A stretch of 64,000 nt of DNA, from NCBI GenBank assembly GCA_019454985.1, contig JACFNF010000011.1, positions 1 to 64,000 on the forward strand, given 5' to 3'. The DNA comes from Bacteroidales bacterium. Lineage in GTDB: Bacteria > Bacteroidota > Bacteroidia > Bacteroidales > F082. The first letter of the stretch is position 1; each line of letters opens with the position of its first letter. Shown in pieces: positions 1 through 64,000 of the stretch. A program made the translations under genes and the position numbers. The notes below the pieces were generated by a model. The model had not been told where the DNA came from, did not search any database, and saw nothing but the letters and a program-made list of their open reading frames with translations.

Positions 1-2542
1 TTTTGCCGGTTTTTTCGGCTTGTTGCTCCAATATGACCTGTCCTGAGAGGTTGCTGATCTTCAGGGTGTTGAATCTGCTTTGGCTGTTATGACTGAGGTT
101 GAGGCTATTGTTTGCCGGATTGGGCCACAGTTGGAGCTTCAGGCTCTGAGGTTTTTCCTGAGTGCCAACGTATTGCGAAATCACGACATTGTCAATCAAT
201 AGCGGGTTCCCATAGAAGCTCACCGTTTCAAACGCAATACGCACATTATCCATTCCGGCGTAGGCGGTCAGGTCGAGGGTGTTGCATGGCGCGCCCCAGC
301 CGTTACCGCACCAGTCTTCGGCTTCCATTGGGAAGAAAGTCTCAGTGGTGGGGAGGTGTGTGGCAAAACTGCCACTTCCGTTTTCGCCATAGGCAGCTAT
401 GCGTTGCCAGGTAGCGCCGCAATCAGCCGAAGCAAGCACGATCAATGAATCGGTAACCTGAGTGTAGGTCTCATTTTGAGCATAGGCGTGGTCGAAGCTC
501 AGGTAAGCCGATGAGGCGCCGCTCAGGTTAAGAGGCATGGAGATCAGGCGGTCGCGTTGAAGAATAGAATAATAGCTTCTGAAATTGATGCCGGCTGCTT
601 TTAAGCTTCCGTTCCCACTCACACTGAATACTTCCCAGGTGACGGAATTATCAGGGTTTTCAACTTTCCATGATGCGGTGCTCAGGCTGCCCGATTCAAA
701 TCCGTCGGCAAAATAACCTTCGCGGCTGCCAATGTGAATCAGGTTGTTTTCGGTGTGGGTGTTCGAACCGGAGGCATTTGAAGCAGTAAGGGTTACGCTG
801 TAGTCGCCTTCAGCATCAAATTTTACGACGGGATTTTTCGAACCTGCACCTGTACCGTTGAGATAGGTAACGGTGGGTGGGTCGAAGCTCCACTGCCAGT
901 TGTTGGGCAGGCCGGTGGAGGCGTCGGAGAAACGAACGGCGTCGCCCGGACAAGCCACATAAACCTCAGCTTCGATGGCGGCCTGCACCTCTCCGGGAAA
1001 ATCAACCTTGAAACTCATGGTCTCGCCAACCGTCGAAATCTGCGAGATATACACTCCGCCAGGGCTGCCATTCTGGAGATATGCATTGGGATTGGTTTCG
1101 TTGTCAAAGGCGGTACGCCCGTAATTGGCGCCAAACACAGCATCGTTCAGGTTGCCGTTGTTGTTATTGGTCCCATTGGGTCGGAAAAGATAAACCTCAT
1201 CCGGTGGACCGCTGGCATTGCCCTGAGCTGCCGGATTGATGCGGTAAATGAGCAATCCCGACTTGCTGAGCGTGCCGTCGAAAGTGCCTTCCTTTTTGCG
1301 GTATTCTACCACAAAATACTCGGAAGTCGAGTTTTGCGAATGGATACGGTAAGCATTGTTCTCGCCAATCTGTTGGGGGTTGATGGTATAAGTGCCGCTC
1401 TCGGTAATCCATGGAATGTTGTCAATCCAGCCGCCGTATTTCATCTTCATGAAAGCGCCCATATGTTGCGGAGGGTTGTTGTCAGAGCCCATGATGTCCC
1501 ATGCCCCTACAGGATCAATCTCGGTGTTGTCGTAACGATAGAGGTCGGGAGCGCTCAGGCTGTGAAACATTTCGTGGCAAAGCACCCCGACACCACTGGA
1601 GTTGAGACTCGATTCAAGCTGGAAGTTAAAATCGTACACCCGTTTTCCGTTGATGTAAACGTTCTGGGTATAAAGGCTCCAGCGGTGAGGCCAGAGCAGG
1701 GTTGACCAGGCTGTGGGCGCCCCCCTGACGATGAATACCACATTGTCAACAAGGCCATCGTTGTTAAAATCGAGGTCAATGCTTTCGGGTACGGGCGAAT
1801 TGAGGTTCACATAATTCACGGCATTGGCTAACAAGGTATGCTCGCGAGCAGTCCGCTGCGATTCCTGATAACCAATGGGGTTGGTAGTGGCGTTATAAGG
1901 CATGTAATATCCCCGCGGATGACTGTCCTGATACGAGCGAATTTTCTCATCCGATGAAACAGGATAGAAGGTTGATGGCAGCGCGAGCTGACCATACGAG
2001 ACTTCCTGAAAGTAATTGTACATCGAATTGGCACCGGGTGTTTGCGAGTTGAAACGGTTGTAATTGACTATCGTATCGGTAGTAAACTCCTCCTGGTCGC
2101 TGAAACGGATATAGATGACAAGGTTGTTGAGCGTTCCGGCGTTTTTTTCGGAACGTTTTTCAGGCAGGGCAAAATTCATTTCATCTTCCATGAATTTCCG
2201 GCGGGCTTTCATCTGCTCGGCGCTGATGTTGATGCCAGGCCTGAGTCCTATGCTGCGCGGATTGGCCTGCCCGACCCTCAACGAGGATGGAACGAGTTCG
2301 TCGCCAACAAGTTGGGCGTAATAGTAATAACCGTCAACAGCGCTCTGAATGATGGTGAAACGTTCGGCATCGTGAAGCCAGTTGTAAAATTCGTCGCCGG
2401 TCGCAAAACATTGAATGACTGTCTGGTCGGGTTGAACAACGGTAACCGGCTCGTTGTTGAGCCAGGCAGCACGACTTTCGGAAAAGCCAAAAATGATGGC
2501 TGTAAAAAGTAAAATTGAAAAAATACGGTCAATGAACTTCAT
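1..2542 (-). CDS. M6-family-like secreted metalloprotease with PKD domain, 3' end outside window
   Basis: Secreted zinc protease; its 3' end lies beyond the left edge and 847 codons are visible from the ATG at 2542. I checked the frame at four points and it stays open. An N-terminal signal peptide (about residues 1-23) is followed by a peptidase domain with the zinc motif CHEMFH (His323, Glu324, His327) and downstream GAWDIMG, the layout expected of the immune inhibitor A/M6 group. A PKD-like domain, a jelly-roll-like region and the start of a C-terminal type IX sorting domain (LWPNPA motif) follow. It is therefore probably exported to the cell surface or medium by the T9SS. It diverges from the CotH gene across a 115-bp gap that holds promoters for both. 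Protease class is well supported; the substrate is unknown. Confidence 0.85.
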   Translation of the reverse strand, partial: MKFIDRIFSILLFTAIIFGFSESRAAWLNNEPVTVVQPDQTVIQCFATGDEFYNWLHDAERFTIIQSAVDGYYYYAQLVGDELVPSSLRVGQANPRSIGLRPGINISAEQMKARRKFMEDEMNFALPEKRSEKNAGTLNNLVIYIRFSDQEEFTTDTIVNYNRFNSQTPGANSMYNYFQEVSYGQLALPSTFYPVSSDEKIRSYQDSHPRGYYMPYNATTNPIGYQESQRTAREHTLLANAVNYVNLNSPVPESIDLDFNNDGLVDNVVFIVRGAPTAWSTLLWPHRWSLYTQNVYINGKRVYDFNFQLESSLNSSGVGVLCHEMFHSLSAPDLYRYDNTEIDPVGAWDIMGSDNNPPQHMGAFMKMKYGGWIDNIPWITESGTYTINPQQIGENNAYRIHSQNSTSEYFVVEYRKKEGTFDGTLSKSGLLIYRINPAAQGNASGPPDEVYLFRPNGTNNNNGNLNDAVFGANYGRTAFDNETNPNAYLQNGSPGGVYISQISTVGETMSFKVDFPGEVQAAIEAEVYVACPGDAVRFSDASTGLPNNWQWSFDPPTVTYLNGTGAGSKNPVVKFDAEGDYSVTLTASNASGSNTHTENNLIHIGSREGYFADGFESGSLSTASWKVENPDNSVTWEVFSVSGNGSLKAAGINFRSYYSILQRDRLISMPLNLSGASSAYLSFDHAYAQNETYTQVTDSLIVLASADCGATWQRIAAYGENGSGSFATHLPTTETFFPMEAEDWCGNGWGAPCNTLDLTAYAGMDNVRIAFETVSFYGNPLLIDNVVISQYVGTQEKPQSLKLQLWPNPANNSLNLSHNSQSRFNTLKISNLSGQVILEQQAEKTGK

Positions 2543-2577
2543 CACAGGAAATGATTTTTTTAACAAAGTTTATCCTG

Positions 2578-2608
2578 CAAAAATATGTTTTATCGGTATT
2601 TGATCGAA
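2578..2608 (-). promoter_or_regulatory. Bacteroidetes-type promoter of the M6 protease gene
   Basis: On the minus strand a -7 box TATTTTTG (2585 to 2578) matches TAnnTTTG. A weaker -33 element TTCG (consensus TTTG) lies 19 bp upstream. The start codon is about 30 nt past the expected transcription start. Confidence 0.5.
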
Positions 2609-2646
2609 GGTTTTATTTCCTCTTTTCCTGTTTTGGCGTTATTCTA

Positions 2647-2654
2647 TACTTTTG
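2647..2654 (+). promoter_or_regulatory. -7 box upstream of the CotH-like gene
   Basis: TACTTTTG is an exact match to TAnnTTTG. No -33 TTTG is at normal spacing. The box ends only 3 nt before the ATG at 2658, so transcription would start at or inside the apparent start codon (see findings). Confidence 0.4.
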
Positions 2655-2657
2655 CAT

Positions 2658-5036
2658 ATGATTTCAAAAGTTTTTCAAAAAAATCCGGTGAGGTCTTTTT
2701 TAGCAGGGAAACGCCGGCTTTTAGTTGTGTTTTTCTTTCTCAGCGCTTTACTGAGCAATGCGCAAACCTATGATACCATTAGCAATTGGGATGGCATTGT
2801 GCAGGATTGGTATTTTTCTGCCGGCAACGGAAAGACGGTTCTCAATCCGGCGCCCGATGAAGTCAATGCCTCGACACATTGCCTGCAGGTGACGACCACG
2901 AATGATATCTACGATTTTTTCAGTTATGAACTTCCTGTTCCTGCCAATTTTGATGCATATCCGCGCTATCGGCTCAAAGTGCTTGCGCCGCCAACAGGAG
3001 GAAATATTTTATTAAAGTTTGAAAATCAGGATTATAGCTATTTTCATGAGATATCGGCAACGCCTATTCCAGGAAAATGGACGGATATCACCTTCGATTT
3101 TTCCGGGTTGTATTATGATAACTTGGTCAGGATGGTCATTTTTTATGATTTTCTTGGAACCACACCTAACAAAACCTGGTACTTCGATGATATTCTCAAA
3201 GAAATTCCTGAGCCTGTTGTTTTTGAAAGCAATCTCCCGATTGTTGTCATCAACACTTTCGGCGTCCCAATCCCCGATGAGCCAAAGATTTCGGCCACGA
3301 TGGGCATTATTGACAATGGCCCCGGCGCAGTCAACCATAGCAGTGATCCATTCAACGGTTATGACGGACCCATTGGCATAGAGGTAAGGGGGCAATCAAC
3401 GCAGATGTTCCCAAAAAAAAGTTATGCTTTTGAAACGCGTGATAGTCAGGGCGAAAATTTTAATGTCTCAATACTAGGGATGCCCAAAGAGAACGACTGG
3501 ATACTTTATGCGCCTTATTCTGATAAATCGTTGATGCGCAACGTTGTCACGTTCGAGATCAATCGCAGGACAGGCCATTATGGCACACGGACAAAATACT
3601 GCGAGCTGATACTCAACGGCGATTATAAGGGAATCTATGTGATGGAGGAGAAGATTAAACGCGACAAAAACCGGGTGAATATTGCCAAACTCAAACCCGG
3701 CGATATCAGCGGCGATGCATTAACCGGCGGGTATATCTTACGCGTAGATAAGCTCGATCCCGATTTTGAATTTGACTACGATGGCTGGATCTCATATCCG
3801 GAGCCGCAATATCCTAACGCCAAAAACATAATCTTTCAATATTACCGCCCTAAGCCTGATGAGTTGATGCCACAGCAGAAGGCCTATATCAAAGATTATG
3901 TAGATGCTGCTTCCGGCGCATTGGCTTCAGCCGGTTTTACCGATCCCGAGCAGGGTTACCAGCAATATTTTGATGTGCGCTCATTTGTTGATTTTATGTT
4001 AGTCAACGAGATTGCCAAAGAGGTGGATAACTACCGGTATAGTAATTACCTTTATAAAAAACGGGACAGTGATGGCGGGAAGCTGTTTGCCGGACCGGTT
4101 TGGGATTTTAATCTGGGTTATGGCAATGTGGATTTTTGGCCAGAAGGCATCCAAATCAACGGTTGGCATTACGAAATGGTTTTTCCGGTCGAATGGTCCA
4201 TCATGTTTTGGTGGAAACGACTGATGGAAGACCCATATTTTGCTGGTTTTGCTCATGCCCGATGGAAATATCTGCGGCAGGAAAAGCTGACTAACTCGGC
4301 TTTACAGGCTGTGATTGATTCGCTTGTGACGCATACGGCACAGGCGCGCGAACGGAATTTTCAACGTTGGAAGATTTTAGGCGAATATGTGTGGCCCAAT
4401 CACTATTGGCAAGGAAATGACTACGATGACGAGGTGAATTATTTTCGTACATTTCTTTTCAACCGCATGAACTGGATGGACAACAATTTTGCGGTAGAGG
4501 TCATTGAACCAACTGCAAAAATCAGTGCTGATGCCAATGTGATTGAGCTGAAATTGGTGGATGATTATTTTGCCAACGCATTTCTTGCAAAAGAGGCTTT
4601 TGTCCTGAATAATGCTCCGGAGGGTGCGTCTTTGCAGTCGGTTGAATATGTGAGCGCTTCAGAATGTAAACTCATTTTGAACATGAATGTGGAGCAGGCC
4701 GGGCAAATTTCGGTGACAGTTTCATCTCAAGTGCTCAATAGCTGGAGCGACCTCACCAGCCATACCTTGTCAGCTGATGGTTTGAATGGAAAGGTTGCCG
4801 CGGGCGAGATTCGCGTCAGGATTACGGAAAGTGGTTTGCAACTGGGATGTATCAGGCCGGAATTGTTGGGTACAACGGCCCGGATTTACAGCTTGGACGG
4901 ACGTTTGGTGAAACAATTCCAACTATTGAAACAACCTCTTCAGCAACTTCCTTTCAACGAAACGGCCGGTATCTATCTGCTGCAACTAGATTATGCTAAT
5001 GAGGTCGTAAACCGTAAAATTGTGAAGGCTGGCTGA
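2658..5036 (+). CDS. CotH kinase family secreted protein with T9SS sorting tail
   Basis: 792 residues. A signal peptide (about 1-36, ending SNAQ) precedes an N-terminal jelly-roll-like domain (about 37-190). The CotH domain (about 195-560) shows RGQSTQMFPKKSYAFE, GIYVMEEKIKRDKNRVNI and GPVWDFNLGYGN, matching the CotH family of secreted atypical protein kinases (spore coat CotH in Bacillus). The last 85 residues look like a type A T9SS sorting domain (IYSLDGRLVKQ, ending in a short basic tail). It is thus probably an extracellular or surface-anchored protein; kinase activity is inferred from family only. A TTG six bases upstream is in frame but overlaps the -7 box. GTG at 2688 is an alternative start that keeps a complete signal peptide and leaves a normal leader. 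Confidence 0.85.
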   Translation: MISKVFQKNPVRSFLAGKRRLLVVFFFLSALLSNAQTYDTISNWDGIVQDWYFSAGNGKTVLNPAPDEVNASTHCLQVTTTNDIYDFFSYELPVPANFDAYPRYRLKVLAPPTGGNILLKFENQDYSYFHEISATPIPGKWTDITFDFSGLYYDNLVRMVIFYDFLGTTPNKTWYFDDILKEIPEPVVFESNLPIVVINTFGVPIPDEPKISATMGIIDNGPGAVNHSSDPFNGYDGPIGIEVRGQSTQMFPKKSYAFETRDSQGENFNVSILGMPKENDWILYAPYSDKSLMRNVVTFEINRRTGHYGTRTKYCELILNGDYKGIYVMEEKIKRDKNRVNIAKLKPGDISGDALTGGYILRVDKLDPDFEFDYDGWISYPEPQYPNAKNIIFQYYRPKPDELMPQQKAYIKDYVDAASGALASAGFTDPEQGYQQYFDVRSFVDFMLVNEIAKEVDNYRYSNYLYKKRDSDGGKLFAGPVWDFNLGYGNVDFWPEGIQINGWHYEMVFPVEWSIMFWWKRLMEDPYFAGFAHARWKYLRQEKLTNSALQAVIDSLVTHTAQARERNFQRWKILGEYVWPNHYWQGNDYDDEVNYFRTFLFNRMNWMDNNFAVEVIEPTAKISADANVIELKLVDDYFANAFLAKEAFVLNNAPEGASLQSVEYVSASECKLILNMNVEQAGQISVTVSSQVLNSWSDLTSHTLSADGLNGKVAAGEIRVRITESGLQLGCIRPELLGTTARIYSLDGRLVKQFQLLKQPLQQLPFNETAGIYLLQLDYANEVVNRKIVKAG

Positions 5037-5078
5037 TTTTTGCCTTTTTCAAACGCCGTCAACGAGGCATTGATGGCT

Positions 5079-6533
5079 TTAGTCCCAGGTGAAGCTTGCC
5101 ACCGACTTCGCCGGAATGGAATAACTAAAGGCTTTTTGTCCCTGTTTGACCGAAAAGGTCTGGTAATCATCGCCATAATTGGTTACAACCAACACCTTGC
5201 TGCCATCGGGGTTGAGGAAAGCCACGGCGTCAATCTTGAAAAGTGATTGCTGGCGCAGGTGCGAAATGCGTTTGGCGCCGGGACGAACATATCTCGCAAA
5301 ATGACCGATTGAGTAATACTCTTCGTTGAACGTCACCTGTCCGTCGGGCTGGCTGATTGTAATCACTCCACGGCAATTGGAACAACCGTTATTGGTCGGG
5401 CCGTAATTTTGGTCGAGAGCCAAATTCCACAGCAAAGCCGAGCGTGACCAGTTGACTGCCGTACCGATAAATATATTTTGCATGTTCCACATCAGATTAT
5501 CACCAAAGTCGGTTGCCCAGGCGCCACCCGATATTTCGGTAAAATGCAGCTCTTTGTCGGGGAAGGCCTGATGTACCGTTGACATGGCCGATACGTTTCC
5601 CGCATAGGCATGAAAACCGCTCCCGGCTGTATAACGACGGGCCAGACTGTCATTGAGAATGTGGAGTGAATACGCGGTATTGTCCCAGTTGTGATCGTAG
5701 TTGATAATCTTTGTGGTGATGCCTGCTGCAGCAAATTTTGGTCCTAGATGGTGTTTGATGAATTCGGCTTGTTCTTCGGCTTGCATCTCCATACAGGGAT
5801 AGTTGGCCGTGAAATAAAGCGGCTCGTTTTGCGGCGTGATATGGGTAATTTCGATGCCGTGCGCTTTCATCTCCTGGATGTATCTTACAAAATAGTCGGC
5901 ATAGACGGAATAACAGTCCGGGCGAAGTTTGCCGCCTTTGAGGCTTTTGTTGGTTTTCATCCAGGCGGGTGGCGACCAGGGCGTCCCCATCAGGTGTAAA
6001 TTCGGATTGATGGCGAGTATTTCGTTCAATACGGGGATAAGGTCGTCGAGGTCTTGAGAAAGCGAGAAATGTTCAAGTGCAAAATCGGTTTCATTGATGG
6101 GAATGTCATCGTAGGTGAAATCGGATAATGAGAAATCGGAAGCTCCCATGGTCAACCTCAGGAAGCTGATCCCTATCCCTTTCACCGGATCAAAAAGCTG
6201 AAGAAGGAGTTCGCGACGTTGTTCGGCAGTCATTTTCTTGTGAATCAGATAAGCTGCAGAGCCGGTAAGTGCAGCGCCGTAACCGTCAATCTCTTGAAAA
6301 ACAATCGAGGTGTCAATGCTGATAACCGGCCAGTCGGCAGGCACCTGCGGATAAAGAATGAGTGTGTCCTGCATCAGCAACCGTATCTTGTCGCCACGGG
6401 TAAGGTTTACCACCACTTTTTTATCTGTTTCGTTTGTCGGCTGGTCGGGAGGGGTGGGGTTGGTTTTCCCCTTGCAGCTAGAGAATGAGATGCTTAGAAA
6501 AAGAAAAAGAAGAAGAAGCGTTTGTTTCACCAT
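5079..6533 (-). CDS. GH30 family glucanase lipoprotein (likely beta-1,6-glucanase)
   Basis: 484 residues from the chosen ATG; a start 13 codons further upstream only adds residues in front of a complete lipoprotein signal (SFSSC, Cys20). The body is a GH30 (beta/alpha)8 barrel: EIDGYGAALTGSAA, GTPWSPPAWMK, acid/base Glu237 in TPQNEP and nucleophile Glu333 in FTEISGG, then the usual beta-domain at the C terminus. GH30 members of this type hydrolyse beta-glucosidic bonds, including beta-1,6-glucan. Beside two GH16 enzymes and two SusCD pairs, the likely job is removing beta-1,6 branches from laminarin-like glucan at the cell surface. It is the last gene of the locus and lies just after an intrinsic terminator hairpin. 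Glucosylceramidase-type activity is the alternative. Confidence 0.88.
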   Translation of the reverse strand: MVKQTLLLLFLFLSISFSSCKGKTNPTPPDQPTNETDKKVVVNLTRGDKIRLLMQDTLILYPQVPADWPVISIDTSIVFQEIDGYGAALTGSAAYLIHKKMTAEQRRELLLQLFDPVKGIGISFLRLTMGASDFSLSDFTYDDIPINETDFALEHFSLSQDLDDLIPVLNEILAINPNLHLMGTPWSPPAWMKTNKSLKGGKLRPDCYSVYADYFVRYIQEMKAHGIEITHITPQNEPLYFTANYPCMEMQAEEQAEFIKHHLGPKFAAAGITTKIINYDHNWDNTAYSLHILNDSLARRYTAGSGFHAYAGNVSAMSTVHQAFPDKELHFTEISGGAWATDFGDNLMWNMQNIFIGTAVNWSRSALLWNLALDQNYGPTNNGCSNCRGVITISQPDGQVTFNEEYYSIGHFARYVRPGAKRISHLRQQSLFKIDAVAFLNPDGSKVLVVTNYGDDYQTFSVKQGQKAFSYSIPAKSVASFTWD

Positions 6534-6559
6534 TAGGAATTTTATACTGATGAGAAGAC

Positions 6560-6598
6560 AAAAAAACAGCATAACGGGTTTTATGGCCGTTATGCTGT
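6560..6598 (-). terminator. Intrinsic terminator between susD and the GH30 gene
   Basis: A perfect 12-bp stem (6587-6598 with 6566-6577), a 9-nt loop and then a T tract on the minus strand. The GH30 start codon lies only about 26 nt further on, leaving little room for a separate promoter, so it may act as a partial terminator or attenuator. Confidence 0.8.
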
Positions 6599-6609
6599 CG
6601 GTTTAAATA

Positions 6610-8067
6610 CTAATAACCTTCATTCTGAATGAGCTCGGCGTTGTTGTCTATTTCAGACTGAGGGATGGGCCAGAAAAGTTTGTTTTCATTCACCATATAA
6701 CCCAATGAAGTTCCGTTGGGACCGCGCACAGCATTCATCACTTCGATGGCGCGTCCGGTACGTTTGAGGTCATACCAGCGATGGCCTTCGAAAGCCAGTT
6801 CAAGCCGTCTTTCTTTTTCGATGGCCAATTTCATTGCTGCTTTGTCAGCGGCCGGGGTGGGTGCAAGATTTACCCTTGCCCTGATTTGATTTACCAAAGC
6901 GGCAGCGCCGGCCACATCCCCGTTTTCGTTCAGTGCTTCAGCCTTAAGCAACAAAATGTCGGCTAAACGTAAGAAGATATAGTTTTGCGGACTGCTTCCG
7001 GTGAAAATCCTGTATTTGTTGATGAAAGGGAAGTTTGCCTGAGGCCAGTAGGCATCAGACCATTTACCGGTCACGTCGAGGAAAATGATTGACGATTCCT
7101 TACGGATTTGATCGCCTTCGGCATCAAAGGCAGCCACCAGATCGTTGGACGGAGTGTTGAATTTTTTCCAGTCGAGCCCACGAAACATACTTGCGCCCCA
7201 ATTACCACTTTGCGGAGTACCTTCGTAATTGATCTCGAAGATAGCCTCAGCCGAGTTCTCGTGCAGGTTATCCCAAAGCATATCATATTCAGGAAGTAGC
7301 GAGTAGCCTCCTCCGATCACTGCATCGCAATATTGGTTCACCTTATCCCACTGATGTGGTTCGATGGTGGCATACACTTTGGCCAACATGGCATTGGCTG
7401 CGCCTTTGGTTACATAGCCTTTGTGGGCAGCGGTAGCGGGAGCATGTGCAGCAGCCAGTTCAAAGTCGCTGATAATTTGTTGGTAAACATCGGCTACAGG
7501 AGCACGTGTAGGAAACATTTGCGGGTATATTACCGGCAACAGGTCGTAACTCACCGTTGTGATTTCTTTCAACTGTAGAGGCACATCACCCCAAAGTTGT
7601 ACAGCCTGAAAATAGACAAAGGCTCTGATCCAGGCTGCTTCGGCTTTGATTTGCTGTTTGCGTGCAGCATCAACGCCCGGAGTCGAATCGGCATTGTTGA
7701 ATACTAAATTGGCTTTTCCGATGGTGCCATAAAGATAGCGCCAGTCGCGGCTCACATTGGTGTTTGTGGCATCAATGGAAAACTCGTCAATCTGAAAGTT
7801 GGCCGGATTGTCGGCGCCGGCATAGCAGTCGTCGCTTTGCGCATCGCCGTTCACAAAATAGTCGAGCTCGAAATATTCGTTGCGGAAATCATCGTAAACG
7901 CCCATCAAGGCAGCCTCGAGCTCCGAAGCATTCTTGAAAATGAGCTCGGTAGTTTGATTCTCGTCAATCATAATACCTTGAGAAACAGGCTTGATGTCGA
8001 GGAATTTTTCACAAGCCGTGAGGGAGATAACGAGCAGGAGGATGAGAATAAATGAGTTTTTTTTCAT
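6610..8067 (-). CDS. susD-like: SusD/RagB family outer-membrane glycan-binding lipoprotein
   Basis: 485 residues with a lipoprotein signal (SLTAC, Cys19) followed by the SusD start EKFLDIKPVSQG. Later SusD features are WIRAFVYFQAVQLWGDVPL, LRLADILLLKAEALNENGD, and the C-terminal RRLELAFEGHRWYDLKRTG with the ending LFWPIPQSEIDNN. SusD forms the lid of the SusC transporter and binds the oligosaccharide before import. The gene lies 12 bp behind its partner SusC, the standard pair arrangement. It is the second of two SusD proteins in this locus; they differ clearly in sequence, so they may prefer glucans of different length or branching (inference). Confidence 0.95.
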   Translation of the reverse strand: MKKNSFILILLLVISLTACEKFLDIKPVSQGIMIDENQTTELIFKNASELEAALMGVYDDFRNEYFELDYFVNGDAQSDDCYAGADNPANFQIDEFSIDATNTNVSRDWRYLYGTIGKANLVFNNADSTPGVDAARKQQIKAEAAWIRAFVYFQAVQLWGDVPLQLKEITTVSYDLLPVIYPQMFPTRAPVADVYQQIISDFELAAAHAPATAAHKGYVTKGAANAMLAKVYATIEPHQWDKVNQYCDAVIGGGYSLLPEYDMLWDNLHENSAEAIFEINYEGTPQSGNWGASMFRGLDWKKFNTPSNDLVAAFDAEGDQIRKESSIIFLDVTGKWSDAYWPQANFPFINKYRIFTGSSPQNYIFLRLADILLLKAEALNENGDVAGAAALVNQIRARVNLAPTPAADKAAMKLAIEKERRLELAFEGHRWYDLKRTGRAIEVMNAVRGPNGTSLGYMVNENKLFWPIPQSEIDNNAELIQNEGY

Positions 8068-8079
8068 GGCTTCATTCGT

Positions 8080-11019
8080 TTAAAATTCAACATTCAAACC
8101 CAATACAACCGAGCGCGACTGGGGATAGGTTCCGTAATCAATCCCTTGTTCAACAGCGCTGGTTCCAAAAGCATTCACTTCGGGGTCAAAGCCGCTATAG
8201 CGGGTAAGGGTGATCAGGTTGCGACCGGTGACGTAAACCGACATATCTTTGATAAACTTCACTTTTGAGGTTTTGTCGAACACCTTGTAAGACAGGGTGA
8301 TGGATTTTAGCCGGAGGTACGAGCCATCTTCGATGAAACGGCTTGAGTTGCGCACATTGTTGATGTTTCCCGAACGGGGGATATCGGTAATATCGCCAGG
8401 CTTTTTCCAGCGATCAAGCACGGCAATGGATTGATTTTTGCTGTCGATCATTCCTTCTAAGTCAATACGGGTGGCATTGTAAATATCGTTGCCATAGCTA
8501 CCCTGGATAAAGAAATTAAGATCGAACTTCTTGTAATTAAAGGTATTAGTAAACCCAAAGATGAAATCAGGCTGTGGGTTTCCGATTACGGTGCGATCGC
8601 CTGTGTCGAATATACCGTTGTTGTTGAGGTCTTTATACTTCATGTTGCCGGTTTGCGGATCAACTCCATCGGCCACATAACCGAAAAAGCTCCCCAAAGG
8701 TAAACCTGCACGGAGGATGGTTACGTCCTGGTTGTTGCTGTAGATGCGGCCATAATAATAAACCTTGGTATAGTCAAGATCGGTCACCTTGTTGCGGTTG
8801 AACGACATATTGAAATCGCTTGTCCAGCGCCATTTTTTATCAACGTTCACTGTATTGATGTTAAACTCAATCCCTTTATTTTCTGTTTTACCGGCATTGG
8901 TCATGATGGTGGTGATGGGCAGGGAACTCGAGAGACGGACATTGAGAAGCACATCATTGGTTTTTTTCATATAGGCGTCAAAATTCACGTTCACCCTGTA
9001 GTTGAACATACTCAGATCGAAACCAATGTTGGACTGCGCTGTAGTTTCCCAACGCAAGTCGGGATTTCCGTATGTAACCTGAACGGCTGAAGGACCTGAG
9101 AGCGGATTGGTAGCCTGAGTACGGTAATAATTCACCAATCCATAACGGGCATAGGTGGGGATACCTTCCTGATTGCCCACTTTACCCCAGCCTCCTCTCA
9201 GCTTGAGGTCGTTGATCTGGCTGATGCCTTTCATAAAACTTTCCGAGGTAAGTCTCCACCCTGCAGAGAAAGAGGGCATGAAACCCCAGGGGTTGGCCAA
9301 TTTTGATGAGCCATCGTAGCGCATACTGGCCGTGAGGTAATATTTGTTGTTGAAATCATACGCAGCCTGACCAAAGAAAGAGGCAATTGTCCACTGTGTT
9401 TCATATGAGCTTCCGGTGACTTTGTTGGCAGAATTTACCGTGGTGATACTCACATCGGCAGGGAAATCGGTTCCTTCCACATAGGTCTGATGCCAGGTAT
9501 TGCCTTGAATACTGCTTCCGCCCATGGCACTCAGGTTGTGCTGTGCAAAACTGTTTTTATAGGAGAGCGTGTTTTCCCAGAGATAAGTTGTCGAGTTTTG
9601 CTTGTCCGAACGTCCGATACCGTTTTCTGAACGCCCATAATTGGTTCTGAATGGGTCGAGGTAGTAATCCCACTGATGCGACATGAAGTCAATCCCTGCG
9701 TTGGAACGGAAAGTAAGTGTGCGGTGAAGCTTGACATCGGCGGCCACAGTACCAAACAGTTGATTGTCAATGGAAGTCTGTTTTGGCCCTTCCATATAGG
9801 CCACCGGATTTTCCCAAGAGGGTTGAAAGGGGTTGGGGTCGAACCATCCGCTGCCGTCGTTTTTGTAAACTCCCAGAAAAGGAGGAGTGTTCAAGGCGCT
9901 CATGATGACGCCTCCTCTGCCCGAGCTCAGGTTGTCGGGTGTATCTTTGGTGTTGAGGTTCATCAGGTTCAGATTGGTCGAGATCTTGAGCCAGTCGTTC
10001 ACCTGATTGTCAATGTTGATGCGCGAAGTGACACGGTCGAAACGAGCTGGTTTTACTATTCCCTGATCCGAAAGATAGCCTAACGAGATATAATGGGTTG
10101 ACTTACCGGAGCCGCCGGTCACGGCAATCTGATGCGACATGGTGCTTCCGGTTCCAAAGACATAGTCCTGCCAGTTGTTGAATTTTGTTTGGGAAGGATC
10201 GAGGCCGCCAGGCATAATTTCTTCCATCAATTGCCTGTACTGTTTGGTATTCAGCACTTCGATGGTGCGACGAATGTCGGAAATGCCGTAATAGGCATTG
10301 TAGCGGATGCTGGATTTGTTTTCCTCGCCTTTTCGCGTAGTGATAATCACAACACCGTTGGCTGCTCTGGCACCATAGATGGCAGCCGAGGAAGCATCTT
10401 TCAGAATGCTCATGCTCACGATATCGGAGGGATTGATCCCACGGATATCGGTGGTTGGGAAGCCGTCTACCACATAGAGTGGTTCGTTTCCGGCTATGGC
10501 AGAGGTGGTTCCACGCACGCGCACGGCTAATCCTGCCCCGGGCTTACCTGATGGCTGAACCACCTGCACCCCTGCAGCCTTGCCCTGAAGACCTTCGGCT
10601 GCCGAAACCAACGGACGTTCTTTGAGTGATTTTTCGTCAACAACAGAAACAGCCGTGGTCAGATCTTTCTTTTTTTGTGTCCCGTAGCCGACAACGACTA
10701 CCTCGTTGAGCACTTCAACGTCTTCTTCCAGAATAATATCAAGGATCTTTTTGCCGGCCGGATTCACGATTTGTTCAACATAGCCGACAAAGGAAAATTT
10801 GACCAATTCATTGGTCACATTGATTTCGTATCGGCCGTCAATATCGGTAACGGTTCCCGAGAGTGTTCCCACCAATGAAACATTCACTCCGGGAAGAGGG
10901 TCGCCGTTGGTATCTTTCACCGTTCCACTGAGCTTGCGGCTCTGGGCCGATGCTGCGAGAGTGAGCAGCAGGAGAAAAAACAACGGGAGTTTTTTCAGAA
11001 AATCAGTAAAGTTTTGCAT
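8080..11019 (-). CDS. susC-like: SusC/RagA family TonB-dependent transporter
   Basis: 979 residues: a signal peptide (about 1-25), a carboxypeptidase-regulatory-like domain (SGTVKDTNGDPLPGVNVSL), the SusC signature VVVVGYGTQKKKDLT, a plug domain (VRVRGTTS, PLYVVDGFP, SILKDASSAAIYGARAANG) and a 22-strand-type barrel ending GLNVEF. It imports oligosaccharides across the outer membrane with energy from TonB-ExbBD, together with the SusD encoded next. It follows the PKD lipoprotein gene but is separated from it by a strong hairpin plus T tract. The first SusC of the locus has a recognisably different sequence, so this is not a recent duplication. Confidence 0.95.
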   Translation of the reverse strand: MQNFTDFLKKLPLFFLLLLTLAASAQSRKLSGTVKDTNGDPLPGVNVSLVGTLSGTVTDIDGRYEINVTNELVKFSFVGYVEQIVNPAGKKILDIILEEDVEVLNEVVVVGYGTQKKKDLTTAVSVVDEKSLKERPLVSAAEGLQGKAAGVQVVQPSGKPGAGLAVRVRGTTSAIAGNEPLYVVDGFPTTDIRGINPSDIVSMSILKDASSAAIYGARAANGVVIITTRKGEENKSSIRYNAYYGISDIRRTIEVLNTKQYRQLMEEIMPGGLDPSQTKFNNWQDYVFGTGSTMSHQIAVTGGSGKSTHYISLGYLSDQGIVKPARFDRVTSRINIDNQVNDWLKISTNLNLMNLNTKDTPDNLSSGRGGVIMSALNTPPFLGVYKNDGSGWFDPNPFQPSWENPVAYMEGPKQTSIDNQLFGTVAADVKLHRTLTFRSNAGIDFMSHQWDYYLDPFRTNYGRSENGIGRSDKQNSTTYLWENTLSYKNSFAQHNLSAMGGSSIQGNTWHQTYVEGTDFPADVSITTVNSANKVTGSSYETQWTIASFFGQAAYDFNNKYYLTASMRYDGSSKLANPWGFMPSFSAGWRLTSESFMKGISQINDLKLRGGWGKVGNQEGIPTYARYGLVNYYRTQATNPLSGPSAVQVTYGNPDLRWETTAQSNIGFDLSMFNYRVNVNFDAYMKKTNDVLLNVRLSSSLPITTIMTNAGKTENKGIEFNINTVNVDKKWRWTSDFNMSFNRNKVTDLDYTKVYYYGRIYSNNQDVTILRAGLPLGSFFGYVADGVDPQTGNMKYKDLNNNGIFDTGDRTVIGNPQPDFIFGFTNTFNYKKFDLNFFIQGSYGNDIYNATRIDLEGMIDSKNQSIAVLDRWKKPGDITDIPRSGNINNVRNSSRFIEDGSYLRLKSITLSYKVFDKTSKVKFIKDMSVYVTGRNLITLTRYSGFDPEVNAFGTSAVEQGIDYGTYPQSRSVVLGLNVEF

Positions 11020-11049
11020 ATTGTTGTCATTCGTTGTTTTAATTTGTTG

Positions 11050-11092
11050 AAAAAAAAACCAGGAGAAGGGTTATACCCCATTCCCCTGGTTT
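11050..11092 (-). terminator. Intrinsic terminator between the PKD lipoprotein and susC genes
   Basis: Inverted arms around ACCAGG and CCTGGT with one mismatch and one bulge, spanning 11059-11092, followed on the minus strand by nine T residues (11058-11050). The susC ATG is about 30 nt further on, with no -7 box between, so downstream expression would need read-through. Confidence 0.75.
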
Positions 11093-11108
11093 AAGACTTA
11101 AAGATCAA

Positions 11109-12893
11109 TTATCTTACCATAACCATTGTCCAGGAAGCTCCTCCTGAATGGTCGCCCGAGATGTCAACGGATACAATAAGGGTTTCAACTGTTCCATTGT
11201 TTGAATAGCCCATTACTTCGTAGCGGTTTGTTGGGTTTCCGCCATTTGGTGGGTTTGCGCCGTTAGCGTTTTCACCGCCGTAATAGCCTTTCATGAATCC
11301 AATGAATGCAGCCCTTGTAGCGCTGTTGGTCAGTTCAATAATGGCGCGGTTTCCACCCGAAGCCGGGGTGAAGGTGTAGGTGTGTGCATCATCGCCAAGA
11401 GCGCTGCCGAAATAAGCCCCATTGCCGCTGGCGGCAATTTCTTCATCGGTGATACAGCCGTTGGTTCCGCCAAAGTAGCCGTCGTTGCGGGTCGAGCCTT
11501 TGGTGTCGTAGGTGAATTTGCCATCGGCATGGAAAGTAAACTCATCGTCAACCATACACGACCAGTCGTCAGGTGTTCCGGCTGCCGAGCCGTCAAGGAA
11601 GCCAACGGGTGTCTGCCACCATGAAGGATCGCCCATTCCGGGTCCTACATAAATGGAATTGGGAGCAACACGGATTCTCCAGGGAGCTCCTTGCAGAATT
11701 TCGTTGGTAAGTTCTACTGTTGAGACCATAATGTCTACAGTTTTTACATTGGTACCCAATTCATTGGTTGCGGTGAGCGACACAGTGAAGTTGCCATCGG
11801 AAGCAAAAGTGTGGGTTGGGTTAGTTTCGGTTGAAGTACTGCCGTCGCCAAAATCCCAGAGATAGCTTGTGGCATAATTCGAAGTATTTGTGAATGTAGC
11901 GGTGCGGCCATCAAGCACATAGGTGAAGTTGGCTGCCGGCTGGTTGCCCGGAATCGGGGGTTCATCGGCCGGGTTGTCGTAGTGTACGAGAACAAACCGC
12001 CAGTAACCACCATCGGAATCGTCCCATTTGTACTGGCCCTGAACAATCAGTGTGTCGGTAGTACCATCATAAAGCGAGATAATGCTATAAGTGATAGATT
12101 CAGGCATCTCAATCGGACTGGAAGCGATTACTTCTTTTCCATTTCCGAGTTTCTCAAAGCCAATGAAAGCGCCTTTACCAATTGCGGTGATTTTGTTGTT
12201 GGCTCCATCTAATTCAAAAGCATAGGTTCCGCCGCCCCAGGCTGAGAAGTCTTCGCCGGCAGCGCCTACCATTGGATCAGAAGTGCTGGCGCAAATATTG
12301 GCCGGAACATAAATTCCGCCCTCAGCCCAATAATCGCCTTTGCGGTCAATGATCAGTTTACCATCGCGGGTGAAGGTGAATTCATCATTGAGCATACAGG
12401 GCCTGTTGGCCAGTTCGTCGTTGTTGAGTCCCATAGCCCACCAAATTTCGTTATGAGCCCAGGGGCCAACTTCAAGAGGATAAACACCGCCCGAAACATC
12501 GCGCAGGAGTTTCCAGGTTTTGCTGCTTTCGCCAACAAGACGTGTAAGCATTTCGTTGGGGTCGGCAATGGTTACTTTCTTGGTGTAAACATCCGTTGTA
12601 GTTCCTTTCTGCGAGGTAGCAGTCAGTTTTACGGTGTATTCACCAACAGCAGCATAGGTGTGAACAGGGTTCGTTTCGGTTGAAAGAGCAGTGCCATCAC
12701 CAAAATCCCATGACAAGGCAGAAAAATTCTGCGATTCATTGGTAAATTCCACTTTCTTGAAGTCGTTGTCATCAATTTTAAAAGTGAAACTGGCAATGAC
12801 ATCCGGTTCGGGGTCGTCTTTCTTACACGAAGTAAACGGAACGAGCAGCACTGTTAGCAGTAGTGCCAGACTGATTCTAAGTGTTTTTTTCAT
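11109..12893 (-). CDS. PKD-domain surface lipoprotein, putative glycan-binding protein with internal duplication
   Basis: 594 residues with a lipoprotein signal (FTSC, Cys23) and negatively charged residues after it, as in Bacteroidetes surface lipoproteins. It is built as two repeats of [PKD domain + about 190-residue beta-rich module]: PKD 1 at about 33-110 and PKD 2 at about 320-390, both with WDFGDG and (N)P(V/T)HT(Y/F). Modules at about 115-305 and 396-594 share CM(L/V)(N/D)DEFTF, DGK and AFIGF. It sits where SusE/SGBP-type accessory binding proteins are found, but first in its transcription unit rather than after SusD. Likely role: surface capture of the beta-glucan. The modules might instead be enzymatic, but I see no catalytic signature. 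Confidence 0.75.
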   Translation of the reverse strand: MKKTLRISLALLLTVLLVPFTSCKKDDPEPDVIASFTFKIDDNDFKKVEFTNESQNFSALSWDFGDGTALSTETNPVHTYAAVGEYTVKLTATSQKGTTTDVYTKKVTIADPNEMLTRLVGESSKTWKLLRDVSGGVYPLEVGPWAHNEIWWAMGLNNDELANRPCMLNDEFTFTRDGKLIIDRKGDYWAEGGIYVPANICASTSDPMVGAAGEDFSAWGGGTYAFELDGANNKITAIGKGAFIGFEKLGNGKEVIASSPIEMPESITYSIISLYDGTTDTLIVQGQYKWDDSDGGYWRFVLVHYDNPADEPPIPGNQPAANFTYVLDGRTATFTNTSNYATSYLWDFGDGSTSTETNPTHTFASDGNFTVSLTATNELGTNVKTVDIMVSTVELTNEILQGAPWRIRVAPNSIYVGPGMGDPSWWQTPVGFLDGSAAGTPDDWSCMVDDEFTFHADGKFTYDTKGSTRNDGYFGGTNGCITDEEIAASGNGAYFGSALGDDAHTYTFTPASGGNRAIIELTNSATRAAFIGFMKGYYGGENANGANPPNGGNPTNRYEVMGYSNNGTVETLIVSVDISGDHSGGASWTMVMVR

Positions 12894-12958
12894 GACTGAA
12901 AATTGTGGTTAATAATGATAATTAAGTTGATTAAATGATGTTTGTCTTATTCTATTTT

Positions 12959-12966
12959 CAAAAATA
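12959..12966 (-). promoter_or_regulatory. -7 box for the PKD-susC-susD-GH30 transcription unit
   Basis: TATTTTTG on the minus strand fits TAnnTTTG and is 66 bp upstream of the lipoprotein ATG. It lies in the 247-bp gap that splits the locus into two units. No -33 TTTG is at standard spacing. Confidence 0.45.
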
Positions 12967-13140
12967 CGTTTATTTCAAAGATTGAGTGGCTTTTTTTTGA
13001 ATTTTTAAACAAGATGCACTTCAGACCATAAAAAGTTGCGCAATCGTTAGCATTTTATGCTTTAGGCAGTATTTTTTGTTTGTGATAGAGGTTTCGTTAA
13101 TACTAATCTTTGTATTTAAATTAGGTGTTACATCAACATT

Positions 13141-14673
13141 TTAATTTGCCGGTTGAAATACCCTGACATAGTCAACCAACATTGTTTGCGGGAACTGTGT
13201 TGTGGCATCGGGGCTCCCGGGCCAGTTACCGCCAACGGCTACGTTCATGATGAAAAACTGCGGAAGTTTGAATGCCTCGAAATTGATGTCAGTGTCTTTA
13301 ATTGAGAAGAACGGTTGATAGTCCACATACCAGGTCATGCCATATTCGCTCCAAAGCAGGGTGAAGATGTGGAATTTTTCATTAAATCCTTCCGAACCGG
13401 CCAGGGTGGTGCTGCTGCCCGTATAGCGATGCCCTCCCTTATCGTAGTGGATCGTTCCATGTACTTCGTTAGCTTTATGACCAAGATATTCCATAATGTC
13501 TATTTCGCCGCAACGGGGCCAGCTTATTGCCGAAATATTGTTGCCAAGGGTCCACAATGCAGGCCAGATACCTTTTCCGATAGGCATTTTCGCACGAAAA
13601 TCAATGCGTCCGTATATAAAAGTCTTTTTGTCTTTTGACAATAGCCGTGCCGACCTGTAGGTGTTGTATGCTTTGGTTGCAACGATATGCAGCTTCCCAT
13701 CCTGTACAAAAGAATTTTCCGACAGAGAGGTGTAAACCTGAAGCTCATTGTTTCCCCATCCGCCTCCGCCGATATCGTAACCCCAATTTTGGGTGTTGAT
13801 GCTTGTACCGCTAAATTCGTCGGCCCAAATCAAGTTGAAACCTTCGTAATTTTCAGGAGTGATGTAGCCATCCTCCTGCAATTCAGGAATAAAAGAATCG
13901 TCGTTATCAATGACGGCCGTGATGTCTTCAGGGACGAATGTCGCATTCTGAATGTCGGAGAAATGAATAAAAAAGCCTTCGTCAAACTCCATGACTTCAT
14001 CGCCCAGAATCGTAATGCTGATTTGTTTTTCAGTTTCTCCGGGATTGAAGACCAGTGTATTATCAGCACTGCCCACATAATCCAGCCCGTCTTTAGCAGT
14101 TCCATCGGCCGTGCTCCACTTGATGCTTACGGGCAGGGTAGAGGCTCCATTAAGCTTTACAGCAAAAGTCAACACATTGTCGCTATTGCCTTCGGCTTGC
14201 CTGACCCGAAGCGGATAGCTGAGTTCAGGAATAAAAACATCGTCGTTCAAAATCACAATATCGCACTGGTTTAATAAAGGTTGTGCGTTGATGACCTTAG
14301 TAATCATCAATTGAAAAGCCTCATTTTCCTCGTAAATCTCATCGCCTATGATTTCGATTTTGATTTCTTTTTCGATTTCACCCGGAAGAAAAATGAGTTC
14401 GCTCTCAGGGATTCCTATATAATCCTCATCGGCTAGAGCTGTACCATCCATGGTTTGGTATTTTACCGTAACATCTTTGTCATAATCGTGGCTGAGCTTA
14501 AGCATGAGACTAAGAAAATGATTGCCCTCATTGCCTTCCAGAGTGCTCATGGTGGAATCAAAGCTGAGGTTCGGTATTGGTTTTTCTTCTTTCTTGCAGG
14601 AATTTATCCCAAGAATGGCCAATATCCAAAAACTAAGAATAATCAAGCGTAGGGGAGAAAAATTGGTGTTCAT
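13141..14673 (-). CDS. GH16 beta-1,3-glucanase-like lipoprotein with two Calx-beta domains
   Basis: 510 residues. Lipoprotein signal (GINSC, Cys26), then two Calx-beta domains (about 35-146 and 150-258; TADGTAKDGLDYVG, FNPGETEKQISITILGDE, IDNDD), then a GH16 jelly roll (about 270-508). The catalytic strand reads GEIDIMEYLG (Glu390, Asp392, Glu395, the ExDxxE form), with GWGNNELQ and AVGGNWPGSP also present, as in laminarinases. It would cut beta-1,3-glucan at the cell surface, with the Calx-beta domains as a Ca-binding spacer that lifts the enzyme off the membrane (inference). It ends the first transcription unit of the locus, 6 bp after the simpler GH16 gene. Confidence 0.9.
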   Translation of the reverse strand: MNTNFSPLRLIILSFWILAILGINSCKKEEKPIPNLSFDSTMSTLEGNEGNHFLSLMLKLSHDYDKDVTVKYQTMDGTALADEDYIGIPESELIFLPGEIEKEIKIEIIGDEIYEENEAFQLMITKVINAQPLLNQCDIVILNDDVFIPELSYPLRVRQAEGNSDNVLTFAVKLNGASTLPVSIKWSTADGTAKDGLDYVGSADNTLVFNPGETEKQISITILGDEVMEFDEGFFIHFSDIQNATFVPEDITAVIDNDDSFIPELQEDGYITPENYEGFNLIWADEFSGTSINTQNWGYDIGGGGWGNNELQVYTSLSENSFVQDGKLHIVATKAYNTYRSARLLSKDKKTFIYGRIDFRAKMPIGKGIWPALWTLGNNISAISWPRCGEIDIMEYLGHKANEVHGTIHYDKGGHRYTGSSTTLAGSEGFNEKFHIFTLLWSEYGMTWYVDYQPFFSIKDTDINFEAFKLPQFFIMNVAVGGNWPGSPDATTQFPQTMLVDYVRVFQPAN

Positions 14674-14679
14674 ATCTGT

Positions 14680-15534
14680 TTATTTTTGAATCATTGGATA
14701 AAAACGCACGTAATCCACTTCCATGCTCACCGGAAAAATGGAATTGTCCACACCCTGTTGTCCGCCCCAATCGCCTCCGATGGCCAGATTGAGCAGAAGA
14801 TGAAACCGCTTGTCGAAAGGCCAGGCTTTGTAACCGGTTCCATCATTCAAACTGGTGAAAATTTGAATGTTGTCAATAAATCCACGAATAGCGTAAGGTG
14901 TCCAGTCAATACGATAGAGATGAAAATCGGTGGTGGCATTTTCAATGATTTTGCTTGCCGACCGTTGGGTTCCGATACGCCAGAAATAGGCTTCGCTGTG
15001 GGTCGTAATAAGTATCCTGTTTGGGTCGAATCCCACATGTTCCATGATGTCAATCTCGCCCGACGAAGGCCATCCGCCATACTCCCAGTCGGTTGGGAGC
15101 ATCCAGATGGCAGGCCATGTGCCGCGACCGGCAGGAATTTTGGCTCTCACTTCAACCCGACCATAAAGCAGGTCGCCTTTGTATTTTGAGACCAATCGTG
15201 CGGAGGTGTATTCCTTTTGTTCAAAGTTTTCTTTGCGTGCTGTGATACTGAGCACTCCATTGTCAACAAAAGCATTTTCGGCGCGATCGGTATAATATTG
15301 CAACTCATTGTTGCCCCATCCATGGCCGCCAAGGTCGTAACTCCATTTCAAGGGGTCAGGAACACCTTGATAATCAAATTCATCAGCCCAGGATGGTTCT
15401 GATTCAAATTCCCAGCCTAAGTCTTGAGGTGGGCCTGGAATAATGATGTTGGGTTTTTTGATGGTATCCTGACCTGCACAACCCTGAACCAGAATGGTGA
15501 AGAGAAAGAGGGGAAGAAAAAGCCTGATTTTCAT
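14680..15534 (-). CDS. GH16 laminarinase-like lipoprotein
   Basis: 284 residues from the ATG at 15534. A start 21 codons upstream is in frame but adds sequence lying in the intergenic hairpin and in front of a complete lipoprotein signal (VQGC, Cys19). A single GH16 domain follows: WADEFDYQG, GWGNNELQYYT, RGTWPAIWMLP, catalytic GEIDIMEHVG (Glu160, Asp162, Glu165), AIGGDWGGQQG. The layout is that of bacterial endo-beta-1,3-glucanases. It follows SusD and precedes the longer GH16, so the operon carries two surface endoglucanases, one bare and one on a Calx-beta stalk. Confidence 0.92.
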   Translation of the reverse strand: MKIRLFLPLFLFTILVQGCAGQDTIKKPNIIIPGPPQDLGWEFESEPSWADEFDYQGVPDPLKWSYDLGGHGWGNNELQYYTDRAENAFVDNGVLSITARKENFEQKEYTSARLVSKYKGDLLYGRVEVRAKIPAGRGTWPAIWMLPTDWEYGGWPSSGEIDIMEHVGFDPNRILITTHSEAYFWRIGTQRSASKIIENATTDFHLYRIDWTPYAIRGFIDNIQIFTSLNDGTGYKAWPFDKRFHLLLNLAIGGDWGGQQGVDNSIFPVSMEVDYVRFYPMIQK

Positions 15535-15551
15535 ACTTCGTTTTTTCAAAG

Positions 15552-15582
15552 AGAGGGGCTGCCGGATACAGCAGCCCACTCT
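15552..15582 (-). promoter_or_regulatory. Hairpin between susD and the first GH16 gene
   Basis: GGGCTGC and GCAGCCC arms (15556-15562, 15571-15577), extended by AGAG/CTCT with a one-base bulge. No T tract follows on the minus strand, so it is more likely an mRNA stability or processing element than a terminator. Confidence 0.5.
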
Positions 15583-15611
15583 GCTCACTAACCACAAAAC
15601 AATACCAATAG

Positions 15612-17096
15612 CTAGTAATTGGGATTCTGTTTCAGTTTGGTGCCATTGAGTTCTGACAAGGGAATGGGAAGCAATTCGTGTTTCCCGGCAATGAAACCCC
15701 TGTCGGCCAATACGTTGGCTGCTTTACCGGTGCGAAGCAGATCGAAAAAGCGATGTCCTTCAGTGGCCAACTCAAGGCGACGTTCAGTATAGATATTATC
15801 GAGGGTTGCAGGAGCTGGAGCTAAACCAACCCTTTGTCTGACAAGATCGAGATAGGTTTGTGCATTGCCGTTATTGCCGCTACGCAGATAGGCTTCGGCA
15901 GCCATCAGGCAAACATCGGCCAGACGAATCTCGATGTAGTTGGTAGGCCATTCCAATACGGGATCACCAGTTCCATGCCCGAAGAATTCCTGTAGCGGGG
16001 CATATTTCTGAATGAAATAGCCGGTATTTTGATAGCCTTTTTCGTAAGAGGCTACGCCGGCTTTTTCAAGACTGTCAATGTTGGCAATGGTAGATCTGTA
16101 TCGGGGGTCATTTTTCAGCAGGTTCACGGTTCCCATAGTGATAGGATTAAAGCCCCATCCGGCCTTGTATGTAGGTCCGTTGTAGGCTCGTGGACCACAC
16201 ATTTGCGTGAAAATATGTCCTTCACCTGCCGGAGGCCAGGGCCCCCAGTAACCTACTGCTGCCGAGGTGTGTGTGATTTCAAAGATGGATTCGGCATTGA
16301 ACTTGTTATCAGGTCTGAAAATGTCGCCATATTTTTCCAAAAGGTGATACACGCCGCTTTTGTAAACAGCATCAAAAAGCTCGGCAGCTTCATCCATACG
16401 GCTTTCATTGTTTTGGGTCAGGATCACCTTGCCAAGCAGGGCCTGAGCTGCTCCTTTCGTGATACGTCCGTTTTCATCAACAGGAACGGTGAGTGGCAAA
16501 TTAGGAATGGCAGCTTTCAGGTCAGCCTCAATTTGTTCGTACACCTTTTCTGGAGCAACCTGTTCAACGTTAAATACTTCTGTTGGAGTTAACGGACTGG
16601 TGATCAACGGAATATTGCGGAACAAACGAACGAGGTCAAAGTAATAATATGCGCGCAAAAAACGAGCTTCTGCGCGAAATCGTTCGCGCAATGCATCATT
16701 CATGGTGGCACCGTCAATTTTGTTGAGCAGGACATTGGTGCGATAGACGCCGGCGTAGTTCCTGGCCCAAAAATCGGCCTGTGGCCCGACAGCAGGATCA
16801 AGAGTGTAGCTGCTCCAGGCTTCCCATGTGGCACGGTCGCCATATGAGCCACCACCGGCATAACACTCGTCGGAAGCAGAATTTAAGAGTCCGACCTTGC
16901 TCGAATAATCTTTCACAACTTCCCACCCAAGCGGGTCGTACGCAGCCACTAAGCCGGAATAAACCTCATCGGCATTTTGATAATAATTATCTTCGAGGGT
17001 AGTTCCTTTAGGTTTGACCTCAAGCCAGTCCTTGCCGCATGAGTTCAGAATCAGCAGGGTGATCAGGACAAACGGGATATATTTTAGTGTTTTCAT
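15612..17096 (-). CDS. susD-like: SusD/RagB family outer-membrane glycan-binding lipoprotein
   Basis: 494 residues; lipoprotein signal with lipobox LNSC (Cys20), then GKDWLEVKPKGT. SusD hallmarks include FRAEARFLRAYYYFDLVRLF, RLADVCLMAAEAYLRSGN, RRLELATEGHRFFDLLRTG and the ending LLPIPLSELNG. It partners the SusC encoded 20 bp upstream. The residues that bind sugar in SusD proteins are not conserved enough to read the ligand from sequence; the beta-glucan assignment comes only from the neighbouring GH16 and GH30 genes. Confidence 0.95.
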   Translation of the reverse strand: MKTLKYIPFVLITLLILNSCGKDWLEVKPKGTTLEDNYYQNADEVYSGLVAAYDPLGWEVVKDYSSKVGLLNSASDECYAGGGSYGDRATWEAWSSYTLDPAVGPQADFWARNYAGVYRTNVLLNKIDGATMNDALRERFRAEARFLRAYYYFDLVRLFRNIPLITSPLTPTEVFNVEQVAPEKVYEQIEADLKAAIPNLPLTVPVDENGRITKGAAQALLGKVILTQNNESRMDEAAELFDAVYKSGVYHLLEKYGDIFRPDNKFNAESIFEITHTSAAVGYWGPWPPAGEGHIFTQMCGPRAYNGPTYKAGWGFNPITMGTVNLLKNDPRYRSTIANIDSLEKAGVASYEKGYQNTGYFIQKYAPLQEFFGHGTGDPVLEWPTNYIEIRLADVCLMAAEAYLRSGNNGNAQTYLDLVRQRVGLAPAPATLDNIYTERRLELATEGHRFFDLLRTGKAANVLADRGFIAGKHELLPIPLSELNGTKLKQNPNY

Positions 17097-17116
17097 CTTT
17101 AACTGAGTTTTTCTGA

Positions 17117-20100
17117 TTAAATACCAATGTTAAGACCTGCCATAAAGGTGCGTGCCTGGGGATAAAATCCGCGATCAATGCCATAGCTTCCGCCTCCAAT
17201 CTCAGGATCGTAACCTTTATATTGCGTAAGGGTAAACAGATTGTTGGCGCCGACATATACCCTTAGGTTGTCAAGTCCGATACGCCGGATAAGATTTTTG
17301 GGAAGTTGGTAGCCAAGCTGAACGGTTTTGACACGCATATAAGCACCGTTGCTTAGGTGGAAGGTCGAAGGGTTGCGGAAGTTGTTGTTGGGGTCGCCAG
17401 CAACAACACGCGGGAAAGTTGTTGAGGTTCCAATGCCATGCCAACGGTCTAAAACATCGGTTGTCCAGTTGGCGTTGGGGATGTCTAGGCGCCTCAAACC
17501 GTTGTAAATGTCATTGCCTGATACACCCTGCAGGAACACCATCAGGTCGAGTCCTTTCCATGCAGCCGACAAGGTGAAACCATAGCTGAAATTTGGTGTC
17601 GGGTCACCAATTACTTTGCGATCATCGCTATTGATGACGCCATCGCCATTGAGGTCGGCAAACTTGAAGTCGCCAGGTCGGGCATTAGGCTGAAGAAGCT
17701 CTCCATCGGAATTAACATACTTTTCCACTTCGCCGTTCGACTGGAAAATGCCCAGAACCTCAAAGCCATAGAAAACACCAATGGGGTAGCCTACCATGAG
17801 CCTGCTGATTTCGTAGGCGCTCGACTGGAAACTGGCACTGGTCAGATAATCAACATCTTCGCTGATATAGGTAACTTCGTTTTTCAGATAAGAACCGTTC
17901 CCACGGACATCGAAATCAATGCCGGAAAACTTAAAACGATAACTGAGCTCCAACTCAACCCCTTTGTTGGTCATAGAGGCTACGTTAGCTGTGGGGTTTC
18001 CGGCTCCTGTATAGTCGGGCAGTCGCAGAGGTTGCAACATCCCGGTTGTACTTTTGTCGTAAAGGTCGAAAGTGATTCGGAAATCGTTAAACAACGTGGC
18101 TTCAAACCCGATGTTCGACTGGCTGGTCTGTTCCCATTCCAGATCGGGGTTGCTGGGGGCATTCGGACTGTATCCCACAACATACCCGTTGTAATTAAAG
18201 GTGTAGTTGCGCCCGCCGCCAATGGTGCTGATGTACCGGAAATCGCCAATGTTGTCGTTCCCCGTAACACCATATGACCCTCTGATCTTGAAAAAATTAA
18301 ACCAATTGATTTCGGGAAAAAAGGCTTCTTTCGACACCACCCATCCTAATGAAAGCGACGGGAAATAACCAAACTTTTTATTGTGTCCGAAACGGGTTGA
18401 ACCGTCGCGACGCACAATACCATTGAAAAGATATTTCTGATCGTAGTTGTAAGACAGACGGCCAAACACCGAAGCCACCTTATGATCGGTTCCTTCCCAT
18501 CCGCCCCCGATTCGGTCGGCATCAGCCACGGAATAATTCATCGAAGCATCTTCAAAATTGTTGACCGGGATGTTTTTATAGGTTACCGAGCTGCCCCTGC
18601 TGGATTCAACAAAAGCTGTTGTCCCAACAAGTGCCGACATCTCATGCTTGCCAAAACTGCGGGAATAGGAGGCAGTGTTTTCCCAGTTCCACATCAGCCC
18701 CTGCGATTGGCTTCTGTCGAAAGAGGTTTTGGGATAGGTGGTGGCCGAATTCAGGTAGGCAACAGGAGTGAAACTTTCACCACCCCAGAAAGCTAATTTT
18801 GTACCGATGTCCGATTTAAACTTTAAGCCTTTGATAGGCTCAAGTTCAGCATAGAAGTTGCCGACAAAGTTGTCCGACCATCCGTAATTTCCGAGATGAG
18901 TTGCAATATACGCCATCGGATTGGTCATTTCCTGGACAACATAAGGCGAGATTCCATAAGGATTACCATCGGCATCGCGCACCACGGGGAATGTGCTGTA
19001 TGGTGCAGCATTGATGAGTGCCGGATCTGTAACCACTACAGGCGTGATTGGGTCGAGATTGATGGCTGATGCCAATGGCCCCCCGAATTCGCTGTTGCTG
19101 TTCATCGGCCCCTGACTCTTGATGTGACTGTAGCCAAAGTTGTTGCCAACTCTAAGCCAATCATTTATTTTATGCGTTGAATTGAGCCTGAGGTTCAATC
19201 GGTTATAATGCGAAATATCGGTGGCCACAATTCCTTCCTGATCGTAATACCCGAAAGAGGTATAATAGGTCGAGCGATCGTTTCCACCGGTAATGCTTAA
19301 CTCATGATTGTGAAGCAAAGCGTTGTTGTTGAAAATTACCCCTTGCCAGTCGGTTCCCACACCAAATTGTTCAGGATTGCTGAACAGGGGACTTTGCCCG
19401 GCATTGGTCAGCATCTCGTTGCGAATAGTGGCGTATTGGGTAGCATTGAGGAGGTCGAGTTTTTTGGCAGGGCTTTGAGTTCCGAAATAGGTATGGTAGT
19501 TCACGCGCATGCTGCCCGAAGCACCTTTTTTGGTAGTAATGATAATAACCCCGTTGGCGGCGCGCGTTCCGTAGATAGCTGCTGAGGCCGCATCTTTCAA
19601 AATTTCAATACTTTCGATATCGGCAGAATTCAGGTAATCAATTCCGCCTACATCCACAGGTGTACCATCAACGATGTATAAAGGGTCGCTGTAGTTAAAA
19701 TTGGTTGTACCACGTACCCTCACCGTTGATGAGGCACCGGGCATACCCGAGCTCGCAGCAATGGTGACACCCGATGTGCGGCCTTGTAGAGCCTGCTCAA
19801 GCCGTGAAATTGGCATGTTCTCAAGATCTTTCGATTTCACACCGGAAATGGCGCCGGTTACAACGCTCTTTTTCTGAACACCGTAACCTACAACCACAAA
19901 CTCTTCAAGTTGGCTAACTTCCGGCTCGAGCGCCCAGTTTACTACAAGCGTTTCTCCCTTGTTCAGACTGATTACCCGTGTTGCCGTTTGGTAACCCACA
20001 AATTTTACCTGAATCACCTGACTGCCTTCCGGAAGGTGGAGCGTGTAGTTTCCATTAATATCGCTCACCGCGCCGGACATGGTGCCAGTAACCAGAATGT

Positions 20101-20221
20101 TTGCACCCGGCAATGATTCATTTGTCGCTTTATCGGTTACTGTGCCTTTGATGGTTGATTGTGCAAACATCATCCCCAAAGGCAAAAACATAACCGAAAA
20201 AAGTATAAGTAATCTCTTCAT
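17117..20221 (-). CDS. susC-like: SusC/RagA family TonB-dependent transporter
   Basis: 1034 residues: a signal peptide ending at about MMFAQ, a carboxypeptidase-regulatory-like domain (GTVTDKATNESLPGANILV), the SusC box EEFVVVGYGVQKKSVV, plug motifs (VRVRGTTN, PLYIVDGTP, IEILKDAASAAIYGTRAANG) and a barrel ending MAGLNIGI. First gene of the polysaccharide locus; a 296-bp upstream gap carries a -7 box and an inverted repeat. With the following SusD it forms the main importer of the locus. Confidence 0.95.
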   Translation of the reverse strand: MKRLLILFSVMFLPLGMMFAQSTIKGTVTDKATNESLPGANILVTGTMSGAVSDINGNYTLHLPEGSQVIQVKFVGYQTATRVISLNKGETLVVNWALEPEVSQLEEFVVVGYGVQKKSVVTGAISGVKSKDLENMPISRLEQALQGRTSGVTIAASSGMPGASSTVRVRGTTNFNYSDPLYIVDGTPVDVGGIDYLNSADIESIEILKDAASAAIYGTRAANGVIIITTKKGASGSMRVNYHTYFGTQSPAKKLDLLNATQYATIRNEMLTNAGQSPLFSNPEQFGVGTDWQGVIFNNNALLHNHELSITGGNDRSTYYTSFGYYDQEGIVATDISHYNRLNLRLNSTHKINDWLRVGNNFGYSHIKSQGPMNSNSEFGGPLASAINLDPITPVVVTDPALINAAPYSTFPVVRDADGNPYGISPYVVQEMTNPMAYIATHLGNYGWSDNFVGNFYAELEPIKGLKFKSDIGTKLAFWGGESFTPVAYLNSATTYPKTSFDRSQSQGLMWNWENTASYSRSFGKHEMSALVGTTAFVESSRGSSVTYKNIPVNNFEDASMNYSVADADRIGGGWEGTDHKVASVFGRLSYNYDQKYLFNGIVRRDGSTRFGHNKKFGYFPSLSLGWVVSKEAFFPEINWFNFFKIRGSYGVTGNDNIGDFRYISTIGGGRNYTFNYNGYVVGYSPNAPSNPDLEWEQTSQSNIGFEATLFNDFRITFDLYDKSTTGMLQPLRLPDYTGAGNPTANVASMTNKGVELELSYRFKFSGIDFDVRGNGSYLKNEVTYISEDVDYLTSASFQSSAYEISRLMVGYPIGVFYGFEVLGIFQSNGEVEKYVNSDGELLQPNARPGDFKFADLNGDGVINSDDRKVIGDPTPNFSYGFTLSAAWKGLDLMVFLQGVSGNDIYNGLRRLDIPNANWTTDVLDRWHGIGTSTTFPRVVAGDPNNNFRNPSTFHLSNGAYMRVKTVQLGYQLPKNLIRRIGLDNLRVYVGANNLFTLTQYKGYDPEIGGGSYGIDRGFYPQARTFMAGLNIGI

Positions 20222-20348
20222 AGGTTTGGTTTGAAATGGTTATTAAGGTTTAAATACATTTGTCAAGCAATATTAACTCTTTCCAAATTGCTGAATCAAA
20301 TAAAGGCCTACATCACTTTTACGTCCGCATTTATTTTATGCCTCATCA

Positions 20349-20492
20349 ACACTACATCAAAAATCATTAAAAAAGTTGAAATCATGCACTTTATCGCAAA
20401 TATAAAAATACAATAGCAATCGGTTGCATCAACCCTATCGTCATTTTCGTTGCGCTCTAATGTCTTTTCTTCCTGTTTTGTTGATGTAGTGT
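20349..20492. repeat. Inverted 12-bp repeat flanking the susC promoter
   Basis: ACACTACATCAA at 20349-20360 and its exact reverse complement TTGATGTAGTGT at 20481-20492, 120 bp apart. The -7 box of susC lies between them. The arms are too far apart for a terminator hairpin but could be half-sites for a regulator. The core TTGATGTA recurs on the minus strand at 13136-13129, in the gap before the second unit of the same locus. Confidence 0.45.
20397..20404 (-). promoter_or_regulatory. -7 box of the first susC operon
   Basis: TATATTTG on the minus strand fits TAnnTTTG. The predicted start leaves a 5' leader of about 170 nt, common for Bacteroidetes susC genes. No -33 TTTG is at normal distance; the nearest is GTTG, 25 bp upstream. 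Confidence 0.45.
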
Positions 20493-20517
20493 AAAACTCA
20501 AATGACAAGAAGCGCAT

Positions 20518-22404
20518 TTAAGGCAGTTGTTTCATCTTTTCATTGAAACGTGTTGTTTCAAACGGATTGATTAGCTGTGTTTTAAGATAAGAATCTTTTG
20601 CCAGGTCATATTTTTTCATGGCTGCATAGACGTCGCCTTGAAGGAAATAGCTTTCCTCCTGATTTGGATTCAGGGCTAAACAGTTGTTAACAATCTCATC
20701 CAAAGCGTCTTTATATTGTTTGAGTTGAAAATGTGCCGTAGCTTTCCAGAAATGAACCAGATAAAGGTCGTTGCTCTGAAGGGTTTCATTGCAGAGAGCT
20801 GTCATTTTGTTGTATTCGCCTTGATTGTTGTACATCTCGAGCAGAAATAACTTTGGCGAGAGATAATCGGGGGCAAGCGACAATGCTTTTTCGATGCGTG
20901 ACTGAGCCGAGAAAATCTCGTCCAAATTAAATTCGCAAAGAGCAAGATAAAACCAGGCTGGCGCAAACATGCTTTCCTGACGTATTGCATATTCAAAACT
21001 ATTTTTGGCTTCCCTCCATTTTCCTTCGTTCATTTTTGCCAATCCGCCATTAAGGTTTTCAAGAGCAGGCTGCGAGAGGTCTTCATTGCCAAGATTATAG
21101 CAAATCATCATTGTTTCGAGCTGTTGCAAATCCTTGAATGATGACGTTATTTTGATAGCCGACCTGACATAGGAAATAAAATCATCGGAACCGACAGTGG
21201 CGCTATTGGCGGCTGAAAATACCTCAAAATAGGGTTTGGGCTGTGCACTTAATTGTTTTTCAAGATTTTGAATTATTGCCGGGTTGAAAAGGTATTTTCC
21301 TCCATTTTCTGACTGTTCGGCTTGGAGCGCATAGATGAGGTCGGAGAAATCCTGTTCCCAACCCATTGATTTGAGGTTGCCCGTTTCCGTTGATGTCAGA
21401 TTTTTGGATAATCTGAACAATCCTTTCATCGGGCTAAATCCTGCACTACGTAGTATTTTATTGTAAATCAGATCAGTAAAGAAGGTAAACTTGTATTTAC
21501 CATATGAATCTGTGCTGAGTATCTCAAGTTTTTTGTTGAGAATTTGGTTGCGCCTTTCATAGAGTGTTTCGGTTAGCTCTTTAGCTGTGTTCGAGATTAA
21601 ACGAGCGCTTTCGTCACTTTTTGGAAAAGAAGCTGAGGTGTAGAATTCGGCCTGCCTTCCAAGTTCATTGACTTGACGGATCACCGAACTCATCTTTTCA
21701 ATTTGTTTAAACTCAAATGATTGCAATAAAACCTGATTGGCCTCCTCAAATTCATTGCGTAATTGCGCCAATTGTCCACTGATCGCAGCAAAAGGCCATT
21801 TTCCTGTAAAGTCGGAATAAAAACTCATGTGCTTAAAATAAACCGAGCTTTCTTTTTTATCCAATACTTCCTGAATCATTTCGAGCATTCTGGCGTATTT
21901 CTTTTCCGCTTCGTAACGAATCATTTCTTTGTTTTTATTATCAAACCATTGAAAATCATCGTAGTATGTTTCAGGAAATTGCAAAAAATCGGATTTGCTT
22001 ACTGCACTTGTAAAATAAAAAGGTGTCCAAATTGTTAAATCGGATTTGCGATAAGTCAACAATACGGAAGTGATTTTTTTGTCGGCAAAAAAAGGTTGTA
22101 GAGCTTTGGCCTGGTTAATGGTTTGCCCCTGAATAAGATTGATCTTGCCGATCAGAGCTGTCAGATCGCTTTCTTTGAAAAAAGGGCGCTCACTTTCGGA
22201 GGTTGGGCTGACTAAGAAATAAACAAACTCAGAAGAAATGAACGCATTAGCCGGTATTTGAGAATTGCCAATGCTATCGCTGAGTCTGATATTTACTTTA
22301 GATGCTGTTTTGCTTTTTTGTTTGACAATAAGCTGTGTATCCTGGGAAAAAAGTGGATTAAAAAAAAACAGAAATGTGAGGTAGAAAAAGGTTCGCGTTT
22401 TCAT
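20518..22404 (-). CDS. Exported TPR-repeat protein of unknown function
   Basis: 628 residues with a signal peptide (about 1-20, ending LFSQ) and no lipobox. Residues about 20-140 are mixed alpha/beta, about 150-400 largely helical, and the last 180 hold tetratricopeptide repeats (WREAKNSFEYAIRQESMFAPAWFYLALCEF, ALSLAPDYLSPKLFLLEMYNNQGEY, ALDEIVNNCLALNPNQEESYFLQGDVYAAMKKYDLA, each shown only in part of the repeat). It is probably periplasmic and acts through protein contacts. It follows the histidine kinase by 40 bp with no promoter between, so it may be co-transcribed with the GTPase cluster. It ends 296 bp before the susC operon. I do not recognise the N-terminal two thirds. Confidence 0.7.
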   Translation of the reverse strand: MKTRTFFYLTFLFFFNPLFSQDTQLIVKQKSKTASKVNIRLSDSIGNSQIPANAFISSEFVYFLVSPTSESERPFFKESDLTALIGKINLIQGQTINQAKALQPFFADKKITSVLLTYRKSDLTIWTPFYFTSAVSKSDFLQFPETYYDDFQWFDNKNKEMIRYEAEKKYARMLEMIQEVLDKKESSVYFKHMSFYSDFTGKWPFAAISGQLAQLRNEFEEANQVLLQSFEFKQIEKMSSVIRQVNELGRQAEFYTSASFPKSDESARLISNTAKELTETLYERRNQILNKKLEILSTDSYGKYKFTFFTDLIYNKILRSAGFSPMKGLFRLSKNLTSTETGNLKSMGWEQDFSDLIYALQAEQSENGGKYLFNPAIIQNLEKQLSAQPKPYFEVFSAANSATVGSDDFISYVRSAIKITSSFKDLQQLETMMICYNLGNEDLSQPALENLNGGLAKMNEGKWREAKNSFEYAIRQESMFAPAWFYLALCEFNLDEIFSAQSRIEKALSLAPDYLSPKLFLLEMYNNQGEYNKMTALCNETLQSNDLYLVHFWKATAHFQLKQYKDALDEIVNNCLALNPNQEESYFLQGDVYAAMKKYDLAKDSYLKTQLINPFETTRFNEKMKQLP

Positions 22405-22444
22405 TGGTTTTTGTTTTTATTGGTCTGTATGAAGGGCGAATTTC

Positions 22445-24007
22445 TTAGGATCCGTCCGGAATTTTAATTGTAAACCTGCTGCCGTTTCCCGGTTGTGAGC
22501 TGACGCTGATCTGGAAACCATGGGCATCAATGATTTTTTTGACGATACCCAGTCCCAGACCGGTTCCCTTCTCACCATAAGTTCCATAAGTGGTTTTTCG
22601 GGTAAAGTCCGTAAAAAGTTGATCGCAAGTGTTTTTATCCATACCGATACCGGTATCAATCACTTCGATCATTTTGTGTCCGTTTAAGTTTGAGAAAACC
22701 AGACGAATGGTGCCACCTTCGGGGGTAAATTTCACCGAGTTTCCAATGAGATTGTTCAGTGCCTGTCCCAAAAGAGTTTCATCGCCTTTTACACTAAAAT
22801 CCTTTTCGGCTTCAACAATCAACCGGATATTTTTTTTGTGCAGATTGGTATTCTGCATTTTTTCCACAAACGAACTCAACGCAGTGGCAGCCACATCTTT
22901 TCGACTGATTCGGAAATTCCCAAGTTCGAGGTTCGACCACTGGAAAAGCTTATCATTGTAGTCGAGCAGCCGCTGCATCTCATTGCGTATATCAACGAGT
23001 AACTCGAGCTGCGAGGGGCTGATGTTGCGCGTAAGGCTTTCGTCGGCCAGCAATATCTCGCTTATTCCAATGACTGCACCAATGGGGGAGCGCAAATCGT
23101 GCGAGATGATCGAAACAAACTGGTCTTTGAAGGAAAGCAATTGCTTGAGCTTTTTTTCAGTAGCGGCCAAACGGTCTAAGGTCAGTTTTTGTTCGCGGGC
23201 TTTTTGGATAAAATTGTCATCAGGGCTCTCCTCTTTTTCTAAAGGCTTGATGAGCAGATAACTACGATTTTCGTATTGCAAAGCTAAGGCCCGTAGATAA
23301 AAACGCTCTCCGCTGGTATTTTTTTCTTCCCAGATGTCGCTTGTCATATTGCCGTTGCTGTTACCCGACCACAACAAATCGGCTTCCATTTGAAAAATTT
23401 CAAGATAAGGAAAGACTTCGAGCGGATCAGGAATTTTTTCCGACAAAGGAGGGTGTTTATCAAGCTGCCAAAACCAAGCCGGCGGTGAACCTAAAAGTCT
23501 GTAGAGGTTATTTTTTCGTTCATAACTCATGTAATCAAGCAGTGATAACGCCGATAAAGCGCCTTTGGCTGACGAAATTCTTTTGTCAATCTGAAGGTTC
23601 AGCTTTTCTTCGTTATATAGCTGCAAAATCGGATGAATCAACTCAACCTGTTTGGTTTGGTCAAGCATCAGAATCCATTGTTGATGATTAGTATCCATCA
23701 AAAAATGGATCTCAACATAACACCCATCGTTGACTTTGACGTGAGGAATCACCATCGGGCTGATTAAAGGAGGCAGCATCCCAACAAACAATCCGGTGGC
23801 TGTGTCAATGGAAGTCCCGGGATCAGGCCGTTGGTCAAGATATTTTTCTACTGGTCCAAAACATTGGATGACATTGCTCTCCGAATCAAGATGCAATAAA
23901 ACCAAGCCGATGTAAGGGGGAATTTCGTGCAGGATATAGCTTGCAATATCCGGTGAAATTTCTTTTAAAATCGTTTTTTTTTCTGGACTTTGCATCGGAT
24001 TATCCAT
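22445..24007 (-). CDS. Soluble sensor histidine kinase in the GTPase cluster
   Basis: 520 residues and no membrane segment. Two PAS-like sensory regions are suggested (about 20-120 and 165-260), followed by a coiled-coil and a dimerisation/phosphoacceptor segment with FVSIISHDLRSPIG (His303). A complete HATPase_c domain has an N box near 415-425, DTGIGM at 451-456 and GTGLGLG at 481-487. No receiver domain is present and no response regulator gene adjoins it. The start overlaps the GTPase stop by 8 nt; ATG at 23995 is an equally possible start without overlap. The coupling to a GTPase suggests its input comes from GTPase state rather than from a transmembrane sensor (inference). Confidence 0.88.
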   Translation of the reverse strand: MDNPMQSPEKKTILKEISPDIASYILHEIPPYIGLVLLHLDSESNVIQCFGPVEKYLDQRPDPGTSIDTATGLFVGMLPPLISPMVIPHVKVNDGCYVEIHFLMDTNHQQWILMLDQTKQVELIHPILQLYNEEKLNLQIDKRISSAKGALSALSLLDYMSYERKNNLYRLLGSPPAWFWQLDKHPPLSEKIPDPLEVFPYLEIFQMEADLLWSGNSNGNMTSDIWEEKNTSGERFYLRALALQYENRSYLLIKPLEKEESPDDNFIQKAREQKLTLDRLAATEKKLKQLLSFKDQFVSIISHDLRSPIGAVIGISEILLADESLTRNISPSQLELLVDIRNEMQRLLDYNDKLFQWSNLELGNFRISRKDVAATALSSFVEKMQNTNLHKKNIRLIVEAEKDFSVKGDETLLGQALNNLIGNSVKFTPEGGTIRLVFSNLNGHKMIEVIDTGIGMDKNTCDQLFTDFTRKTTYGTYGEKGTGLGLGIVKKIIDAHGFQISVSSQPGNGSRFTIKIPDGS

Positions 24008-24506
24008 TGTTTTTCTCTAACATCATCTGTCCTAACTTCTGAAATGCATCATTCACCATTAAATTCAGTTTGGCGCTCGTCAGCATCACAGTCCAGCCTT
24101 TTTGTTGAAGCTTAAGCAGTGTTTCGGGTGCAATTTCCCAGCTTTCGGTCAAATCGCTTTTATTGATGAGAAGGATAAAAGGAGCGTTGTTGGTCGTTGC
24201 CGCTGCCATCCTTTGTAGCTCAATGGCTGTTTCGATCGTTTCGCTTCGTGTTCCATCGGCAACCAAAAAATAACCGGATGACCCAATCATATAGCTCGGT
24301 TTCATTTTCATAAATCCGTCCTCGCCATATAAATCCCACAACATCATGGTCATTTCCTGGCCATTGACCATAAGTTCTTTCTGGTCAATTTTCACCCCGA
24401 TGGTGGTGAGATATTTTTCCGAGAAAATACTGTGCACAAATTGCTGAACAAGACTGGTCTTGCCCACCGCAAAAGCACCCAACATGACGATTTTCTTTTT
24501 GATCAT
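24000..24506 (-). CDS. Ras-like small GTPase
   Basis: 168 residues, a stand-alone G domain: P-loop GAFAVGKTS (10-18), switch I LTTIG (Thr35), switch II WDLYGED (Asp58, Gly61), NKSD (115-118) and TSAK (143-146). The residue after the DxxG glycine is Glu62, where Ras has the catalytic Gln61. The length and WDxxGED motif recall a group of bacterial Rab/Ras-like GTPases that I remember next to OmpA-type membrane proteins in other phyla; I have not verified this by search. The start overlaps the membrane protein gene by 4 nt (ATGA), showing translational coupling. No prenylation or lipidation signal is seen, so it should be cytosolic, recruited by its partners. Confidence 0.9.
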   Translation of the reverse strand: MIKKKIVMLGAFAVGKTSLVQQFVHSIFSEKYLTTIGVKIDQKELMVNGQEMTMMLWDLYGEDGFMKMKPSYMIGSSGYFLVADGTRSETIETAIELQRMAAATTNNAPFILLINKSDLTESWEIAPETLLKLQQKGWTVMLTSAKLNLMVNDAFQKLGQMMLEKNNG

Positions 24507-26221
24507 TCCTGTTGTGGTTTGGTGTCGAAAACTGAAAAGTGTACTGAACGCAAAGATACATTTCTATCAAGGTCTTCAACAAATAAAACCTGTGATTTGA
24601 GCAGGTCTTCCTTTACTCCGGCCTGGATAAGCAATTCTCTGAACTCATTGGCACGGTCGAAGGCAACTTTTTCATTGGCCGGATTATGATGATTGGTGTA
24701 CGATCTGACATGAATAGCCATATTTCTGTCGTAAATCCGATTGTAGTCCTCAAGGTTAATCGCAGCTCCTACCAATGAATCAAATTGTAACTGTTGCACA
24801 CTGTCGAGCCGGATGATATTTACATCAAAATAGAAAATATGACGCTCAATTTCGGGCACGATCCATTGTAAATCAACAACATTTTGATTTAAACCTGAAA
24901 TATCAATCTCATTAATGCCAGAAACAGAGCGATAATTCTGCAAAAGTAATTGCTTCCATTCTTCGCTCGATTGTCCGCTGACATATAATATCGCATTTTT
25001 GAGTTTGAATTGAACGCTTTCGGGGGGGAGAAGGATCTGCCGGGCCCGTTGAATAACAATGTCAGCATCCGTCGAAATATAACCCTCTAACTGAAGCCGG
25101 ATCTGAGAAGTATCTAAGTCAGCCCAGCCGGCCATTTGGTTTGGAGGCACAGCAAGCGGATCTTTCAGCCCGTTCACAAACAGTTTATTAAATCCGATTC
25201 TCGATTTGCTGATATGATAACCCGGGCTCATCTCTAATTCCTTGATAAATGCCTGAAAACGCTGTCGGTTTTGGTAGCCTTTGATGAAGAAAAAAGCTGC
25301 GAGGCCAAGGATGATGGCTGATAAAAAAATCAGGGCAATGGGCGGCCTAGGTCGCGTCGCTTTTTTCTCTTTAACAAGACATTGTTTCAGAAATTTGGAA
25401 GTATGCTGAAAAACTGCCGTATCACCATCAAATTTTTCCAAATCAAGGCTGTGATTATAATGTACAGCTTCAATGGTTTCCATCAGGGTGACGCGATAAT
25501 CGGCCGGCGGTTGACCTTCGGCAATGACTGCCAAGATTGCATAAGGCCCTTGCTCAACAAGGATTTTCAGTCCGCCATATTGAATTTCGTCCAATGAGCC
25601 GCTATCGGCTGCTTTTAGCGAATCGCCCACAAAATCGCGGATTGCAGTGAGCATGGATGCGATGAGATCTGATTCCAATGGACGGCTTTCGTCAGCAGTT
25701 TCTTCATGAAGTAACAAGCCCGTGTCACGGTGAATCAAAAAAACATGACTCACATGGTAAAGGTAACTGTTGGCCAAGGCAATTTCGGCAAAACTGCGTT
25801 TGCTAAACAAAGCTTGCAGCCGCCATTTAAGTGCACGTGGCGAAAAACCATTTTCCAAACTCGCGTTCACCGAGGCCAACATGCGCTTGATATCTTCCGA
25901 AACAGCTTTGCGGATGGCCGGTCCCATCACCGGAAACAAAATATTAGCCAAACGTTTCGGATTCTTAAGGATACTCTGGTGGATTGTTTCTTCTACAAAA
26001 GGTAAAAGACTATCGTGGTTCAACTCACCGCTTTCGATCATTTTACGGATAGAATAGGGCAGAAGCCTGCCAATCTCGGCACTGAACTCATGCGGGTCGT
26101 TGAGCAATAGCTGAAGCTTCTGCAACTCATTCTGATCGAGCCCGGTAAGCAGTTTGCGCAACTCGTTCAGCTTGCCTGCTTCCAAAAGGCTATCGTCGAA
26201 ATGCGGACTTTTATTACTCAT
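24503..26221 (-). CDS. Membrane protein with roadblock/longin-like domain, BON-like and OmpA-like periplasmic region
   Basis: 572 residues, no signal peptide. Residues 1-130 are helical with the phrase LFPVMGPAIRKAV (95-107), which I associate with a family of bacterial OmpA-type proteins. Residues about 141-265 look like an alpha/beta roadblock/longin-type domain (HVFLIHRDTGLLLHEE, SDLIASMLTAIRDFV, LVEQGPYAILAVIAEG). A single membrane helix (about 296-314) follows basic residues KKATRPRP, which places the N-terminal part in the cytoplasm. After it come a BON-like segment (about 385-447) and a degenerate OmpA-like C terminus (about 465-570, SYTNHH and FDRANEFRELLIQAGV). Roadblock/MglB proteins bind small GTPases, and a small GTPase is encoded next, so this could link GTPase state to the periplasm. 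Domain calls are by eye. Confidence 0.65.
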   Translation of the reverse strand: MSNKSPHFDDSLLEAGKLNELRKLLTGLDQNELQKLQLLLNDPHEFSAEIGRLLPYSIRKMIESGELNHDSLLPFVEETIHQSILKNPKRLANILFPVMGPAIRKAVSEDIKRMLASVNASLENGFSPRALKWRLQALFSKRSFAEIALANSYLYHVSHVFLIHRDTGLLLHEETADESRPLESDLIASMLTAIRDFVGDSLKAADSGSLDEIQYGGLKILVEQGPYAILAVIAEGQPPADYRVTLMETIEAVHYNHSLDLEKFDGDTAVFQHTSKFLKQCLVKEKKATRPRPPIALIFLSAIILGLAAFFFIKGYQNRQRFQAFIKELEMSPGYHISKSRIGFNKLFVNGLKDPLAVPPNQMAGWADLDTSQIRLQLEGYISTDADIVIQRARQILLPPESVQFKLKNAILYVSGQSSEEWKQLLLQNYRSVSGINEIDISGLNQNVVDLQWIVPEIERHIFYFDVNIIRLDSVQQLQFDSLVGAAINLEDYNRIYDRNMAIHVRSYTNHHNPANEKVAFDRANEFRELLIQAGVKEDLLKSQVLFVEDLDRNVSLRSVHFSVFDTKPQQE

Positions 26222-26239
26222 GATGGTTAGAATTGCCTG

Positions 26240-26755
26240 TTATTGTGATTGTTGCAATTCGTCCCCGCCAAGCTGAACGGCAATTTCAGAAAGAAGCAGA
26301 GCCAATCCCTGCCGATCCACTTTGGCTTGTTGAATATCCTTGAGTTGCCGGCTCAGGGCATTGCGATGTTCCTGAAGTTGCATTTGCTGTTCGCTCATCA
26401 GTTGTTCGTACCGGCCCGAAGCCCATTGGCGGGTGTCCTGAATGAGCGCTTCGGTGGATTGAGCAAGTTGGTTGATCTTTTCTTCGAGCTGCTCCACCCG
26501 CTGACGAAGCTCATCTGCAATACTCTTCAACTCCGTTTTATTGTTTTGAAGCTGTACAGATTGTTCCTGTCTGAGGCTTTCGATGGTTTGCCTGATTTCG
26601 GATAGTTGCCGGTTGAAATGATTCTCAATGAGCTGTGTTGCCTCGAGGGCTTCCTGTCCCGTCTTTTCAATTTTGCGTTCGAACTGACTCAGATTACTGC
26701 CCATCAATATATCCCTGATGCGGGATATGTCGTCCGATTCTTTTGTTGCGCTCAT
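26240..26755 (-). CDS. Coiled-coil protein, first gene of the GTPase cluster
   Basis: 171 residues, no signal or membrane segment. A short N-terminal motif DISRIRDILMGSNLSQFERK is followed by continuous heptad-rich coiled coil from about 35 to 150 and a Gln-rich end. The N-terminal motif resembles residues about 18-40 of the next protein (LNELRKLLTGLDQNELQKL), suggesting a common docking element. It is 18 bp from the next gene and has its own -7 box, so it opens the operon. The function is unknown; a cytosolic scaffold or adaptor is likely. Confidence 0.65.
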   Translation of the reverse strand: MSATKESDDISRIRDILMGSNLSQFERKIEKTGQEALEATQLIENHFNRQLSEIRQTIESLRQEQSVQLQNNKTELKSIADELRQRVEQLEEKINQLAQSTEALIQDTRQWASGRYEQLMSEQQMQLQEHRNALSRQLKDIQQAKVDRQGLALLLSEIAVQLGGDELQQSQ

Positions 26756-26819
26756 TTTATATGATCGTTAGTGTGTTGGCCTGTTTTGAATGTATTTGAA
26801 ACTTTTTAGCTTCGGGTCA

Positions 26820-26827
26820 CAAAGATA
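26820..26827 (-). promoter_or_regulatory. -7 box of the GTPase cluster
   Basis: TATCTTTG on the minus strand fits TAnnTTTG, 64 bp before the coiled-coil protein ATG. No clear -33. It shares a 288-bp divergent region with the flavoprotein gene. Confidence 0.45.
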
Positions 26828-26981
26828 AAAAAGATAAAAAAGCGTGTAAAGATAGAAATCTTTCTAAAAGTTGTTAGAATCTGACAAGTAACAACAAATC
26901 AATCAGACAACCGAGGCACAGTATCCAAAAATCGTAAAATGAAGCTTGATTCTATGCCTCTATGGTTCAAAAAAAAATCAG

Positions 26982-26989
26982 TATTTTTG
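26982..26989 (+). promoter_or_regulatory. -7 box of the reductase-miaB-mtaB genes
   Basis: TATTTTTG, 54 bp before the ATG at 27044. No TTTG at -33 spacing. Confidence 0.45.
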
Positions 26990-27043
26990 CTGCCCTTTTC
27001 TAAAATATAGCTAAAACTTACTGTTTCAACGCATTAACTTTAC

Positions 27044-27706
27044 ATGATGAATTCTGATTTTGACTCCCTCCATCAGGTACTATCGCTTCGGATGCTCACG
27101 CCAACGGCTTATGTTCTTCGTGTGGAACGTAAGGGTTTGGAGTTCAAAGCAGGCCAGCACTTGCTTTTAGGCCGCAATGGAAGCATCGAGAGCCGCGAAT
27201 ATTCGGTATATAGCACCGAATCAGACGATTTTTTTGAAGTGTTAGTAAAAGAAGTGGACGATGGATTGGTGAGCAAACAACTCAAACAGCTCAAAGCCGG
27301 CGACAAAGTCAAGCTCGATGGGCCATTGGGCTTTTTCACGCTTGAGCCCGAGACCATTGCCAATGGCAAATTCCTTTTTATTGCCACAGGCACCGGCATC
27401 TCGCCCTTTCATAGCATGGTAAAAAGTTATCCCGGACTCAATTACCGTTTGTTGCATGGCGTGAGATATTCGAACGAAGCATACGACCGTCAGGATTACG
27501 AACCCTCTCGGTATATTCTCTGTACAACCGGCGACCAGGGTGGTGACTTCTACGGAAGAGTGACCGATTTTCTACGCAAAAACCCTGTGTTAAAAGATAC
27601 TCATTGCTTTCTCTGCGGAAATTTCAATATGATCCACGAAGCATTTGAAATACTTGAACAACAGGGCGTTCCGTCTTCACAGGTACATGCCGAAGTTTAT
27701 TTTTGA
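27044..27706 (+). CDS. Ferredoxin-NADP reductase family FAD oxidoreductase
   Basis: 220 residues. FAD domain with REYSVYS (RxYS motif) and a NAD(P)-binding domain with GTGISPF, CGNFNMIHE and the C-terminal aromatic ending AEVYF, as in ferredoxin/flavodoxin reductases. No iron-sulfur domain is fused. It would move electrons between NAD(P)H and a ferredoxin or flavodoxin. It lies 25 bp upstream of miaB with no promoter or terminator between, so it may supply reductant to the two radical-SAM enzymes (inference). ATG at 27047 is an equally good start. Confidence 0.85.
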   Translation: MMNSDFDSLHQVLSLRMLTPTAYVLRVERKGLEFKAGQHLLLGRNGSIESREYSVYSTESDDFFEVLVKEVDDGLVSKQLKQLKAGDKVKLDGPLGFFTLEPETIANGKFLFIATGTGISPFHSMVKSYPGLNYRLLHGVRYSNEAYDRQDYEPSRYILCTTGDQGGDFYGRVTDFLRKNPVLKDTHCFLCGNFNMIHEAFEILEQQGVPSSQVHAEVYF

Positions 27707-27731
27707 TCTTAATCTCAGCCTGCCTGTATTT

Positions 27732-29177
27732 ATGAAATACCATTTGATCTCGCTTGGTTGCCAGATGAACCTTTCCGATACCGAAAGGGTGAAAACTGTG
27801 CTTCACCAAATGGGCTATACCGCCACCGAAAACGAACAGGCAGCCGATATTCTGGGCATTATCGCCTGCTCAGTTCGCCAAAAAGCCATTGACAAGGTGT
27901 ACTCCCGCATTGCGCTTTGGAATAAGATGAAAAACCGTAAGAGCCTGATTACTTTTGTTTCGGGCTGCGTACTGCCTGCCGATAAAGAAAAATTTCTAAA
28001 ACTTTTCGATCTTGTCTTTTCCATGAGTGAGCTGCCTCATTTTCCCGATATGATCCGGCAATATGGCGTTGTTACACCGGCTTCACTGATACAGGCTGAA
28101 GTGGCAGATATTCAAGAGAATAAGGCTGTTGAGCAAAATGATTTTAGTGCGCTGAAACCTCACAATCTTACATCTGCCCGTGCTGAAAAAATCCGATTGA
28201 ATCCGTCTGCCGAAATGGATCGTTTCTGGAATGTGGAGCCAACATATACTTCTGATTTTGAAGCTTTCATCCCGATCCAGAACGGATGCGACAAGTTTTG
28301 CACTTTCTGCGCAGTGCCCTACACCCGTGGCAGAGAAGTGTCGCGCCCTTCCGACGAAATTCTGGCCGAACTGAAAATGCTGGTCGCCAAAGGCTTCAAA
28401 TCTATCACCCTGCTCGGGCAAAATGTAAACTCTTACGGCCTCGACAAAAAAGACCAGGAGCTTTCTTTCCCGCAATTGCTGCGCGCCATTGGGGAGTTTG
28501 GTAAAGAAAGCAAAAGCGATTTCTGGCTCTATTTTACCTCACCTCACCCACGCGATATGACCGACGAGGTAATTGCCGTGATATCGCAATATCCCGTACT
28601 GGCCAAACAGATTCATCTTCCTCTGCAGTCAGGCGATGACGGGGTGTTGTTGCGTATGAACCGCAAGCATTCCATGGAAAAATACCGGCATATCGTACAA
28701 ACGATCCGCCAACTGATTCCGGAAGCAACTCTATTTACCGATATCATTGTCGGTTTTACCGGCGAAACTGACGAGCAATTCGAAAATACAAAATTAGCCA
28801 TGCAGGAGTTCCGTTACAACATGGCTTATATTGCCCAATACAGTGTCCGTCCCGGAGCAGCAAGCTCTCGATGGGCCGATGATGTGCCCAAAGAAACCAA
28901 AAAAGCCCGTTATCATGCCCTGACTGCTGAGTTGATGAAATATTCTCATGAGTACAATAAAACCCTGATAGGCAAGAGGATGAGGGTTTTGGTGCGAGCT
29001 CGCGACCGCAAAGACGGCTACCTTTCGGCTCTTACCGAAGGCAAATTGGTGATTCGTTTTGCCTCGAACGACTTTTCTCTCATCGGACAGTTTACCGAAG
29101 TTGAAATCACCTCGGCAAGTCCACTTTCGCTCGAAGCTAAGCTGTGTGCTGTAAAATCAGAAACCGTTGTCGCATGA
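27732..29177 (+). CDS. miaB: tRNA-2-methylthio-N6-isopentenyladenosine synthase-type methylthiotransferase
   Basis: 481 residues from the ATG at 27732; an in-frame ATG 29 codons upstream lies inside the reductase gene and was rejected. N-terminal MTTase domain with cluster cysteines Cys10 (SLGCQMN), Cys46 (IIACSVRQKA) and Cys79 (SGCVLP); radical-SAM CxxxCxxC at 186-193 (NGCDKFCTFC); LLGQNVNSYG; LPLQSGDDGVLLRMNR; C-terminal TRAM domain (about 410-470). It methylthiolates i6A37 in tRNAs reading UNN codons. The usual NTC around Cys46 reads IAC here. The stop overlaps the next start (ATGA), so the two MTTases are translationally coupled. Confidence 0.88.
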   Translation: MKYHLISLGCQMNLSDTERVKTVLHQMGYTATENEQAADILGIIACSVRQKAIDKVYSRIALWNKMKNRKSLITFVSGCVLPADKEKFLKLFDLVFSMSELPHFPDMIRQYGVVTPASLIQAEVADIQENKAVEQNDFSALKPHNLTSARAEKIRLNPSAEMDRFWNVEPTYTSDFEAFIPIQNGCDKFCTFCAVPYTRGREVSRPSDEILAELKMLVAKGFKSITLLGQNVNSYGLDKKDQELSFPQLLRAIGEFGKESKSDFWLYFTSPHPRDMTDEVIAVISQYPVLAKQIHLPLQSGDDGVLLRMNRKHSMEKYRHIVQTIRQLIPEATLFTDIIVGFTGETDEQFENTKLAMQEFRYNMAYIAQYSVRPGAASSRWADDVPKETKKARYHALTAELMKYSHEYNKTLIGKRMRVLVRARDRKDGYLSALTEGKLVIRFASNDFSLIGQFTEVEITSASPLSLEAKLCAVKSETVVA

Positions 29178-30457
29178 AAAAAATTGCATTCAAAACTTTG
29201 GGCTGCCGCCTTAACCAATATGAAACCGATGCACTTGCCTCGCGCTTTCATTCAGGGAGTTATGAAATAGTTGATTTTAATCAGCAGGCCGACATTTACG
29301 TGGTGAATACCTGTACGGTGACCAATCAGAGTGATCAAAAATCGAGACAAACAATCAATCAGGCCCACCGCCAAAACAGCGATGCCATGGTGGTTGTAAC
29401 CGGTTGTATGGCAAATAATTACAAAGAATCGCTGCTCGAGTCAAAAAATATCAGCTATGTAGTGGACAACGAGCGAAAAGCGGCCATTTTCGGCATTGTG
29501 GAAAAGCATTTCCGTGGCGAGGTAGCCGACCCTGAAGGCTTCGACCGCGATGTGTTCAGCTACGAAGCAGCCTATAAAACATTTCACACCCGCAGCATGA
29601 TCAAGATTCAGGACGGCTGCAACAATTTCTGCACTTTCTGCATTATCCCAAAAGTGCGCGGAAGGGCTACGAGCCGCCCGGCTGCCGATATTTATCAAAA
29701 CATCCGCTCGGTCGTCGAGCATGGATTTAAAGAAGTCGTGCTAACAGGCGTGAATATCGGTCGCTACAACGACAATGGGCTTAATTTTGAACAACTCGTT
29801 GAAAATATTCTCGCCCTGCCCGGCGACTTCCGTCTGCGTATCTCTTCCATCGAACCCGATGGCTTCAGCGATCGTTTTTTTCAGCTTTTTGCCCACCCGA
29901 AGCTCACGCCACACCTTCATCTCTGCCTTCAAAGCGGCTCGGAAAGCGTATTGCTGCGCATGCGGAGAATGTACACTGCAAAAGAGTTTCGTGCAATGGC
30001 CGATAAACTCCGCTCGCTCTATCCCGATTTTAATCTGACTACCGACATCATCACCGGTTTCCCGGGCGAAACGGAAGAAGATATGGAAGCAACCCTTCAA
30101 TTGAGCCGCGAATTAAAGTTTAGCCATATCCACACCTTTAAATATTCAGTCAGAACAGGTACCAGAGCCGAACGAATGCCCGACCAAATTCCCGAAAAAC
30201 TGAAAAATCAACGCAGTAATGCCGTCAGAAAAGTGTCGGAAGTCAACAAAAGGGAATATTTTACACAAATGATTGGTAAGCCGCAACGACTTCTTGTCGA
30301 ACGCTTTGGAGCCGATGGAGTTGCTCGCGGCTATGGACAAAACTATATTCCTATCCGGCTCAAAGCCAAAGGAATAGAAAAAAATACATTCGTGGATGTC
30401 GTCCTTGATGGCATTCATGAAGGCAAAGAATTAGAGATGACAGCCGTGCTTTTGTAG
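29174..30457 (+). CDS. mtaB: tRNA t6A37 methylthiotransferase (MtaB family)
   Basis: 427 residues; the ATG at 29174 overlaps the miaB stop by 4 nt. Motifs are TLGCRLNQYET (Cys11), VVNTCTVTNQSDQKSRQ (Cys47), VVTGCMA (Cys78) and radical-SAM DGCNNFCTFC (149-156), then LTGVNIGRYNDNG and a TRAM domain at the end. TLGCRLNQ and NTCTVT are typical of the MtaB/YqeV group that makes ms2t6A at position 37 of tRNAs reading ANN codons. With MiaB, reductase and rpsT it forms a translation-linked block. Confidence 0.9.
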   Translation: MKKIAFKTLGCRLNQYETDALASRFHSGSYEIVDFNQQADIYVVNTCTVTNQSDQKSRQTINQAHRQNSDAMVVVTGCMANNYKESLLESKNISYVVDNERKAAIFGIVEKHFRGEVADPEGFDRDVFSYEAAYKTFHTRSMIKIQDGCNNFCTFCIIPKVRGRATSRPAADIYQNIRSVVEHGFKEVVLTGVNIGRYNDNGLNFEQLVENILALPGDFRLRISSIEPDGFSDRFFQLFAHPKLTPHLHLCLQSGSESVLLRMRRMYTAKEFRAMADKLRSLYPDFNLTTDIITGFPGETEEDMEATLQLSRELKFSHIHTFKYSVRTGTRAERMPDQIPEKLKNQRSNAVRKVSEVNKREYFTQMIGKPQRLLVERFGADGVARGYGQNYIPIRLKAKGIEKNTFVDVVLDGIHEGKELEMTAVLL

Positions 30458-30551
30458 AAAAGAATGACTATCAGATGTCTTGTTTAGTCAATGCGGGATT
30501 GCTCGGAAAGGAGAAGAAAATACATTCGCTGAAAAAAATCACAGATAAGAT

Positions 30552-30581
30552 TTTGAGATAACAGAAAATTGATTACTTTTG
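30552..30581 (+). promoter_or_regulatory. Strong Bacteroidetes promoter of rpsT
   Basis: -33 TTTG (30552-30555), an 18-bp spacer and -7 TACTTTTG (30574-30581): an exact consensus match. The ATG is 39 nt past the -7 box. Confidence 0.8.
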
Positions 30582-30619
30582 CAGCCCGAAATTGATTCAG
30601 AATATTAAGAAAGAAGAAA

Positions 30620-30871
30620 ATGGCAAACCACAAATCTTCCATCAAAAGAATTCGTCAGAACAACACCCGCAGGTTGCACAACCGCTATTATGCCAAAACA
30701 ATGCGTAATGCGCTGAAAAAATTCAGAAGCCTCACCGAAAAATCGGAAGCCGAGGCCATCCTGCCTAAACTCCATTCGATGATTGATAAGTTGGCAAAAC
30801 GTAACATCATTCACAAAAATAAGGCCGGAAACCTGAAGTCGAAAACCATGAAATTTGCTGCTAAACTGTAG
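30620..30871 (+). CDS. rpsT: 30S ribosomal protein S20
   Basis: 83 residues, highly basic, beginning [14 protein letters not shown] and ending in a Lys-rich helix ([14 protein letters not shown]), the usual S20 layout and length. S20 binds 16S rRNA in the small subunit. It has its own consensus promoter and intrinsic terminator, so it is a single-gene transcription unit, as in many bacteria. Confidence 0.97.
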
Positions 30872-30899
30872 AAATCCCCGTTTAGCTTAAAATATTTTC

Positions 30900-30930
30900 A
30901 AGCCCCTCTTCTTATTCAAGAGGGGCTTTT
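30900..30930 (+). terminator. Intrinsic terminator of rpsT
   Basis: AAGCCCCTCTT (30900-30910) pairs with AAGAGGGGCTT (30918-30928), and a short T stretch follows. Confidence 0.85.
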
Positions 30931-31220
30931 CTGTATTGGAGCTATGCCAAATCCAGTTGAATGGATTGGGATAATAGTTCATTGAATTTGAAAAAACATA
31001 TAGAGGGGAAGAGAATAAAATATTAAATTAACAATAATTAACATTTTCGCATGTTTTTTTTTGCCCTGGCATTTGAAAGCCCGGACAAGTTTTTTGTCAT
31101 GGATCGGCAGAGCCACCTCAAATGCTATTTAACCGCCGGATTGGGAAAAATCAGGCAGAATTAAAAAACAAATCAACCCTGAAATGGAAACTAACGAACT
31201 GAATTTCAGTCAATGATCTG
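30931..31220. other. Intergenic stretch between convergent genes, nothing recognised
   Basis: This AT-rich segment lies between the rpsT terminator and the 3' end of the TonB-dependent receptor gene. I see no ORF with coding character, no hairpin with a T tract and no promoter match. Confidence 0.6.
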
Positions 31221-33662
31221 TTAGAAATCCATCATCCCTTCATCGCCCTCAGGCTGTCGCTGAAGTTGTTTATCATTGCCCCGTTTCTTCTGTTGGTTGA
31301 TGCGATAGTTGAAATTCAGGGTTACTGTGGTAGATCCCCATCTGAAATCGCTTTTAGAGTAGAAATTCTGGCCAAATGTTTCAAAGGCGTGACCACGACT
31401 ATTGAAGACATCGCGCACATTAAGCGTTAAGGTGGCTTTGTTCTTTAAAAGGTCTTTTGCCATTCCGAGGTCGAGAAACCAGGATGGGAGACGGTTGCCC
31501 TGTGGGGTTTTCATTTTTCCCATATAGTTGAAAGCCAATTGTGTATCAAAACCTTTGATAACCGTGTATTTGCCGGCTAACCTCGATGTCCACGAATAAT
31601 TATCGGTTTTGTATTGAATGTCAAAAGCTTCACCCTCGGTGATGGAACGGAAAAGGTTGATGTTTCCGTTGATGTTGAGTTTTTTGTTAAGGGTGGCCAT
31701 CCCAATCAGTTCGAGGCCGTAGGAGTCGTTGGAGGCAAAATTTTCGGGTCGCGAAATGGATATTCCTTGGTCATTGACCCTTTCGATTCGCTGAAACACA
31801 TCGGTGCTGTGGCGATAATAGGCGTTCAGGTTGATGTTGGCGTTTTTCCAGAAATGCAGATAACCGCCTTCCATCGAATGGGTGTAAACGGGTTTAAGGT
31901 TGGGGTTGCCCGACCAGATATTGCGGTTGTCGGAAAAAGTGCGGAACGGATTCAACTGCCAGTAACCCGGCCTGCGGATGCGGCGGCTATAGCTCACTTG
32001 TAACTGATCTTGCTCGGTGAGCTTATAATTAAGGTGTGCCGAAGGGAAAAAATCAGGATAACTGCTCCGGTTTTTTTCATTGGTTTCGCGAAGCTCAGTA
32101 CTGATGTCCGAAAGCTCGGCACGCAAACCAAGAAGATAGGAGAAACGACCGCTCTCGTTGCCAAACTGGGCATAGCCGGCCAAAATGCTTTCCTCGTAAT
32201 GGAATAAATTGGTGAAATCAGTGTTGATGACCATTTGTCCTGTGCTATCTTCGCCAAGCACCTGATAATCGTTGGTAATATCGCGCATCTGCAGCTTCAG
32301 CCCTGTCTCGAGTTTGGTGCGGCTCGAGAAAGGATGAAAATAGTCAACCTGAGCCTGAAGATTCGATTCGTTCTGGTCGTTAATGGTTTTCTGGAGTAAA
32401 GGTTGGTTTTGCGGTAGCGGCGTCAGTAGTCTTTCGGTGATATTAGAGGTGGCATCTTCCACATTGGTGAAATACTGGATGCTGGCCGTTAGCAACTGGT
32501 CTTTCTTAGCAAACTGTTTCCGATAGTCAATGCCGTATTGCAGATTGGGCTGTCGGCCGCTTTGTTCTTCAACACGGCTGCTTTGGCCAATGAGGTTTAG
32601 TGGACTTGAAAAATAGTCGTTATAAAGGATCGTAGAGGTGCTGTTTTGGTTCGAAGCCCTATACATCGTGCTTATTGTAAGGGTGTTGTTTGGATTAATG
32701 GAGTATTCTGCACCAAGACGGAAGGTATTGCTGTTGTTTTTCCGTAATCTTTCGTTGGTCTGGTCGGTGATGAGGTCAGTGGCAAAAACTTTCCGGTAAT
32801 TGCTGCCTGAGCCGGTGTTTTCGCGGTAGTTATAGTTGTAGTTGGCAAAATAATTGACCTTCTTGAGGCGATAATTGGCGTTGATGCCTAAACCGGCCTG
32901 CCAGGGATAGCCTGTGGTAAGGTCAATGGAGCCATTGAAACCATTCCGGCGGTCTTTTTTCAGGATGATGTTGATGATGCCCGAGGTACCTTCGGCATCA
33001 TAACGCACCGAAGGATTGGTAACAATTTCCACACGTTCAATCATATCGCTTTGAATGGCTCTGAGAGCATCACGGTTGCTCAGGCCGGCCAAACCACTCA
33101 CTTTACCATCAATCAAAATGCGCACCCCATCATCGCCCCTAAGGCTCACATTGCCTTCCACATCAACAGTAACGGAAGGTATGTTTTCGAGCACCTCGAT
33201 GGCATTGGTGGCTTTGGCCGTCAGGTCTTTACCAATGTTCACCACCCTTTTGTCGAGACTCATCTCCACCGTTGTCCGTTCGGCTACAACCTCCACCTCT
33301 TCCAAAAGCTCGGTGTCAGGTGCTACAAAAAGCTGTCCCAGATCTTTTGGTTTCGCACCTTTTTCGATGCTGACATTGCCAATGGTGATGGGCTTGTAAG
33401 CAATAAACTGCACAGTCACATAATACTTGCCGGGTTTAAGTTTGATGTCGAAACTACCATCTTTGCCTGAGATGGAACCGGAAACAAAAGCTGAGTCAGA
33501 CTGATTGTAAACCATCACCGTGGCATATTCCAAAGCCTGACGGTTCGACTTGTCGAAAACTTTCCCACGTATGCCGCCGTCGGCATCCGAAGGTGTCACG
33601 GCATTGATTTTTGGGCTGGCAAATAAAAGAGTAAGGGTTAAAAAGATGAATGAGAAACGCAT
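31221..33662 (-). CDS. TonB-dependent receptor, outer membrane beta-barrel family
   Basis: 813 residues. A signal peptide (about 1-21) is followed by a carboxypeptidase-regulatory-like domain (GIRGKVFDKSNRQALEYATV), a plug (VLENIPSVTVDVEGNVSLRG, VRILIDGKVSGL, IERVEIVTNPSVRYDAEG) and a long barrel with many aromatic strand ends. It is shorter than SusC and lacks the VVVVGYG box and a SusD partner, so it belongs to the other Bacteroidetes TonB-receptor group with an outer membrane beta-barrel. The ligand cannot be read from the sequence; no transporter or enzyme adjoins it. The tail is Gln/Lys-rich and ends GMMDF. Confidence 0.88.
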   Translation of the reverse strand: MRFSFIFLTLTLLFASPKINAVTPSDADGGIRGKVFDKSNRQALEYATVMVYNQSDSAFVSGSISGKDGSFDIKLKPGKYYVTVQFIAYKPITIGNVSIEKGAKPKDLGQLFVAPDTELLEEVEVVAERTTVEMSLDKRVVNIGKDLTAKATNAIEVLENIPSVTVDVEGNVSLRGDDGVRILIDGKVSGLAGLSNRDALRAIQSDMIERVEIVTNPSVRYDAEGTSGIINIILKKDRRNGFNGSIDLTTGYPWQAGLGINANYRLKKVNYFANYNYNYRENTGSGSNYRKVFATDLITDQTNERLRKNNSNTFRLGAEYSINPNNTLTISTMYRASNQNSTSTILYNDYFSSPLNLIGQSSRVEEQSGRQPNLQYGIDYRKQFAKKDQLLTASIQYFTNVEDATSNITERLLTPLPQNQPLLQKTINDQNESNLQAQVDYFHPFSSRTKLETGLKLQMRDITNDYQVLGEDSTGQMVINTDFTNLFHYEESILAGYAQFGNESGRFSYLLGLRAELSDISTELRETNEKNRSSYPDFFPSAHLNYKLTEQDQLQVSYSRRIRRPGYWQLNPFRTFSDNRNIWSGNPNLKPVYTHSMEGGYLHFWKNANINLNAYYRHSTDVFQRIERVNDQGISISRPENFASNDSYGLELIGMATLNKKLNINGNINLFRSITEGEAFDIQYKTDNYSWTSRLAGKYTVIKGFDTQLAFNYMGKMKTPQGNRLPSWFLDLGMAKDLLKNKATLTLNVRDVFNSRGHAFETFGQNFYSKSDFRWGSTTVTLNFNYRINQQKKRGNDKQLQRQPEGDEGMMDF

Positions 33663-33743
33663 ATAGAGTTTTGTTATTAACGTAAAAACTGAAGAATGAG
33701 CATTCGTTCGGCTGCTGTTTGATGCAAAAACTGTTCCATTTTT

Positions 33744-36245
33744 TTATTGAGGATCAACATCTATTTGAATTTTGATGGATTTATATTGTTCTGAGCTTTG
33801 AAGCCTTACTACACACCGGCTAATGAATTCTTTAAGCGGAATGGAGGATGTAGAGCGCGGAAATTTTAAAATTATCTGCTTGATATACAGTGATTTGATT
33901 CTGGACACAATGGGATACTCAGGGCCGAGGATCTCAAATTGAGTGTTTTCGCGCAACATTTTGGCTAAGTCGTAGGCAGCAACATTGACCGTATGGTTAT
34001 CGCGATGGAACAGTTGTATCTGAATGATACGGTAATAGGGGGGGTAGTTGAACTTTTTACGTTCCGACATTTGCTGAAAAAACAATCCTTCAAAATCGTT
34101 GTTCAGCACATATTTCATGATGGGATGGCCGGGCTGATGGGTTTGGATGACAACTTTTCCCTGACGGTGCTTACGCCCGGCCCGACCGCTTACCTGTGCC
34201 ATAAGCTGAAAACTACGTTCAAAGGCTCTGAAATCGGGATACGATATCATATTGTCGGCGTTAAGGATACCTACAATGCGAACCTTGTCGAAATCAAGAC
34301 CTTTGGTAACCATTTGTGTGCCAACTAAGGCATTGGTACGCCCTGATCCAAAATTTTCGATGATTTGCTGAAATGCATGTTTTGAGCGGGTAGTATCGAG
34401 GTCGAGACGAGCTATTTTGAGTTCCGGAACAATCAGTCCGAGTTCTTCTTCCACTTTTTCAGTGCCAAAACCGTGCATCTTCAACGCTGTGCTGTGGCAT
34501 GACGGACATTGGGCGGGCACAGCCGTTGCATAGCCGCAATAATGGCAGCGAAGCATATTGTTTTTTTTGTGGTAAACGAGGCTAACATCGCAGTGGCGAC
34601 ATTCAGGAACCCAGTTGCACTGTTCGCATTCGAGCCGCAGCGAAAATCCTCTACGGTTTTGAAAAAGAATGACCTGTTCTTTGGCTTTCACAGCTTCGGC
34701 AATATCGTTCAGCAATACCGAGCTGAAATGCGATTTGGCAGTTTTGCGTCGTTTCTCTTCACGCATATTCACCAAAGCGATATCGGGCATCAGTTGCCCG
34801 CCATATCGCTCGGTAAGTTTCACTAAGCCATATTTTCCGTTCTGGGCATTGAAATACGACTCAAACGAAGGTGTTGCCGAGCCTAACAACACTTTGGCTC
34901 CGCTCATCGAAGCCAGCACGATAGCGGCATCGCGGGCCTGATATCTTGGCGAGGGTTCATGCTGTTTGTACGAATAGTCGTGTTCTTCGTCAACGATGAT
35001 CAGACCGAGGTTGCTGTAGGGTAGAAACAGAGCCGAACGTGGCCCCAGAATCACCTGATGCTCGTTGCGGTTGTCCTGCTGCGCATAGTCGAGCACCTTA
35101 TTCCAGACTTCAACCTTCTCGTTGGCATGATAACGCGAATGATAAACACCCACTTTATTGCCAAAATAGGTTCTGAGGCGTTCGATGATCTGGGTGGTGA
35201 GTGCAATCTCGGGTAAAAGGTAAAGCACTTGTTTGCCTTGTTCTAAATAGCTGGCAATCAGCTTCATGTAAATTTCAGTTTTACCACTCGAGGTGACGCC
35301 GTGCAACAGGGTGACGTCTTTTTCGACAAAATGTTGTTGAATCTCATCCAGAGCTGTTTGCTGGGCGGATGTTAAAATCACCGACTGAAGGTCTTTAATA
35401 GCATGATACTCGCCTAAGCGGCTTACGACACGTGTCGAAGGGAGGAAAACCTGTTTTTCGGTCAGCGCCTTGAACTGGGTGGCGGTAGCCTGCGCTCCTT
35501 CGAGCAACACATTCACCGGAACGGGCGTGGCCGGTTTTGCCGGGAATCCCGTTTCCCTGAGGTAAACCATCAGTATTTCAAGCTGCTTGAAGGCCCGGCG
35601 GGCGAGCTGATCCATCAACTCACGCAGATTGTCGCCCTCGGATAAGGTGGGATGCAGCATGGCAACGCGCTCGGTTTTTTCGCGAAATTTCTCTTGCAGC
35701 TCTTCTTCCATCACGATGATTTTTTTCTCTATCATCGTTTTGAGCAAGGGCATCACCTTTTGAAACCCAACGATTGACGACACTTCGGCGATGCTGAGTT
35801 TGGGCTGGATACTCAGCGCCTCGGTGATAAGAAACTCATTGTCTGTAAGATTAATCTGATCTGGGATATAGTCGGGTGACAGGGTAATATTTGATTCACT
35901 GTTCAGCTTGAGCGCACTTGGCAAAGCAGCAGCCATCACCTCGCCCGGAAAACTCATGTAATATTGGCCAATCCATTCCCAAAACCTGAGTTGTAGCGGA
36001 TTTACAATCGGCTTTTCATCTAAAAAACCTATGAGATACTTGGGCTCATGATTTCTTGGAAGCTCTTCGTGTATCTTCACCACAAGGCCGGCATAAACCT
36101 TCTTCTTCCCAAATTGCACAATCGCCCGTTTGCCGGCTTCAACCTGATGCTGAAGGGCATGGGGAACACGATAGGTGAAAGTTCCCGGCACAGGCACCGG
36201 AACAATCACATCGGCAAAAAAGGTTTTTCTCTCAGTTTGCTCCAT
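33744..36245 (-). CDS. priA: Primosomal protein N' (replication restart helicase PriA)
   Basis: 833 residues, normal for Bacteroidetes PriA. The N-terminal DNA-binding domain (VPVPVPGTFTYRVP) is followed by the helicase core with Walker A GVTSSGKTE, Walker B as VDEEHD and motif FQNRRGFS. The zinc-binding insert carries Cys pairs (CEQCNWVPECRHC, CHYCG, CPSCHS), then GTQMVTKGLDF and QVSGRAGR. PriA reloads the replisome at stalled forks. It follows the T9SS plug gene on the same strand but has a -7 box of its own. Confidence 0.96.
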   Translation of the reverse strand: MEQTERKTFFADVIVPVPVPGTFTYRVPHALQHQVEAGKRAIVQFGKKKVYAGLVVKIHEELPRNHEPKYLIGFLDEKPIVNPLQLRFWEWIGQYYMSFPGEVMAAALPSALKLNSESNITLSPDYIPDQINLTDNEFLITEALSIQPKLSIAEVSSIVGFQKVMPLLKTMIEKKIIVMEEELQEKFREKTERVAMLHPTLSEGDNLRELMDQLARRAFKQLEILMVYLRETGFPAKPATPVPVNVLLEGAQATATQFKALTEKQVFLPSTRVVSRLGEYHAIKDLQSVILTSAQQTALDEIQQHFVEKDVTLLHGVTSSGKTEIYMKLIASYLEQGKQVLYLLPEIALTTQIIERLRTYFGNKVGVYHSRYHANEKVEVWNKVLDYAQQDNRNEHQVILGPRSALFLPYSNLGLIIVDEEHDYSYKQHEPSPRYQARDAAIVLASMSGAKVLLGSATPSFESYFNAQNGKYGLVKLTERYGGQLMPDIALVNMREEKRRKTAKSHFSSVLLNDIAEAVKAKEQVILFQNRRGFSLRLECEQCNWVPECRHCDVSLVYHKKNNMLRCHYCGYATAVPAQCPSCHSTALKMHGFGTEKVEEELGLIVPELKIARLDLDTTRSKHAFQQIIENFGSGRTNALVGTQMVTKGLDFDKVRIVGILNADNMISYPDFRAFERSFQLMAQVSGRAGRKHRQGKVVIQTHQPGHPIMKYVLNNDFEGLFFQQMSERKKFNYPPYYRIIQIQLFHRDNHTVNVAAYDLAKMLRENTQFEILGPEYPIVSRIKSLYIKQIILKFPRSTSSIPLKEFISRCVVRLQSSEQYKSIKIQIDVDPQ

Positions 36246-36258
36246 GATTATTGAGCCA

Positions 36259-36266
36259 CAAAAATA
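36259..36266 (-). promoter_or_regulatory. -7 box of priA
   Basis: TATTTTTG on the minus strand, 13 bp before the ATG; no -33 TTTG at normal spacing. The expected leader is very short. Confidence 0.35.
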
Positions 36267-36351
36267 CTGTTTTCGAATGCGGAAGGAATCAGAACAATTG
36301 ACCGTAAACTTGGCGGTAAGGTTTGTTAAGAAAACGGTAAACTAAAGTTGT

Positions 36352-37656
36352 TTAATGTGCTGCAATCAATGCGGTACCTACAAGCTGGTCGTAGGCTGTA
36401 CCGGGCTTACGGTAATACAGGCAGAGAAAATATTCGTGCTGTGTTTCCCAGTGCGAGCCTTCCACAAGCGCTGTTTCCACCTTATCAGAACCTTTCTCTT
36501 TGATCCCGTATTGATAATTATAATAACCCTGTTTCAGGAAAATTGAAGTTTCGTAGCGGCGTTGTTGATAGTTATAACGCATTCGCGAACCGGCATCAAC
36601 CTGCCAGTCGGTCAGCGCACCAATCAGATGCATCTCTTCCCCAGCAAGAGGCGCCTCCCAAGCCAAAGAAAAATCAACCCAGGCATAGTCGCCTTCGATA
36701 TCGGTATCCTGATCGGACCGGGCCTTGATGAACTTACGCCCTTGAAGGTCAATGTCGGAAACATAGCTTTTACGGTCGCGACGCTGATCCTCCCACAAAT
36801 CTACCGTATAGTAATCGTTGCCTTCGGTGATGCGGCTGATGTGTTCAGATTGATATTTGAAACTTTTCATATCAAAATTGCGCCATTGATTGCCGGCCTC
36901 GAAAAGGGTTTCGTTGTAATATTCGTAAACAAGCTTGTTCGGATAAGTTTGACTGGGGGCGATCCCGATCACCATATTGTCCGTGCGACCATCCTGTTTG
37001 ATGTTTAACCGGAAACTATTTGTCGGGATATTCCCCTGAAAACCAGAAACCGATATTTGAACATCAAGCTGTTGGTGGGTCTGATCGTATTCTTTCAGAC
37101 GGTTGTATTGAGGAACAGTAGCCTGAATGGCAAACAAGGGTTCAACCACATGAAACTGACGCGTGAAAAGCACTTTTCCATCTTCGAACCTGTCCTGATA
37201 AACCACGAGGAGATAATTACCCGAAAGTCTTGGCTGCATATATTGGGTAGGAAACACAAGCTCGTGGTGTACATAAGGCGTCAAAGTGTTGAGCGAAAAG
37301 CGGTAATCGTTGATCTGATCTTCGTAATAGCCATCGAGAAATTCGGCAGGTTGAAGCCGGCTCGGCTCCCAGTTGTGGCTGCAATGAATAAAAGTGTAGT
37401 TGTAAATCAGGGCTTCATCGCCTAAAATATCAAACGACACTTTCAGGCCGTCGAGCTTACCTAAAAACATGACCGGCCGCCCCAATGAATCGTCGGTTGG
37501 ATTAAGTAACACCGTCTGTACACGGTCAGAATAGCTTTTGTCCCGATATTCAATGCCTGCCTGAAGTTGTGCAAAAGGTATGCTGACAAGGAAAAGAAGT
37601 GAAAGAACCGAAGCCCTGATACTGAGATTGTAAAAGTTCATGAAATTTGTTTTCAA
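36352..37656 (-). CDS. Type IX secretion system plug protein (DUF5103 family)
   Basis: 434 residues with a signal peptide (about 1-33). The protein is all-beta, with GIEYRDKSYSDRVQTVLLNP at the start of the mature part, CSHNWEPSRLQPAEFLDGY, and a C-terminal immunoglobulin/CBM48-like segment (LIGALTDWQ, SIFLKQGYYNYQYG). These features match the DUF5103 family, whose member was identified as the Plug that closes the periplasmic side of the SprA translocon. This fits with the T9SS-type tails on the two proteins at the left end of the window. ATG at 37641 is an alternative start. Confidence 0.82.
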   Translation of the reverse strand: MKTNFMNFYNLSIRASVLSLLFLVSIPFAQLQAGIEYRDKSYSDRVQTVLLNPTDDSLGRPVMFLGKLDGLKVSFDILGDEALIYNYTFIHCSHNWEPSRLQPAEFLDGYYEDQINDYRFSLNTLTPYVHHELVFPTQYMQPRLSGNYLLVVYQDRFEDGKVLFTRQFHVVEPLFAIQATVPQYNRLKEYDQTHQQLDVQISVSGFQGNIPTNSFRLNIKQDGRTDNMVIGIAPSQTYPNKLVYEYYNETLFEAGNQWRNFDMKSFKYQSEHISRITEGNDYYTVDLWEDQRRDRKSYVSDIDLQGRKFIKARSDQDTDIEGDYAWVDFSLAWEAPLAGEEMHLIGALTDWQVDAGSRMRYNYQQRRYETSIFLKQGYYNYQYGIKEKGSDKVETALVEGSHWETQHEYFLCLYYRKPGTAYDQLVGTALIAAH

Positions 37657-37662
37657 TTACGG

Positions 37663-37670
37663 CAAAAATA
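37663..37670 (-). promoter_or_regulatory. -7 box of the T9SS plug gene
   Basis: TATTTTTG on the minus strand just upstream of the ATG. The leader would be almost absent if the start is at 37656, which favours the internal ATG at 37641. Confidence 0.35.
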
Positions 37671-37778
37671 GCAAAATCTCATGTAAAAATAACGGTAAAA
37701 GCAGGAAGAATCGTATCGGAAAAACAAATTGTGCGCATTTATAAAGTTAATTGGTACGCGATGACTTTTTTGTACAAA

Positions 37779-37813
37779 CTTGTTCGGTATCACAAACTTA
37801 TTTTGTTTCTTTG
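37779..37813 (+). promoter_or_regulatory. Probable promoter of the nqr operon
   Basis: -7-like TTTCTTTG (7 of 8 match to TAnnTTTG) at 37806-37813 with CTTG 23 bp upstream at 37779-37782. The ATG lies 30 nt downstream. Confidence 0.4.
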
Positions 37814-37843
37814 CATCATATAAAAAAATAGATTAAGGTAGAT

Positions 37844-39193
37844 ATGTCAAATGTTATCAGAATTAAAAAAGGCCTGAATATCAATTTGGTAGGAGAGGCT
37901 GAAAAAACCATCAAGGAACTTTCGACAGATCAATTTGCCATTAAACCGACCGATTTTATTGGTGTTTTCCCCCGTCTTTTGGTGAAGGAGGGCGACGAAT
38001 TGAAAGTTGGAAGCCCGATTTTTGCCGATAAACAGCGCAGCGAGCTTCTTTTTACCTCGCCGGTTAGCGGCAGGGTAACCGAAGTGCGTCGGGGAGCCAA
38101 ACGGGTTTTGCTTGAAATTCGTATCGAATCCGATGGCAAAGGCGAAGCTCTTGACTTTGGTGCAGCCGACCCGCTGAAACTCGATCGGGAAGCTATCATT
38201 GCTAAGATGCTTCAAAGCGGGGTATGGCCGGTCGTAAGGCAGCGTCCTTATAGCGTGATCGCCAAGCCAACCGATAAGCCAAAGGCTATTTTTATCTCCA
38301 CTTTCGACACTTCGCCACTTGCGCCGGATAACGACCTGATTGTTCACGGACACGACAAAGCTTTCCAGACAGGTCTCGATGCTTTGAGCCGTCTGACTGA
38401 CGGAAAAGTTCACCTGAATATTGATGCCAATGCCACCGAATCAAAGGTGTTTACAGGCTCGAAAAATGTTCAGATCAACCGTTTTGCCGGCCCGCACCCA
38501 ACAGGAAATGTTGGTGTTCAGATCAGCCGCCTCGATCCCATCAATAAAGGAGAAGTTGTTTGGTATGTCGGGCCACAGGAAGTGCTCTCGATCGGGCAAT
38601 TATTCCTCACTGGAAAATACGATGCTACGCGCATCATTGCCCTCACCGGTTCCGAAGTGCTTTATCCGGCTTATTATAAAACATTCACCGGAGCAAAACT
38701 CAATAGTTTTGTTGCCAAAAATACCTCCGAAGCTCCAAAACGGTTCATCAGTGGCAATGTGCTCACCGGAACCAGAATTGAGGCCGATGGCTATGTCAGT
38801 TTCTATCATCACCAGATCACTGTTATCAAAGAAGGAAATTATCACGAGTTCTTAGGGTGGGCTTTACCCGGGTTTGGTAAATTCAGCATCAGCAGAACAT
38901 TCCCCTCTTTCCTCTTTAAAAATCGGAAATATCGCCTCGATACCAACCTCCATGGGGGCCATCGGGCAATGGTGATGACCGGTCAATATGAGAAAGTGTT
39001 TCCGTTTGATATTTACCCCATGCAATTGATTAAGGCCATTATCACTGAGAATATTGACCTGATGGAGCAGCTTGGGATTTATGAGGTTGACGATGAAGAC
39101 TTTGCGTTGTGCGAAGTGATTGATACTTCCAAGACCAACATCCAGGAAATTGTACGTCAGGGATTGGATATGTTGCGTAAGGAGATGAGTTAA
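37844..39193 (+). CDS. nqrA: Na+-translocating NADH:quinone reductase subunit A
   Basis: 449 residues. It begins IRIKKGLNINLVGEAE and contains the barrel-sandwich/SLBB-like regions of NqrA (SPVSGRVTEVRRGAKR, RPYSVIAKPTDKPKAIFIS, LGWALPGFGKFSISRT, GQYEKVFPFDIYPM). NqrA is the peripheral, quinone-interacting subunit of the Na+-NQR complex and has no cofactor of its own. First gene of a six-gene operon in the canonical order A-F, with gaps of 12-34 bp. Confidence 0.97.
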   Translation: MSNVIRIKKGLNINLVGEAEKTIKELSTDQFAIKPTDFIGVFPRLLVKEGDELKVGSPIFADKQRSELLFTSPVSGRVTEVRRGAKRVLLEIRIESDGKGEALDFGAADPLKLDREAIIAKMLQSGVWPVVRQRPYSVIAKPTDKPKAIFISTFDTSPLAPDNDLIVHGHDKAFQTGLDALSRLTDGKVHLNIDANATESKVFTGSKNVQINRFAGPHPTGNVGVQISRLDPINKGEVVWYVGPQEVLSIGQLFLTGKYDATRIIALTGSEVLYPAYYKTFTGAKLNSFVAKNTSEAPKRFISGNVLTGTRIEADGYVSFYHHQITVIKEGNYHEFLGWALPGFGKFSISRTFPSFLFKNRKYRLDTNLHGGHRAMVMTGQYEKVFPFDIYPMQLIKAIITENIDLMEQLGIYEVDDEDFALCEVIDTSKTNIQEIVRQGLDMLRKEMS

Positions 39194-39221
39194 GTAAAAA
39201 GAAAATCAATACATTATACCA

Positions 39222-40373
39222 ATGAAATTCTTAAGGGATTTTTTAGATAAACAAAAACCACAGTTTCAGAAAGGTGGAAAGTTTGAGAAGTTTCATTCCA
39301 CCTTCGATGCATTTGAAACCTTTTTGTTTGTTCCTGACACAACCACCCAGAGTGGTGCCCATATTCGCGATGCGATTGACCTGAAACGGACCATGTCGGT
39401 AGTCATTGTGGCTTTGATACCTGCATTGCTTTTTGGTATTTGGAACACCGGTTATCAACATTTTCTTTCACAGGGGCAGCATCCCGGATTTTGGCCCATC
39501 ATCGGTTACGGTCTGCTAAAAGTGTTGCCCATTATCGTGGTTTCGTATGTGTTTGGTTTGGGCGCCGAGTTTGTTTTTGCCCAGATTCGCGGCCACGAAG
39601 TGAATGAAGGTTACCTCGTTTCGGGGATGTTGATCCCGTTGGTGATGCCTGCCGATATCCCGTTGTGGATGGTGGCCATTGCCAGCCTCTTTGCCGTTAT
39701 CATCGGTAAGGAGACTTTTGGCGGTACGGGGATGAACGTGTTTAACCCGGCATTATTGGCACGAGCCTTTATCTTTTTTGCCTACCCTGCCAAAATTACC
39801 GGCGATACCGTTTGGATTGGCGGACTCTCTAAAGGGGCAGTAGATGGTTTTTCAGGTGCAACCCCACTGAGCTACGCTGCCAACGGCCTTGTAGAGAAAC
39901 TGCCTTCGCTCACCGATTTGTTTTATGGTTTTATTCCCGGCTCCATCGGCGAAACCTCAAAATTAGCTATCCTTATTGGCGCAGTGATCCTTATCGCCAC
40001 CGGCATCGGGAGCTGGCGTATTATGCTTTCGGGACTTATTGGAGGGATTACGATGACGCTGATATTTAACGCGTTTGCAGCCAATGTTTATATGACCATT
40101 GACCCGTTGACCCAACTGATGATGGGAAGCTTCCTTTTTGGATTGGTCTTTATGGCCACCGACCCTGTGACTGCGGCTCAAACAACTACCGGAAAATATA
40201 TTTATGGCTTCTTAGTTGGGATGCTGGCGATCATGATCAGGGTATTTAACCCTGCTTACCCCGAAGGGACCATGCTGGCCATTCTTTTGATGAATGCGCT
40301 GGCTCCGCTTATTGACCATTACGTTGTGGAAGCCAACATCAAAAAACGCATGAAAAGGGCTGTAGCAAAGTAG
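39222..40373 (+). CDS. nqrB: Na+-translocating NADH:quinone reductase subunit B
   Basis: 383 residues, about ten membrane helices. The covalent FMN site is visible as SGATPL with Thr214. NqrB carries FMN and riboflavin and forms the main Na+ and quinone pathway of the complex. The FMN is attached by ApbE, which is encoded just downstream of the operon. Confidence 0.97.
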   Translation: MKFLRDFLDKQKPQFQKGGKFEKFHSTFDAFETFLFVPDTTTQSGAHIRDAIDLKRTMSVVIVALIPALLFGIWNTGYQHFLSQGQHPGFWPIIGYGLLKVLPIIVVSYVFGLGAEFVFAQIRGHEVNEGYLVSGMLIPLVMPADIPLWMVAIASLFAVIIGKETFGGTGMNVFNPALLARAFIFFAYPAKITGDTVWIGGLSKGAVDGFSGATPLSYAANGLVEKLPSLTDLFYGFIPGSIGETSKLAILIGAVILIATGIGSWRIMLSGLIGGITMTLIFNAFAANVYMTIDPLTQLMMGSFLFGLVFMATDPVTAAQTTTGKYIYGFLVGMLAIMIRVFNPAYPEGTMLAILLMNALAPLIDHYVVEANIKKRMKRAVAK

Positions 40374-40395
40374 AATCCTAAAAAAAGAATGAACA

Positions 40396-41115
40396 ATGGA
40401 ACACAGTAACAAATATATTTTCATCTACTCGGTGATTCTGGTCGTGGTGGTGGCCATCTCGCTTACCGTCGTGGCTGTTCAGCTTAAGCCTGCACAGGAA
40501 GACAATATCCGGATTGAAAAAATGCAAAACATTTTGGCTTCGGTCAATGTCTCAACGGCAGATGTTGCCAAAAAACAGGTGATTGACCTCTACAATAAGT
40601 ACATCACCAATTCACAGGCGGTAAATACCAAAGGTGAAGTGGTGGAAACTGACCCGGCCAAGGTTTTTGCCATTGATATGGCTTCGGAAATTAAAAAACC
40701 ATTAGAGAATCAGATGCTTCCAATCTTCACGGCTTCGCTGGATGATGGTGAAACAGCCTATGTTTTTCCTTTGAGAGGAAAGGGGTTGTGGGGCCCTGTT
40801 TGGGGCTATCTTTCCTTGAAAACCGACTATAACACTATTGTTGGTGCAACTTTCGACCATAAGGGAGAAACTCCCGGCTTGGGCGCTGAGATTAATCAAG
40901 AATGGTTTAGTTCTGAGTTTAGAGGAAAAACCATCAACGACAACAACGGCAATTTCACCTCCATCAAAATTATTAAAGGCGGAGCCAAACCCGATGACCC
41001 GCATGGAGTGGATGCCATCTCGGGCGGCACAATTACAAGCCACGGTGTCGAAAAGATGATTTACGATAACCTTGAAAGTTATCAGGAGTATTTCAAAAAA
41101 GTGAAGAATCAATAA
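40396..41115 (+). CDS. nqrC: Na+-translocating NADH:quinone reductase subunit C
   Basis: 239 residues with one N-terminal membrane helix (about 8-28) and a periplasmic FMN-binding domain. The flavinylation motif reads ISGGTITSHG (209-216), with Gly where most homologues have Ala (SGAT). Other family features are LRGKGLWGPVWGYLSL and GETPGLGAEI. It relays electrons between the NqrD/E iron site and NqrB. Confidence 0.96.
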   Translation: MEHSNKYIFIYSVILVVVVAISLTVVAVQLKPAQEDNIRIEKMQNILASVNVSTADVAKKQVIDLYNKYITNSQAVNTKGEVVETDPAKVFAIDMASEIKKPLENQMLPIFTASLDDGETAYVFPLRGKGLWGPVWGYLSLKTDYNTIVGATFDHKGETPGLGAEINQEWFSSEFRGKTINDNNGNFTSIKIIKGGAKPDDPHGVDAISGGTITSHGVEKMIYDNLESYQEYFKKVKNQ

Positions 41116-41127
41116 TATTAGGGAACA

Positions 41128-41787
41128 ATGAGCGATACAAAAACAAAGGCTGAAAAAGAACCAATGTTCTCGCCTAAAATATTGAAATTACTGAAAAGCC
41201 CGTTGAATATCGAAAACCCGATAACCGTTCAGGTTTTGGGAATTTGCTCGGCACTGGCTGTAACCGTTCAGATGAAGCCGGCCATTGTCATGGCATTGTC
41301 GGTTACCATCGTTACTGCTTTTTCTAACTTGATTATTTCGGCTTTGCGCAATACTATTCCTGCCCGAATCCGTATCATCGTCCAATTGGTGGTGGTGGCA
41401 GCTTTAGTGATCATCGTTGACCAGGTACTGAAAGCTTATATGTATGATGTGAGTAAGAAACTCTCGGTCTTTGTCGGCCTTATCATCACCAACTGTATCC
41501 TGATGGGACGCCTCGAAGCCTTTGCAATGGGCAATAAGCCCTGGCCCTCGTTTGTTGACGGTATTGGCAACGGGCTTGGTTATGGTCTCATCCTTGTTAC
41601 TGTTGGTTTCTTCCGCGAGTTGCTGGGTTCCGGAAAAATTCTGGGCTTTGCCGTGGTTCCCAAAGCTTTTTACGAGTTTGGATATGCCAATAACGGACTG
41701 ATGATTTTGCCTCCGATGGCTTTGATTACCATTGGCGTGATTATCTGGGTGCAGCGAACCAAATCGCCCGAACTTCAGGAAAAATAA
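41128..41787 (+). CDS. nqrD: Na+-translocating NADH:quinone reductase subunit D
   Basis: 219 residues with about six membrane helices. Conserved half-membrane motifs with cysteines are visible: LGICSALAV (Cys40) and [15 protein letters not shown]. In Na+-NQR the NqrD and NqrE cysteines jointly hold an iron cofactor in the membrane. This protein is homologous to NqrE in inverted topology. Confidence 0.96.
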
Positions 41788-41821
41788 TTCACACCCAAGT
41801 TAAATCCAAAACAAAGAAACA

Positions 41822-42439
41822 ATGGAAAACCTGTTTAATTTATTTGTAAGGAGCATTTTCATAGACAATATGATTTTTGCTTACTTCCTTGGGATGTGCT
41901 CGTTCCTGGCAGTATCAAAAACAGTGAAAACCTCCGTCGGCCTTGGTATTGCCGTGACTTTTGTGTTGATTGTAACGGCCCCCGTCAACTGGTTAGTTGA
42001 TACCTATTTGCTCAAACCCGGTGCTTTGGCCTGGCTTAGCCCCGACTTTGCCGACCTCGACCTGAGCTATCTCAGCTTCATGATTTTTATTGCTGTGATT
42101 GCCGCAATCGTTCAATTAGTCGAAATGGTGGTTGAGAAATTCTCCCCTGCACTCTATAATGCACTGGGTATCTTCCTCCCACTGATTGCAGTAAACTGTG
42201 CCATCCTTGGGGTTGCTCTTTTTGTGCAGGAACGCGACTATCATACCATTTCCGAAGTTACGGTTTATGCTGCCGGCTCCGGTATCGGTTGGTTTCTGGC
42301 CATCGCCTCGCTGGCTGCCATCCGCGAAAAAATTACCTATTCCAATGTTCCCAAACCTTTGCGTGGCCTTGGTATCTCGTTTATCCTTACCGGATTGATG
42401 GCAATTGCTTTTATGAGCTTCATGGGAATTAAAATCTAA
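41822..42439 (+). CDS. nqrE: Na+-translocating NADH:quinone reductase subunit E
   Basis: 205 residues with six membrane helices. The cysteine motifs [10 protein letters not shown] (Cys26) and [10 protein letters not shown] match the iron-binding positions of NqrE. It pairs with NqrD. The gap before nqrE (34 bp) is the longest in the operon but holds no promoter match. Confidence 0.96.
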
Positions 42440-42460
42440 CATAGCTAAAAAATCATAAAC

Positions 42461-43729
42461 ATGTCAACAATGTTGTTTTTAGGAACCCTGTCAGGACCAC
42501 TGTTGGTGGGTACAATTGTTTTTTTGGTGATTGTCGTTCTTTTGGTGACCATGCTGCTTGTTGCCAAGGCGAAGCTGGCACCTTCGGGCCCGGTTAAAAT
42601 CAATATCAATGATGACAAGGATATTACCGTTACAGGCGGTTCGTCACTGTTGTCAACCTTGGCCAACGAAAAAATCTTTCTTCCCTCGGCCTGCGGCGGA
42701 GGCGGGACTTGCGGAATGTGCCGTTGCCAGGTGTTAGATGGTGGCGGATCAATCTTGCAGACGGAAAAAGGCTTTTTCACCCGAAAAGAACAACTCGATA
42801 ACTGGAGGCTCGGCTGCCAGGTGAAGGTGAGAGGCGATATGAAAATTAAAGTGCCTGCCGAAATCTTCGGGATCAAAAAATGGGAATGCGAGGTTGTGTC
42901 GAACCGAAACGTTGCCACCTTCATCAAAGAATTTGTCGTAAAACTTCCCGAAGGAGAAACACTCAATTTCCAATCGGGTGGATACATCCAGATTGATGTG
43001 CCCAAGGTGGAAGTTGACTTCTCCAAAGATATCTTTGTCGAAGAAGAATATCGCGAAGATTGGGACAAGTTTAAGATGTGGGATCTCAAGATGAAAAATA
43101 CCGAAGAACAGTTCAGGGCGTACTCAATGGCCAATCATCCTGCCGAAGGTAACATCGTGATGCTCAATATCCGTATTGCTACACCACCCTGGGATCGAAA
43201 GACCAATTCGTTCATGAATGTCAACCCGGGCGTTTGTTCTTCCTACATCTTCTCGCTCAAACCTGGCGATAAGGTGATGGTATCGGGTCCTTATGGCGAG
43301 TTTCATATTAAGCCTACCAAACGCGAGATGATGTTTATCGGCGGAGGCGCCGGCATGGCTCCAATGCGCTCACATCTCTTCCATCTGTTTCATACCGAAA
43401 AAACCGATCGCAAAACAACCTTCTGGTATGGCGGACGTTCGGTGAGAGAACTGTTCTATATGGACGATTTTCGGGATATTGAAAAGAATTTCCCCAACTT
43501 TAAGTTTAACGTTGCCCTCTCAGAACCTAAACCCGAGGACAACTGGAATGGATATACTGGTTTTATTCATCAGGTGATTCTGGACAACTACCTGAAGAAC
43601 CATCCCGAGCCGGAAGAAATTGAATATTATCTCTGTGGTCCGCCAATGATGAATGCCGCCATTTTTAAGATGCTCGACGAACTTGGCGTGCCTTCAGAAA
43701 TGATCGCCTACGACGATTTTGGAGGATAA
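42461..43729 (+). CDS. nqrF: Na+-translocating NADH:quinone reductase subunit F
   Basis: 422 residues. One N-terminal membrane helix (about 11-35), then a [2Fe-2S] ferredoxin domain with Cys78, Cys84, Cys87 and Cys119 ([14 protein letters not shown]), and a ferredoxin-reductase domain with FAD site [12 protein letters not shown] site GGGAGMAP and CGPPMMNAA. It is the NADH-oxidising entry point of the complex. The operon ends here at an intrinsic terminator. Confidence 0.97.
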
Positions 43730-43753
43730 AACGAATAACTAATCTTAAAAAAG

Positions 43754-43784
43754 AAAAACGGCCTTCAAGGCCGTTTTTCTTTTT
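43754..43784 (+). terminator. Intrinsic terminator of the nqr operon
   Basis: 10-bp stem (AAAAACGGCC with GGCCGTTTTT), loop TTCAA, then a T-rich tail. The tail runs straight into the -7 box of apbE. Confidence 0.88.
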
Positions 43785-43791
43785 ACTTTTG
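43784..43791 (+). promoter_or_regulatory. -7 box of apbE
   Basis: TACTTTTG, an exact TAnnTTTG match, 21 bp before the ATG and directly after the nqr terminator. No -33 TTTG: that position falls inside the terminator stem. Confidence 0.5.
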
Positions 43792-43812
43792 TCGGTATTC
43801 TATCTTTTCGTC

Positions 43813-44829
43813 ATGAAACGATTTTTGTATTTATCCCTTACGCTTGGATTGTTTTGTGTGACATCGTGTAATCCGGCTGACAAGTTAGAACGTTTCAATC
43901 TGGCTGGTGAGGCACAGGGAACCTATTTTGCCATAACCTATTACGATGCCGCAAAGCGCGACTTTCGCCTTCAGGTTGATTCAATTCTCAAAGCGGTGGA
44001 CGAATCGGTATCGCTATGGGTAGAAAAATCACTGATTAGCCGCATCAATAATGGTGATAGTGGAGTGATTGTTGATCGTATTTTTCGCGATAATTTCAAT
44101 AAATCACTTCAGGTGAGCCTTCTCACTGATGGGTATTTCGATTTCACCATTGGGCCTTTGGCTCAGGCCTGGGGCTTTCATCGCAAAAATAAACTCGAGC
44201 TTAATGATCGGCAAATTGACAGCCTCCGCAATCTTGTAGATTTCCGAAAAGTGCATCTGAGAGGCGACACCGTGAGCATGGATATGCCAAATATGCGCTT
44301 TGACTTCAATGCCATCGCCCAAGGATATACTACCGACCTGATTGCAGCCTTTTTTGACCGGCAGGGAATAAAAAGTTACCTGATTGATGTGGGAGGTGAG
44401 ATCTTTGCTCGTAACACCAAACCTAAAGGCGAGCGTTGGAGGGTGGGCATCGAAAAACCAAGCGAAAACGCCGACGACAAACGGGTTATACAGGAAATCA
44501 TTGAGCTCGAAAACAAAGCCCTGGCCACCTCAGGAAGCTATCGAAAATATTTTGAGATGAATGGCAAGCGTTATTCACATGCCATCAACCCCAAAACGGG
44601 CCGGCCGGTTGATCATAATTTACTGAGTGTGACAGTGATGGCCGATGATGCAATGACTGCCGACGCCTTTGCAACGGCTTTCCTTGTTATGGGTCTTGAA
44701 AAAGCTGAAAACGTCATCAAAACAGTTCCGGGACTGGAGGCTTACTTCATTTACTGGACCCCCGATCATCGTTACGGAACTTTTGCCACCGAAGGCTTGA
44801 AAAAATGTATTGCAGCCGAATCGCTTTAA
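43813..44829 (+). CDS. apbE: FAD:protein FMN transferase (flavinylation of NqrB/NqrC)
   Basis: 338 residues from the ATG at 43813; an in-frame TTG eight codons upstream overlaps the -7 box and was rejected. Lipoprotein signal (CVTSC), then ApbE motifs AQGTYFAITYYD, FDFNAIAQGYTTDLIA, YLIDVGGEIFARN, ATSGSYRKY, YSHAINPKTGRPV and DAMTADAFATAFLVMG. ApbE transfers FMN from FAD to threonines of NqrB and NqrC in the periplasm, and the gene sits directly behind the nqr operon. It has its own -7 box, so it may be expressed separately from nqr. Confidence 0.95.
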   Translation: MKRFLYLSLTLGLFCVTSCNPADKLERFNLAGEAQGTYFAITYYDAAKRDFRLQVDSILKAVDESVSLWVEKSLISRINNGDSGVIVDRIFRDNFNKSLQVSLLTDGYFDFTIGPLAQAWGFHRKNKLELNDRQIDSLRNLVDFRKVHLRGDTVSMDMPNMRFDFNAIAQGYTTDLIAAFFDRQGIKSYLIDVGGEIFARNTKPKGERWRVGIEKPSENADDKRVIQEIIELENKALATSGSYRKYFEMNGKRYSHAINPKTGRPVDHNLLSVTVMADDAMTADAFATAFLVMGLEKAENVIKTVPGLEAYFIYWTPDHRYGTFATEGLKKCIAAESL

Positions 44830-45044
44830 TGGTGAGGATGTGCATGAACTTCAACACCTTCTTTTCGCCGCTCGCAACTGCCTTCGCCACCGCCACACAC
44901 ACAACCTAAGCGTTCGCCGTTGGGTGTGGTGCTCGAACATGACTTCTTAAATTCTGCCCCTTTGATGAAAAACATTTTTACGGCAAAACCGGCTAAAGCA
45001 ATGCCAATCAGTATGACGCTCAATAAAATAAGTTTCAGATACAT
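44826..45044 (-). CDS. Small Cys-rich membrane protein, NqrM-like
   Basis: 72 residues from the ATG at 45044; a start 22 codons upstream would put polar sequence before the membrane helix. One membrane helix (about 3-26) is followed by a short tail with Cys36, Cys48, Cys50 and Cys57 (LGCVCGGGEGSC) and a His-rich end (VHAHPHH). A helix plus a Cys-rich CGG tail next to nqr/apbE resembles NqrM (DUF539), needed in Vibrio to mature the iron site in NqrD/NqrE. The stop codon overlaps the apbE stop on the other strand. No close family match could be confirmed without a search. Confidence 0.6.
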   Translation of the reverse strand: MYLKLILLSVILIGIALAGFAVKMFFIKGAEFKKSCSSTTPNGERLGCVCGGGEGSCERRKEGVEVHAHPHH

Positions 45045-45160
45045 GGTATAAGTATAAATTGCGTGTAAAATTACATCTTTTTGGCCGTCAACGGGTGTAA
45101 ATGACAGCATTTTTCCTTTAACATATCTTAATATTTATTTGTATCCTGCTTTTTACTTTT

Positions 45161-45925
45161 TTATGAATTGAATTGCCGGTTCAACTCGGCCAGTATGAGG
45201 GCTGTAGCTATTGAGGCATTCAACGATTCGGGGCGGCTCCGGTTAAAAGCAGGAATGGTGATTGCCTGACCGAGAAAAGGAGTTAAATAGTGGCGTATTC
45301 CGTGCGACTCGCTGCCAATAACTACCATCACAGGCTCCGCTTTGAGTTTGCAGGAGTATAGATTTTGCCCGTCCATCAAAGCGCTGTAAATCGTCACCTT
45401 TTGCCCGATGGCATCCTGCAGGAGATGGTCTAGAGCTATTTCGTGAGTATTCATTCTGAAAAGCGACCCCATGGCGGATTGAACGACTTTGGGGTGAAAT
45501 GCTTCCACGGTGTCGGGGCTGCAAAAAATATCGTTCACACCAAACCACTCTGCCGTGCGAATGATGGTGCCTAAATTTCCCGGATCGTTGATACCGTCCA
45601 AAGCCAGGCTAAGCCGCCCAAATTTTCTCTTTGGCAAAGCCTTCGAGGCAGGTATGCGGGCATGTGCCAGAATACCAGGAGGTTGGGTGAGCTGGCTCAT
45701 GCGCTCCATCGTGGATTCACTTACCTCTTCGGGTGCAAAAGCAAAATTGAAACTTCGGTTTTTTGCAACCCAGTTTTTTGTGACATAAACCCCCAGCACT
45801 TCAATTTTGCTTGCAAGAAGCTCTTCCACCACCTTGCTGCCTTCGGCCACAAACTCACCGGACTCTTTTCTGTACTTGCCGATTTTGAGACTGCTGATAT
45901 GTTTAATTTGATTTTTCGTAAGCAT
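45161..45925 (-). CDS. SpoU/TrmH family RNA 2'-O-methyltransferase
   Basis: 254 residues from the ATG at 45925, which gives the normal family start MLTKNQIKHISSLK; in-frame sequence further upstream lies in rplI and is spurious. N-terminal L30e-like substrate-binding part with GEFVAEGSKVVEELL, then the SPOUT knot with NDPGNLGTIIRTAEWFG, IGSESHGIR and SLNASIATALIL. It methylates ribose 2'-OH in rRNA or tRNA; the exact nucleotide cannot be told. Its start codon directly abuts the T tract of the rplI terminator. Confidence 0.9.
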   Translation of the reverse strand: MLTKNQIKHISSLKIGKYRKESGEFVAEGSKVVEELLASKIEVLGVYVTKNWVAKNRSFNFAFAPEEVSESTMERMSQLTQPPGILAHARIPASKALPKRKFGRLSLALDGINDPGNLGTIIRTAEWFGVNDIFCSPDTVEAFHPKVVQSAMGSLFRMNTHEIALDHLLQDAIGQKVTIYSALMDGQNLYSCKLKAEPVMVVIGSESHGIRHYLTPFLGQAITIPAFNRSRPESLNASIATALILAELNRQFNS

Positions 45926-45960
45926 AAAAAAGCCCGGTCTTTTTAACAAAACCGGGCTTA
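45926..45960 (-). terminator. Intrinsic terminator of rpsF-rpsR-rplI
   Basis: 9-bp stem AAGCCCGGT/ACCGGGCTT (45951-45959 with 45930-45938) with a 12-nt loop and a run of T on the minus strand that ends at the ATG of the methyltransferase gene. Confidence 0.85.
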
Positions 45961-45980
45961 AAAGTATCAATTTTTTAGGC

Positions 45981-46430
45981 TTACTCGGCAAAAACCTCAA
46001 AATCAATTTCAAACTGTACTTCCTTGTGCAATTTGATTTTGGCTTTGTAATTACCCAATTCCTTGATGCCTTCTTCGTTGAGGTGGATTTTTTTGCGATC
46101 CAGTTCAATGTTTCTGGCTTCTTTGATGGCATTGGCAATCTGTACAGAGTTAACCGAGCCAAAAATTTTGCCGGAAGTACCTGCCTTGGCAGGGATACGG
46201 AGGCTCAAACCTTCGAGTGCTTTGGCAATGGCAGCAGCTTCATTTTTAATTTTTTCAGCTTTGAAGGTCTGTTGTTTTTTCATTTCTGCCAGAATCTTCC
46301 GGTTTGTTTCGTTAGCAATAATGGCTAATCCTTTAGGAATGAGATAATTACGTGCGTAACCATCTTTTACGTTGACGATATCCTGAGCAAAGCCCAGATT
46401 GTGTACGTCCTGTTTCAAAATGACTTCCAT
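45981..46430 (-). CDS. rplI: 50S ribosomal protein L9
   Basis: 149 residues with the L9 N-terminal domain MEVILKQDVHNLG, the signature GYARNYLIPKGLA, a long connecting helix and a C-terminal domain. L9 binds 23S rRNA domain V. It is last in the classical rpsF-rpsR-rplI operon, 18 bp after rpsR. Confidence 0.97.
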   Translation of the reverse strand: MEVILKQDVHNLGFAQDIVNVKDGYARNYLIPKGLAIIANETNRKILAEMKKQQTFKAEKIKNEAAAIAKALEGLSLRIPAKAGTSGKIFGSVNSVQIANAIKEARNIELDRKKIHLNEEGIKELGNYKAKIKLHKEVQFEIDFEVFAE

Positions 46431-46448
46431 GTTATTTCTCCTCCTTCT

Positions 46449-46718
46449 TTATTTAAGTAAATCGGCCACATAAGGCATTAACGAAAGGTGGCGGGCTCTT
46501 TTGACGGCTTGTGCCACTTTTTTCTGATATTTTGTTGAAGTGCCGGTGATGCGGCGAGGCAGCAGCTTGCCTTGTTCGTTGACAAACTTCAGAAGAAAAT
46601 CAGCATCTTTATAATCAATGTATTTGATGCGGTTTTTCTTGAAGCGGCAGTATTTTTTCTTTTTGGTATCTACTGCAATGGGAGTCAAATATTTGATTTC
46701 TGTACTTCCTTGTGACAT
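46449..46718 (-). CDS. rpsR: 30S ribosomal protein S18
   Basis: 89 residues: [19 protein letters not shown] and the signature [18 protein letters not shown], then [14 protein letters not shown]18 binds next to S6 in the platform of the small subunit. A single Cys remains in the N-terminal zinc-like region, as in the non-zinc form of S18. Confidence 0.97.
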
Positions 46719-46752
46719 GATGAAAAAATGTTAGGTTTGTGATTTCCGAAGC

Positions 46753-47109
46753 TTAGGCTTCACCTTTTTCATTAGCGGCATCTTGTGCCTTTTTACGTTT
46801 TTTCTCGTTGTAAGCAACAGCATGCTTGTCGAGTTTCACGGTCAGAAAACGCATGACGCGCTCATCACGTTTGAGTTGGGTTTCTAAGTCGGCAATCAGT
46901 TCGCCTTCGGCCCTGAATTCAATCAAATGGTAAAATCCGGTGGATTTTTTCTGAATCGGATATGCAAGCTTACGCATGCCCCAGTGCTCTTCGTGCACAA
47001 TCTCAGCACCACTTTCTTTCAGGAAATCCTGATGTTTTTTTACCGCTTCCTTCATCTGGTCGTCAGACAAAACGGGAGTTAAAATGAAAACGGTTTCGTA
47101 CTGGTTCAT
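46753..47109 (-). CDS. rpsF: 30S ribosomal protein S6
   Basis: 118 residues: [36 protein letters not shown] and [18 protein letters not shown], all typical of S6, with a Lys/Asp-rich C-terminal extension. First gene of the operon, with a promoter 46 bp upstream. Confidence 0.97.
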
Positions 47110-47154
47110 AATGAATTGATTAATAATTGAAAAATTGATTTACAAATTGGAGTG

Positions 47155-47185
47155 CAAAAGTAGAAATTATTTTTCAAACCGCAAG
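47155..47185 (-). promoter_or_regulatory. Promoter of the rpsF-rpsR-rplI operon
   Basis: -7 box TACTTTTG (47162 to 47155, exact consensus) and CTTG 19 bp upstream (47185 to 47182, 3 of 4 match to TTTG). Confidence 0.6.
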
Positions 47186-47252
47186 TAAAAATCTGAATGG
47201 TTTCCATGATATTGAAGAAAATCGCGGTTTTATATTCGCTTAGTTTGATTTT

Positions 47253-47948
47253 TCAAAGCAGACCTTCGTCGGCAAAACTGAAATAACGATCATCGCCAAC
47301 AATCAAATGGTCAATCACCTGGATGTCAAGTAGTTCGCCTGATCGTTTGAGCTTGTCGGTGATTTTTTTATCGGCATCGCTTGGTTTGAGGTTGCCCGAT
47401 GGGTGATTGTGACAGAGGATGATGGCTGTGGCATTGTGTGCAAGAGCGGTTTTGAAAATCTTTCGCTGATCGGCCACTGTGCCGGCAATGCCTCCATCGC
47501 TGATTTCGACGATGCGGATGACTTTTTTTGCCTGATCCAATAGGATGATCCAGAATTTCTCGTAGGCATGATCCGATGCCTGGGCATAAATAGTTTCGAA
47601 AGCATCTTTGCTCGTAGTGACCGTTTTGCGTTCGTGTGCCTCAGCGCTTCGGCGCCGTTTACCTAACTCCAAAGCCGCAACAATGCTGACTGCCTTAGCT
47701 TCGCCAATGCCTTTGAATTTCATCAGTTCAGAAATACTCATCCGGCTGAGATTGACTAAGCTGTCGTTACTCTCACGCAAAATACGGCGGCTGAGTTCAA
47801 CGGCCGATTCGTCAGAATTGCCTGAGCCAATGAGAATAGCTATCAGCTCGGCATCGCTGAGTGTGCTTTTGCCTTTGTGCATGAGTTTCTCGCGTGGCTG
47901 GTCGCCCTCGGCCCACAAACGAATCGGGGTTTTGCTGGTTTCTGACAT
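47253..47948 (-). CDS. radC: RadC family JAB-domain protein
   Basis: 231 residues. N-terminal helix-hairpin-helix region (LMKFKGIGEAKAVSIVAALELG) and a JAB/MPN metalloprotease-like domain with the metal motif HNHPSGNLKPSDAD. Despite the name its role in DNA repair is doubtful; the enzymatic function is not established. It is the last gene of the ftsK-lolA-DUF481-radC run, 12 bp after its neighbour. Confidence 0.95.
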   Translation of the reverse strand: MSETSKTPIRLWAEGDQPREKLMHKGKSTLSDAELIAILIGSGNSDESAVELSRRILRESNDSLVNLSRMSISELMKFKGIGEAKAVSIVAALELGKRRRSAEAHERKTVTTSKDAFETIYAQASDHAYEKFWIILLDQAKKVIRIVEISDGGIAGTVADQRKIFKTALAHNATAIILCHNHPSGNLKPSDADKKITDKLKRSGELLDIQVIDHLIVGDDRYFSFADEGLL

Positions 47949-47960
47949 TTGGGGTCTGGG

Positions 47961-48740
47961 TTAAAACTTATATCTGAAAGTGTTCCGGGCTTCTAAGTCA
48001 ATGCTTTTTTTGCCGCCTACGGGTTTGCTGCGGTTGTAAAAATTAAAGGCGAGGTCGTAATAAAGCTTCCCGGTGAGCATAGTGCTCAGACTTAAGGTTG
48101 AATAATAGCGAAAATTGCTGAAATCAGAAGGAACCGGCTGGATATAATTGACCAAATTGATTCCGGTATGGGGATTGACAGCCCACACTAAACTCAGATA
48201 ACTCGACCAGCGGAGATGATGATAGGTTTCAACCGGGTCGGTTGAGTATCGTTCGAACTCGTAAAACAAGCCGGTGCCAACAAAAGCTTTGAGGGTATTT
48301 TTGCTTCGTATGGCGCTGTCGGCAAGGGCAACCGGGTCGAAACGGAACCCGCCTCCAAGCAAAAACCGGCTGCGAAGAAGCAGAAATTCATTGAATTCGA
48401 GCTGAGTATATTCTTCCGTTTGAAAAAAATGCTGGTAGCCAATTTGTTGAAAACTTCGCAGATGCAAAAAGCCCTTGTTTGCTGCCTTGACACCTTTGGA
48501 GGTTTTATAGGTGTATTCGGCAATCAGCATATAATCTTCCCGTTCACCGTTGTAGTCGCCTCGAAACGTGTTGCTTAACTCAAAATATTGGGTATTGCCC
48601 GATGCAAAATTAAATCCAAAAGCATTGCTAAACATATAGCCTTTGGTTTGATAATCCTGGTAGTAGCGCTCGGTGTTAACCTGGGCTTGAGTAAAAGGGA
48701 CGATTATGAAAAATGTGAAAAAGAGAAAAGAGTACTTCAT
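47961..48740 (-). CDS. DUF481-like outer membrane beta-barrel protein
   Basis: 259 residues with a signal peptide ending TQAQ. The remainder is alternating beta strands (GFNFASGNTQYFELSNTFRGDY, LHLRSFQQIGYQHF, FLLLRSRFLLGGGFRFDP) and ends RNTFRYKF, with an aromatic last residue as in outer membrane barrels. The pattern of a barrel with the phrase SGNTQ is like the DUF481/YdiY family of salt-induced outer membrane proteins. The start overlaps the LolA stop by 4 nt, so the product may depend on the same envelope pathway. Confidence 0.7.
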   Translation of the reverse strand: MKYSFLFFTFFIIVPFTQAQVNTERYYQDYQTKGYMFSNAFGFNFASGNTQYFELSNTFRGDYNGEREDYMLIAEYTYKTSKGVKAANKGFLHLRSFQQIGYQHFFQTEEYTQLEFNEFLLLRSRFLLGGGFRFDPVALADSAIRSKNTLKAFVGTGLFYEFERYSTDPVETYHHLRWSSYLSLVWAVNPHTGINLVNYIQPVPSDFSNFRYYSTLSLSTMLTGKLYYDLAFNFYNRSKPVGGKKSIDLEARNTFRYKF

Positions 48741-49372
48741 CGCATATCAATCTCTTCAACGCCGGGATATTGCTTTGGATTGAATTTGAAAAAATCAGCA
48801 GCAATTTGGTTGTCGGTAGTCATTTTGTTCAGTTCATACACAAAGACATTGCCTCCGTTGTCGAACAGTGTGATGCTGCTCAACTGAAGCCTGTCTTCGT
48901 TGACACCCAACTGCATTTTCTGAAATTTTTTCCCTGAATGTGGTTTCAATTCAATGGTTTTAATCCCTTTGGCAGTGTTTTGAGCATGATTCACAAAACT
49001 TGCTTTATATTCTTTAGAGTAATTGTTAAGCAGTTTGTTTGGCGTAATGGCTTCGTCGTCGGCGCCTGCATTGCTCACCATCACTTCGTTGGAATCTTCC
49101 AGATAGGTCCATACGGTTTTTCCATCGCTGATCACTAACTGTCCGTCAAGGTTGATTCGGTAAGCATCGCCATTCACGTACAGGATACCCGGTTTCGACT
49201 CGTTGATGCCGGCTTTTGTGTTGATCATCCGGTAAACGAACTCGATTTTGGTATTTTTCATAGCTCGTGTTTTGTCAATGAGCTGTTTGAGGAGGTCGTC
49301 GGCCGTTTTTTGCGCAAAAAGATTCCCGACAGATACAAGTGTGATCAACAGACTTAAGCTGAATTTTTTCAT
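48737..49372 (-). CDS. lolA: LolA-like outer membrane lipoprotein carrier
   Basis: 211 residues with a signal peptide (ending LFAQ), then LLKQLIDKTRAMKNTKIEFVYRM, YRINLDGQLVISDGKTVWTYLEDSNEVMVS and the later strand-rich part typical of the LolA half-barrel. LolA carries lipoproteins through the periplasm to the outer membrane, which matters for the many surface lipoproteins encoded here. It overlaps ftsK by 4 nt and the DUF481 gene by 4 nt. Confidence 0.88.
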   Translation of the reverse strand: MKKFSLSLLITLVSVGNLFAQKTADDLLKQLIDKTRAMKNTKIEFVYRMINTKAGINESKPGILYVNGDAYRINLDGQLVISDGKTVWTYLEDSNEVMVSNAGADDEAITPNKLLNNYSKEYKASFVNHAQNTAKGIKTIELKPHSGKKFQKMQLGVNEDRLQLSSITLFDNGGNVFVYELNKMTTDNQIAADFFKFNPKQYPGVEEIDMR

Positions 49373-51909
49373 AGGTTATGATTTGATTTTGCGTCTAAAT
49401 CTTTCAAAAACTGTTCCAAAGCCATTTCGTTGGCTATTCTTACTTCGCGAGCTTTTGATCCTTCGAATGGCCCGACAATTCCGGCGGCTTCGAGCTGGTC
49501 AATAATGCGTCCGGCGCGGTTGTAGCCCAGTTTGAGTTTGCGTTGCAAAAGCGAGGTCGAACCTTGCTGGTTCTGTACGATAATGCGGGCGGCATCTTCA
49601 AAAAGTTCGTCACGTTCACTGGCATCAAACACATCAGCCACTTCATCTTGCTCATCGGCATATTCGGGCAAATGGTATGCATCCGGATAAGCGCGTTGCG
49701 AGCCGATGTATTCTGTAAGTCGTTCTACCTCCGGTGTGTCAATAAAAGCGCATTGCAAACGAATGAGGTCGTTGCCAGTGGAAAGGAGCATATCGCCCCG
49801 GCCTACCAACTGATCCGCACCGCCGCTGTCTAAAATGGTGCGAGAGTCAATACGCGAAATCACTCTGAAGGCAATACGTGCGGGGAAATTGGCTTTGATA
49901 GTGCCGGTGATGATATTTACCGAGGGGCGCTGTGTGGCGATGATCAGATGGATACCAACGGCGCGTGCAAGTTGTGCCAGACGGGTGATGGGGCCTTCAA
50001 CTTCTTTGCCGGCTGTCATGATAAGATCTGCAAACTCGTCAACGACCAACACAATATAGGGCAGAAAACGATGACCACCAAGAGGGTTGAGTTTACGGTT
50101 GCGAAATTTCTCGTTGTATTCTTTGATGTTGCGCACCTGTGCATCTTTGAGCAGCTCGTATCGGTTATCCATCTCAATACCCAGTGAGTTTAAGGTGCGA
50201 ACCACCTTACGCGTGTCGGTGATAATGGCTTCTTCCGAATCGGGAAGCTTGGCCAGATAGTGCCGCTCTATACGACTGAAAAGGCTTAGTTCCACCTTTT
50301 TCGGGTCAACCATCACAAATTTGAGTTCGGCCGGATGTTTGCAATAGAGCAACGAGGTGATGATGGCGTTGAGGCCGACCGATTTTCCTTGCCCGGTAGC
50401 TCCCGCCATCAAAATATGCGGCATCTTGGTCAGGTCGGCCACATAACTCTCGTTGGAGATGGTTTTCCCAAGTCCGAAAGGAAGTTCATAATGGCTCGAG
50501 ATAAATCGTTCAGAGCCTAAGATAGAACGCATCGAAACGATCTCGGGCTTTAGATTGGGCACTTCGATGCCGACGGTTCCTTTGCCTGGAATGGGTGCAA
50601 TGATACGGATGCCAATGGCCGAAAGGCTAAGGGCAATATCGTCTTCTAAGCTTTTAATCCGCGAAATGCGAATCCCGGGAGCGGGCACAATCTCGTAAAG
50701 CGTAACGGCAGGACCAATGGTAGCTTTGATTTTTTCAATGCCAATGGCATAATTGTTCAATGTTTCGACAATACGATTCTTATTGATTTCCAGCTCGTTA
50801 CGATCAACATTCACCGTGCCGTCGCCATACTGACTCAACAGGTCTAAAGGCGGAAGCTTAAAATCGGGTAAATCGAGCGTAGGGTCGAAAAGGGTGTCTA
50901 AGCCCTGATGGGCAATGCTGCCTTTGGCTTTTACCGATTCGGTGACCACATCGGCCACATCGAGCTCGATTTCATCTTCCTGAAGAGGGCTGCTCTTTAG
51001 CGCTTCTGCCTTTTCGGAAAGAACGGACTCAATATCCATGTCAATGCTATGGCTGTCTTTCAGTTGATTGCCTCTTTCAGGCATAATTCCCGTTGTTCCC
51101 GGAATTTCCGGATCATCATCTTCAACGGAAAATTCAACGGTGTTGTATTTGTCAATGGCTTGAACAGTCTGTTGTGCCGGCTGTGAAAGTTCGGGTTCCG
51201 ACTTTTTACGGCCAAAAAGTCTCAATGGTTGCCGGAGGGTAAAGACGAGAAAAACAATAAAAATAAATACCAGACTGATGACAACGCCTGCTTTTCCGAG
51301 CACTGCCGATGTGTAGGAGTGTAAAAACAAACCAGTAGCGCCTGCTAAGGTGTTTAACGGATCGGTTGGAAAAAGTGTAGCGAAAAGTAGTGGTATCCAC
51401 AATAAGCTCATCATGGCATATTTCCAGATACCCCAACCCGTGATCAATTGTTTTTTCCACACCAAACGGATGCCGATGATGATAAAAAGAAAAACAAGAA
51501 AAAACGCGCCGAGACCAAAACCATCCTTGACGAAAAACTGGGCTAAAAATGCACCTAAATTGCCCGACCAATTATGAATACCCATTTGAGTATCGGAAAG
51601 TACGATGCCAATCGGAAGGTCGGAAAAATAATCGTCAGTAATCTGATTAAACCAATTGAGATAGAATGAGATGAATGACAATGCAAAATAGGCGGCCAAA
51701 AGCAAAAAAAGAACCCCAAACAGGGTAACCCAGCGTGGATCGGGATGCCAGCGAAAGCGTTTGCCATTGGATTTTTTCTTCTCTTTAGCTTGTTTTCTGT
51801 CTTCTTTTTTATCGGGCACAGGTGCTTTGTCCGGCTTTGGAGCGGAAATCACAACTTCTTCCTTTTCTTTCAGGCTATTGCCTTTGAATGTATTGCCCGT
51901 TCTCGTCAT
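49369..51909 (-). CDS. ftsK: DNA translocase FtsK/SpoIIIE
   Basis: 846 residues. A charged N terminus and four membrane helices (about 57-235), then an acidic linker. The motor has Walker A GATGQGKSVG and Walker B IVLVVDEFADLI, plus ATQRPSVNIITGTIKANFP. The C-terminal gamma winged helix (LLQRKLKLGYNRAGRIIDQL) recognises KOPS-type sequences. It pumps chromosome ends across the division septum. First gene of the run that continues with lolA. Confidence 0.97.
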   Translation of the reverse strand: MTRTGNTFKGNSLKEKEEVVISAPKPDKAPVPDKKEDRKQAKEKKKSNGKRFRWHPDPRWVTLFGVLFLLLAAYFALSFISFYLNWFNQITDDYFSDLPIGIVLSDTQMGIHNWSGNLGAFLAQFFVKDGFGLGAFFLVFLFIIIGIRLVWKKQLITGWGIWKYAMMSLLWIPLLFATLFPTDPLNTLAGATGLFLHSYTSAVLGKAGVVISLVFIFIVFLVFTLRQPLRLFGRKKSEPELSQPAQQTVQAIDKYNTVEFSVEDDDPEIPGTTGIMPERGNQLKDSHSIDMDIESVLSEKAEALKSSPLQEDEIELDVADVVTESVKAKGSIAHQGLDTLFDPTLDLPDFKLPPLDLLSQYGDGTVNVDRNELEINKNRIVETLNNYAIGIEKIKATIGPAVTLYEIVPAPGIRISRIKSLEDDIALSLSAIGIRIIAPIPGKGTVGIEVPNLKPEIVSMRSILGSERFISSHYELPFGLGKTISNESYVADLTKMPHILMAGATGQGKSVGLNAIITSLLYCKHPAELKFVMVDPKKVELSLFSRIERHYLAKLPDSEEAIITDTRKVVRTLNSLGIEMDNRYELLKDAQVRNIKEYNEKFRNRKLNPLGGHRFLPYIVLVVDEFADLIMTAGKEVEGPITRLAQLARAVGIHLIIATQRPSVNIITGTIKANFPARIAFRVISRIDSRTILDSGGADQLVGRGDMLLSTGNDLIRLQCAFIDTPEVERLTEYIGSQRAYPDAYHLPEYADEQDEVADVFDASERDELFEDAARIIVQNQQGSTSLLQRKLKLGYNRAGRIIDQLEAAGIVGPFEGSKAREVRIANEMALEQFLKDLDAKSNHNL

Positions 51910-51928
51910 TGAACTGCTTAATTTCCTG

Positions 51929-51936
51929 CAAAATTA
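51929..51936 (-). promoter_or_regulatory. -7 box of ftsK
   Basis: TAATTTTG on the minus strand fits TAnnTTTG, 19 bp before the ATG. No -33 TTTG. Confidence 0.4.
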
Positions 51937-51980
51937 GAAAAAAGCTATGAGATATTCAGATTGTAAATAGCCTGGCATTA

Positions 51981-52014
51981 AAACAACAAAACCCGTGAAA
52001 GCCGGGTTTTGTTG
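51981..52014 (-). terminator. Intrinsic terminator after the cyclophilin gene
   Basis: A perfect 12-bp stem (CAACAAAACCCG with CGGGTTTTGTTG), a 7-nt loop and a short T run on the minus strand. It closes the parA-to-cyclophilin gene run. Confidence 0.85.
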
Positions 52015-52033
52015 AGTGACATTTGTCTGTGAT

Positions 52034-52471
52034 TTATTCTTCCGAAATGGTGATCGATACGATGGTGTCGCCCTGACGGATAAGGTCAACCACTTCCACA
52101 TTCTCAATTACTTTTCCAAAAACGGTGTGATTGCGATCTAAATGGGCAGTGTTTTGACGATTGTGGCAGATGAAAAACTGTGAACCGCCGGTGTTACGTC
52201 CGGCATGGGCCATTGAGATTACTCCACGGTCGTGAAATTGTTTCTTGCCGGTGAGTTCGCAAGGGATGGTGTAGCCCGGGCCACCCGTACCATCGCCTTT
52301 GGGGCATCCGCCTTGAATGACAAAGTTAGGGATGACACGGTGAAACTTCAAACCGTTGTAGAATCCTGATTTCGAGAGTTTAACGAAATTGGCAACTGTG
52401 CCTGGTGCATCATCATCAAAAAGCTCGAGCACCATCGTGCCTTTGCTGGTTTCAATAGTGGCTTTTTTCAT
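52034..52471 (-). CDS. Cyclophilin-type peptidyl-prolyl isomerase
   Basis: 145 residues, no signal peptide, so cytoplasmic. Cyclophilin motifs are [42 protein letters not shown] and [14 protein letters not shown]. It catalyses cis/trans isomerisation of prolyl bonds. The active-site Arg (FHRVI) and Gln (SQFFI) are present. It is 9 bp from the signal peptidase gene, forming the end of that operon. Confidence 0.95.
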
Positions 52472-52480
52472 TTTCTTGAT

Positions 52481-54004
52481 TTATTTTACAAAACGCATGG
52501 ATTTGCTGAACCGGATTTTCCCGCCAAAGAGAGGCTTGTTTTTGTCGAGCGAGAGCCAGACAAAAACGGCTTTTCCAACCACGTGATCTTCGGGTACAAA
52601 GCCCCAATAACGCGAATCGGCCGAATTGTGGCGGTTGTCGCCCATCATCCAATAATAGTTCATCTTAAATGTATAGTGATCTGCCGGCTTGCCATTGATC
52701 AAAATAGCGCTGTCCTGTACCTGAAGGGCGTTGCCTTCATAGGTTTGAATGATGCGTTCGTAGAGGGGCAGATTTTTCAGATTGAGCTCAACAGTCTGGC
52801 CGGCTTTTGGAATTTCGAGCGGGCCAAAATTATCCACATTCCAGGGATAATCGCTGCTGTTTGGGAATATTTCGGGATTCCATTCTCCGGCCGGGTCGGT
52901 AATACGGCTCACTTCTTTGATGGTGGGCAATGCCCTGAGTTGGTTGGCTACTTGTTCGCTAATCCAGAAAGTGTATTCGCCATAAACGGCATTGGTTTTC
53001 CCTTCGGTGATGTCATACTTTTCAAGCGTTTTTGGGTTGATCGTACTGCCATCCGTCACCACCTTATAGCGATATTGGATGATGCCAGGTGTGGGGTTGG
53101 GCTGTCCGTTCACACTCAGTTCGCCATTGGTAATCTGAATCACATCGCCGGGCAAACCAACACAGCGTTTGATATAGTTCTCCCGTTTATCCACCGGGCG
53201 GGCAATGATTTTACCGAAATTACGCTCGTCGCTCCACACCCGGTTACGACCATATTCCCTGACCAACGAATAATAACTCACATTACTCTGGAAACGAACA
53301 CTCAGGGTGTCTCCTGCCGGATAATTGAACACCACGGCATCATTACGCTGGATTTTTCCTAAACCCGGAAAACGGTAATATGGCCATTTGATCCATTCCA
53401 CATACGATTTGGCCGTCTCGCTGAATGGCATGGTGTGGTGAACAAACGGAAACGAAAGCGGTGTGTTTGGTAGTCGTGGCCCGTAGCTCATCTTGCTCAC
53501 AAAAAGGAAGTCGCCCACCAACAACGATTTCTCCATGCTTGAGGTGGGGATGGTGTATGCTTCAAACAAAAAAGTACGGATAATAGTGGCCGCAACAACG
53601 GCAAACAAAATGGCGTCAACCCATTCGCGAACCGGGCCTTTTTTAACTCTTTTGATCGTGGTCGGATCTTGATAACGTGCGTCTTTTTCGTCGGATAAAA
53701 GAGGCAGATATATGAATGGAAATACCGCAACCACGATGTGTTCCCAAAGCTTGTTCTTCCCGAAAGCTTTCACCAACTCAATGAGCATCAGCATGTAAAC
53801 AAAGTAGTTGATAAAAGGTATCCACAGCAGAAGAAACCACCAGAAAGGTTTCTTAATAAGCTGAAGCAGAACAAATAAATTGTAATACGGGATAAGGGTG
53901 ACGTACCCTTTTTGCCCGGCCTTCTCAAAAACTTTCCATCCAAACACGGTTGGAATAGTGAGCAGGGCAGGAAGAAGAAGAACAAGTTGAAGCATTTTTT
54001 CCAA
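52481..54004 (-). CDS. lepB: Signal peptidase I with N-terminal DUF5684-like membrane domain
   Basis: 507 residues, long for LepB. About 110 N-terminal residues form three or four membrane helices (LIPYYNLFVLLQL, WWFLLLWIPFINYFVYML) of the DUF5684 type. Then comes the S26 peptidase: membrane anchor, catalytic Ser in IPTSSMEKSL, catalytic Lys in YIKRCVGLPGD, and GDNRHNSADSRYWG. An insertion of about 150 residues lies between the last two boxes. It cleaves signal peptides of exported proteins. It lies 100 bp after dapB. Confidence 0.93.
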   Translation of the reverse strand: MEKMLQLVLLLPALLTIPTVFGWKVFEKAGQKGYVTLIPYYNLFVLLQLIKKPFWWFLLLWIPFINYFVYMLMLIELVKAFGKNKLWEHIVVAVFPFIYLPLLSDEKDARYQDPTTIKRVKKGPVREWVDAILFAVVAATIIRTFLFEAYTIPTSSMEKSLLVGDFLFVSKMSYGPRLPNTPLSFPFVHHTMPFSETAKSYVEWIKWPYYRFPGLGKIQRNDAVVFNYPAGDTLSVRFQSNVSYYSLVREYGRNRVWSDERNFGKIIARPVDKRENYIKRCVGLPGDVIQITNGELSVNGQPNPTPGIIQYRYKVVTDGSTINPKTLEKYDITEGKTNAVYGEYTFWISEQVANQLRALPTIKEVSRITDPAGEWNPEIFPNSSDYPWNVDNFGPLEIPKAGQTVELNLKNLPLYERIIQTYEGNALQVQDSAILINGKPADHYTFKMNYYWMMGDNRHNSADSRYWGFVPEDHVVGKAVFVWLSLDKNKPLFGGKIRFSKSMRFVK

Positions 54005-54104
54005 GTTAAGAGGCGGCTAAATTAAAAAGAAAAGGGTTTTGGTATCTATCTTTTTGAGTTAATAATTCATAATCAGCAGGATGCGTATCGGGCTGTGCAA
54101 GTGT

Positions 54105-54833
54105 TTACCAATTGAGGTTCAAAAGATCATCCATCGTAAAAATACCTTTACGCCCAATGACAAATTCGGCAGCCATCACTGCCCCAAGCGCAAATCCCCG
54201 CCGATTAAAAGCTTCGTGACGTAATGAAATCATTTCATCGGGCGAACTGGTCGTAATCTGATGAATGCCATTCACTTCGCCAATGCGCTCCACTTCGATG
54301 TGAAGCTGATTTTTGTTTTCAGTCTTCTCTATCGTCCAACCGGTCAGTTCCTTGTGATGCTCCAGGATATCGTTGGCTAATCGGATGGCAGTTCCGCTCG
54401 GAGCATCAACTTTGTGAATATGATGGATTTCGGAAATATTGATCGTGAATCCGGTATTTCGTGTCATCTTTGCCAATTGCCGGTTCAGGGCAAAGGCAAT
54501 ATTCATGCCGATGGAAAAATTAGGTGCGTAAAACAGGCAATGGTCGCCCCGGATAACGTCATGCTGAATTTCGGGAAGCCGTTCGTGCCATCCGGTTGTG
54601 CCTTCCACAACCGGCAAGCCCATTGCAAAACAGCTTTTTATGTTGGTCTCCACTGCTTCCGGCTGGCTGAAATCAATGGCAACATTTCCATCATGTTTTT
54701 TTTTGACTAAGAGGTTCAGCTCTCCAGCATTGTCAATGATCTCAATGATACGATGCCCGCGCTCAATGGCAATGCTTTCAATCATCCTGCCCATCCGGCC
54801 GTAACCGATAAGCACAATTCGAAGAGGTTCCAT
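54105..54833 (-). CDS. dapB: 4-hydroxy-tetrahydrodipicolinate reductase
   Basis: 242 residues, shorter than the E. coli enzyme, as usual in Bacteroidetes. NAD(P)-binding LIGYGRMGRMIE, FSQPEAVETN, GTTGWHERL, SIGMNIAFALNR, and the active-site segment EIHHIHKVDAPSGTA with the catalytic Lys. It makes tetrahydrodipicolinate for lysine and meso-diaminopimelate synthesis. It is 2 bp from the DUF5683 gene, so they are co-transcribed. Confidence 0.96.
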   Translation of the reverse strand: MEPLRIVLIGYGRMGRMIESIAIERGHRIIEIIDNAGELNLLVKKKHDGNVAIDFSQPEAVETNIKSCFAMGLPVVEGTTGWHERLPEIQHDVIRGDHCLFYAPNFSIGMNIAFALNRQLAKMTRNTGFTINISEIHHIHKVDAPSGTAIRLANDILEHHKELTGWTIEKTENKNQLHIEVERIGEVNGIHQITTSSPDEMISLRHEAFNRRGFALGAVMAAEFVIGRKGIFTMDDLLNLNW

Positions 54834-54835
54834 GA

Positions 54836-55423
54836 TCAGAATTTCAGGTTAATGCTTACTCCAACGACAGGTGACATAATTGTGGCTGCTGCACCGGAAA
54901 CGTTTGTAATGGGGTGGCTCGGTTGTACAGATGGCTCGACTTGAAGGCTCAGGTTGTCCGAAATGTCGTAATCAAAAAAATGGGCATCAACGGTAGCATC
55001 TACTATATTCAGCAAATACCATACTCCAGTCAGTATCCAGCTTAGCTCCACATTCCGACGATAATAATCGCGTATTGAAATTAAATCTGTCTCAGAATAA
55101 CGACCAACGTATTTATTTTCAGTAGGATAGTCGGCGCCTGTAGAAACATAAACAAAGGCATCTTTGGCAAGGCGATATTCCGTGGTGTTGATTGAGACCA
55201 AATAACCAAGTCCGGCAAAGCCACCATATACAATTGGAATTTTCCAGTATTTACGATTGTAGGCCTGACCAAGTCCGGGTAAAACGGCTGAGTAAATGGA
55301 GGCTTTGTGAGGCGAATGAGTTTTTCTAAAATCGCTCCCATGGGCTGTAGCAACTTCCTGCGCCGGCAAAATGATGGGCCAAAAAATGATGGCCCACAGA
55401 AGGTGCAACAGGACAGGCCTCAT
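54836..55423 (-). CDS. DUF5683 family protein
   Basis: 195 residues, with a signal peptide or N-terminal helix ending at LPAQ. It has the DUF5683 motif ASIYSAVLPGLGQAYNRKYWKIPIVYGG, two or three hydrophobic segments (one near YLVSI, one SWILTGVWYLLNIVDATVDA) and a beta-rich C terminus ending SINLKF. The function is unknown. Its place between parB and dapB recurs in Bacteroidetes. It may sit in the envelope; the start is 3 bp after parB. Confidence 0.8.
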   Translation of the reverse strand: MRPVLLHLLWAIIFWPIILPAQEVATAHGSDFRKTHSPHKASIYSAVLPGLGQAYNRKYWKIPIVYGGFAGLGYLVSINTTEYRLAKDAFVYVSTGADYPTENKYVGRYSETDLISIRDYYRRNVELSWILTGVWYLLNIVDATVDAHFFDYDISDNLSLQVEPSVQPSHPITNVSGAAATIMSPVVGVSINLKF

Positions 55424-55426
55424 GGT

Positions 55427-56329
55427 TTATGAAAGGTTGTTGAGTTTGGACATAATGCGTTCAAACTCACTGTCGTTGCTGAAATCAATGACGATACTGC
55501 CTTTTCCACTGGCCGACCTTTTTATGTCAACCTTTGCATTGATTTTTTCGGCAAATTGTTTTGCTTGCTGTTTGAAAATCAACGGGATGGTCTGAACGGC
55601 AGCCTTCTTTTCTTTAGGTGCGGGATTGTTCAGGTTTCTGACGATGGCCTCGGTCTGTCTGACATTTAACTCGTTGTCAATGATTCTCTGAAGGATGGTA
55701 AGCTGATCCACGTCCGATTCGATGTTGATCAGGGCGCGTGCGTGCCCCATGCTGATGTGTCCGTCGCGCAGGGCAATCTGCACTTCGGGCGGGAGCTTGA
55801 GCAACCTCAGGAAATTTGTGATTGTGCTACGGTTCTTTCCTACCTTTTCGCTCAGTTGTTCCTGAGTGAGGTTGCACTCTTCGAGCAAGCGTTGATAAGA
55901 AATGGCCACCTCAATGGCGTTGAGGTTTTCGCGGTGGATATTTTCGATGAGTGCCATTTCGAGCATCTGCTCATCATTGGCAATGCGGATAAACACCGGA
56001 ATTGTCGTCAGCCCTGCAAGCCTTGAGGCTCTGAGTCTTCGCTCGCCCGAGATGAGCTGATATTTGTCAACATCCACTTTGCGTACCGTAACGGGCTGGA
56101 TCACACCTTGCGACTGAATAGAAGCAGCCAGCTCGCGAAGCGCCATGTCGTCAAACTCGCTGCGGGGCTGAAACGGATTAGCCGTAATCTTATCTAATTC
56201 AATCTCGGCTATCGCTCCGGCAACATAATTGCCCGAAATATCGGTGGAGGTAATATCCGTTTCGGGACTTTGCAAAATTGCTTCGAGCCCTCTGCCTAAT
56301 CCGCGTTTTTTGTATTTGTCCTGACTCAC
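55427..56329 (-). CDS. parB: Chromosome-partitioning protein ParB
   Basis: 300 residues. It starts KKRGLGRGLEAIL (the ParA-contact Arg-rich region), then the CTPase/N domain (ISGERRLRASRLAGLTTIPVFIR), helix-turn-helix (LTQEQLSEKVGKNRSTITNFLRLL) and C-terminal dimerisation domain. ParB loads at parS and recruits ParA and condensin. I found no obvious parS palindrome in the window. Confidence 0.96.
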   Translation of the reverse strand: MSQDKYKKRGLGRGLEAILQSPETDITSTDISGNYVAGAIAEIELDKITANPFQPRSEFDDMALRELAASIQSQGVIQPVTVRKVDVDKYQLISGERRLRASRLAGLTTIPVFIRIANDEQMLEMALIENIHRENLNAIEVAISYQRLLEECNLTQEQLSEKVGKNRSTITNFLRLLKLPPEVQIALRDGHISMGHARALINIESDVDQLTILQRIIDNELNVRQTEAIVRNLNNPAPKEKKAAVQTIPLIFKQQAKQFAEKINAKVDIKRSASGKGSIVIDFSNDSEFERIMSKLNNLS

Positions 56330-56358
56330 CTTATTAAATCCTTCTATATTTCAAAATG

Positions 56359-57144
56359 TTATTCATTCGATTGTTTGACCAGATGATTCTTCTGGAGAAT
56401 TTCTCTGGCAAGATTCAGGTAGTTGATGGCACCTGTGCTGGTGGCATCGTGCATGATGATGGTTTCGCCAAAACTTGGCGCCTCGCTCAGTCGGGTGTTT
56501 CGGTTAATGATGGTGTCGAAAACCATTTGCTGGAAATGGGTCTTCACCTCGTCAACTACCTGACGCGAAAGTCGTAAACGACCGTCGTACATAGTCAGCA
56601 GAATACCCTCGATGTCGAGGGACGGATTCAGTCGCGACTGAACTATCTTGATGGTGTTCAGTAGTTTGCCTAACCCTTCGAGTGCAAAATATTCGCATTG
56701 TACAGGGATGATTACCGAGTCGGACGCCGTGAGTGCATTCACCGTGATCAGCCCAAGCGAAGGACTGCAATCAATGATGATAAATTCGTAATCGTCTTTT
56801 ATTTTATCAATCACCCGACGCATCATCGTTTCGCGCACACTCAGATTAATCATCTCAATCTCAGCGCCTACAAGGTCAATATGTGCTGGTAGCAGCATGA
56901 GGTTGGGCGTATTGGTCTCGCGAATCACCTGCCGCGGGTCAAGGTCTTCAATTATGCACTCATACACACTCGAGGTCACCTCGCGGGGATCGTAACCCAA
57001 ACCCGAAGTGGCATTGGCCTGTGGATCGGAATCAATCAACAAGGTTTTGTATTCGAGGACGGCTAAACTGGCAGCTAAATTAATGGCCGTAGTGGTTTTT
57101 CCGACTCCTCCTTTTTGATTTGTTATGGCAATGGTTTTACCCAT
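56359..57144 (-). CDS. parA: Chromosome-partitioning ATPase ParA (Soj)
   Basis: 261 residues. Deviant Walker A NQKGGVGKTTTAINLAA, Walker A' IDSDPQANATSGLG, and Walker B-like IIDCSPSLGLITVNAL. ParA binds DNA with ATP and drives origin segregation with ParB. First gene of the par-dap-lep run; 29 bp precede parB. Confidence 0.97.
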   Translation of the reverse strand: MGKTIAITNQKGGVGKTTTAINLAASLAVLEYKTLLIDSDPQANATSGLGYDPREVTSSVYECIIEDLDPRQVIRETNTPNLMLLPAHIDLVGAEIEMINLSVRETMMRRVIDKIKDDYEFIIIDCSPSLGLITVNALTASDSVIIPVQCEYFALEGLGKLLNTIKIVQSRLNPSLDIEGILLTMYDGRLRLSRQVVDEVKTHFQQMVFDTIINRNTRLSEAPSFGETIIMHDATSTGAINYLNLAREILQKNHLVKQSNE

Positions 57145-57197
57145 AAATCATTGTAAGTTTGAAAGATATCAACTTTGCGATGGCGCAACAGGGGTAC

Positions 57198-57205
57198 AAA
57201 AATAG
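57198..57205 (-). promoter_or_regulatory. -7 box of the parA operon
   Basis: TATTTTTG on the minus strand, 53 bp before the parA ATG. No -33 TTTG at normal distance. Confidence 0.45.
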
Positions 57206-57321
57206 TCAAATTTTACCTTCTTTGGTTTGTAAACCGGCTAATTGATCCAAAATCCAAAACCTGACAAAATAGTTGTATCGTTTTGAAAACGGCAGGCAGA
57301 GCCTATGAATCAGTTCTGGGT

Positions 57322-57660
57322 TTAACTCAAATCTTCAAATGAAAAATCATCGGTAAAATCCTGTTTATCCTCGCTTTCGCTGTGATAATCGGCAGGGTAT
57401 TCTCCGGTTTCGATGAAATGCATCGCTTCGTCTAACCCTTTGAAAAACTTTTCAAAATCTTCTTTATATAGAAATAACTTGTGCTTTTCGTAGTAAAACC
57501 GGCCAAGTTCATTGTTGAACCTTCTTTTACTCTCGGTGATGGTAAGATATTTCTCGTCGTCGCGGGTGACTTTTACATCAAAAAAATAAGTCCGTTTTCC
57601 GGCCCTCACTGCTCTCGAAAATAATCCGTCCCTATTTTCCTGGTTTTCACTTATTTCCAT
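57322..57660 (-). CDS. DUF3276 PUR-domain nucleic-acid-binding protein
   Basis: 112 residues: GLFSRAVRAGKRTYFFDVKVTRDDEKYLTITESKR-type PUR repeat (first part only quoted in pieces: SRAVRAGKRTYFFDV, YLTITESKRRF), HKLFLYKEDFEKFF, and an acidic tail. PUR repeats bind single-stranded nucleic acid; the Bacteroidetes and spirochaete forms are dimers. Its targets are unknown here. It is monocistronic, with a -7 box and a divergent partner (the E2 gene). Confidence 0.9.
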   Translation of the reverse strand: MEISENQENRDGLFSRAVRAGKRTYFFDVKVTRDDEKYLTITESKRRFNNELGRFYYEKHKLFLYKEDFEKFFKGLDEAMHFIETGEYPADYHSESEDKQDFTDDFSFEDLS

Positions 57661-57697
57661 TCGAAATCGTATTTGTTTTCAATCATTTTGAACTTAG

Positions 57698-57705
57698 CAA
57701 AGGTA
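57698..57705 (-). promoter_or_regulatory. -7 box of the PUR-domain gene
   Basis: TACCTTTG on the minus strand fits TAnnTTTG, 37 bp before the ATG. Confidence 0.45.
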
Positions 57706-57847
57706 AAAAAACTTTGAAACATTTTCTTTTGCCGACAGATTATTCCGCATTTTTATTGCCTGTTACTAGCATCAGAGTCATCATACTTAAACGGTTGGGA
57801 AAATACGGCCTGCCTCACACTGAAAACCGGACAAACAAAAAATATCG

Positions 57848-57855
57848 TAATTTTG
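57848..57855 (+). promoter_or_regulatory. -7 box of the E2 gene
   Basis: TAATTTTG fits TAnnTTTG, 72 bp before the ATG. No -33 TTTG. Confidence 0.45.
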
Positions 57856-57927
57856 CCTTTCGTTTTGAACAAAATTGCGTTTCAAGCATTTTCGTAAAGT
57901 AAAAGAGTAAATTCAAACAAAGGATAT

Positions 57928-59229
57928 ATGGCAACATTTGAAATTATTATGCCTAAGCTTGGCGAGAGCATCATCGAAGCCACCATTACACGTTGGATCA
58001 AACAGCCCGGCGACATGATAGCCGAGGACGATGCAATAGTTGAAATTGCGACGGATAAGGTGGATTCTGAAATTCCGTCGCCAGTTGAAGGCAAATTGAT
58101 CAAACATCTTTTTCAGGTGGGCGATGTGGTGGCTGTTGGAACTCCTATTGCCATCATTTCGCTTGATGGTTCAGATGAGGTTTCTGAGGCTGCTGCCGAA
58201 GTGGCCGCTGCCCCGACCGAAGTTCCGTTTGTCCCCGAACCTACAAGCCCGAAAGAAGAAACCACCATACCAGAAAGCGGCCGCTTCTATTCACCTTTGG
58301 TAAAAAGCATTGCCCGCGAAGAGGGTATTTCGATTGCCGAGCTTGATAAAATTGCTGGAAGCGGCAAAGACGGGCGTGTTACCAAGGACGATGTGCTGGA
58401 CTATTTGAAATCGCGCGGAACCGTGTTGCCTGCCGTGCAGCCAATACAGGCTGTTCAGGCTCCCCAGCCGGCCAAACCGGCCGTTGCCCGTGCCGAAGCC
58501 CCGAAAGTGACCAGCGAAAGCGGCGATACCATCGTCGAAATGGATCGCATGCGACGCCTGATTGCCGACCATATGGTAATGTCAAAACAAGTTTCGCCTC
58601 ACGTCACCTCGTTTATTGATGTGGATGTGACCAATATCGTCAACTGGCGCAACAAGGTGAAAGACAGCTTCCAGAAAAAAGAAGGCGAAAAAATTACTTA
58701 TACTCCCATCTTTTTTGAGGCTACTGCAAAAGCCCTTAAAGAATATCCACAGATTAATGCCTCAGTGGATGGGTACAACATCATCCTGCGCAAAAATATC
58801 AATATCGGCATGGCTACAGCTTTGCCAAGCGGAAACCTGATTGTTCCCGTAATTAAAAATGTGGATGAGAAAAGCCTGCTTGGAATCACCAAAAATGTGA
58901 ACGATCTGGCTGCCAGAGCCCGTGCAAATAAACTTCAACCCGATGAAATTCAGGGAGGTACTTTCACTATTACTAATTTTGGTTCGTTCGACAGCCTTAC
59001 CGGAACACCTATTATCAATCAGCCTCAGGTAGCCATTCTGGCCGTCGGTGCAATCCGCAAACAACCTGCCGTCATCGAGACCTCGTATGGCGATGTCATT
59101 GCCATCCGTCATATCATGATCCTTGCTTTGGCCTACGACCATCGCGTGGTTGACGGCGCTTTGGCAGGGATGTTCCTGAAAAAGATGAAAGACCTCCTTG
59201 AAGGCTTTGATCCGGAACGAAGCATTTAA
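57928..59229 (+). CDS. Dihydrolipoamide acyltransferase (E2) of a 2-oxo acid dehydrogenase
   Basis: 433 residues. One lipoyl domain with the lipoylated Lys44 in EIATDKVDSEIPSPVEG, a proline/alanine-rich linker, a peripheral-subunit-binding domain (about 122-160, YSPLVKSIAREEGI) and a catalytic domain with ALAYDHRVVDGALAGMFL (active-site His). It transfers the acyl group to CoA in a branched-chain, pyruvate or oxoglutarate dehydrogenase complex; which one cannot be told because no E1 or E3 gene adjoins it. A strong terminator follows. Confidence 0.93.
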   Translation: MATFEIIMPKLGESIIEATITRWIKQPGDMIAEDDAIVEIATDKVDSEIPSPVEGKLIKHLFQVGDVVAVGTPIAIISLDGSDEVSEAAAEVAAAPTEVPFVPEPTSPKEETTIPESGRFYSPLVKSIAREEGISIAELDKIAGSGKDGRVTKDDVLDYLKSRGTVLPAVQPIQAVQAPQPAKPAVARAEAPKVTSESGDTIVEMDRMRRLIADHMVMSKQVSPHVTSFIDVDVTNIVNWRNKVKDSFQKKEGEKITYTPIFFEATAKALKEYPQINASVDGYNIILRKNINIGMATALPSGNLIVPVIKNVDEKSLLGITKNVNDLAARARANKLQPDEIQGGTFTITNFGSFDSLTGTPIINQPQVAILAVGAIRKQPAVIETSYGDVIAIRHIMILALAYDHRVVDGALAGMFLKKMKDLLEGFDPERSI

Positions 59230-59249
59230 TCTGTAAAATATGAAACATT

Positions 59250-59281
59250 GGGTTGGGGAATACCCCAACCCTTATTTTTTT
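59250..59281 (+). terminator. Intrinsic terminator of the E2 gene
   Basis: 9-bp stem GGGTTGGGG/CCCCAACCC with loop AATA, followed by a long T run. The next start codon (59285) comes directly after the T run. Confidence 0.9.
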
Positions 59282-59284
59282 TCT

Positions 59285-60118
59285 ATGCAACTTCAACTGA
59301 AACGCCCGTTGGCTTTTTTCGACCTTGAAACAACAGGTCTGAACATTACGACTGACCGCCTGATTGAAATCAGTGTATTGCGGGTACAACCCGATGGGAG
59401 GGAGGAACAAAAGACCTGGCGGGTGAACCCCGGAATTCCGATTCCGCCGCAATCTTCGGCTATCCACAAGATTACGGATGCCGATGTGCAAAACCTTCCA
59501 ACCTTCAGGGAGATAGGTCGCGAAGTGGCACAGTTTCTACTGGGATGTGATCTGGCCGGATACAACGCCCTGAAGTTTGATATCCCGGTGTTGATGGAAG
59601 AATTTCTTCGTGCCGATATTCCGTTTGATCTATCGAACCGTAGTATGATTGATGTGCAGAATATTTTCATGAAAATGGAGCCACGCACACTCAAAGGCGC
59701 TTACCGTTTTTTTTGCGGGAAAGAACTCACTGATGCACATTCGGCCGAAGCTGATACTTATGCCACCTTCGAAATTCTGAAAGCTCAGTTAGATCGTTAT
59801 GAATTTGCTACATATGAGGATCAGGAAGGCAATTTGACAAAACCTGTCGTGAACGATGTAAAAGCCCTGCATGAATTCTCAGCACATCATCGTTTTGCCG
59901 ACCTCGCCGGCCAGATTATCTACGATCAATCGGGCGATGAAGTGTTTAACTTTGGAAAACATAAAGGGAAAAGCGTTTCGGAAGTCTTTCTGAACGAGCC
60001 CTCCTATTACGACTGGATGATGAAGGGCGAATTCCCGCTTTTTACCAAAAAACTGATCACCGGAATCCGACTCAGGATGTCTGGTCGAAATGTGCAACTG
60101 TCAAACAATAAGGCATAG
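59285..60118 (+). CDS. DEDD-family 3'-5' exonuclease (DnaQ-like)
   Basis: 277 residues from the ATG at 59285; an ATG 15 codons upstream is in frame but would translate the terminator stem. Exo I motif FFDLETTGLN, IHKITDADVQNLP, GYNALKFDIPVL, and exo III HSAEADTYATFEIL, giving the DEDDh-type residue set. A C-terminal region (about 205-277, DEVFNFGKHKGKSVSEVF) is an extra domain seen in Bacteroidetes exonucleases of this size. Probable DNA or RNA 3'-5' exonuclease; the substrate is not clear. Confidence 0.88.
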   Translation: MQLQLKRPLAFFDLETTGLNITTDRLIEISVLRVQPDGREEQKTWRVNPGIPIPPQSSAIHKITDADVQNLPTFREIGREVAQFLLGCDLAGYNALKFDIPVLMEEFLRADIPFDLSNRSMIDVQNIFMKMEPRTLKGAYRFFCGKELTDAHSAEADTYATFEILKAQLDRYEFATYEDQEGNLTKPVVNDVKALHEFSAHHRFADLAGQIIYDQSGDEVFNFGKHKGKSVSEVFLNEPSYYDWMMKGEFPLFTKKLITGIRLRMSGRNVQLSNNKA

Positions 60119-60121
60119 AGC

Positions 60122-60733
60122 ATGAAGATTATTTGTATTGGCCGAAATTACCGGGAGCATGCGAAAGAATTGAACAATCCGCTTCCCGAAAAGCCCGTCT
60201 TTTTTATGAAACCAGATACGGCTTTGCTGCCCCCGCATAATCCCTTTTTCTACCCGTCGTTTACCAACGATCTGCATTATGAAGTGGAGCTGGTACTCAA
60301 AGTGTGTAAAAGCGGCCGTAGTATCGAAGAGAAATTTGCCCATAAATACTTCGATGAAATTGCTGTCGGGATTGATTTTACAGCCCGCGACCTGCAAGCC
60401 GAATGCAAACAAAAAGGGCTCCCCTGGGAAGTGGCAAAAGCTTTCGACTTCTCGGCTCCGGTAAGTCCATTTCAGCCTTTAAAAAATTTTAATCGGGATC
60501 AGGGAATACGGTTTGGCCTGAAAATCAATGATGAATGGCGACAATTGGGCAATAGCAACGATATGATTTTTTCGTTCGAGAAAATCATATCTTATGTCTC
60601 AGGTTTTGTCATGCTCCGACAGGGCGATTATATCTTTACAGGAACACCCGCCGGAGTAGGCCCAACCAAACTAAACGACCGTTTTGAGCTTTATCTCGAT
60701 GACAAACCGGTAATGCATTTTAATGTGAAGTAA
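60122..60733 (+). CDS. Fumarylacetoacetate hydrolase family protein
   Basis: 203 residues. FAH fold start IICIGRNYREHAKELNN, metal-site motif LHYEVELVLKV (Glu ligands) and Asp in GIDFTARDLQ, then GDYIFTGTPAGVGP. Small FAH proteins act as acylpyruvases or oxaloacetate decarboxylases, cleaving C-C bonds with Mg2+. It follows the exonuclease gene by 3 bp, probably as an operon; no metabolic neighbours narrow the substrate. Confidence 0.9.
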   Translation: MKIICIGRNYREHAKELNNPLPEKPVFFMKPDTALLPPHNPFFYPSFTNDLHYEVELVLKVCKSGRSIEEKFAHKYFDEIAVGIDFTARDLQAECKQKGLPWEVAKAFDFSAPVSPFQPLKNFNRDQGIRFGLKINDEWRQLGNSNDMIFSFEKIISYVSGFVMLRQGDYIFTGTPAGVGPTKLNDRFELYLDDKPVMHFNVK

Positions 60734-60815
60734 AACCGATTATCTGCGATTTTTTTTTGGTCTTTTTTTGACCGGGCCATCAGTTTTCTTGCATTATTCT
60801 GCGCATTTTTTGCTG

Positions 60816-60823
60816 TATCTTTG
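60816..60823 (+). promoter_or_regulatory. -7 box of the histidine kinase/response regulator pair
   Basis: TATCTTTG, an exact TAnnTTTG match, 20 bp before the ATG at 60844. CTTG lies 24 bp upstream. Confidence 0.45.
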
Positions 60824-60843
60824 TGGCAACTAAGATTTTATCA

Positions 60844-62052
60844 ATGCAACCGGCTGAACTGTCCACTTTTCTGACCATTACCAACCGGATGGATACTCCA
60901 GGGATTTATTTTCTTGTTATTTTAAATCTTTTTCTGTTAATGGTGATCGCCTTTTTGTTTTTTAAGTGGAGAAAGCTCAAACAGGAAACCCATCATTTAA
61001 AACAGGAAATTGCTGCCAGAAATGATCAGATTTATCGGTTAAACATTGAAAATGCTACAATTAAGCTTCAAATCAACGAAAAGGAGTCCGAAGCGAACCG
61101 ACAACTGACCGCTTTGAAACAAAAGAATCGGATCATGACCGGCATGGTCGTTCACGATCTGAAAAATCCACTCTATTCTATACTTGGGATGAGCTCGGGA
61201 CAATCAGCGGGGTCAAAATTGGAATATTTTCACGAAACGGCCAAAAGGATGCTCCGGCTTGTGCTTAATATTCTTGACCTGAGCAAACACGAAGAATCGC
61301 CAATACAGCCTGTTTACAGCCTTTTCGAAGTGCAAGATTTACTTGGGGAGGTGATTGCCGATCTTAGCCCCACGCTTCGTGATAAATCCCTGCAAATCCG
61401 TGTCAGTAGCGAAGGGAACTATCGTTTGAAAGCCGACAGAGCTTTGATAGCCCGTCTTTTCGAGAATTTGCTTACCAATGCAATTCTGCATTCCGATCCC
61501 GATAAGCCCGTGATGGTCAATTTAAAAAAAGAAAATGACTGCCTTCGCACCGAAATCGTCAATCATGGAATCGCCATCCCCCAAGAACTTCATTCCACCC
61601 TTTTCGATCCCTTTGTTCATGCTGCTACAGCAAAATCACCTATGTCGTCCACCGGACTCGGGCTGGCTTTTTGTAAGATGGTGACCGAAATCCATTCCGG
61701 TACAATTGGCTTCCAAAGCGAAGTCGGGGAACCGGTGATTTTCTGGTTCACTCTTCCCGACTGTACAGAGGGAACCGAGACAGCAACAACGGACATGGAA
61801 TTCGATTTTAAGCCCGATTTCAATTGGCTTTCGGAGATCATGCAGAATCATTCAGAGCTTCTGGCTCCATTGAAAACTTATGAGGTGTTTGAGATGAGCC
61901 GGATTATGCAAGTGCTCCAACAATTTCATCCGCAGCCTGAAGATCCTGCAAGTGAATGGAAAAAAGAGATAGAACAAGCTGTATATCATTGTGATAATGT
62001 ACGATTTAAAGAGCTGACGAAACTCGTCGGCCCGGCCACCGAAAAACACTGA
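60844..62052 (+). CDS. Membrane histidine kinase with degenerate G1 box and C-terminal extension
   Basis: 402 residues from the ATG at 60844; the in-frame GTG at 60823 overlaps the -7 box and was rejected. One membrane helix (21-40), a long coiled coil (about 43-95), then the phosphoacceptor MVVHDLKNPL with His104. The HATPase part has N box ENLLTNAILH (207-216) and G2 STGLGLA (269-275), but G1 reads IVNHGIAIP (238-246) without the usual Asp and second Gly. A C-terminal helical tail of about 80 residues follows the ATPase domain. It is 19 bp from the response regulator gene and surely its partner. Confidence 0.9.
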   Translation: MQPAELSTFLTITNRMDTPGIYFLVILNLFLLMVIAFLFFKWRKLKQETHHLKQEIAARNDQIYRLNIENATIKLQINEKESEANRQLTALKQKNRIMTGMVVHDLKNPLYSILGMSSGQSAGSKLEYFHETAKRMLRLVLNILDLSKHEESPIQPVYSLFEVQDLLGEVIADLSPTLRDKSLQIRVSSEGNYRLKADRALIARLFENLLTNAILHSDPDKPVMVNLKKENDCLRTEIVNHGIAIPQELHSTLFDPFVHAATAKSPMSSTGLGLAFCKMVTEIHSGTIGFQSEVGEPVIFWFTLPDCTEGTETATTDMEFDFKPDFNWLSEIMQNHSELLAPLKTYEVFEMSRIMQVLQQFHPQPEDPASEWKKEIEQAVYHCDNVRFKELTKLVGPATEKH

Positions 62053-62071
62053 ACAAAACACTGAACAAGCT

Positions 62072-63301
62072 ATGAAGAACGAACTGACCATCCTTGTGGT
62101 TGATGATGATCCCTTGGCCATTCGATCCATTTTCGATGCTTTGGGTAATCATTTCGAAAACTACAATTTCATTCAGGCTAACAACGGTAGCCTAGCCGTG
62201 GAGCTTGCATTGCAAAAACTGCCACAACTGATCATCACCGATTGGGAGATGCCCCGAATGAGTGGAATCCAACTGATCTCTCATCTAAAAAATCATTCTG
62301 AAACAGCTGATATCCCCGTGTTGATGGCTACTGGCGTAATGACGAGCCCCGAAAATCTGCGAACGGCCCTTGATGCCGGTGCAGCCGACTTCATCCGTAA
62401 ACCAATTGAAGTCGTCGAGTTGCAGGCACGAGTCAGAAACCTCCTCTCAATCGTCAGCTATATCGAAGAATTCAAACAAATCAACCGGACGATTACTGAT
62501 ACGAACTCTTTTCTTGAAAACCTGCTCAATGTTACTCCCTATCCGCTTGTGTATTACGATACCAATGGTGTTATATTAACTTTCAATCGGTCGTTTGCCG
62601 AAACTTTTAATGCTTCGTTTGATAAACAAAACACTTACTATGAATTGTTCGATGGCGCCTCAGCTTTAATACACAAACAATACGACCAGGAAATCCTGAA
62701 TAGAAAAGTGAATCTCGTCCGTTATGAAATCCAGGTAACTATTGCAGATGGTTCAAAACATGATCTGGTCTTCACAAAAGTGCCCGTTTGGAATAAAGAA
62801 AATGAGCTGAAAGGGATTCTCGGAGTACTCGGTGATCTTACTGAACTTAAGCAAGAGTTTCAAAACGATTTGATACAAAAGAAAAATGAACTGGCCAATA
62901 TCAGCATCCGGTTGGTGCAAAATAGCCAGCTTAACGAAAAACTGATGAAAGATGTGCAGCAACTCAAAAGCTCCAACGACCCCAAGGCGCGCAAATTAGC
63001 CGCTAACATTGAAAAAAATTACCGCTTAGCGATGAACAAAAGCCTGTGGTTCGAGTTTGAAAAACGCTTCAACGAGGTACATGTCAATTTCTATAATAAG
63101 CTTGCAAATATCTATCGAGATCTGACGCCCAACGAACGGAAACTCTGCGCTTTCCTGAAAATGGGCCTCAGTACAAAAGAAATCGGCGCCATCACCTTTC
63201 AAAATGCAAAAAGCATTGATATGGCCCGTTATCGCCTTCGAAAAAAACTCGGAATTCCCAATAACGAGAGCTTTTTCTCTTTTCTCTCCCGTTTTGGTTA
63301 A
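62072..63301 (+). CDS. Response regulator with receiver, PAS and LuxR-type C-terminal helix-turn-helix
   Basis: 409 residues. Receiver domain with acidic pocket VVDDDP and phosphoacceptor Asp57 (ITDWEMPRMSG), a PAS domain (about 150-265), a coiled-coil linker, and a C-terminal region (about 345-400) with the LuxR-like stretch LTPNERKLCAFLKMGLSTKE. Such HTH ends occur in Bacteroidetes regulators. A receiver followed by PAS before the HTH is an uncommon order. Likely a transcription factor phosphorylated by the kinase encoded just upstream; targets unknown. Confidence 0.85.
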   Translation: MKNELTILVVDDDPLAIRSIFDALGNHFENYNFIQANNGSLAVELALQKLPQLIITDWEMPRMSGIQLISHLKNHSETADIPVLMATGVMTSPENLRTALDAGAADFIRKPIEVVELQARVRNLLSIVSYIEEFKQINRTITDTNSFLENLLNVTPYPLVYYDTNGVILTFNRSFAETFNASFDKQNTYYELFDGASALIHKQYDQEILNRKVNLVRYEIQVTIADGSKHDLVFTKVPVWNKENELKGILGVLGDLTELKQEFQNDLIQKKNELANISIRLVQNSQLNEKLMKDVQQLKSSNDPKARKLAANIEKNYRLAMNKSLWFEFEKRFNEVHVNFYNKLANIYRDLTPNERKLCAFLKMGLSTKEIGAITFQNAKSIDMARYRLRKKLGIPNNESFFSFLSRFG

Positions 63302-63365
63302 GCATCATCGGAATAACTTTGTTAGCTTTTTTAATTTAAAATCATTCTAAATAATAAAAAAGCTT

Positions 63366-63373
63366 TACTTTTG
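63366..63373 (+). promoter_or_regulatory. -7 box of the SlyD-like gene
   Basis: TACTTTTG, an exact match to TAnnTTTG, 48 bp before the ATG. No -33 TTTG at normal spacing. Confidence 0.5.
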
Positions 63374-63421
63374 CCCGATGACGACTGAGGCGTCATTGCA
63401 AAAACGAACATTTCGAACTTT

Positions 63422-64000
63422 ATGAATATTGAAAAAAATCGCGTGGGTGTCATTGCCTACACCCTTCAATTGAACAATGCCGCTGGCGAATTGATCGAAG
63501 AAGCCACTGTGAATCAACCCAAAACTATGGTTTTTGGAACCGGTCGTGTGATGCAAAGTTTTGAAAACAGGATGCTCGGATTAAAATCGGGCGATTCATT
63601 TGAATTTACCCTTACACCGGCCGAATCGTTTGGCGAGTTTATGACCGATCTTTTAATGGAGGTGCCCAAAACAGTTTTTATGGTTAATGGACAATTGCAA
63701 CCAGATAATTTGGAAGTGGGAAAGATGGTGCCGATGATGGATGAAGATGGCAATCCTTTTGACGGAAAGATTTTGGCCATCAACGACAAGACGGTGAGCA
63801 TGGATTTTAATCATCCTTATGCCGGAAAAGGGATATATGTCAAAGGCGAGGTGCTCAATGTACGTGAAGCCACCTACGACGAGCTTAATCCTGTGGCTTC
63901 CGGATGTGGCTGTGGCAGTCACGACGATGGCTGTTGCGGTGGCGGAAATCACCACCACTACCACGATGGTCATGAAGGATGTGGCTGCGGCGGGCACGAA
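63422..64000 (+). CDS. slyD: SlyD-like FKBP peptidyl-prolyl isomerase with metal-binding tail, 3' end outside window
   Basis: 193 codons visible, open at the right edge. FKBP domain with an insert-in-flap arrangement: VGVIAYTLQLNNAAGELIEE, GTGRVMQSFENRMLGLKSGD, LTPAESFGEF, DFNHPYAGKGIYVKG. From about residue 161 it becomes a Cys/His/Gly-rich tail (GCGCGSHDDGCCGGGN, then clusters of His), as in SlyD, which binds nickel and helps metal-centre assembly. It likely acts in the cytoplasm as a folding catalyst and metal chaperone. Confidence 0.9.
   Translation, partial: MNIEKNRVGVIAYTLQLNNAAGELIEEATVNQPKTMVFGTGRVMQSFENRMLGLKSGDSFEFTLTPAESFGEFMTDLLMEVPKTVFMVNGQLQPDNLEVGKMVPMMDEDGNPFDGKILAINDKTVSMDFNHPYAGKGIYVKGEVLNVREATYDELNPVASGCGCGSHDDGCCGGGNHHHYHDGHEGCGCGGHE

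Follow-up and report, generated by a model that had tools for sequence, protein, structure and literature searches.

A Rab-like GTPase module of the Group 1 Rup type, with a predicted longin-fold membrane partner, adjoins a laminarin-type PUL in Bacteroidales

We analyzed a gene cluster at positions 20518–26755 of a 64-kb stretch of Bacteroidales DNA, the whole of which is called the window here. Five minus-strand open reading frames were found exactly where a first-pass annotation had placed them, with overlaps of 8 nt between the kinase and GTPase genes and 4 nt between the GTPase and membrane-protein genes, and gaps of 40 nt between the TPR and kinase genes and 18 nt between the membrane-protein and coiled-coil genes. 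Scanning for the Bacteroidota -7 promoter box (TAnnTTTG) gave a single match ahead of the coiled-coil gene, read from 26827 to 26820. No match fell within the intergenic gaps of the five-gene cluster, in agreement with the earlier statement that no promoter lies between them. The features of the cluster, with the evidence for each, are:

26820..26827, minus strand: candidate Bacteroidota -7 promoter box TATCTTTG upstream of the operon (motif match alone)
26240..26755, minus strand: coiled-coil protein, 171 aa (homologues; coiled coil judged from sequence)
24503..26221, minus strand: membrane protein, 572 aa (AlphaFold2, Foldseek/VIA-align, profile search)
24000..24506, minus strand: Rup Group 1-type Ras/Rab-like GTPase, 168 aa (Pfam, PDB match, alignment)
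22445..24007, minus strand: soluble histidine kinase, 520 aa (Pfam and AlphaFold2)
20518..22404, minus strand: exported TPR protein, 628 aa, accessory (locus comparison)

Comparing relatives across phyla, we observed that the membrane-protein gene is preceded by the coiled-coil gene in 71 of 74 assessable loci and directly followed by the GTPase gene in 72 of 79 loci, the latter with a median gap of 4.5 nt. The grouping is thus beyond chance: the order of coiled-coil protein, membrane protein, GTPase and an output protein with D1/D2 domains (described below) is kept across phyla, in line with the similar OmpA-GTPase neighbors in other phyla named in the first reading. Cyanobacterial members (Nostoc) were among the relatives found, and natural fusions of the GTPase exist (L025).

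The GTPase belongs to the Ras family, as proposed earlier (Pfam Ras, E 1.2e-28). Its best PDB match is Rab23 (E 7e-20), and Rab23 and Ypt7 are its best solved sequence matches. It carries the P-loop GAFAVGKT and the G4 and G5 motifs NKSD and SAK; its G3 motif, WDLYGED, lacks the catalytic Gln, and of 80 relatives in the alignment 72 have E or D at this position (residue 61). Loci in which residue 61 is non-acidic mostly have no D1/D2, a weak trend (raw p 0.011, phylogeny not controlled and the truncated L049 wrongly counted as non-acidic) that makes a coupling between the two only suggestive.

For the membrane protein an AlphaFold2 model was obtained with a pLDDT of 81.6, the N-terminal half before the longin domain being of low confidence. 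The N-terminus is helical and carries the motif LFPVMGPAIRK; it is followed by a predicted longin domain (residues 154–286), a transmembrane helix within 295–331, a BON-like region at about 335–446 and an OmpA/Pal domain at 448–566. The longin order beta-beta-alpha-beta-beta-beta-alpha-alpha is present in the predicted model (strands 155–164 and 170–175, helix 184–203, strands 212–215, 218–224 and 228–235, helices 240–262 and 269–279). Foldseek/VIA-align comparison of this modelled domain gave Sec22b (Z 13.2, rmsd 2.8 over 124), the Rab23-GEF subunit Fuzzy (Z 13.0) and MglB (Z 10.2), and the top longin-fold matches include Rab GEF subunits. A Pfam scan gave no longin-family match, Robl_LC7 had no match in any of the five proteins at E<=1, and a profile of 52 relatives of the membrane protein found OmpA chains only among the 60 matches listed. 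Judged from the model, the formerly 'unknown' domain of this protein has a longin fold, which narrows the roadblock/longin-like domain of the first reading to a longin specifically; the BON/OmpA-like region named there was recovered as well, with BON-like fold matches preceding the OmpA domain. The predicted succession of longin fold, transmembrane helix and Pal/OmpA domain is new here, and would anchor the protein in the inner membrane with its peptidoglycan-type OmpA domain outside and its longin domain inside.

The kinase contains HisKA and HATPase_c (Pfam) and no obvious transmembrane segment, consistent with its earlier description as a soluble kinase without transmembrane input. Although Pfam gave no PAS-family match, the AlphaFold2 model begins with two PAS-like domains, D1 (about 10–145) and D2 (about 150–290), which were absent from the first-pass annotation. 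D1 matches the ThkA PAS domain (Z 9.3, rmsd 2.1 over 83), and D1 and D2 together resemble LOV-PAS-HK; in the model both have a PAS-like fold, D2 being judged chiefly together with D1. Roadblock or longin folds for D1/D2 were rejected, the model giving PAS instead. In the alignment of relatives, Gln129 is conserved in 48 of 48 sequences and Gln268 in 47 of 49, and in the model each lies on the exit helix of its PAS-like domain, behind a D-x-T motif. Such exit helices are known sites of signal transfer. The predicted pair of N-terminal PAS-like domains, with an invariant Gln on each exit helix, is likewise new here; such domains are typical of Rup outputs. In other proteins, D1/D2-type domains occur on their own or at the front of cyclases, SpoIIE phosphatases, HD-GYP, GGDEF-EAL or kinases. 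Profile comparison relates D1 and D2 only weakly to each other as copies of a single domain (E 0.002, probability 13.5%).

The coiled-coil, longin-TM-BON/OmpA, GTPase and kinase genes match a kind of system that is already known, Group 1 Rup. This four-gene module, together with the hypothesis of signalling from membrane to output, was predicted in 2014 (Wuichet & Sogaard-Andersen, PMC4316618), and the earlier view of an undescribed system can therefore not be upheld. The same study reported great similarity of Group 1 Rup GTPases to eukaryotic Rab/Ran/Ras/Rho and listed Bacteroidetes among their phyla. In the open literature we found no experiment on Group 1 Rup and no assigned function, and from after 2014 we found only citations of the Rup classification. 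Our locus shares with the group a GTPase without the G3 Gln, a coiled-coil neighbor, a neighbor with a conserved domain, a transmembrane segment and a C-terminal OmpA domain, and an output, here a histidine kinase, with an invariant Gln in its N-terminal region. It differs in that two tandem Gln-bearing domains are fused to one kinase, that an accessory TPR gene and a laminarin PUL adjoin, and that a longin fold is assigned to the domain whose function was unknown.

In MglA-MglB and the actinobacterial conservon (CvnA-D), too, a small GTPase has a partner from the roadblock/longin superfamily, and the conservon includes a histidine kinase. There, however, the partner is a stand-alone, soluble roadblock protein instead of a trans-envelope longin protein, conservon kinases are membrane proteins whereas ours is soluble, and the MglA G3 motif is TVPGQ or GTPGQ. 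WDLYGED and the missing Robl_LC7 match among the five proteins set the locus apart from the MglA family and the conservons. The longin Rab GEFs (Mon1-Ccz1 for Ypt7/Rab7, Fuzzy-Inturned for Rab23) likewise pair a longin fold with a Rab-like GTPase, although here there is one longin domain per chain, joined to transmembrane and OmpA domains; the likeness is at the level of the fold only, and a GEF role of the membrane protein is putative. The longin-fold partner is a concrete candidate regulator and bears on the origin of Rab-longin partnerships.

Directly beyond the Rup cluster we observed a laminarin-type PUL, a linkage that is new here and absent from the first-pass annotation. Its genes are:

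17117..20221, minus strand: SusC of the linked PUL, orthologous (65–81%) beside the Rup module in relatives
15612..17096, minus strand: SusD of the linked PUL
14680..15597, minus strand: GH16 (laminarinase-type family)
13141..14673, minus strand: Calx-beta plus GH16
11109..12893, minus strand: PKD-domain protein
8080..11019, minus strand: second SusC
6610..8067, minus strand: second SusD
5079..6572, minus strand: GH30

The position of the module next to SusC is conserved in relatives, and the Rup cluster adjoins an orthologous PUL in six genomes, i.e. the window and five further ones, one of them rearranged. Module and PUL appear to have separate promoters, which weighs against the reading favored below. 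No HTCS, SusR-like or ECF/FecR regulator was found among the window genes examined, and the module includes no gene for a response regulator. In contrast, ten genomes with a related SusC and without the full Rup membrane protein have a conventional PUL regulator ahead of SusC, and one genome, G554, in which a transposase gene splits the Rup kinase has a SusR-like regulator beside SusC. The Bacteroides 1,3GUL beta-1,3-glucan PULs, which share SusC/SusD, GH16 and (in the window's relatives) GH3, are listed with a dedicated regulator beside SusC (PMC7157763), whereas the window has the Rup module in that place. Occupying the position of its relatives' PUL regulators, the module is thereby suggested a testable job. 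We tentatively propose, as a possibility to be taken seriously, that a Rab-like GTPase and its trans-envelope longin partner serve one clade of Bacteroidales as a dedicated laminarin-locus regulator, in the position where HTCS, SusR-like or ECF/FecR proteins are found otherwise. If true, PUL control of this kind would form a new class, and Rab-like GTPases partnered by longin-fold proteins would prove to be widespread in bacteria.

It is conceivable to a similar degree that module and PUL are neighbors merely by inherited order, with the module serving the envelope or polarity in a general way and taking no part in glucan regulation. Synteny extends to the opposite flank (oxidoreductase-MiaB-MtaB) in L030, L031 and L034–L038, and since several relatives keep this flank, part of the PUL linkage is inherited gene order; moreover, most Rup modules of other phyla, and those in the genomes G445 and G523, are not near such a PUL. 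However, G553, G554 and G560 have lost the opposite flank and kept the PUL linkage, conventional regulators take the place ahead of SusC where Rup is absent, and a regulator is present where the Rup kinase is split.

On balance we favor, with appreciable doubt, a Group 1 Rup signalling module in which a longin platform sets the GTPase by the state of the envelope, the GTPase tunes the kinase and the output, less certainly, controls the PUL. The longin domain, probably dimeric, would act as a GEF or GAP platform setting the nucleotide state as the envelope dictates; the GTP-bound GTPase would dock on the PAS-like domains and alter kinase activity via the helices leaving them. Less certain is that, in this clade, kinase output would reach the beta-1,3-glucan locus via a response regulator encoded elsewhere. 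Control of the GTPase by the membrane protein and of the kinase by the GTPase are each probable, and control of the adjoining PUL is plausible. Its conserved linkage to a single, well-understood nutrient locus gives the module a possible readout, namely the induction of one SusC gene by laminarin.

The flow could also be reversed, with the kinase PAS domains sensing a cytoplasmic cue, the GTPase as output and the membrane protein as effector on the envelope or transporters. We regard this as rather unlikely. The PAS-like fold of D1/D2 is a common sensory fold, the module lacks its own response regulator, and the GTPase has been posited as the output of conservons (Wuichet & Sogaard-Andersen, PMC4316618), yet D1/D2 head many enzymatic outputs, and a shared upstream switch before such varied outputs fits better than their convergence on one GTPase. 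Equally improbable, to our judgment, is that the invariant Gln is a trans-acting catalytic residue and D1/D2 are GAPs of the GTPase (Wuichet & Sogaard-Andersen 2014). The near-complete conservation of both glutamines, the missing Gln61 and the weak residue-61 trend speak for it; their modelled placement on the signal-transferring exit helices and the occurrence of the Gln-bearing domain twice in Bacteroidales kinases speak against it.

That all five genes form one signalling unit, as first annotated, is very improbable, since despite the short kinase–TPR gap with no promoter motif the TPR gene adjoins the module in only 1 of 54 assessable loci, that of the closest relative L036 (41% identity, same gene order), and is absent beside it in L032, L034 and L066; a search of 295 genomes from the class gave no further full-length relative. 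The TPR gene was accordingly rejected as a core member, while the four-gene part of that unit is conserved. The coiled-coil protein has a conserved N-terminal motif, ISRIRDILMGSNLSQFERK, and a C-terminal DR..LA.LL motif; an N-terminal motif common to it and the membrane protein was indicated weakly by profile comparison (E 0.007, probability 5.6%).

Re-reading of the sequence returned exactly the arrangement of the first-pass annotation, with five minus-strand genes at the same coordinates, overlaps of 4 and 8 nt and gaps of 18 and 40 bp. The cluster and its downstream neighbour are composed as follows:

5079-20221, minus strand: laminarin-type polysaccharide utilisation locus (PUL), SusC-SusD-GH16-GH16-PKD-SusC-SusD-GH30, directly downstream of the cluster
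20518-22404, minus strand: TPR protein
22445-24007, minus strand: histidine kinase with two PAS-like N-terminal domains, D1 and D2
24000-24506, minus strand: GTPase
24503-26221, minus strand: membrane protein (longin-TM-BON/OmpA)
26240-26755, minus strand: coiled-coil protein

By motif matching, a candidate Bacteroidota-type -7 box (TATCTTTG, 26827-26820) precedes the coiled-coil gene and a second one (20404-20397) precedes SusC; no such box was matched in the gaps among the five genes, in agreement with the claimed absence of internal promoters. The N-terminal motif of the coiled-coil protein (IxKIRDILFG..) resembles that of the membrane protein (LxELRxLLxG..), with weak support from profile comparison, and from this similarity the two proteins may share one docking partner.

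The cluster had been proposed to be an uncharacterised relay, but the same kind of system was already predicted in 2014 as the Group 1 Rup small-GTPase system (Wuichet & Sogaard-Andersen 2014, PMC4316618). In that prediction the GTPases lack the G3 glutamine, and their genes neighbour those of a coiled-coil protein, of a conserved domain-TM-OmpA protein and of an output module, the last being a c-di-GMP enzyme or histidine kinase with an invariant glutamine in its N-terminal region (PMC4316618). We observed every testable one of these features in the window cluster, which therefore represents a known, predicted kind of system. The GTPase, present in one copy in the genome, belongs to the Ras family (Pfam E 1.2e-28) and has Rab23 as its best solved relative (E 7e-20). 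Its G3 motif reads WDLYGED with Glu at the position equivalent to Ras Gln61, and 72 of the 80 aligned sequences have E or D directly after the G3 glycine. The Pfam scan of the kinase returned HisKA and HATPase_c and no receiver domain. We found no experimental study of a Group 1 Rup system in the open literature; the cluster is a further member of this known, predicted system. To it we add the longin assignment, a PAS-like plug-in domain common to many outputs and a linkage, retained among relatives, to a nutrient locus, which suggests a testable function.

For the conservation analysis the membrane protein (alignment A2) served as query against about 85,000 species genomes and yielded at least 493 relatives. 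The 80 that we retained come from Bacteroidota, Cyanobacteria, Desulfobacterota, Acidobacteriota, Gamma- and Zetaproteobacteria, Verrucomicrobia, Gemmatimonadota, Calditrichia and Spirochaetes. Counting only loci where the contig extends far enough, the supposed joint retention of five genes held for four of them: the coiled-coil gene lies upstream in 71 of 74 loci, a same-strand GTPase downstream in 72 of 79 (median gap 4.5 nt) and a D1- or D2-bearing protein downstream in 57 of 65, whereas a TPR protein occurs in 1 of 54. Few members of the class Bacteroidia carry the membrane protein: it occurs in 6 of the 395 genomes sampled, this one included, and three of these six have only a short version of ~285 aa without the TM and OmpA parts. 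This variant, made of the N-terminal and longin regions, was seen in G134, G296, G593, G571 and at locus L029 (6085-6936), where it is encoded together with GTPase and kinase, possibly as a soluble version of the Rup system. At L020, L021 and L022 BLAST detected no GTPase or kinase adjacent to the membrane protein, the coiled-coil gene being present in the latter two. At L025 (5361-6338) a 325-aa ORF has the GTPase as its C-terminal half and could be a natural fusion. Three Desulfobacterota loci (L059, L085, L089) encode a different protein downstream, marked by an LFPELVGSE motif, that adjoins a GTPase and may represent a third kind of partner domain; in L059 and L085 this GTPase is divergent and on the opposite strand.

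The AlphaFold2 model of the membrane protein (52 relatives, pLDDT 81.6) shows the order beta-beta-alpha-beta-beta-beta-alpha-alpha for residues 155-279. In VIA-align, residues 154-286 matched the Sec22b longin (Z 13.2, rmsd 2.8, 124 residues), Fuzzy in CPLANE/Rab23 complexes (Z 12.5-13.0), Ykt6 (12.2), a Lokiarchaeal longin (11.3), Mon1-Ccz1 subunits (about 10) and MglB (10.2 over 105 residues). Because the aligned longin stretch exceeds that of MglB and includes the second C-terminal helix, longin appears the better label for this modelled domain, on fold and not sequence similarity; the roadblock/longin-like description is supported, specifically as longin. The domain is followed by a TM helix, a BON-like region, whose Foldseek matches include the BON proteins Rv0899, BonA and DolP, and an OmpA/Pal domain (VIA-align Z 11.8; profile search E 1e-15), as had been claimed for the BON/OmpA region.

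In Nostocales, D1 (kinase residues 10-145) matches a separate ~130-aa gene directly after the GTPase and D2 (150-290) matches the head of the next kinase; in Bacteroidales a single kinase carries both as a fusion, as also seems to be the case in the more distant Bacteroidia G445 and G523 with similar full-length kinases. D1 or D2 also heads class III cyclases (L039, L058), SpoIIE phosphatases (L050, L054), HD-GYP proteins (L042, L056), GAF-HisKA_3 kinases (L045, L081) and, by motif, a GGDEF-EAL protein (L071). In the AlphaFold2 model of residues 1-292 (pLDDT 87.3), D1 adopts a PAS fold (Z 8-9.3) and the D1-D2 pair resembles LOV-PAS-HK. Gln129 is conserved in 48/48 and Gln268 in 47/49. The invariant glutamine of the output module was proposed to be a trans-acting catalytic residue (PMC4316618); since both glutamines sit on helices leaving the PAS domains in our model, a role in signalling would be at least as likely.

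In G553, G555 and G557 the Rup module is also flanked by orthologous PUL genes in the same order, with an additional GH3; SusC identity is 68-81%, compared to about 33% between paralogues. In the relatives' loci compared (L140, L141, L142, L143) GH3 lies between GH16 and PKD, and the window copy is without it. In G560 the corresponding position, where the contig ends, is occupied by the start of SusC (58% over 146 aa), and in G554 SusC-SusD-GH16-GH3 (SusC 65%) lies on the opposite strand a few kb from the Rup module. The opposite flank, oxidoreductase-MiaB-MtaB, is also common to L030, L031, L034 and L036, and therefore inherited order explains part of the linkage. In G553, G554 and G560 the PUL is kept and this flank was not seen; L035 (partly), L037 and L038 keep the flank and have no PUL.

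Parts, gene order and folds of the cluster are shown or predicted, and the signalling steps that we infer would run as follows. The OmpA/BON part would read the envelope state and alter the longin domain, which, probably as a dimer, would set the nucleotide state of the GTPase as GEF or GAP; the GTP-bound GTPase would dock on the PAS-like domains and alter kinase output, whose targets in this clade may include the laminarin PUL via an unlinked response regulator.

For comparison we turned to ten of the sampled Bacteroidia genomes in which related SusC genes occur (51-60% identity). The full Rup membrane protein is absent from all ten, G571 having a short longin-only copy and the others unrelated OmpA matches, and all ten carry a PUL-type regulator in the region before SusC. 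These are Y_Y_Y/LuxR proteins in G253, G122 and G107 (Reg_prop in two of them), a propeller/Y_Y_Y protein in G571, FecR in G007, FecR with an adjoining ECF-type sigma gene in G261 (scanned) and in G080, G099 and G138 (sigma called by sequence), and in G025 a putative regulator called from the SusR-like sequence of its N-terminus and separated by one more SusC copy. An HTCS is likewise listed adjoining SusC in the known Bacteroides 1,3-glucan locus (PMC7157763). No such regulator was seen in the examined stretches of the window, G553, G555 and G557. In G554 a DDE transposase gene splits the Rup kinase (L033 8254-11276) and a Reg_prop/Y_Y_Y/LuxR regulator adjoins SusC of the linked PUL (L143 10188-13130), a single case that fits regulator replacement.
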